Origin: a virus
Virus record (IMG/VR): IMGVR_UViG_3300031957_000529
Span: 1 to 24,532 of that record
DNA: 24,532 nucleotides
Reading direction: 5' to 3' (one strand)
This document shows, one piece after another, positions 1 through 24,532 of this stretch (position 1 is its first letter; every line of letters begins with the position of its first letter). Below the pieces are notes generated by a model. It was given only the letters and a program-made list of their open reading frames with translations, made no database searches and had not been told where the DNA came from. The position numbers and the translations under genes were made by a program.

Positions 1-2
1 CG

Positions 3-125
3 GTAGCTACAATAAACATAGCAAGCGGCGTTAACACAAGAGACTACACTTTCTTTTGTACTATAGTAGATAGCACGGGCAGCACAGCAATCCGTTCGGT
101 TAACCTAAAAGTGAGGACACGGTAA
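3..125 (+). CDS. C-terminal end of an unidentified virion-module protein (partial)
   Basis: A frame open from the left edge encodes 40 residues and ends at TAA 123-125, three bases before the ATG of the adaptor gene. The residues alternate polar and hydrophobic positions and end in a basic stretch (LKVRTR), which suggests a beta-rich domain. No motif identifies it. In T7-like and SU10-like phages the gene before the head-tail adaptor usually belongs to the capsid region, so a capsid-associated or Ig-like protein is a guess from position. The start lies outside the window. Confidence 0.6.
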   Translation, partial: VATINIASGVNTRDYTFFCTIVDSTGSTAIRSVNLKVRTR

Positions 126-128
126 AAG

Positions 129-809
129 ATGGCGTATGATTTTCTCAGCTTGACCAACGATGTTGCTAAACGTTTAAACGAAACAGAATTGACATCCGCA
201 AACTTTGCTACAGCAACAGGGTTTTATTCTGCAATTAAAGAAGCTGTAAACTCTGCAATTCGGCATGTTAATCAGTCTCATTTTGGCTGGCCCTTTAACC
301 ACAATGTTTACGAACAAACGTTAACCGCAGGTATAACTCGTTATCCTATCCCAACGCAAGCAAAGTACGTAGACTTCGACACTTACAGAGTTCGCCGCAA
401 CACTACTTTGGGTATAGGACGAGCAGAACATTTAACACAACTATCCTACGATGAGTATGTAGATCGATATATTGACCAAGAGGATGAGACTGATGTTACT
501 AAGGGTGCAGCACCTCAACTTGTGTTTCGGACACAAAATGCAGAATTTGGTGTAGTTCCTATGCCTGACAAAGCATACCAAGTTGATTTTGAATACTTCA
601 TGGACCCCGTTGACTTAATTCTCAATACAGATGTTCCTACAATTCCAGAACGGTTTCGTCACGTTATTATTGATGGTGCCATGTACTACGCCTACATGTT
701 TCGTGACAACATAGAGATGGCTTCAGTGTCACAGCGCAAATTTGATGAAGGTATCAAGCAGATGAGAACTGTAACTGTCAACGAAAACGTTTACATGAGA
801 GCATCGTAG
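129..809 (+). CDS. Head-tail adaptor (SU10 adaptor / tail tubular A-like)
   Basis: A 226-residue protein likely to form the adaptor ring between portal and tail nozzle. The N-terminus (DFLSLTNDVAKRLNE) followed by an alpha-helical stretch and FGWPFNH, and the later PTIPERFRHVIIDGAMYYAYM segment near residues 172-192, resemble phage adaptor proteins of the SU10 / T7 gp11 type, where a helical bundle carries a small beta domain. Length fits that family. It starts three bases after the preceding stop; a GAGGA lies about 14 bases upstream, a long spacing. It is followed three bases later by the nozzle gene, the usual adaptor-nozzle order. Assignment is from recognised sequence pattern and synteny, not a search. 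Confidence 0.72.
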   Translation: MAYDFLSLTNDVAKRLNETELTSANFATATGFYSAIKEAVNSAIRHVNQSHFGWPFNHNVYEQTLTAGITRYPIPTQAKYVDFDTYRVRRNTTLGIGRAEHLTQLSYDEYVDRYIDQEDETDVTKGAAPQLVFRTQNAEFGVVPMPDKAYQVDFEYFMDPVDLILNTDVPTIPERFRHVIIDGAMYYAYMFRDNIEMASVSQRKFDEGIKQMRTVTVNENVYMRAS

Positions 810-812
810 AGT

Positions 813-2780
813 ATGCCGGACCGTTGGCAAACATACGCCATCGAATTTAAGGGTGGCCTGATTACGAACCTGTCTCCGTTGCAGCATGGTGTTAATGCTC
901 CGGGGTCTGCTCGTATACTGCGTAACTACGAGCCTTCTGTTCAGGGGGGTTATCGAACAGTCTTGGGGTACTCCAAGTACGACAGCAATTTGGTTCCCCC
1001 GTTTGGTACACCGCTGGTTCATGCAGGGTCGCAGTCAGGAACAACTCTTGTAATCGGAAACCTGTACACCACACCCGTTGCAGGGGATACCTTTACTATA
1101 GCGGGGGTAACCGGAACGTACACTATTGCTGGAAGTGGCGTTAGTTTTAGTTCTACGAACAAACGAGCCACTCTAACTTTAACGTCTTCGCTTGCAAGTA
1201 GTCCCGCCGACCAAGCTGCAGTAACCTTCACATCTGGTGCGGGTATTATGCAGGGCGTTCATACCTTTGAAAGCGCAGTGATTGCAGCACGAGGGGATGA
1301 CCTGTTTAAATCAACAGGGTCTGGCTGGTCAAAGATAAACACGCCCAGCTATGGAACAGTGTTAGTAAATGCAGGTTCACAGACCGGAACGAGCTTAGAC
1401 GTTGATGGCATAACCGGAACACCCCAAGCGGGTGACACATTTACTATTGCAGGTGTAGACTTAATATATACTTTGACAGCCACCCCATCAATAACCAGCG
1501 GTGGCGCAACTTTCGCTATCAATCCCGCCCTGAACAGCAGCCCTGCAGACAATGCTGTAATTACATTCCGTAGCGTAGACCGTTCAGGGATGGCTCGACA
1601 TAGGTTCGTAAACTTTAATTACAACGGCACCGATTTTATGGCAGGGGTGGACGGAACTAATGTACCGTTTATTTATGATGGAAACACTTTTACAGCCCTA
1701 GACGGTATTCCTACAGAGGGTGTTGGAGCCAGCCACGTTGCAGACTTCAAGAACCAACTGTTTTTTGCAAAGGGTTCAAACCTTTTATTTACGGCACCCT
1801 ACACTTCTACTGATTTTTCTGCAGCCAATGGTGCAGGAACATTAAATGTAGGTAGTACAATTACAGGGTTGATTATTTTTAGAGAACAGCTTATAATATT
1901 TAGTGAGAGGTCTATCAAGCGATTAGTTGGAAACACCATTGCAGACTTTCAACTACAACCCATCACTCTTGATACAGGCTGTACAGAAACAGATACAATT
2001 CAAGAGATTGGTGGGGATATCCTTTACTTAGGACCAGACGGGATTAGAAGCCTGTCTGCAACTGAAAAGATTGGGGACTTTAATTTAGCAGTTGTATCAA
2101 AAGTTATACAAGATGATGTAACAGACTTTGTAACCGCTCACACCTCTTTTAGCAGCATAATTATCAGACCAAAAAGCCAGTATAGACTTTTAGGATACAA
2201 TGCTAATTTCACTGAATCTGCATCACGAGGTATTATAGGGTCACAAGTAGAACAGGGAATTAGTTGGGCAGACCTCCGGGGGTTCAAGGCGCATGTTGCC
2301 AGCAGCAATTTGTACGAGGGAACAGAAACCATCGTATTTGCAAACGACAACGGGTACGTCTACAAGATGGAGTCTGGGAACAGCTTGGATGGGGCTGAAA
2401 TATTTTCTACCTTTGCAACACCCTTCATACCTATAAATGACCCCCGTGTTCGCAAAACTATATATAAGTTGTTTTTGTACGCAGACCCAGACGGCAGTTT
2501 ATCCAGTGAAGTAAACTTACTATTTGATTTCGATGAGTCAAGTGTAATTCAACCCGCTGCTTTTAACTTTAACAATACATCAGGGTCAGGTGTTCCAGCA
2601 TTCTACGGAACCGCCGTTTACGCAACAAACACCTACGGCGGCACAGTACAAAAATTATTTGAAAGCCAGACAGTAGGTTCTGGGTATGTTGTTTCGGTGC
2701 AGTTTCGCACAAACTCGACAAACGCACCACACTCACTAGACGCAGTTACGCTCGAATACGGCACTTACGGGCGGCGATAA
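813..2780 (+). CDS. Tail nozzle / tail tubular B-like protein with duplicated inserted domain
   Basis: A 655-residue protein. The opening (FKGGLITNLSPLQ, then GSARILRNYEPSVQGGYRTV) is typical of podoviral tail nozzle or stabilisation proteins, which begin with a statement of position and a beta-propeller-like body. Residues about 265-520 contain short blade-like repeats (for example FKNQLFFAKGSNLLFTA and FREQLIIFSERSIKRL) that suit a beta-propeller. Two related segments of about 75 residues, at roughly 65-139 and 181-252, are inserted near the N-terminus, each with (H/N)AGSQxGT and AGDTFTIAGV. These could be surface decorations that bind receptor or fibre. It sits between the adaptor and the fibre gene, as expected. 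Confidence 0.7.
   Translation: MPDRWQTYAIEFKGGLITNLSPLQHGVNAPGSARILRNYEPSVQGGYRTVLGYSKYDSNLVPPFGTPLVHAGSQSGTTLVIGNLYTTPVAGDTFTIAGVTGTYTIAGSGVSFSSTNKRATLTLTSSLASSPADQAAVTFTSGAGIMQGVHTFESAVIAARGDDLFKSTGSGWSKINTPSYGTVLVNAGSQTGTSLDVDGITGTPQAGDTFTIAGVDLIYTLTATPSITSGGATFAINPALNSSPADNAVITFRSVDRSGMARHRFVNFNYNGTDFMAGVDGTNVPFIYDGNTFTALDGIPTEGVGASHVADFKNQLFFAKGSNLLFTAPYTSTDFSAANGAGTLNVGSTITGLIIFREQLIIFSERSIKRLVGNTIADFQLQPITLDTGCTETDTIQEIGGDILYLGPDGIRSLSATEKIGDFNLAVVSKVIQDDVTDFVTAHTSFSSIIIRPKSQYRLLGYNANFTESASRGIIGSQVEQGISWADLRGFKAHVASSNLYEGTETIVFANDNGYVYKMESGNSLDGAEIFSTFATPFIPINDPRVRKTIYKLFLYADPDGSLSSEVNLLFDFDESSVIQPAAFNFNNTSGSGVPAFYGTAVYATNTYGGTVQKLFESQTVGSGYVVSVQFRTNSTNAPHSLDAVTLEYGTYGRR
1005..1568 (+). 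repeat. Tandem duplicated domain within the nozzle gene
   Basis: Bases 1005-1229 and 1353-1568 encode two diverged copies of one module. Both start with GT.LV.AGSQ.GT, carry AGDTFTIAGV in the middle, and end with a SSPAD(Q/N)A.(V/I)TF pattern. About 41 residues separate them. The resemblance is clearer in protein than in DNA, so the duplication is old or under selection. Confidence 0.75.
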
Positions 2781-2795
2781 AGGAAGGATATAAAG

Positions 2796-5219
2796 ATGGG
2801 TCAGGGCTATACAAGGAATGACACCTCTAACAACATAGCAGACGGAAACGTTATCAACGCCTCTGATTTGGACGGCGAGTTTAACGCGGTAGATGCTGCT
2901 TTTAACGAATCTTCGGGACACACTCACGACGGCACGGCTGACGAGGGTGCGCCTGTTACTGTCTTGGGTCCGGTGCAAGACTTTGTTGCAAGTGCCACAG
3001 AGATTAAACCGAAAACTAACAACACCCTAGACATTGGCACGACTTCTCTGCAGTTCAAGGATATGTATTTGGACGGAACCGCTTACATAGACGGCTTGGG
3101 CGAGGACATCCTAGTTGCAACAGATAAGAAGGTGCAGTTCCGCGACACTGCTCTGTTTATCAATTCTAGCACGGACGGTCAACTCGATATTGCTGCAGAT
3201 ACAGAAGTAGAAATAACAACTGCCCTAGTGGAAATATCCGCTGATGCAACTGTCGGGGATGACTTGACACTAAAGTCTGATGCTGCTGTTCTTGGATTTG
3301 GGGCAGACACAGATGTAACTCTGACTCACGTTGCAGATACAGGCTTGTTAGTCAACGCTGCAATGGTAGTTCAATTCCGCGACTCAGCGATTAACATTGG
3401 TTCACCTGCTGATGGTGACTTGGATATCAACGCAGATGATGAAATTGAACTCAATTCAACTCTGATTGATATTAACGGTAATGTAGAGATTAGCGGAACC
3501 CTTTCGCAAACAGGCATTGCTACCTTTACTGATGATATAATCATTGGTGACGGTAAGACTATTGGCTCTGCTTCAGACGTTGATGCAATTACAATTGCTT
3601 CTAATGGACAGCTTACCCTTACACAACAGTTAAATGGTGCAGCAGGAACATTTAGTGGTATTCTAAAAACTGATGATGCGACTGAGGCAACAAGCACAAC
3701 TGATGGTTCACTTCAAACTGACGGTGGTTTGTCTGTTGTTAAAGACGCTGTATTCGGTGATGATATTAAATTGTTGTCAGATAGTGCAGTAATTCATTTT
3801 GGCGCAGATAGTGATATTACATTAACCCATGCGGCTGATACTTCTCTTGCTACAAATGGAGTAATGATTGCAACAACCTTTGAACCTACTGGTGACACAG
3901 CAGCCGGTGACAATGCAGCCATTGGGTATACCGCTGCTGAAGGTCTGATTCTGACAGGGCAAGGTTCTACATCAGACATCACGTTGAAGAACGATGCTGA
4001 TGCTACTGTCTGTTTTGTACCAACAGGAACAGATGATTTGAGATTTCCAGATAGTGCTGTTTTGCAATTTGGAGCAGATGCGGATTTAACCATCAACCAT
4101 GATGGTAGTAACTCATTCATCACAGATGCGGGTACTGGCGCACTTTATATTCAAGGAACTAGCGGCGTGTTTATTCGCTCTGCGGATGGTGGTGAAAACC
4201 TTGCTGCATTTACAGATGACGGTGCGGCAACTCTATACCACAACAACGCAGCTAAACTCGCCACCACCTCCACAGGCGTTGACGTAACTGGCACTGTCAC
4301 GGCTGATGACTTAGACTTATCTGTTGGCACAGCGGGTGATGGAATACAAGTAACAAGCACGGGTGCAAATTACTTAAATCTTGGTTTTGATACAAACAGA
4401 ACAGGCGCATCTCAAACGCTTACTCAGATAGAGCAAAAGTGGAATGGAACTGCCGTAGCAAGAATATCGTTTGTGACAGGCGCAGATACAACAAATAAAG
4501 ACGATGCCGAAATAAGATTTCAAACTGCATCAGCCGGTACACCAGCCACTCGGATGACAATCGACAACAGCGGCAACTTAATTATTAATGACACGATTAC
4601 GGGTGTTCCTACTGCATTGGCCGCAGCAAAAGTGCATATTGACCGCGCATCGGAAACCGGTCACGGTATTATTGTCGAAAATATACTTGAGAATTACGTT
4701 GGTCTTGCTCAAAAAAGGGTCGGAACTGCTGGAGTAGCTTATGCACTTTATCTTATCAATAATGGAAATCAAGAAGTTGGTACTATAAGTTTTTCAAATA
4801 CAGGAACCGCCTACAACACCACCTCAGACTACCGCCTAAAGACCGCAGTCACCTACGACTGGGATGCAACCAGCCGCATCAAGCAACTCAAGCCAGCTAG
4901 GTTTGAGTGGATTGCTGATGGCGATGACGCTGTTCCTGTCGATGGTTTCCTTGCCCACGAAGCCGCAACGGTCGTGCCGGAAAGTGTTATTGGCACACAC
5001 AACGAAGTTAAAACTTGGACTCAGCAAGAAATTGATGACGGTGACGCGCCTGACGGTTCATCTGCTGGTGATAACAAACTTGATGAAGATGGTAACACCA
5101 TTCCTGTTATGCAAGGAATCGACCAGTCGAAGTTAGTACCATTACTCACTAAGGCACTAATCGAAGCTGTGGAAAAAATTGAAGCTCTTGAAGCCCGAAT
5201 TACAGCACTGGAAGCATAG
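2796..5219 (+). CDS. Tail fibre / tail spike with C-terminal S74 intramolecular chaperone
   Basis: An 807-residue receptor-binding fibre. The N-terminus (MGQGYTRNDTSNNI, DLDGEFNAVDAAF, SGHTHDGT) is the virion-attachment pattern common in marine phage fibres. The middle is built from low-complexity beta repeats, including xDxAVxxFGADxDxTxxH at about residues 161, 328 and 418, and VQFRDxAxxI at about 113 and 192. The C-terminal 131 residues start at SDYRLK (Ser677-Asp678), the hallmark of the Peptidase_S74 endosialidase-type chaperone, which trimerises the fibre and then cuts itself off at the Ser-Asp bond. A final heptad-like segment (EAVEKIEALEARITALEA) fits the trimeric coil. A clear AAGGAAGGA precedes the ATG. 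The host receptor cannot be read from the sequence. Confidence 0.85.
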   Translation: MGQGYTRNDTSNNIADGNVINASDLDGEFNAVDAAFNESSGHTHDGTADEGAPVTVLGPVQDFVASATEIKPKTNNTLDIGTTSLQFKDMYLDGTAYIDGLGEDILVATDKKVQFRDTALFINSSTDGQLDIAADTEVEITTALVEISADATVGDDLTLKSDAAVLGFGADTDVTLTHVADTGLLVNAAMVVQFRDSAINIGSPADGDLDINADDEIELNSTLIDINGNVEISGTLSQTGIATFTDDIIIGDGKTIGSASDVDAITIASNGQLTLTQQLNGAAGTFSGILKTDDATEATSTTDGSLQTDGGLSVVKDAVFGDDIKLLSDSAVIHFGADSDITLTHAADTSLATNGVMIATTFEPTGDTAAGDNAAIGYTAAEGLILTGQGSTSDITLKNDADATVCFVPTGTDDLRFPDSAVLQFGADADLTINHDGSNSFITDAGTGALYIQGTSGVFIRSADGGENLAAFTDDGAATLYHNNAAKLATTSTGVDVTGTVTADDLDLSVGTAGDGIQVTSTGANYLNLGFDTNRTGASQTLTQIEQKWNGTAVARISFVTGADTTNKDDAEIRFQTASAGTPATRMTIDNSGNLIINDTITGVPTALAAAKVHIDRASETGHGIIVENILENYVGLAQKRVGTAGVAYALYLINNGNQEVGTISFSNTGTAYNTTSDYRLKTAVTYDWDATSRIKQLKPARFEWIADGDDAVPVDGFLAHEAATVVPESVIGTHNEVKTWTQQEIDDGDAPDGSSAGDNKLDEDGNTIPVMQGIDQSKLVPLLTKALIEAVEKIEALEARITALEA
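3276..4118 (+). repeat. Repeated beta modules in the fibre shaft
   Basis: Three copies of a 24-residue module occupy bases 3276-3347, 3777-3848 and 4047-4118, with the shared pattern (S/P)DxAVxxFGADxDxTxxH. A second module, VQFRDxAxxI...DGxLDIxADxExE, occurs at about 3132-3215 and 3369-3452. Repeats of this kind build trimeric beta-helical shafts and can recombine to change fibre length. Confidence 0.7.
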
Positions 5220-5221
5220 TA

Positions 5222-5446
5222 ATGGATTTAGTCCACATCATAGATACCCTAATCGGTATAGTCGTAATGGGCGGTGCGTGGTTTCTTTCTGGCATGACAA
5301 AGGAACAGAAGCGTATAGAGATATTGCTCAATCGTACCCGTGAAGAATACGTGACCCGTAGCGAGGTTAGGGAAGACATGAGCCGTGTGATGGAAGCACT
5401 GCATCGTGTTGAAGATAAGCTAGACCGCGTTTTACAGAAAGATTAG
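5222..5446 (+). CDS. Small membrane-anchored coiled-coil protein (holin or spanin-like candidate)
   Basis: A 74-residue protein with one predicted membrane segment at about residues 6-23 (IIDTLIGIVVMGGAWFLSGM), then a charged amphipathic helix to the C-terminus (EQKRIEILLNRTREEYVTR, then VMEALHRVEDKLDRVL). A single N-terminal membrane helix plus a cytoplasmic or periplasmic coiled coil is seen in small phage lysis and XhlA-like proteins, and also in small virion proteins. It starts two bases after the fibre stop and ends three bases before the next gene, so it is translated with structural genes. No signal-peptide cleavage site, lipobox or catalytic motif is visible. The function is not established. 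Confidence 0.7.
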   Translation: MDLVHIIDTLIGIVVMGGAWFLSGMTKEQKRIEILLNRTREEYVTRSEVREDMSRVMEALHRVEDKLDRVLQKD

Positions 5447-5449
5447 TAG

Positions 5450-6766
5450 ATGGCTGTTACAGAAGAAGAAGCAAAGAAGAAGATGCTCGACCAAGCTGAT
5501 CAAAAGAAGCTTGATGCCGAACTTACCTTTACTCCTATTGATCAATCGGTTGAACCGAACGAACTTTTAGATGAATCACAAAAAACAATAGAGGCACCAC
5601 TTGTTGTTCCCCCCGCTGAAATCGACACATCTGCCTATTATCAAGCTGCTCCTACAGCGACTGGTCCTGCAGCGGGGTATCTACCAACCACTGCTGCAGA
5701 CAAAGTAGGTGCTGCACAAGCTGCACAGGGAACAGTGTCTAATAACGCCCTGATGCAAGCCCAGCAGGGGTCGGTTTCTCCCGATAGCTTGGCAAAGGCT
5801 GCAACAGCAGACTTAGACCCTAGAGCAACTACACAATTTCAGATGGGCCAACTCATGGCAACCATCGAAGACGGCAAGCCTCTTCCTGCTTGGGCTGCAC
5901 CCCAAGTACGCGCCGTGTCATCCCTGATGGCACAACGGGGGTTGGGATCGAGTTCTATGGCTGCTGCAGCTATGGTTCAGTCTGTTATGGAGTCTGGAAT
6001 TCCAATTGCGGCAAATGATGCAAGTAAGTATGCAACTATTCAGCTTCAAAACCTAAACAACGAGCAGCAAGCTGCTTTACAAAATGCTGCGGCCTACGCT
6101 GCTATGGATATGGCAAACCTAAACAATAGACAGCAAGCTGCATCACAAAACGCCAAGACCTTTTTGTCTATGGATTTGCAAAATCTCTCTAATGAACAAC
6201 AATCCAATGTAATTACATTCCAAAGCAAGGTTGCAGCCTTGATGTCAGATGCTGCTGCAGACAACGCGGCAAAACAGTTCAACGCAAAGTCACAAAACGA
6301 AGTTGATATGTTCTTTGCTGAGTTGGGTGCTACAATCACCAACGCTACCTTGAATCGCAAAGCTTCCCTAGAACAATTCAACGTGAGTCAAAAAACTGCC
6401 GTAGATGAGTTCAATGCTCAGATGCAAACGACCCGCGATCAGTTCAATGCAAACATGCGTATGCAAGTTGATCAGAGTAATGTGAACTGGCGTAGGCAGG
6501 TAAACACCTCAAACACTGCCGCAACGAATGAAGCAAACCGACAAAATATTTTAAATCTGTTAGGTATTCAGCAAAATGCAATGAACAATATATGGCAGGC
6601 ATACCGTGATCAAGCTTCGTGGAATATGAAATCATCTGAAAATGCAAAAGACAGAGCGCACAATGCAGCTATGCAATCCGCAGCAATTGCAGCAGACAAA
6701 GATATGTACGACACTAAATATGATGACTATCTAATGAGTGAAGTCATCGACAATATATTTGGATAA
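5450..6766 (+). CDS. Hendecad-repeat internal virion (ejection-type) protein
   Basis: A 438-residue protein rich in Ala, Gln, Asn and Met. Residues 1-45 are charged and helical, and 50-120 are Ala/Thr/Pro-rich and probably flexible. From about 199 to 362 the sequence repeats with an 11-residue period. Three 22-residue copies come first (xxNLxNxQQA...MD at 199, 221 and 243). Hendecads follow, several opening with (D/E)(Q/E)FN (for example 308, 319 and 330). Eleven-residue periodicity predicts long right-handed or straight helical bundles, as in phage proteins that line a DNA-ejection channel. Position after the fibre and before the very large proteins suggests a T7 gp14-like ejection role, which is an inference. 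There is no enzyme motif. Confidence 0.65.
   Translation: MAVTEEEAKKKMLDQADQKKLDAELTFTPIDQSVEPNELLDESQKTIEAPLVVPPAEIDTSAYYQAAPTATGPAAGYLPTTAADKVGAAQAAQGTVSNNALMQAQQGSVSPDSLAKAATADLDPRATTQFQMGQLMATIEDGKPLPAWAAPQVRAVSSLMAQRGLGSSSMAAAAMVQSVMESGIPIAANDASKYATIQLQNLNNEQQAALQNAAAYAAMDMANLNNRQQAASQNAKTFLSMDLQNLSNEQQSNVITFQSKVAALMSDAAADNAAKQFNAKSQNEVDMFFAELGATITNATLNRKASLEQFNVSQKTAVDEFNAQMQTTRDQFNANMRMQVDQSNVNWRRQVNTSNTAATNEANRQNILNLLGIQQNAMNNIWQAYRDQASWNMKSSENAKDRAHNAAMQSAAIAADKDMYDTKYDDYLMSEVIDNIFG
6044..6535 (+). repeat. Hendecad (11-residue) repeat array in the internal virion protein
   Basis: The encoded residues 199-362 can be written in 11- and 22-residue units almost without a break. Units NLNNEQQA, NLNNRQQA and NLSNEQQS are spaced exactly 22 residues apart, and later units EQFNVSQKTAV, DEFNAQMQTTR, DQFNANMRMQV and DQSNVNWRRQV follow each other directly. 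Nucleotide identity between copies is partial. Confidence 0.75.
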
Positions 6767-6780
6767 GAAAGCGATAACTA

Positions 6781-7389
6781 ATGGCTAAATTTTGGGAACA
6801 GAAGTGGTTTAAGACAGGCGTTGCTTTAGTTGGCGCGAACGTTGCTGGGGAATATTTGTTTGGAGATAGCGATTTTGGATTCTCAGGCGGAGAAGAAACC
6901 TCGTATTTTACAGGAGACAACCTCGCTGCAAAAGGATTGAATTACTTTGGTGTTACTCCCTTCGGAAACACCGCTGTAGGTTCCGCTGTTAAGGGATTCT
7001 ACGATGACTACGTTCCAGACTGGTTACAAGACAACATTTCAAGTGATAACGTTAAACAGGCATCGGCCTCGTTCCTGAATATGTTCGGAGACACGGGTCA
7101 GATGCCGTCGGGAAAAAGGACTACCCAAGCTAGATCCATTAAATCAGATACCAACTTCCAAGCAGGACAGGCTGGACAGATACCACTAGGTAAAAATGGA
7201 AGAGTTGGTAACGCCTTGCAATCACCAAAGATGCAAGCTTATTTAGCGCAGCACGTACGAGCAAGCAAGATCCCCCAGCGTATTCTTGCTCAAACCAGAT
7301 CGACAGGAAGTACAACATTGGGCAGAGTCAGCGTGAAGCGCACCGCAACACGAACTCCTTCCTATAGTAAAGATGCAAGGACAGGTTAG
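6781..7389 (+). CDS. Unknown virion-module protein, 202 residues
   Basis: I do not recognise this protein. The N-terminus (MAKFWEQKWFKTGVALVGAN) has a basic-aromatic start and a short hydrophobic stretch. It is followed by Gly/Phe-rich acidic sequence (FGDSDFGFSGGEE) and a C-terminal half that is Arg/Lys/Ser/Thr-rich and strongly basic (SVKRTATRTPSYSKDARTG). The mixture suggests a small DNA- or membrane-contacting virion protein. It lies between the hendecad protein and a 182-residue unknown, with gaps of 14 and 4 bases. The ribosome-binding signal is weak (AAGAAAG). No catalytic motif is visible. Confidence 0.6.
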   Translation: MAKFWEQKWFKTGVALVGANVAGEYLFGDSDFGFSGGEETSYFTGDNLAAKGLNYFGVTPFGNTAVGSAVKGFYDDYVPDWLQDNISSDNVKQASASFLNMFGDTGQMPSGKRTTQARSIKSDTNFQAGQAGQIPLGKNGRVGNALQSPKMQAYLAQHVRASKIPQRILAQTRSTGSTTLGRVSVKRTATRTPSYSKDARTG

Positions 7390-7393
7390 AAAC

Positions 7394-7942
7394 ATGGCTT
7401 TTGATAAAATTAACGCTCTTTCTGCACCACCGGGAAACTCCCTTACTGACGAGCCGGGGAAATGGGCTTGGGAACAGCCACCTATCTATGCAGACCCAGA
7501 CGATGCAGTCGATTATGTAACAGAAGCAATCGATGACAACCCGCAACAACGGGAAGGAATCTTAAAGATGCTTCTTGCTGGCATCACTGTAGAAGAGTTA
7601 GTTAATCAGGTATCATTCAAGGGATTTATGCAGGGATATTACACTCCTGACGTAGCAGAATTGATCAAGCCTGCAGTCGGTATCTTTTTGTACAACATGG
7701 CTCTCGAAGAAGGTTTCGAACCAAAGATGTTCGTTGAAAAAGAAGAGGAAGAAGAGGTCGATGACGTTGCATTCTTTAACATCTTAAAGCAGCGTAACCC
7801 AGAGTTGTACCTCAAGATGAACGAAGAAGTAAATAGGCAGCAACGCATGGAAGCAGACGACTTTATTGAAAGTGCGTACGGTCCAGTCGAGCAGCCCGAA
7901 GAAGCGTCGGTTTCGTTCTTGACAACTGAGGAGTCAAAATAA
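7394..7942 (+). CDS. Unknown acidic virion-module protein, 182 residues
   Basis: An acidic, largely helical protein (MAFDKINALSAPPGNS start) with a very acidic patch (VEKEEEEEVDDVAF) at about residues 115-128 and a C-terminus rich in Glu. An in-frame ATG exists 21 bases earlier at 7373, but it would overlap the preceding gene by 17 bases. The ATG at 7394 sits four bases after that stop and gives a normal MAFDK start, so I chose it. The stop shares a base with the ATG of the next gene (TAATG), so translation is probably coupled. The segment AVGIFLYNMALEEGF could pack against another virion protein. No family is recognised. Confidence 0.62.
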   Translation: MAFDKINALSAPPGNSLTDEPGKWAWEQPPIYADPDDAVDYVTEAIDDNPQQREGILKMLLAGITVEELVNQVSFKGFMQGYYTPDVAELIKPAVGIFLYNMALEEGFEPKMFVEKEEEEEVDDVAFFNILKQRNPELYLKMNEEVNRQQRMEADDFIESAYGPVEQPEEASVSFLTTEESK

Positions 7943-10851
7943 TGGCTGGATTTGAAAAGCTTTTAAAACTTGGTCTTCTTGCTGGAAGCGCAATGTACAA
8001 GAAAGACAAGGACGAAACCAAGCTACGCAAAGAGGAAGCAAAACAACTTGCCCTAGACAAAGCTGCTGCTGCACAAAAAATACGTGAAGCTGAAGAAAAA
8101 GAGCGGGTACGTCGTGACGAAAATGCTCCTCGCCTGATATACAAGACTCCAGACGGTGTGTGGGGAGAGCACATGATCGGAAGCCCTCGAATGCTTCCAA
8201 AGGGTGCAAAAGTAGTAAAAACAGGAACAATCAAAAATGGTTGGCAAGCTTACACAGGCGAATCCAAGATTGAAAACCTTCGTAACTACAACGGAAATCC
8301 TCTTCCCGAATCACAGTTACGAAATATCTACGGTCCGCGCTATGGCATAATAGACATTAACAAACTTCATCCTGTCGTGGGTAATGTTGTTGATGGAAAA
8401 CTCATGCCATTCGACTCAGGTTTTATAAAAGCTATGCGGGGTCCGGCAAAAATTACCAACGTGGATGAGTTTTACATCGGCGGAAAAAAGGTAGCGGACG
8501 AAGCAGAAGCAATTAGGATAAACAAAGAAACCGGTGATTCAATTCGTCACGTTATGAAAAAATTTGAAAATGGGCAGTTGGTTAGCCAGTCTCAAGTAGA
8601 CTACGAAGAGCCGGGAAAAACTCCGGGAGAAGACTATTATTTTGTTACCTTAGATAATGGGATGACCGTCAAACGAAGAGACGAACAATCGTTTATAGAT
8701 AATGGGTATGATAAATCTGACATTCAGCAAGGAAAATTTGTTGGTGACCGGCTTGTAAGTCAACCCTTGAGATCGGCAAGTGTTTCTTCCGCAATCGAAT
8801 ACGAGATGAAAGATGGCTCTACAAAACTCAGTACAGACCCTGATTTTACAGATGCGGACAGAAAAAAAGCAATCAGAGAAACTCGCGTAGAAATCAGCCC
8901 AGACGGAAAGTCGGTTAAGGCTCTTGCTAGTTCAACGTCAAGAACTCCCAAAGATACTGCCGCTACTGCACGGGCTTTGGAAATGTCCAAGTATTCAAAC
9001 TACATGACAATAGGGACAGATACTATTATCGGGGCAAAAGACTCTCACAGCATTTTCGAAAAGGCAAATTCCTTAAATGGTTCTGTGATAGATAACTTGC
9101 AAATTATTAACAGTACAGAGGGTAAGGCTGCAGAGTTCGTATCAAAATTTGGACCTACATTCAAGCAACGTTTAGATACCGACCCAAACTTAAAAGCATT
9201 GAAATCCGATCTTCCATCAGGTATAGTTTTATCCCATAAAGAGCAGATGGTCAGAGCAGGTTTTGCAAATGTGCTACAAGTAAAAGGCATGGAGCAGTTC
9301 CTCTTGAGTTTAGATATGCAGGGAAATGCAGACATGGCTGCACGTATCCAGCAGACCCTGACTACCGAAAATCCCAATGCAGCGGTTGTTGTAGCGAATG
9401 AGCCTGTAATTAAAGAGGGTGAAACCGACCCTTTTGCGAGTATAGTTTACGGAAAAGCTGCATCAGAGAAGTACGCACCGTTTATTAAAAACACGCTATA
9501 TACCACTCTTCTCAATGCTACGAACAATGCAGAGAAGGCACAGAACTTGTTGTCTACCTTAATTGCAGACAAGCGAGATGCTTTGGGCAATCTAGTCCAA
9601 CGAGCAGATGGGCTTGGTCCTGTAAACGCTGAAAACCAACCCATGCTAGATAACCTGATGTCCATGTCAACTAATATCCTTGTTGCTGGGACTGATACTC
9701 GTAAACCCATTACTGAGTTAGACGCATTCATTGCAACAATAAACTCTACTGATCCCGAAAACGATATTGTGCTTGCTGCAGTTGATGCCCCAACTAAAAA
9801 GAACATAGCAAACAAGTTCACCGCTATGGTTGGTGGAGATTTGGAATCTGGCGTGATGACAGTTCGAAGCTTGATCAGTGTGGGTGGACCGCGAGTTCAA
9901 ACTCTCTTGGCCCAACAGTACGGACTCGATGGCAGCGCACAAGGAAAACAAAGACGTAACGCATTCCTCACACAAAAAGAGTCTGCCAACAGGGGTACAG
10001 GTGCTGCTAAATCTGCGCTAGGTTCCTATTTTGATCCCGTAACAGGTAGACCTTATGATTCTTCTGCCGTAGCCAACTTTGATTTGACAATAGATGGCTT
10101 GCAGTATTTGGCTGGAGCATTTGGTGAAAGAGGTGCACAGTTTCTGAGTAAGATTTCTGGCGGCACAGTTGGAGCAGACTTGGATACTGCTGCTGAATCA
10201 TTGGTCGATTCTCTCATAGGTCGAGGATTTAAGCAGGGAGACATAAAAACAACAGCATCTGCACGAGAATTACTAGTTCAAGATGCCAAAGCGGTTACTG
10301 CACAAATAAAAGCGGCAGGTAACGACATGGAAAAACGTGCGATTGCTACTCGTAACTTCCACATCACTGTCCTTGCTTATGAGCTATCTGCCGCTATTCA
10401 GGGTGGATCAGGCGGAAGAACCATTTCTGACCAAGACGTTCAGTTGATCCTGTCTGCTTTACGTCAGGGGACATTTGACAGCCCAGACGCACAACGAGCA
10501 TCCCTCATGGCGGCAAAGGACATGCTAGATAGAATTAGAATCCGTGCAAAATACTTGAGTAGCACTAACTTCTTAGATAACGCTTCCATTGCTATTGCAG
10601 ATGACATGCTTGCTACTTCAGATGTTGTTATCACCCCAGCGTCCGCAGCTAATGAGCTACGATCACAGTTGGGCGGAACCGGCTTCAGTGCGGAAGATAA
10701 AGTAAAAAATATGTCTGATAGGCAAATTATTATGATGATGAATAGAAACTTGCCTGCAGGAGAAAAACTAAAAGAGGGTGATACTATCGACAAAAATTCA
10801 CCAGCATATCAACTGCTGCTTAAATCTTTGAAAAAAGGACAGAGTTCGTAA
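7942..10851 (+). CDS. Large internal virion protein, 969 residues, unknown function
   Basis: The N-terminus is a basic amphipathic helix (MAGFEKLLKLGLLAGSAMYKK) followed by a highly charged coiled-coil stretch at about 18-65. The remainder is a mixed helical protein without catalytic signatures I can identify. I looked for lytic transglycosylase, peptidase and amidase motifs and saw none. Size and position, directly before an even larger protein and after the hendecad protein, mirror the gp14-gp15-gp16 ejection set of T7-like phages, so a DNA-ejection or core protein is the best inference. The start shares a base with the previous stop, and one base separates its stop from the next ATG. Confidence 0.6.
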   Translation: MAGFEKLLKLGLLAGSAMYKKDKDETKLRKEEAKQLALDKAAAAQKIREAEEKERVRRDENAPRLIYKTPDGVWGEHMIGSPRMLPKGAKVVKTGTIKNGWQAYTGESKIENLRNYNGNPLPESQLRNIYGPRYGIIDINKLHPVVGNVVDGKLMPFDSGFIKAMRGPAKITNVDEFYIGGKKVADEAEAIRINKETGDSIRHVMKKFENGQLVSQSQVDYEEPGKTPGEDYYFVTLDNGMTVKRRDEQSFIDNGYDKSDIQQGKFVGDRLVSQPLRSASVSSAIEYEMKDGSTKLSTDPDFTDADRKKAIRETRVEISPDGKSVKALASSTSRTPKDTAATARALEMSKYSNYMTIGTDTIIGAKDSHSIFEKANSLNGSVIDNLQIINSTEGKAAEFVSKFGPTFKQRLDTDPNLKALKSDLPSGIVLSHKEQMVRAGFANVLQVKGMEQFLLSLDMQGNADMAARIQQTLTTENPNAAVVVANEPVIKEGETDPFASIVYGKAASEKYAPFIKNTLYTTLLNATNNAEKAQNLLSTLIADKRDALGNLVQRADGLGPVNAENQPMLDNLMSMSTNILVAGTDTRKPITELDAFIATINSTDPENDIVLAAVDAPTKKNIANKFTAMVGGDLESGVMTVRSLISVGGPRVQTLLAQQYGLDGSAQGKQRRNAFLTQKESANRGTGAAKSALGSYFDPVTGRPYDSSAVANFDLTIDGLQYLAGAFGERGAQFLSKISGGTVGADLDTAAESLVDSLIGRGFKQGDIKTTASARELLVQDAKAVTAQIKAAGNDMEKRAIATRNFHITVLAYELSAAIQGGSGGRTISDQDVQLILSALRQGTFDSPDAQRASLMAAKDMLDRIRIRAKYLSSTNFLDNASIAIADDMLATSDVVITPASAANELRSQLGGTGFSAEDKVKNMSDRQIIMMMNRNLPAGEKLKEGDTIDKNSPAYQLLLKSLKKGQSS

Positions 10852-10852
10852 C

Positions 10853-13800
10853 ATGGCTGAAGGATACTCTATTTTCGATAAGCTACCCAAGTCAACGCTT
10901 GGTATTGCTGAAACAATACTTTCGCCTGCTGCTGCAGCCCTGAGTCCTATGAGCATTACAAATACGCAGACGGAACCGACAGGCATTGGAAAGAAAACTT
11001 CCAGAAGGGGTGGTCGAGGATTTTCCCAAAGCAACTCCGCTTTCTACGATTGGGGAATCGGGAAGATATCTTTCCCCAGAGCCTGCCCTAACGATGGACC
11101 CATCAAAAGTAGAGATAGATTATAGCGATCCGTTTCTTGGCGCACAAGCTATTACTAAGCGTCGTCGCATAATTGAAAATCCTGAACTATTAACGCCCAT
11201 CATTTCTGTTAAAGATTCTGATTTGGTTGATGAAGACCTGATGAGTGCCGACTACGTAACGACTAAACGCTTAACTGAAAGTGGTAATCCTGAAACGTTT
11301 GCTTTCAGTGCCTTTTTAGAAGGAGAAGATACCCTCGAAGCACGTCAAAAATTGGTAGATGAAATTCAAGGAACAAAACTAGGGTACTACGTTGACGATG
11401 ACGCAAGGCAAGAGGTTGACATACGATACATGACTGCCGTGTACGATGAAAAGTACGAAAAGGTCTTGGAAAACATTGACAAGAAGCTCGTCGGTATTCC
11501 CTTCATTAACGACGAAGCTAGATCACGTTACATGTTAAACATGGGTTATGATGAAGATACTAATCGTGCCATCTTTGCTAAACAGTTCGATAACTTCCTT
11601 ATCAATCAAGGAGTGAAAAGTCAACGTACTCGTGCAGGCATCATCTTACACAGCGTAAACCTTCCTCAGTTCGGGGGAGTCGGTTTTGGTGATCCGTCCA
11701 AACTCGTCGGTATCACCAATGAGACTTTGAAGTACGTAGTTGCGGCTGGTCCATACCTCGTAGGCGAAGCCTTCGGAGCAGTATCAGAGGGTTTGAAAGT
11801 CGGTGACTACAACCTATCAGACTCAACTGATCGTGAGAAGTGGTTGAGCACCTTCATTCCTAGTATGCCTGCTTTGATTCAGGACAGATACACGCAGTTA
11901 AACTTGGATGTGCCATACCACGTAGCGGAAGCTATTTCACGTCGGTTTTCCGGCTATGGAACACAAGCTGCAGCGACTGCAATCGAGGTAGCCGGACCTA
12001 CCAAACTTGCTACCTTGAGAAAGGTACAGGCTGGTAAAAAGGAAATGCAATACTTCGGCGACTTCGAAGCGCGGTATCGTAAGAAGTTTCGTGACGCAGA
12101 GCCTGAAGATGTACTGCAGGCATTCCAAGCCATGAGAAAGAAAACTGTTAACGTTGGTATAGGGAAGTACAGCTTCCCCGTCGACTTAACCAAAGCAAAA
12201 GACATCAAGCTTATTGGTGGCATTGCAAACATCCCAGCAAAAGCTATTGCAGTGGTCAACGGTCTTCGTACATCTAGTCGGTTTAAGAATGGTATGGAAC
12301 TGACAGATGCGGCACAGATTGCATCTAATCGCATCGAAGTACGTAACATGTCTCAGTACTACAGGAACCTGCACAACCAAAAAAATGGTATTATCAATCG
12401 TGCAAAGCAAGCAGGCAGGGACTTGAATCCAGACGAAGCAAGACGTTTGGACGAAGTAGCTAGAAAGATTGAGATCACAAAAGCAGATCTTCGAAAGACT
12501 GTGGTACGATCAGAAACACCTAAGTTTATCCGGGAGTCCAACGTACAGGATGCTTATGTTATAGTTGGTGCTGCAACAGCCAATCAAGCCTTTGAAATCT
12601 ACGGTGGCGATCCTATGATGGGAGAGTTTATAGGAGCACTAGGCGGAATCGCGTACGGTCTTGTCAAAGGCGGCAAAGATGCAAAAAAGCTATTAAAAAA
12701 GTTTGATCTCGACAACGTAACAGACAAACAACTCAATATTGCTGAACTCGTACTTAGCAACATGAAGAACTTTGATCCTGAGTTCCAAGAGGCACTGAAA
12801 ACACGAGTAAAGTATTTCAACGGACTCAAGCAAGAGCTTGTAGCGGCTGGCGTTAATCCAGAGGTTTTAGATCGTTCTGTGTCTCGAATACTAGGCTTGT
12901 CCCTTCTACAAACCCTAGAAGAAGGTTCTGCACTCGACTTACACGGTCCTCAAGTTGCAGCGTTTAACGCTCAAACTCAAACCTTACATACAAACCTACT
13001 CACTCAACAAAAGTTTGTGTCTGAGCTTCGTACTGTTATGCAAAACCTTGCCCGTACAGAAGGCGTAGACATCGAAGGAAACGCCATAAAGAAACTGTAC
13101 GATACCGTCGAAGCTGCCGTAACCTATGCAGATGGCACAACCGCTCAACTAGCAGATGACTTAGAAGTTATCGGCAGAAGCTACGAAACTAGCGTAAAGG
13201 GCATGATTCTAGGGTCAGACGACATATACGATCATTTAGATGAAGCATCTACGACTGAACTAAGTAGTGCATTAGACAGTCTTACAAAGCACAATATTTC
13301 TAGGATAGATCAGAGTAGTGTTGTGGCAATTAGGGATGAGGTTGTAAGAACACAAGACGGTATAGCCGGAGCCATCAAGGATAAAGCAACTCAGATTGCT
13401 CGTATTCTTCCGACGCAGGGCGACGTAAACAAGCAGGTTAACAAGATTCTCCCTGATGGAACAATTATCCGTCCGGGACGTGAGCCAGCAAAAGCACGTG
13501 ACATTCAAACATCAGGGGATGCTCTTGCAGCGTTACTTGAAAGTAGAAACGTACGGGAGCGAGAGATTGCCGCTGCACCGTTTCGTCAGTTAGACAACGC
13601 TCAATTTCGTACTGCAGATGACCAAGTTATTATAGGAAAAGCCACAACAGATGCCGGTCCCGTGCTAGATAGCATGTTTGATGTACTGGGCACTGCAGAA
13701 GGAACCACCCTGCTTTTGGAGATGTCAGGTAAAACGATGTCTCGCTCAACAAGCGGCAAGATGTTTGCATTCTTGGATGAAGCGGCAGGAGCCTTTATCT

Positions 13801-15614
13801 TGGATGTTGCTCAACGACAAGGAAAAAATGCAGATGAGATTGTTGAGGATGCGTTGACTGCTGCTCGACAAGCAAACGATCCCGCTACGATAAAGTTGCT
13901 AAATGATAAACGTATTCCACAAGACTTGTTGGTTGCACAGCTACTCAGAAAAGATTTGCAATTAGATGGGGAAGATATCGGGGTTCTTCCTATCTCCTTC
14001 CAACAAGCTAAAGAGATGTCTGATGCCTTAAATCAAATAAGCTTCAAGACCCAAGACTCTACAGCAAAAATGAAAATAGACAACGTTCAAAATATTGCAG
14101 ACGGACTCATGGATTCCTTCGAAGTTCAGCTAGAAACAGGCCAACGAGTTTCTGTGGGCCAGTTGTTTATTAAACAAGAGGACGGATCACTACGTTCTAC
14201 TCAGGAGGTCTTGGCTGAAGGAAAGTCTCGTTGGACGGAGTACAAGCGTCGGTTCTACAACGATGAAAATGTAAGTAATTGGTTAGGGTGGAAAAATAAG
14301 GATGCTCGTTTACCTACTGGTGTTTCTTCGGACTACCCGCTAGGTATAGACTACGGTAAAAATGCTCCTGTAGGATGGTTAGACTTCAATAAAATTGCCG
14401 ACATGAAGGACGTAGACAAAACAAAGTTTACACGCTCCCTTTCCGAAACAATAGGTGACCTAGATGCAAACGGAAACTATCGCATACAATTGAACAGTGA
14501 AAATGGACAGGCTACTCGCGCAATCCTAGAGGCACGTAGTCGCGAATGGCTCACCGAAACTGTGACGAGCGGAAAGCCTATCGACTTCAACGACCTTCGC
14601 AGGAAGATGAATAGTCTGCAGGATACCTTTATAGGTGTAACAGACAAGGGTACTGAGGTGCGTCTCCTAGACTTAGATAGGGTTATGACGGATGTGTTCC
14701 CTGACTTCGGAAAGAACAGCGTCGATCCTGAGTACTTTGAAGCGGGAATGAAAAAGCTACAGAATGCTTCAAAGGGGGAAAAGGCTCGTGTCGTACGAGA
14801 AGCCAAGAAGATACAGCAGGGTATTAGCGAAAGCAAACAGTTCCTGAGACAATACTCTCAAGGGGTGTTAGACTCTGGTAGCGTCGGGTCGGTTTTGATA
14901 TCCGGTGGCGTAGGACGCTTGAACGACCTAAAGAAGCATCTCAAGTCCTTAAAGCGAAGCGAAGAAGAAACCAACGAAATAATCAAGTCACTTCTGGTCC
15001 AAGAGATTGATCGTAAGGCGTTCAATCCGACAGGTCGATACACTATAGACCCGTCTGATCAAAACCTGATGGTTCCGAATGTGGACTTGGATATTGAATC
15101 CCTAAAGCAATTCATGGGATTCAACGACCCTAGTACAGCAGAAGTTGTAAGAGAAGTACTTGGAGATAAAGCCTACGATACCTACAGAAGCATCATAAGC
15201 TTCACAGCGAACGAAGCTGCAGAGTCTGCAGGACGCACGAACATATCGGGCATCCCTCGCAAATTCTCTGTAGAGAGCTACATCAGTCGCTTTTACGCTG
15301 TCAATCGTGGTGTGGTTAGCTTTAGGTACGTTGGTACAGAAGCAGTCTTGCAGCAGATGAGGCAGAAGAACATGTCGCTTTTGACTGCAGCCCTGACCGA
15401 TCCGAAGGTAGGCTCCCTGTTGATGGAGATGGTAGATACAGGAAAGCCGCTACCTATGGACAAGGATCGTCAGCTACTTGAATTGCTGGTTATAGCTACA
15501 GAGCGTTACGACAACTGGCGTGAAACAGCTAAAGACCCTATAAAAGTTACCAGTGACTTTGGGCATGAATTTGTTTACAACCCCACAATGAATTACTTTG
15601 GACTCTCACCATAA
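10853..15614 (+). CDS. Giant internal virion protein with a +1 frame break near its N-terminus
   Basis: The longest protein of the window. The ATG at 10853 follows the previous stop by one base and has an AGGAC about 11 bases upstream. That frame encodes a plausible N-terminus (MAEGYSIFDKLPKSTLGIAE) but ends at 11125 after turning into Arg/Gly/Ser-rich sequence. The main frame, open from 10953 to 15614, has only a poor TTG (10986) as an early start. Dropping one A from the run at 10994-10997 joins them as ...GIGKK-LPEGVVEDF... and gives about 1,586 residues. The body is mostly helical, with two Gly/Ala-rich hydrophobic stretches near 11715-11795 and 12555-12680 that could insert into a membrane, as in T7 gp16-like ejection proteins. 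No lytic enzyme motif is seen. If the frame is genuinely broken, translation could begin at 10986 or at ATG 11094. Confidence 0.6.
10994..10997 (+). other. Apparent +1 frame-break site (A4 run) in the giant virion gene
   Basis: The sequence reads GGA AAG AAA ACT in the upstream frame, and CTT CCA GAA GGG in the downstream frame beginning at 10998. Removing one A restores one continuous frame. A homopolymer is a usual place for an assembly indel. It is not a canonical -1 slippery heptamer, and the needed shift is +1 (or -2). Confidence 0.6.
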
Positions 15615-15624
15615 GGATGAAACT

Positions 15625-15939
15625 ATGAAAACATATAATAACGGCCCTCGCAAGGGAATGATGTACGGTGGCATGTCTCGTCGCAAGCCGATGATGTACG
15701 GTGGCATGGCAAAGAAGCCCCGTAAAAAGGCTCAGATGGGTGGAAGCATGACCACAACCCAAAAGCAACAAAACCAACAGATGGCAGGCATGATGCCTAT
15801 GCAGCCGATGAATATGCAACGGATGGCAGAAGGTGGCAAGCTAAAGATGGTAGAAAAAGATGGAAAGAAAGTTCCGTTCTACGCAGCCGACGGTGTTGGT
15901 AAGATGATGTACGGCGGAAAGGCAAAGAAGCGTGGCTAG
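15625..15939 (+). CDS. Small Met/Gly/Lys-rich basic protein with MMYGG repeats
   Basis: A 104-residue strongly basic protein. MMYGG occurs three times (residues about 12, 23 and 97), mostly followed by Met or Lys and then basic residues. The middle is Gln/Met-rich (MAGMMPMQPMNMQRM). An upstream TTG in the same frame (15598) overlaps the giant gene, but AAGGA at 15613-15617 sits seven bases before the ATG at 15625, which fixes the start. Small basic Met/Gly-rich proteins of this style occur at the end of virion modules in marine phages. They may bind DNA or sit in the capsid interior, but I know of no proven function. The segment KLKMVEKDGKKVPFYAADG looks folded, unlike the rest. Confidence 0.7.
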   Translation: MKTYNNGPRKGMMYGGMSRRKPMMYGGMAKKPRKKAQMGGSMTTTQKQQNQQMAGMMPMQPMNMQRMAEGGKLKMVEKDGKKVPFYAADGVGKMMYGGKAKKRG

Positions 15940-15943
15940 TAAA

Positions 15944-16087
15944 ATGGTACCAGCCCCAAAAGGCTATCACTGGATGAAGCAAAAGGCTGGTGGATACAAG
16001 CTAATGAAAAACCCCTCAACCGGCTATAAGCGGCATAAGGGGTCTTCAACTCGTGCTAGGTTTGAGGTACAAAAAATACACAAATAA
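15944..16087 (+). CDS. 47-residue basic protein, last gene of the rightward block
   Basis: An ATG four bases after the preceding stop opens 47 codons ending at TAA 16085-16087. The product (MVPAPKGYHWMKQKAGGYKL, then MKNPSTGYKRHKGSS and RARFEVQKIHK) is rich in Lys, Gly and aromatic residues, with a repeated GY(H/K) pattern, and resembles small GYHWMK-type proteins of marine phages. Composition matches the preceding gene, and spacing matches the rest of the block. Its middle codons also contain the leftward terminator described separately, and its stop is two bases from the stop of the opposing gene. The function is unknown. Confidence 0.62.
   Translation: MVPAPKGYHWMKQKAGGYKLMKNPSTGYKRHKGSSTRARFEVQKIHK
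16007..16043 (-). terminator. Intrinsic terminator for the leftward transcript, inside the opposing 47-residue gene
   Basis: Read on the minus strand, ACCCCT (16043-16038) pairs with AGGGGT (16016-16011) around a 21-base loop that can form a further short CCG/CGG stem. It is followed at once by a TTTTT run (16011-16007). This lies about 50 bases past the stop of the last leftward gene, where a terminator is expected. On the plus strand no T run follows, so it is directional. Confidence 0.72.
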
Positions 16088-16089
16088 AT

Positions 16090-16311
16090 TCAGACGTAGT
16101 TTCTAGACTTGTCCAACATCTCGTTCCCCATCGATCTAATATACCGAAGCAGGGATGCTATAGAGTGTGCACCTTCATACTCTGGCATCCCTGTATTTAT
16201 TACAGCTTCTAATTGTTCCGGCTGTACACCATCCATATTTATTTCTACGTTTCCATCTTGTTTTAAATATACTGTGAATTGAAACAGATTAGCTTTGTGC
16301 TGTTTTGCCAT
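16090..16311 (-). CDS. Unknown 73-residue protein, last gene of the leftward block
   Basis: A short protein (MAKQHKANLFQFTVYLKQDG start) that appears to have an N-terminal beta hairpin (FQFTVYLKQDGNVEINMDG) followed by two helices (EQLEAVINTG and SIASLLRYIRSMGNEMLDKS). No motif is recognised. It overlaps the end of the preceding PD-(D/E)XK gene by 23 bases and its TGA is two bases from the stop of the opposing rightward block. The coding DNA also contains the rightward terminator hairpin. MAKQHKAN is a normal start. Confidence 0.62.
   Translation of the reverse strand: MAKQHKANLFQFTVYLKQDGNVEINMDGVQPEQLEAVINTGMPEYEGAHSIASLLRYIRSMGNEMLDKSRNYV
16150..16202 (+). terminator. Candidate intrinsic terminator for the rightward transcript, inside the opposing 73-residue gene
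   Basis: CAGGGATGC (16150-16158) pairs perfectly with GCATCCCTG (16185-16193). Inside it AGAGT (16162-16166) pairs with ACTCT (16179-16183), giving a long hairpin with one internal loop. The plus-strand continuation TATTTATTA is T-rich, while the minus-strand continuation is not. It lies about 60 bases after the last rightward stop. The tail is interrupted by A, so termination may be partial. Confidence 0.55.
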
Positions 16312-16780
16312 TGACGTTCTCTAGTTCTTGTATTGCTAGGTTGTAACAGTCGGCTCTAAATGTGAATCCGTTAGTCGGATCGACATCTCCCCTGCTATAT
16401 CGTGTGGCTTTTTTATAGAACGTTTCTTTTGGTATCTCTCCCAAGATCCAAGCCTTGCTATGGTCAGTTAAAATACGGACAAAAACATAGCTATCACAAT
16501 CCTGCTTTGAACCGTGTGCGGCTACAGAACAGTCGTAGTTTGGTGAAGGGGTGGTGTTGCATCGCTTTGTCTTTACGTCTACACGTCGGTTTTTAACCAA
16601 GAGATCAAAGTCCTTGCTGTTGACTGCTTCGCCACCAGCGTAATCTTCTACAATTATTTCTCCGATTGCCCCAACAACGTTACTAAGACTGCCCGTGATG
16701 CTGCCCTGTAAGTTTCCTACAGAGGCGGCTTTCTTTTTGGCACGAGCTAGGATATCAGGTGTTATCTTGATTTGTATCAT
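16289..16780 (-). CDS. PD-(D/E)XK nuclease-fold protein
   Basis: A 163-residue protein with the order of acidic residues of the restriction-endonuclease-like fold: GAIGEIIVEDY (Glu41), then KDFDLLV (Asp57/Asp59), then RVDVKTK (Asp68, Lys70). The GxxGE helix followed by DFDLxV and VDVKT is typical of small phage and restriction-type PD-(D/E)XK proteins. It could be a nuclease acting on host or recombining DNA, or a nuclease relative without activity. It is the third candidate nuclease in this operon, after endonuclease I and the Cas4-like exonuclease. The start overlaps the previous gene by 26 bases; no strong ribosome-binding site precedes the ATG. The target is unknown. Confidence 0.6.
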   Translation of the reverse strand: MIQIKITPDILARAKKKAASVGNLQGSITGSLSNVVGAIGEIIVEDYAGGEAVNSKDFDLLVKNRRVDVKTKRCNTTPSPNYDCSVAAHGSKQDCDSYVFVRILTDHSKAWILGEIPKETFYKKATRYSRGDVDPTNGFTFRADCYNLAIQELENVNGKTAQS

Positions 16781-16985
16781 CGTCGGACTCTTTTAAGGAA
16801 GGAAGTAGCATTTGTGTAAAAGCTCCTCGTGCAGCTTTAAAGATGTCTAGCTTTTTAGTTGTTCCGCGTATTTTAATTTCTAACTCGCTAAGAGTAGCAA
16901 CTAAGTATTTTTGAGTATCATCAAGTTTATCAAAATCGTACTCTTGTCCATTAATTACAACGATGTCTTTTTGTTTTTTAGCCAA
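16755..16985 (-). CDS. Unknown 76-residue protein with a TTG start and a perfect Shine-Dalgarno
   Basis: The product (MAKKQKDIVVINGQEYDFDK, then a long helical stretch to a Ser/Asp-rich end) has the pattern of small cyanophage and marine phage proteins with an N-terminal beta hairpin containing a (I/V)(N/D)GQEY turn, followed by two helices. It reminds me of DUF6447-type proteins, with low certainty. An ATG at 17000 is in frame, but it overlaps the AGGAGG itself and lacks its own signal. The TTG at 16985 lies six bases after AGGAGG and yields MAKKQK, so I chose it. It overlaps the preceding zinc-ribbon gene by eight bases. Confidence 0.6.
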   Translation of the reverse strand: MAKKQKDIVVINGQEYDFDKLDDTQKYLVATLSELEIKIRGTTKKLDIFKAARGAFTQMLLPSLKESDDDTNQDNT

Positions 16986-17136
16986 TGTCTTCCTCCTCAT
17001 CTCTAGGTAAGTATACTAAAACAAACGCCCCACAGTTTGAGCAACTAAGGTTGGTGACCATAGAATGATCTGGATCATCCTCTGTATCATGGTCACCGCC
17101 CCAAGTTAAGGCATATGTACAGTACCAACAGTTCAT
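16978..17136 (-). CDS. 52-residue zinc-ribbon protein
   Basis: An ATG overlapping the RNR stop (ATGA) opens 52 codons ending at TAA 16978-16980. The product starts MNCWYCTYALTWGGDHD and later has LSCSNCGAFVLVY, giving two CxxC pairs (Cys3/Cys6 and Cys32/Cys35) separated by 25 residues. This is a treble-clef or zinc-ribbon spacing that should bind one zinc. The C-terminus is acidic (RDEEEDIG). The 4-base overlap with the RNR gene and with typical coupling in this operon argues that it is real. It may be a regulatory or accessory nucleic-acid-binding protein; no function is known to me. The in-frame C-terminus overlaps the next gene. Confidence 0.75.
   Translation of the reverse strand: MNCWYCTYALTWGGDHDTEDDPDHSMVTNLSCSNCGAFVLVYLPRDEEEDIG
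16992..16997 (-). promoter_or_regulatory. Perfect AGGAGG ribosome-binding site deciding a TTG start
   Basis: AGGAGG on the minus strand ends six bases before TTG 16985-16983, the ideal spacing. It lies inside the last codons of the 52-residue zinc-ribbon gene (the Asp-Glu-Glu-Glu-Asp end). It favours the TTG over the in-frame ATG at 17000. Confidence 0.65.
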
Positions 17137-19061
17137 GCTGCTGTCAAGTCCACAACTTCACAAACCCCTGCAGTACAGGCAAGTTCACGGGAGCCTGTAG
17201 TATTATCTTCTTTCTCAAAGTCTGTTAACTTTTGCCAATCTATATTGACATTGCCATATGTTAGCATCCATTCGTTATACTCATCTTCGTCAATGTCTTG
17301 ATACACGGCTTGTACATAGGTGTGATCATCGTAAGGAAAGAATGAAACACCAGATGCTATATCAAAGTTTTCATACACCCACGCACCAACTTCCATCCAC
17401 TCGTGTTCTTTAACAGTAATACTAACAGATGGCTTATGCTCACAAAAGTACAAAGCGTACGTTTTCCACAATTCAAGCTGTTCTATAGAAGACATTGCTG
17501 TACGTGTTATAGCACCAATAGGAGCTTTTGTAGGAAAGCTAAATACCGTAGTAGAGTCAGGCTGGTTATGCTCTGGTTCGTTGTACACGCCAGTGTTAAT
17601 CAAGAATTGTGTGAGTGGGTCTTTGTTGTCTCCGCGCACTGTACGAATATAGTAGTCATTGTGTCGAGCATGAATCCCACTAGCAGCATCCACAAGTTGA
17701 GACACTGTTCCAGATGGTTTTACACACGTGATTGCAACGCTTTGGTTTATGCCTAGAGACTTAGCAAATCCTTTGTTCACCTCTACTGCGTGTTCTCGCA
17801 TTTCGGTTAGCCATCTCTTACTGTCTACGTTCTTTGAAAGAATAGGATGATCCATAATACCTGTTAAAGACACACCAAGAAGACGCTCTTCTTCCGCGTT
17901 GTCTTTCCATACTTTTCTAAGGTACTTGTAGTCAGTCAAAGTGGACTGCATCGTACCTAATATAGTAGCTATACGTATCTTTTCTTTCAAGTCATCTAGA
18001 GAATCGGATTCACGAACCACACACTCTGACAAATTACAAAAACTGTATGGGCGTAAGATTATCTCACTACAAGGATTCGTACCCCACATATGGCCTGTCT
18101 GCCGTCTGCCATTACGAGCAACGTGCTTGTCTGCTGCTTCACGATTGAACATACCACGCTCACCAGATTTACTAGTGTACAGGGACACCCACTCTTCCAT
18201 AAATGTGCCAATGTCTGGCTTACGATCGTAGGCTACAGAGTTGTTAGCCAACGCACGTTGTTTCTCTGTCTCCCACCACTTTCCTGCCTTTGCACGAGCC
18301 ATGTCTCTATCTTCTATATCAGACAAACTAATTAACGCTGAACGGCGAACGCCCCCTACAACGACGATTTCCCCTACCTTACACATGAGATCGTGACATT
18401 CTATAGGAAGTAGTTTACGACCTTGTGCCTTCTTAAAAATGTCCACTGTAAAGTTAAACAGTTCAACTAATGGTTGTGGGCCACTAGCACGACCACCCAT
18501 AATTTTTAAACGCTCACCTGCCGCACGAACACCGGATACGTCCCATGTGGGGGTCTGACCTGCGTAAAGCAACGCAATCAATTCACGATAGGCTTTTGCC
18601 CACCCCGGTTTGCTGTCTCCTACCTTAATTACAGTATCTGACTCATTAAAATTATCTGACACAACAGGAAGCTTATTAACGTTATCTTTTTCAACGCTAA
18701 AACCAACACCAGTACCACACATCAATATGTACATACACTCATCAAATGCACGAGGGCTATCTACAGGGATATAGCTACAGTTGTAGCCGCACACATTATC
18801 ACGTTCCAAAGCATCACCAGCAGTCATCATTGCTCTCATACTAGGCATGACTTTCAGACTCAAGATTGCATCCTCAATATCGTTCTTTAATGAGTTAGAT
18901 ATCTTGTAGTTATGCTTGCTATACACATGATCAGACATAAAGTTAACATATCGTGATACAGTTTCATCCCAATTCTCTCTGCGCTGCTCATCGTCTAACC
19001 AACGAGCATAGCGTGACTTGTGAATGAATTGTTGATATGGTGTTGGCAACATGTTGTTCAT
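17133..19061 (-). CDS. nrdJ: Class II (adenosylcobalamin-dependent) monomeric ribonucleotide reductase
   Basis: Makes deoxyribonucleotides from ribonucleotides for phage DNA synthesis, using a B12-generated thiyl radical and no oxygen or second subunit. Seen in the sequence: NPCSEI with Cys331/Glu333, the thiyl and acid pair; FCNLSE with Cys342 and an N-terminal CGYNC (Cys91/Cys95), of which one residue should form the active-site disulfide; VKPSGTVSQL; GERGMFN; and a C-terminal CTAGVC pair (Cys629/Cys634) that relays electrons. The pattern is closest to the Lactobacillus leichmannii triphosphate reductase; 642 residues is somewhat shorter. A TTG in the same frame (19079) has no ribosome-binding site, while GAGG lies nine bases before ATG 19061, four bases past the preceding stop. 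The host must supply or import cobalamin. Confidence 0.9.
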   Translation of the reverse strand: MNNMLPTPYQQFIHKSRYARWLDDEQRRENWDETVSRYVNFMSDHVYSKHNYKISNSLKNDIEDAILSLKVMPSMRAMMTAGDALERDNVCGYNCSYIPVDSPRAFDECMYILMCGTGVGFSVEKDNVNKLPVVSDNFNESDTVIKVGDSKPGWAKAYRELIALLYAGQTPTWDVSGVRAAGERLKIMGGRASGPQPLVELFNFTVDIFKKAQGRKLLPIECHDLMCKVGEIVVVGGVRRSALISLSDIEDRDMARAKAGKWWETEKQRALANNSVAYDRKPDIGTFMEEWVSLYTSKSGERGMFNREAADKHVARNGRRQTGHMWGTNPCSEIILRPYSFCNLSECVVRESDSLDDLKEKIRIATILGTMQSTLTDYKYLRKVWKDNAEEERLLGVSLTGIMDHPILSKNVDSKRWLTEMREHAVEVNKGFAKSLGINQSVAITCVKPSGTVSQLVDAASGIHARHNDYYIRTVRGDNKDPLTQFLINTGVYNEPEHNQPDSTTVFSFPTKAPIGAITRTAMSSIEQLELWKTYALYFCEHKPSVSITVKEHEWMEVGAWVYENFDIASGVSFFPYDDHTYVQAVYQDIDEDEYNEWMLTYGNVNIDWQKLTDFEKEDNTTGSRELACTAGVCEVVDLTAA

Positions 19062-19065
19062 GTTT

Positions 19066-19362
19066 TTATTCCTCTTCAAGTTGGTTTTTAGTTGTTAATA
19101 GTTCTTCTGCGTACCAGCTACATTTGGAGATGTCTTCGTCTCCGTTTTTGTGCTTTTCTCGCCATGTGTATTTGATGATATTTCCCTTGCAGAATCCTCT
19201 GAACTCCTCTGGAGACAACGCCGCCTTGATTGCGTCAATGCACTGGATACCTGCTTTCGTATAGTGTGGCGGATTGTTGACAATATCTATTCCCCCGTAA
19301 GCCATCTTACCGGCCTGTTCGTTTTCATCTTCCATCGTCTTCATGTATGCTTCGTGTCTCAT
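19066..19362 (-). CDS. DUF3310 protein, T7 gp1.7-like nucleotide kinase candidate
   Basis: A 98-residue protein. After a variable N-terminus it has [17 protein letters not shown], then [18 protein letters not shown] and [13 protein letters not shown], the defining DUF3310 pattern found in T7 gp1.7 and many phages. T7 gp1.7 is a nucleoside monophosphate kinase, so a role in dNTP supply fits the neighbouring MazG-like and RNR genes; activity of this protein is inferred. The frame is open further upstream (to 19485), but that part is antisense-like Arg-rich sequence inside the MazG gene. The ATG at 19362 overlaps the MazG stop as ATGA, so I start there. Confidence 0.82.
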
Positions 19363-19679
19363 CGATTGTCTCCGCTGCCCTGCAACATATCGCGGTTCTT
19401 GCGATCCTCTAACTTGTCTAGGTTCATCTGCGCGACTTCTTCTAAGCTGTAGCCTAAGTCTCTTGCCAAGATTGCAACGTACCATAGCACATCACCCAAC
19501 TCTTTTGCAATATCACTTTTATAAAACAGGTCAGATTTCGCGTCACGAATGATTTTCTTTACCTTGTCAGCAACTTCACCGGCTTCCCCAGTCAAACCCA
19601 AAGCAGGATACACGATAGCATACTCTGTTGGGTATATAGCAGTAGATTCTGCTCTCATCTGGTATTCATCTAGCTTCAT
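19359..19679 (-). CDS. MazG-like nucleoside triphosphate pyrophosphohydrolase
   Basis: A 106-residue all-helical enzyme with the ExxE(12-28)ExxD signature: GEAGE (Glu32, Glu35), then KELGDVLWY (Glu60, Asp63) 24 residues later. The metal ions bound there hydrolyse nucleoside triphosphates to monophosphates and pyrophosphate. Phage MazG-like enzymes are proposed to adjust nucleotide pools, including ppGpp or modified dNTPs; which substrate applies here cannot be seen. It starts in an ATGA overlap with the preceding acidic gene and ends in another with the DUF3310 gene. Length is that of a single-domain MazG-like protein, not the two-domain E. coli MazG. Confidence 0.85.
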
Positions 19680-20032
19680 TGTTCTGTCCCAAAGTTTACT
19701 CTGACTACGTTCCCTTCTACAGTCTTTGTGACGCGAGGGTCTTCTATTTCAGTCTCCTCAATCATCTCTTCAGCAATAAGTCTAAATTGGATGGCTGCAA
19801 CGCCTCTGTCAAATAGGTCATCCGTGTTATCCCTTAGCATGTCTAACACGCCTTCCTGCACGATCATTGCTGAATTAAAGTCATCATCGTCGTCGTAAGT
19901 TTTATTAGTAGTGTCATAGGCGGACAAAGTAAACTCATCTTTGCCCGTTTCTCTTAGAATGACGTAGTACCTGTCAGGCAAAAGAGACATCATTTCTATG
20001 TTCTTCTGAAGTTCTTCATCATCAATAGCCAT
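19676..20032 (-). CDS. Unknown acidic 118-residue protein
   Basis: An acidic protein ([20 protein letters not shown] start) with a run of five Asp residues in the middle (TYDDDDDFN) and a conserved-looking helix-strand order: [20 protein letters not shown], a helical central part ([19 protein letters not shown]), and a C-terminal strand (GNVVRVNFG). I do not recognise a family. It lies between endonuclease I and MazG with one-base (TAATG) and four-base overlaps, so it is probably translationally coupled and part of the DNA metabolism set. An acidic protein beside nucleases could be a DNA mimic or an inhibitor, but this is speculation. Confidence 0.65.
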
Positions 20033-20505
20033 TACTTATACCAATCTGTAGGAATAGAGCCTTCTGCCCACACAAATTTATGTCTTTCACACCAAGAAGC
20101 GTACGTCGTCTTGCTGCCCTTGTAAATCTTATTCGATGCTCTGAGGAAAACAAAGCGGATATCTAACTTAGGATGTTGTTTCTTAACTAACAGCATCTTA
20201 ACTCTGTCGTCTTTAGTCAGGTGCCCTTTTGCTTCTACGTATATCTTCGACTTTTCTAAATAGAAGTCTGGGGTATAGTGTCGAGGCTCTGGTATGTACT
20301 TGAATCTTTCTTCTTCATACTTAAACGGCACGGCATTTTCTGTTAGGGTTCGAGCAATGTTTAACTCAAACTGTGACCTATATCCTGCTTTTTTCAAAAC
20401 TCTAGTCCAATCGATTGAAATCTTTTTATCAGATACCCTGCCAGTTTGGGGGATAGTTTTTCTATATTTGTAAGTTCTGTTGTTAAAGGGTGCATCGGAA
20501 CACAT
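20032..20505 (-). CDS. T7 endonuclease I-like Holliday junction resolvase
   Basis: Cuts branched DNA such as Holliday junctions and replication forks; in T7 it also helps break down host DNA. Residues 41-157 match T7 gp3 in order: YRSQFE (Glu47), HYTPDFYL (Asp80), IYVEAKG (Glu91, Lys93), KKQHPKLDIRFVF, and NKIYKGSKTTYASWCERH, so all four catalytic residues are present. A 40-residue N-terminal extension (MCSDAPFNNRTYKYRKTIPQ, basic) is absent from T7. It is encoded in a 112-base overlap with the preceding gene. GGAG lies seven bases before the ATG at 20505, which supports this start over one closer to the core domain. Confidence 0.92.
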   Translation of the reverse strand: MCSDAPFNNRTYKYRKTIPQTGRVSDKKISIDWTRVLKKAGYRSQFELNIARTLTENAVPFKYEEERFKYIPEPRHYTPDFYLEKSKIYVEAKGHLTKDDRVKMLLVKKQHPKLDIRFVFLRASNKIYKGSKTTYASWCERHKFVWAEGSIPTDWYK

Positions 20506-20774
20506 ACATACGCTCCAGTGTGAGAGACTCTACCTATTTTTTGTAATTCTTCTTCTACAACTTTAATGTCACGAACTTCTGTGTCAGCCTTTAACTTACC
20601 TTCTTTGCTGTAGTTGTCAACAAGAGTTAGGGGCAAACCATTCTCGTGAATACGCATCTGACAAACACGTCTTTCCCCCCCACTTTTTTTAGTGGACTCT
20701 ATGTATACGTGATGCAAACTTTTATTTAAGTGCATCAAGTCCACCTCGTAGTTTTTCACAAAAAGGTATGGCAT
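20394..20774 (-). CDS. Unknown 126-residue protein overlapping endonuclease I
   Basis: A basic-to-neutral protein (MPYLFVKNYEVDLMHLNKSL start) with a segment VYIESTKKSGGERRVCQMRI that looks like a beta hairpin and a helical C-terminus (LSPKLAGYLIKRFQSIGLEF). No family is recognised. It shares one base with the stop of the Cas4-like gene (TGATG). Its last 37 codons run over the endonuclease I start, an unusually long overlap for this operon. Its position between two DNA nucleases suggests a recombination or DNA-processing accessory role, inferred only from context. Confidence 0.62.
   Translation of the reverse strand: MPYLFVKNYEVDLMHLNKSLHHVYIESTKKSGGERRVCQMRIHENGLPLTLVDNYSKEGKLKADTEVRDIKVVEEELQKIGRVSHTGAYVCVPMHPLTTELTNIEKLSPKLAGYLIKRFQSIGLEF
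20513..20516 (-). promoter_or_regulatory. Ribosome-binding site fixing the extended endonuclease I start
   Basis: GGAG on the minus strand sits seven bases before ATG 20505, inside the preceding gene. It supports the 112-base overlap and the N-terminal extension of endonuclease I. Confidence 0.5.
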
Positions 20775-21637
20775 CAGAGTTCTTTCTTCTTTAGGGTGGA
20801 GTACCAGACTTGTGGTGGTGACTTTGCTCGTGATGTTACCCTGTTGTGCAAGATAGCATCAGGCCAACAATGGTGGCGGTAACCACAGAGATTACATTCG
20901 CGAGGCAAAAGCTTATTGCCTGTAGATATTACCTCACCCTTGTTCTTGTAGGTTTCGGCAACTGGCTTGAAAGGCTTGAACGGCTTCACGTCGGTTTTGT
21001 TAAGGAACTTGATACGCTCTGCCGCATCCTTTAGGTAGTATTCCTTATCTTCTTGCGACCACTCCGGTACCTCAACGACAGCAACCATACCACTAGACTT
21101 GTTAACAACTATCCATCCCCCAAAAGGTAAACCGACTGCCTCACTGTACAGGAATCCCTGCATCAAGTAGCCAAACGGATCATCTTCCTTTAGTTTATCG
21201 TATCCGCCTAGTCCGGTAAACTTGTAGTTAAATGCCCAGTCACTTGCAGACTTGATATCCCATACCTTATCTTGCCCTAGTTCATCACGCAAGATTACGT
21301 CGAGGGTTCCCTTAATCTTCTCTCCAGCAATCTCTAGTTCTACTTGTTTCTGGTAGTCAACGATCTCGACACCAGCTTCTTGCATGATTGCCATCAAAAT
21401 AGATTCAGTCAAGTCGCCAAACATGAATCTAAACAATGTGTTATACGACATGTCTTCTTTGATGCCATGTTTATCTAAAACCTGTTGGCAGAGGGGGCGA
21501 CCCAAGCCAGACATACGAATACGATACTTACCCCTGTCAGAGGTGAGTTGCTTTACAATAGATTCCTGACAATCTCGTTTAAATGTTTCGATAGTCTCAG
21601 GGGAGACAGTAGTTTCCCCCCTGAGAGCCTTAGACAT
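20774..21637 (-). CDS. Cas4/RecB-like PD-(D/E)XK exonuclease with iron-sulfur cysteines
   Basis: A 287-residue nuclease. The catalytic series is visible: GDLTES (Glu79), GTLDVI (Asp113), WDIKSA (Asp127, Lys129), and the RecB-type QxxxY (Gln160 to Tyr164 in LMQGFLYSEA). Cys50 (GRPLC) and the C-terminal CNLCGYRHHC (Cys248, Cys251, Cys257) match the four-cysteine Fe-S cluster of Cas4 and AddB-type nucleases. It probably acts as a 5'-3' or 3'-5' DNA exonuclease in recombination or end processing, the counterpart of T7 gp6. The frame opens upstream inside the SSB gene; ATG 21637, with AGGA five bases before and 13 bases past the SSB stop, is the best start. No CRISPR genes are nearby, so an adaptation role is unlikely. 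Confidence 0.85.
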   Translation of the reverse strand: MSKALRGETTVSPETIETFKRDCQESIVKQLTSDRGKYRIRMSGLGRPLCQQVLDKHGIKEDMSYNTLFRFMFGDLTESILMAIMQEAGVEIVDYQKQVELEIAGEKIKGTLDVILRDELGQDKVWDIKSASDWAFNYKFTGLGGYDKLKEDDPFGYLMQGFLYSEAVGLPFGGWIVVNKSSGMVAVVEVPEWSQEDKEYYLKDAAERIKFLNKTDVKPFKPFKPVAETYKNKGEVISTGNKLLPRECNLCGYRHHCWPDAILHNRVTSRAKSPPQVWYSTLKKKEL

Positions 21638-21650
21638 GTAGTCCTGTATT

Positions 21651-22514
21651 TTAAGCAGCGTTAGCATTATCAAAGTCCGCTGCCAAATCGATGTCGTCAT
21701 CGTCAGCGAGAAGCTTTGCTGCCTCACGGTGCTGGTTCATAACATTCTCGTTATGTCCCTTTACGGTATCAACAAACTTAGACATCAAATCTTTGTCTTC
21801 GTCAGAGATGGTATTTACTACGCCCTTCAAGGTTGGCATTGGTGTCCAGTAAGTTACACTACCATTCTTGTGTCGGTTTGTAGCTAAGTTAATTTCACAC
21901 TTTTGCATGATCTTGTTTTGCTTCGTAAGGTTATTGATGAAATCATTCATCGGGATAAAGCCAGACCGCTTAAAGTAAGCTACTACCGGCTCATCCTTAA
22001 TTTCTACCTCATTGCCGTCAGCGTCCTTAAACGTGCCAGAAATCTTAGAGTAAAGGATCTGATTACAGCTAACCGCACGAGATGAAAGGTAGGCAATATC
22101 ATCTTTAGATAGGCGGTTCTCTTCGTCACGAGTCAACCGACCACACTTGTTTGTGCCGATTGTGTCGGGGAACATTCCTGACAACGTTGTCTTTTGAACC
22201 GACTTAGAGGAGAAGGTATTAGTCTCCTGATCCCACATGCTGTACTCAAAGGTACGAAGGATTGGGCGGAGAACAACTTCTTCAGCGTAGATAAACCGAC
22301 CATCTACATACATCTTCCACGAACCACGAGGCAAAGACTTACCGTCCTCTGTTTCTGCATCGTAGTTAATGTTAATTCTTGGTAATCCTTTTTGACCAGT
22401 CTGCTTAACTGACTGACCACTTGCTTCCATCAATGCTGCATTATCATCTGCATTGAAGGCTGCTACAATTGCGTCCATATCGTCCATTACTTTTACGTCT
22501 GTCCCTGTATCCAT
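21651..22514 (-). CDS. Single-stranded DNA-binding protein candidate (T7 gp2.5-like role)
   Basis: A 287-residue protein that ends in a strongly acidic tail (LLADDDDIDLAADFDNANAA), the hallmark by which phage and bacterial SSBs contact polymerase and nucleases. The body has an OB-fold-compatible layout of strands (PRININYDAET, SWKMYVDGRFIYAEEVVLRP, VAYFKRSGF, NGSVTYWTPM). It lies directly between the DNA polymerase and the Cas4-like exonuclease, where T7-like phages often place gp2.5. No direct family motif is certain. AGGAG is 11 bases before the ATG. The tail plus position give the call; a different ssDNA annealing or accessory protein remains possible. Confidence 0.68.
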   Translation of the reverse strand: MDTGTDVKVMDDMDAIVAAFNADDNAALMEASGQSVKQTGQKGLPRININYDAETEDGKSLPRGSWKMYVDGRFIYAEEVVLRPILRTFEYSMWDQETNTFSSKSVQKTTLSGMFPDTIGTNKCGRLTRDEENRLSKDDIAYLSSRAVSCNQILYSKISGTFKDADGNEVEIKDEPVVAYFKRSGFIPMNDFINNLTKQNKIMQKCEINLATNRHKNGSVTYWTPMPTLKGVVNTISDEDKDLMSKFVDTVKGHNENVMNQHREAAKLLADDDDIDLAADFDNANAA

Positions 22515-22553
22515 GATTTTTCATGCTCCTGTTGTTAGGGGTGTAGACTGATA

Positions 22554-24095
22554 CTACAGGTCTACTTCTGTCAAGTCAAGCCAATTATTACCTATTTTTA
22601 ATTCTATTCCTACAGGCATGTCATAGGCCACATTATACCTTCTAATTGTCTCTTCAGGTAACGACATCATTGCTTCTGTCATCAGATTGATACAAATATC
22701 TTTTTCACTTGGATGCACATCGACCACGATTGAATCGTGTACAGTGTTGCATATAACGGAAATAAGTTTTCTGTCAACAAACAATCTTTGCAAGCTTACA
22801 AGTGCAATCGGTAGCAGGTCAGCAGTAGCAAATCCTTGTACCGGATAGTTACAAATTGCAGTCCGATTTGTAGCCGTACCCCACTTAGTCCACCGCGCAT
22901 CTGGGAAGGCGTATTGCCTGCCACTTGGAAGAGTGATTAATCGCCGCTGGACGGCCTCTCGTTGGAGTTGTTCATGCCAAGTGGTAACTCCTTCATACTT
23001 ATCCTTAAAGGCTCTGTAGTAGCGTTGTTGGGAGTCGGTTCCGGTGACACCGCCGTATAGCGGTTTGAAGGTATGTGCCTTTGCTTCTTGTCGGCTACAC
23101 CCGATAATATTAGCAGTATATTGGTGAACATCTGTACCCTTCTCCACATCTATGTAAGCTTGACTATCCTTTGCAAGAAACCCTGCTACCCGAAACTCTA
23201 ACTGCGAGTAATCCCCCTCAAGTATCTTGCCACCCGGAAAACGACTCTCGACAACCTTGCGTATAGCGAAGGTATTTCCACGTGGCATATTCTGAAAGTT
23301 AGGATTGCGGCTCGAAAGGCGACCCGTCGCCGTAACACACTGCATAAACTCTGGATGGATGAAACCATTTTCATCAACATTGTTTTTCATCCCTTCTACA
23401 AAAGTGGACAGGTAAGTACGAAGCGCATTATAGCGCACATAGGCAACAACAAACTCGTGGGCATCTCCCGACAAGTCGGTTTGTCGGTTTTCTAGGGTAA
23501 CCTTGTCGGTCTTGAATCCTGCAGATGCCGTGTCCATCGGGTCACGCGGAACCAACTTGAAGCCAGCAACCTCGCCGGTAGAAACATAGATAACTCCTGT
23601 CCCGCTACACGGCTTACAGATACGAATAGCCTTGCCCAGTGTTCCGTCCTTCTTCAAGGGGCTAACGCGACCTTCACCGCGACAACTACCACACTGGCTA
23701 CCCCTCGTCTTATACACTACGTCTGTCATCCGGCGAACAGTCGAGTTGAACTCACTGCGCTTCATGCGGGTACGAAGCTTTGGCTTCATAGTCGAGCCAC
23801 GCATCTCGTGACCCAAGTTAAATATAAGTGACCAAGATGGCTTGTCCTTTACTCTACGTGAGTATAACAAGACGCTGCGATCATCAGGGCTGGAGAGATT
23901 GACAGGGGTATCACCCATAGCTTCTTTAGCCAAACGATCCAAGCGAACCTCTAATTCATCCATCTCCTGTTGGTATTCTATTTCAATTTCTTCTAGGGTT
24001 TCTATGTTGATCTTCAATCCTTGCTGTTCGATACGAGCAAGAGTGTCAGTCATCTCAAGCGAAAGCTTTAACGTCGGTATCAGTCCGGTGTTCAT
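22554..24095 (-). CDS. Family A DNA polymerase, polymerase part with DnaJ-like zinc finger
   Basis: The replicative polymerase core, 513 residues from the ATG at 24095. Seen in order: a thumb-like start (GLIPTLKLSLEMTDTLARIE); a DnaJ-type zinc finger with two CxxCxGxG motifs (Cys135/Cys138 and Cys160/Cys163); TATGRLSSRNPNFQN at 255-269; motif A GDYSQLEFR at 294-302; motif B (O-helix) RQEAKAHTFKPLYGG at 335-349, with Phe at the position of E. coli Phe762; and motif C VHDSIVVDV at 452-460, where Ser replaces the usual Glu of HDE. The 3'-5' exonuclease part is encoded just upstream in another frame. GAGGA lies eight bases before ATG 24095, so the part could be made alone. A 39-base gap separates it from the SSB gene. 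Confidence 0.9.
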   Translation of the reverse strand: MNTGLIPTLKLSLEMTDTLARIEQQGLKINIETLEEIEIEYQQEMDELEVRLDRLAKEAMGDTPVNLSSPDDRSVLLYSRRVKDKPSWSLIFNLGHEMRGSTMKPKLRTRMKRSEFNSTVRRMTDVVYKTRGSQCGSCRGEGRVSPLKKDGTLGKAIRICKPCSGTGVIYVSTGEVAGFKLVPRDPMDTASAGFKTDKVTLENRQTDLSGDAHEFVVAYVRYNALRTYLSTFVEGMKNNVDENGFIHPEFMQCVTATGRLSSRNPNFQNMPRGNTFAIRKVVESRFPGGKILEGDYSQLEFRVAGFLAKDSQAYIDVEKGTDVHQYTANIIGCSRQEAKAHTFKPLYGGVTGTDSQQRYYRAFKDKYEGVTTWHEQLQREAVQRRLITLPSGRQYAFPDARWTKWGTATNRTAICNYPVQGFATADLLPIALVSLQRLFVDRKLISVICNTVHDSIVVDVHPSEKDICINLMTEAMMSLPEETIRRYNVAYDMPVGIELKIGNNWLDLTEVDL

Positions 24096-24532
24096 TGTAT
24101 AGTTCCTCAAAGGTAGTGCCAAAGGCTTCAAGCTGTTTAAGTGCAATCTCTTCTGTAGCTAGTACGTCAGCTTTACCGTACTCTTCTACTATCTCCCACG
24201 GTATGTCGTAGAACGTCTTACCGCTTTTGAGGTACGGCTCCACAAGGTCTTTCTCCTTCTTGGTAACGTCATACTTTTCTGCAAGAGCAGCAAGTCCAAG
24301 AGGCCAACGCTGCGCCTTCGATAAAATATACTCAGCAACCATCGTATCATAAACGTGCCCCTCGTATTTAAATCCGCACTCTCTGATCCATGACAGATCA
24401 AACTTAATGTTTTGTCCCACAACAACGTCAGCCGTGTCAAGTTCCCGCTGGAATGTTTCGGCAGCAAAGTCGTAGGCTGGCCTGTCAGCGTGGGAGTAGC
24501 AATGATAGTGAACTGTCTTACCCAGCCACTTG
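24055..24532 (-). CDS. 3'-5' exonuclease domain of the DNA polymerase (partial, other frame)
   Basis: The open frame enters from the right edge (KWLGKTVHYHCYSHADRPAY) and carries the DEDDy proofreading motifs II and III: VVVGQNIKFDLSW (Asn and Asp) and YGKAD (Tyr and Asp); motif I must lie outside the window. It continues to LYNEH at 24088, where the polymerase frame begins with GLIPTLKL, exactly where family A polymerases continue. In its own frame it adds only ten more residues (RTDTDVKAFA) before TGA at 24055, overlapping the polymerase ATG by 41 bases. This is either a +1 frameshift, an indel, or a genuinely separate exonuclease subunit. Domain identity is certain enough; architecture is not. 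Confidence 0.85.
   Translation of the reverse strand, partial: KWLGKTVHYHCYSHADRPAYDFAAETFQRELDTADVVVGQNIKFDLSWIRECGFKYEGHVYDTMVAEYILSKAQRWPLGLAALAEKYDVTKKEKDLVEPYLKSGKTFYDIPWEIVEEYGKADVLATEEIALKQLEAFGTTFEELYNEHRTDTDVKAFA
24087..24088 (-). other. Apparent +1 frame-break between exonuclease and polymerase parts
   Basis: On the minus strand the exonuclease frame reads TAC AAT GAA CAC CGG and the polymerase frame reads GGA CTG ATA CCG. Skipping one C gives ...LYNEH-GLIPTLKL..., the expected family A sequence. No homopolymer longer than two is present. Confidence 0.55.
24104..24108 (-). promoter_or_regulatory. Internal ribosome-binding site before the polymerase ATG
   Basis: GAGGA on the minus strand, followed by ACTATACA and ATG 24095-24093. 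Eight-base spacing is good for initiation. It lies inside the exonuclease coding sequence (Glu-Glu codons), so it may be accidental, but it would permit separate translation of the polymerase part. Confidence 0.4.

Follow-up and report, generated by a model that had tools for sequence, protein, structure and literature searches.

The window analysed here, the whole stretch of 24,532 nucleotides, is a fragment of an HMO-2011-like marine phage from a 24.5-kb virus record. A rightward structural operon and a leftward operon, the latter including genes for a class II ribonucleotide reductase (RNR) and a family A DNA polymerase, meet head-on in this window (Table 1). The polymerase was assigned from its position relative to the annotated gene of HMO-2011 and from its own sequence rather than from a family search. 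As the earlier note had stated, the two operons leave no intergenic space, the open reading frames ending at 16087 and 16090. The last rightward gene encodes a 47-aa basic protein (..LMKNPSTGYKRHKGS..) and the last leftward gene a 73-aa protein (..GMPEYEGAHSIASLLRY..), and neither was matched in Pfam or PHROG. Among the annotated phages searched, no homologue of the 73-aa protein was found, and the 47-aa protein was matched only in pelagiphages and in Roseobacter phage CRP-901. In CRP-901, the homologous 47-aa gene is unannotated, lies in a one-way operon and does not exhibit the hairpin (OQ401623.1, 40955-41095). Elsewhere in the window, codons 33-47 of the RNR gene (18915-18959) exhibit low synonymous variation, the lowest 11-codon window reaching 0.21 of expectation (10-17 sequences), and no stable hairpin was found there on either strand.

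Table 1. Genes and terminator-like elements at and around the convergent junction
Feature	Position	Strand	Remark
Rightward structural operon	129-16087	+	Meets the leftward operon head-on
47-aa gene, last of the rightward operon	15944-16087, stop TAA	+	Holds the leftward terminator-like hairpin
Leftward intrinsic-terminator-like hairpin and U5	16007-16042	-	47 nt beyond the stop of its own operon
Gap between the convergent stops	16088-16089		Two bases
73-aa gene, last of the leftward operon	16311-16090, stop TGA	-	Holds the rightward terminator-like hairpin
Rightward intrinsic-terminator-like hairpin and T-rich tail TATTTATTA	16150-16202	+	62 nt beyond the stop of its own operon
163-aa gene, upstream of the 73-aa gene	16289-16780	-	Holds the second rightward hairpin
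Second rightward terminator-like hairpin, GCTGCCCTGTAAGTTTCCTACAGAGGCGGC and TTTCTTTTT	16700-16738	+	Inside the leftward 163-aa gene
Class II RNR gene	17133-19079	-	Within the leftward operon
Family A DNA polymerase gene	22554-24146 and beyond	-	Within the leftward operon

A scan based on folding, applied to the entire window on both strands, yielded 134 candidates consisting of a hairpin and a T tail. The rightward hairpin ranked first among these and the leftward hairpin third; each was found inside the last gene of the opposing operon, where the earlier note had placed it. On the leftward strand, the leftward hairpin reads CCCCTTATGCCGCTTATAGCCGGTTGAGGGG, extending from CCCCTTATGCCG to CCGGTTGAGGGG (16042 to 16012, minus strand), and is followed within the 47-aa gene by TTTTT at 16011-16007. 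Its stem comprises a CCCC/GGGG core and an inner CCG/CGG stem, and the folding energy of its 44-nt core, -21.4 kcal/mol, was attained in 4 of 1000 synonymous-codon resamplings. With a G+C-rich stem, an immediate U-rich tract and a position beyond the stop codon, it exhibits the sequence features of an intrinsic (Rho-independent) terminator. The same holds for the rightward hairpin (16150-16193), in which a 9-bp outer stem, CAGGGATGC/GCATCCCTG (16150-16158/16185-16193), encloses an 8-bp inner stem, but its tail, TATTTATTA, is imperfect. Its folding energy of -27.1 kcal/mol was not attained in any of 1000 resamplings. Neither junction hairpin was listed by a generic promoter and terminator consensus scan, which allowed loops of up to 8 nt. 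A known RNA family was rejected, as Rfam returned only sub-threshold chance matches and nothing above the gathering score. A bidirectional terminator was also rejected, given that each of the two window hairpins is flanked by a T-rich tail in just one direction, with CTTCGGTAT and TCTTCAACT as the opposite tails.

With regard to the rightward hairpin, relatives were drawn from IMG/VR contigs. In IMG/VR, 80 loci were found to encode the 73-aa protein. With the window included, the codons compared comprise 54 distinct sequences, of which 45, with at least 65% amino-acid identity, form the main clade. The stem core AGGGATGC/GCATCCCT is invariant in all 45 of these, while the flanking codons vary, and synonymous variation at codons 40-54 of the 73-aa gene is 0.21 of expectation, compared with 0.83 in the rest of the gene. 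A clade of 74-aa homologues, which aligns without gaps at this site, retains all nine pairs of the outer stem but builds them from different bases (AAGACTTGC/GCAGGTCTT). In four of the nine, both sides have changed with pairing kept, and 94.4% of the cells are paired, compared with 31-55% in controls in which the partner was slid by one to three columns. The hairpin of this clade is nearer to symmetrical than those of the window when the tails on both sides are compared. In the most distant 73-aa clade, the same place is occupied by a 13-bp stem in a shifted register, which contains two compensatory pairs and precedes a T-rich tail; this clade was counted alone, since its columns are not shared with the main clade. 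As the four compensatory pairs distinguish what are essentially two clades, the independent events are few.

Compared with synonymous resamples, the rightward hairpin has a mean z of -3.5 on the rightward strand and -2.7 on the other strand, and the rightward strand is the stabler one in nearly all of the 54 sequences. The inner stem contains 37 G-U but only 8 A-C cells, and T scores in the main clade average 2.3 on the rightward side and 1.3 on the other side. Taken together, the excess of G-U over A-C cells and the better rightward tail indicate that the rightward RNA is the main target of selection.

A second rightward hairpin, ranked second in the window scan and not mentioned in the earlier note, lies about 500 nt beyond the first and is kept in all homologues read. 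Its z value is -4.2 in the window and its mean z is -5.25 in relatives (16 distinct sequences); a synonymous-constraint scan recovered it independently. Folding energy gives no preference for the rightward strand, and it is the TTTCTTTTT tail that points to its direction. This hairpin is probably a backup terminator.

With regard to the leftward hairpin, the 47-aa gene is found in two settings, namely at convergent junctions and within the rightward operons of other phages. The hairpin was found in all 23 distinct sequences from the convergent context, compared with none of 13 codirectional copies. The convergent copies all carry AAAAACCCC...GGGG on the plus strand and a perfect U5 tail; the leftward RNA has a mean z of -3.8 and is the stabler strand in every one of them, whereas the mean z of the codirectional copies is +0.4 (13 sequences). 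Since the contrast between the two settings corresponds to a single change on the tree of the 47-aa gene, it counts once. Within the convergent set, 8 of 18 sequences have a compensatory A-U pair in place of C-G, and GGGG is retained as a block across a one-base shift, from AAG GGG to CGG GGT or AGG GGT. Several phages without the 47-aa gene were found to have another strong leftward hairpin and T tail in the rightward gene that replaces it. The best of these (L037 and L049, -17 and -19 kcal/mol, tail TTTTTTG) outscore all 134 window candidates when energy is multiplied by tail, and the weaker ones may be due to chance. In the most distant 73-aa clade, in which the rightward hairpin is re-registered, no convincing leftward terminator was found near the junction (L102-L114). 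The earlier note had made its proposal depend on the conservation of both stems among relatives, and the hairpin structures on both strands were found to be conserved there through sequence change, which is strong support for selection on each of them.

The distance between a hairpin and the stop of its own operon is 46-65 nt at most junctions. In E. coli, the trailing ribosome renders the terminator tR2 almost inactive when it directly follows a stop codon, and full efficiency requires a spacing of more than about 27-30 nt (PMC4824070); the distances at most junctions are greater than this. The convergent stops abut in the window, whereas in some relatives there is an overlap of a few bases. 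In four relatives (L016, L022, L025 and L141), a gene of 55-65 aa (MLFDLLDMYSRSPVYVVSEAVI...) is inserted between the 47-aa-type gene and the leftward operon. The terminator hairpins persist in this arrangement, the leftward one lying about 275 nt beyond its own stop where a 55-aa gene is inserted. The overlap between the two transcripts, proposed in the earlier note to be 100-200 bases, is predicted to be about 198 nt in the window, at the top of that range, and 195-209 nt in most relatives. With the inserted gene it doubles to 422-435 nt, because the leftward terminator remains in the 47-aa gene. The length of the overlap, as predicted from these sequences, does not look like a selected trait.

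Phages of the HMO-2011 type, namely Puniceispirillum phage HMO-2011 and Roseobacter phages CRP-1, CRP-2, CRP-13, CRP-207, CRP-345 and CRP-603, share the genome plan of the window, in which a structural operon meets an operon encoding DNA polymerase and class II RNR. They differ from it in their small junction genes, and their RNR genes exhibit about 63-67% DNA identity to that of the window. Each of these seven cultured phages (L195-L201) carries a single compact, G+C-rich hairpin, flanked by A and T, in a gap of 22-157 nt; this hairpin is apparently a shared bidirectional terminator. In CRP-13 (L199), more terminator-like hairpins lie past the junction, at 2701-2730 (-) and 2754-2778 (+), within the leftward gene 2578-2829. 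Terminators that act in both directions between convergent genes are known from E. coli and Zymomonas (PMC7566282) and, like the elements in the window, they are located where two operons meet head-on and terminate both. They consist, however, of a single hairpin flanked by an A-tract and a U-tract, whereas the window exhibits two separate one-way hairpins and no gap.

The junction is most likely served by two separate, strand-specific intrinsic terminators in the absence of intergenic space. The predicted elements are conserved, lie in codons under synonymous constraint, exhibit compensatory changes and depend on gene context; from these patterns we infer that the hairpins would terminate RNA polymerase in vivo, as well as how efficiently they might do so. 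The rightward transcript of the structural genes would end at about 16200, after the hairpin antisense to the 73-aa gene, and the leftward transcript of the replication and RNR genes at about 16004-16007, after the hairpin antisense to the 47-aa gene. As each hairpin lies some 50-60 nt downstream of its own stop, beyond the cover of the trailing ribosome, it could fold in its own transcript, and the same DNA would be ordinary translated sequence in the opposing mRNA. Given that the stops abut, a terminator at a workable distance must sit inside the opposing gene. The stems would be kept in part by the choice among synonymous codons and in part by amino-acid changes that the protein tolerates. 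The second hairpin would probably catch read-through ahead of an antisense run through the RNR operon. The claim of the earlier note that the codons answer to both protein and RNA structure is supported by the synonymous constraint, the resampling and the compensatory changes.

As the tail of the rightward hairpin in the window is imperfect, this hairpin could be a 3'-end barrier that acts after termination by other means, rather than a terminator. The hairpin, and perhaps also the second one, would then be a protective stem, to which ends produced by Rho or otherwise are trimmed back by exonucleases. The stem is very strong, the U-tract is mediocre in both the window and the main clade, and the hairpin lies in untranslated RNA of the rightward transcript, all of which would suit this role. 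The T tails at the homologous site in the 74-aa and distant clades (TTTTTCC and ATTTCTTT) are more classical than that of the window, however, and the T scores of the main clade favour the rightward side; trimming would also leave the perfect U5 of the leftward hairpin in all 23 sequences unexplained. We consider this explanation unlikely.

A more elaborate version of the preferred reading, that of two strand-specific terminators, would regard the junction as a selected insulator with a tandem backup, which shields the replication operon from strong late antisense transcription, and in which duplex formation between the complementary 3' ends sets the time of the change from early to late mRNA; this seems improbable. 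The proposal of the earlier note, in which the complementary 3' ends pair and affect the stability of early and late mRNA, is still more doubtful; such a duplex, of about 198 nt, would resemble an excludon. The geometry makes overlap unavoidable, and regulatory overlaps between 3' UTRs have been described in bacteria (PMC7154746), where convergent transcripts are likewise complementary at their 3' ends. The excludon is defined by reciprocal regulation (PMC7154746), whereas the window is compared with it by predicted geometry only. Moreover, the predicted length of the overlap is not conserved, the cultured relatives with a shared intergenic hairpin would have little overlap, and early mRNA may seldom be present together with late mRNA. 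The conserved feature is the presence of one terminator for each strand.

It is very improbable that the hairpins act in the translated mRNA, by pausing or by translational control of the small genes, instead of terminating transcription of the opposite strand. They do lie within the coding sequence of small conserved genes, and complementary hairpins form there too, but these are weaker; the antisense strand is favoured by the G-U cells of the inner rightward stem and by the greater stability of the leftward hairpin on the leftward strand. The T tails sit on the antisense side, and the 47-aa gene is devoid of the hairpin away from convergent junctions. Chance combined with protein conservation, with the well-conserved motifs KNP..HKGS and GMPEYEGAHSIASLLR forcing complementary codons, can practically be dismissed, as codon resamples for the same amino acids almost never yield such folds, synonymous sites are frozen in the rightward stem and variable in its neighbours, and the same 47-aa protein occurs elsewhere without the hairpin. 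Protein conservation as the sole cause is contradicted by the synonymous resamples, which miss the observed energies.

Intrinsic terminators inside opposing coding sequence have been predicted at convergent overlaps in E. coli, where in 2 of 58 such overlaps each gene has its own, different terminator (Biol Direct 2007, PMC2174442). In the window as well, the predicted terminator of each gene lies inside the opposing coding sequence. This kind of arrangement was already known, and the phage locus is an unusually tidy and well-supported case of it. The E. coli set consists of predictions in a single genome, to which the phage lineage adds compensatory changes, synonymous constraint, the replacement of the hairpin together with the gene, and a tandem backup. 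A literature search, with most subscription papers outside its reach, found no phage precedent with comparative evidence. What appears to be new here is a comparatively well-supported phage example of embedded terminators, together with a putative tandem backup.

The comparison of relatives at this locus shows that, when genes are compacted at a head-on junction, terminators are moved into the opposing coding sequence, where the same bases satisfy the demands of both protein and RNA structure. The 47-aa gene, found at convergent junctions and in one-way operons, constitutes a natural experiment on the position that a terminator requires. Terminators embedded in this manner would escape prediction tools that ignore coding sequence, and antisense RNA structure is a possible source of synonymous constraint in phage genes.
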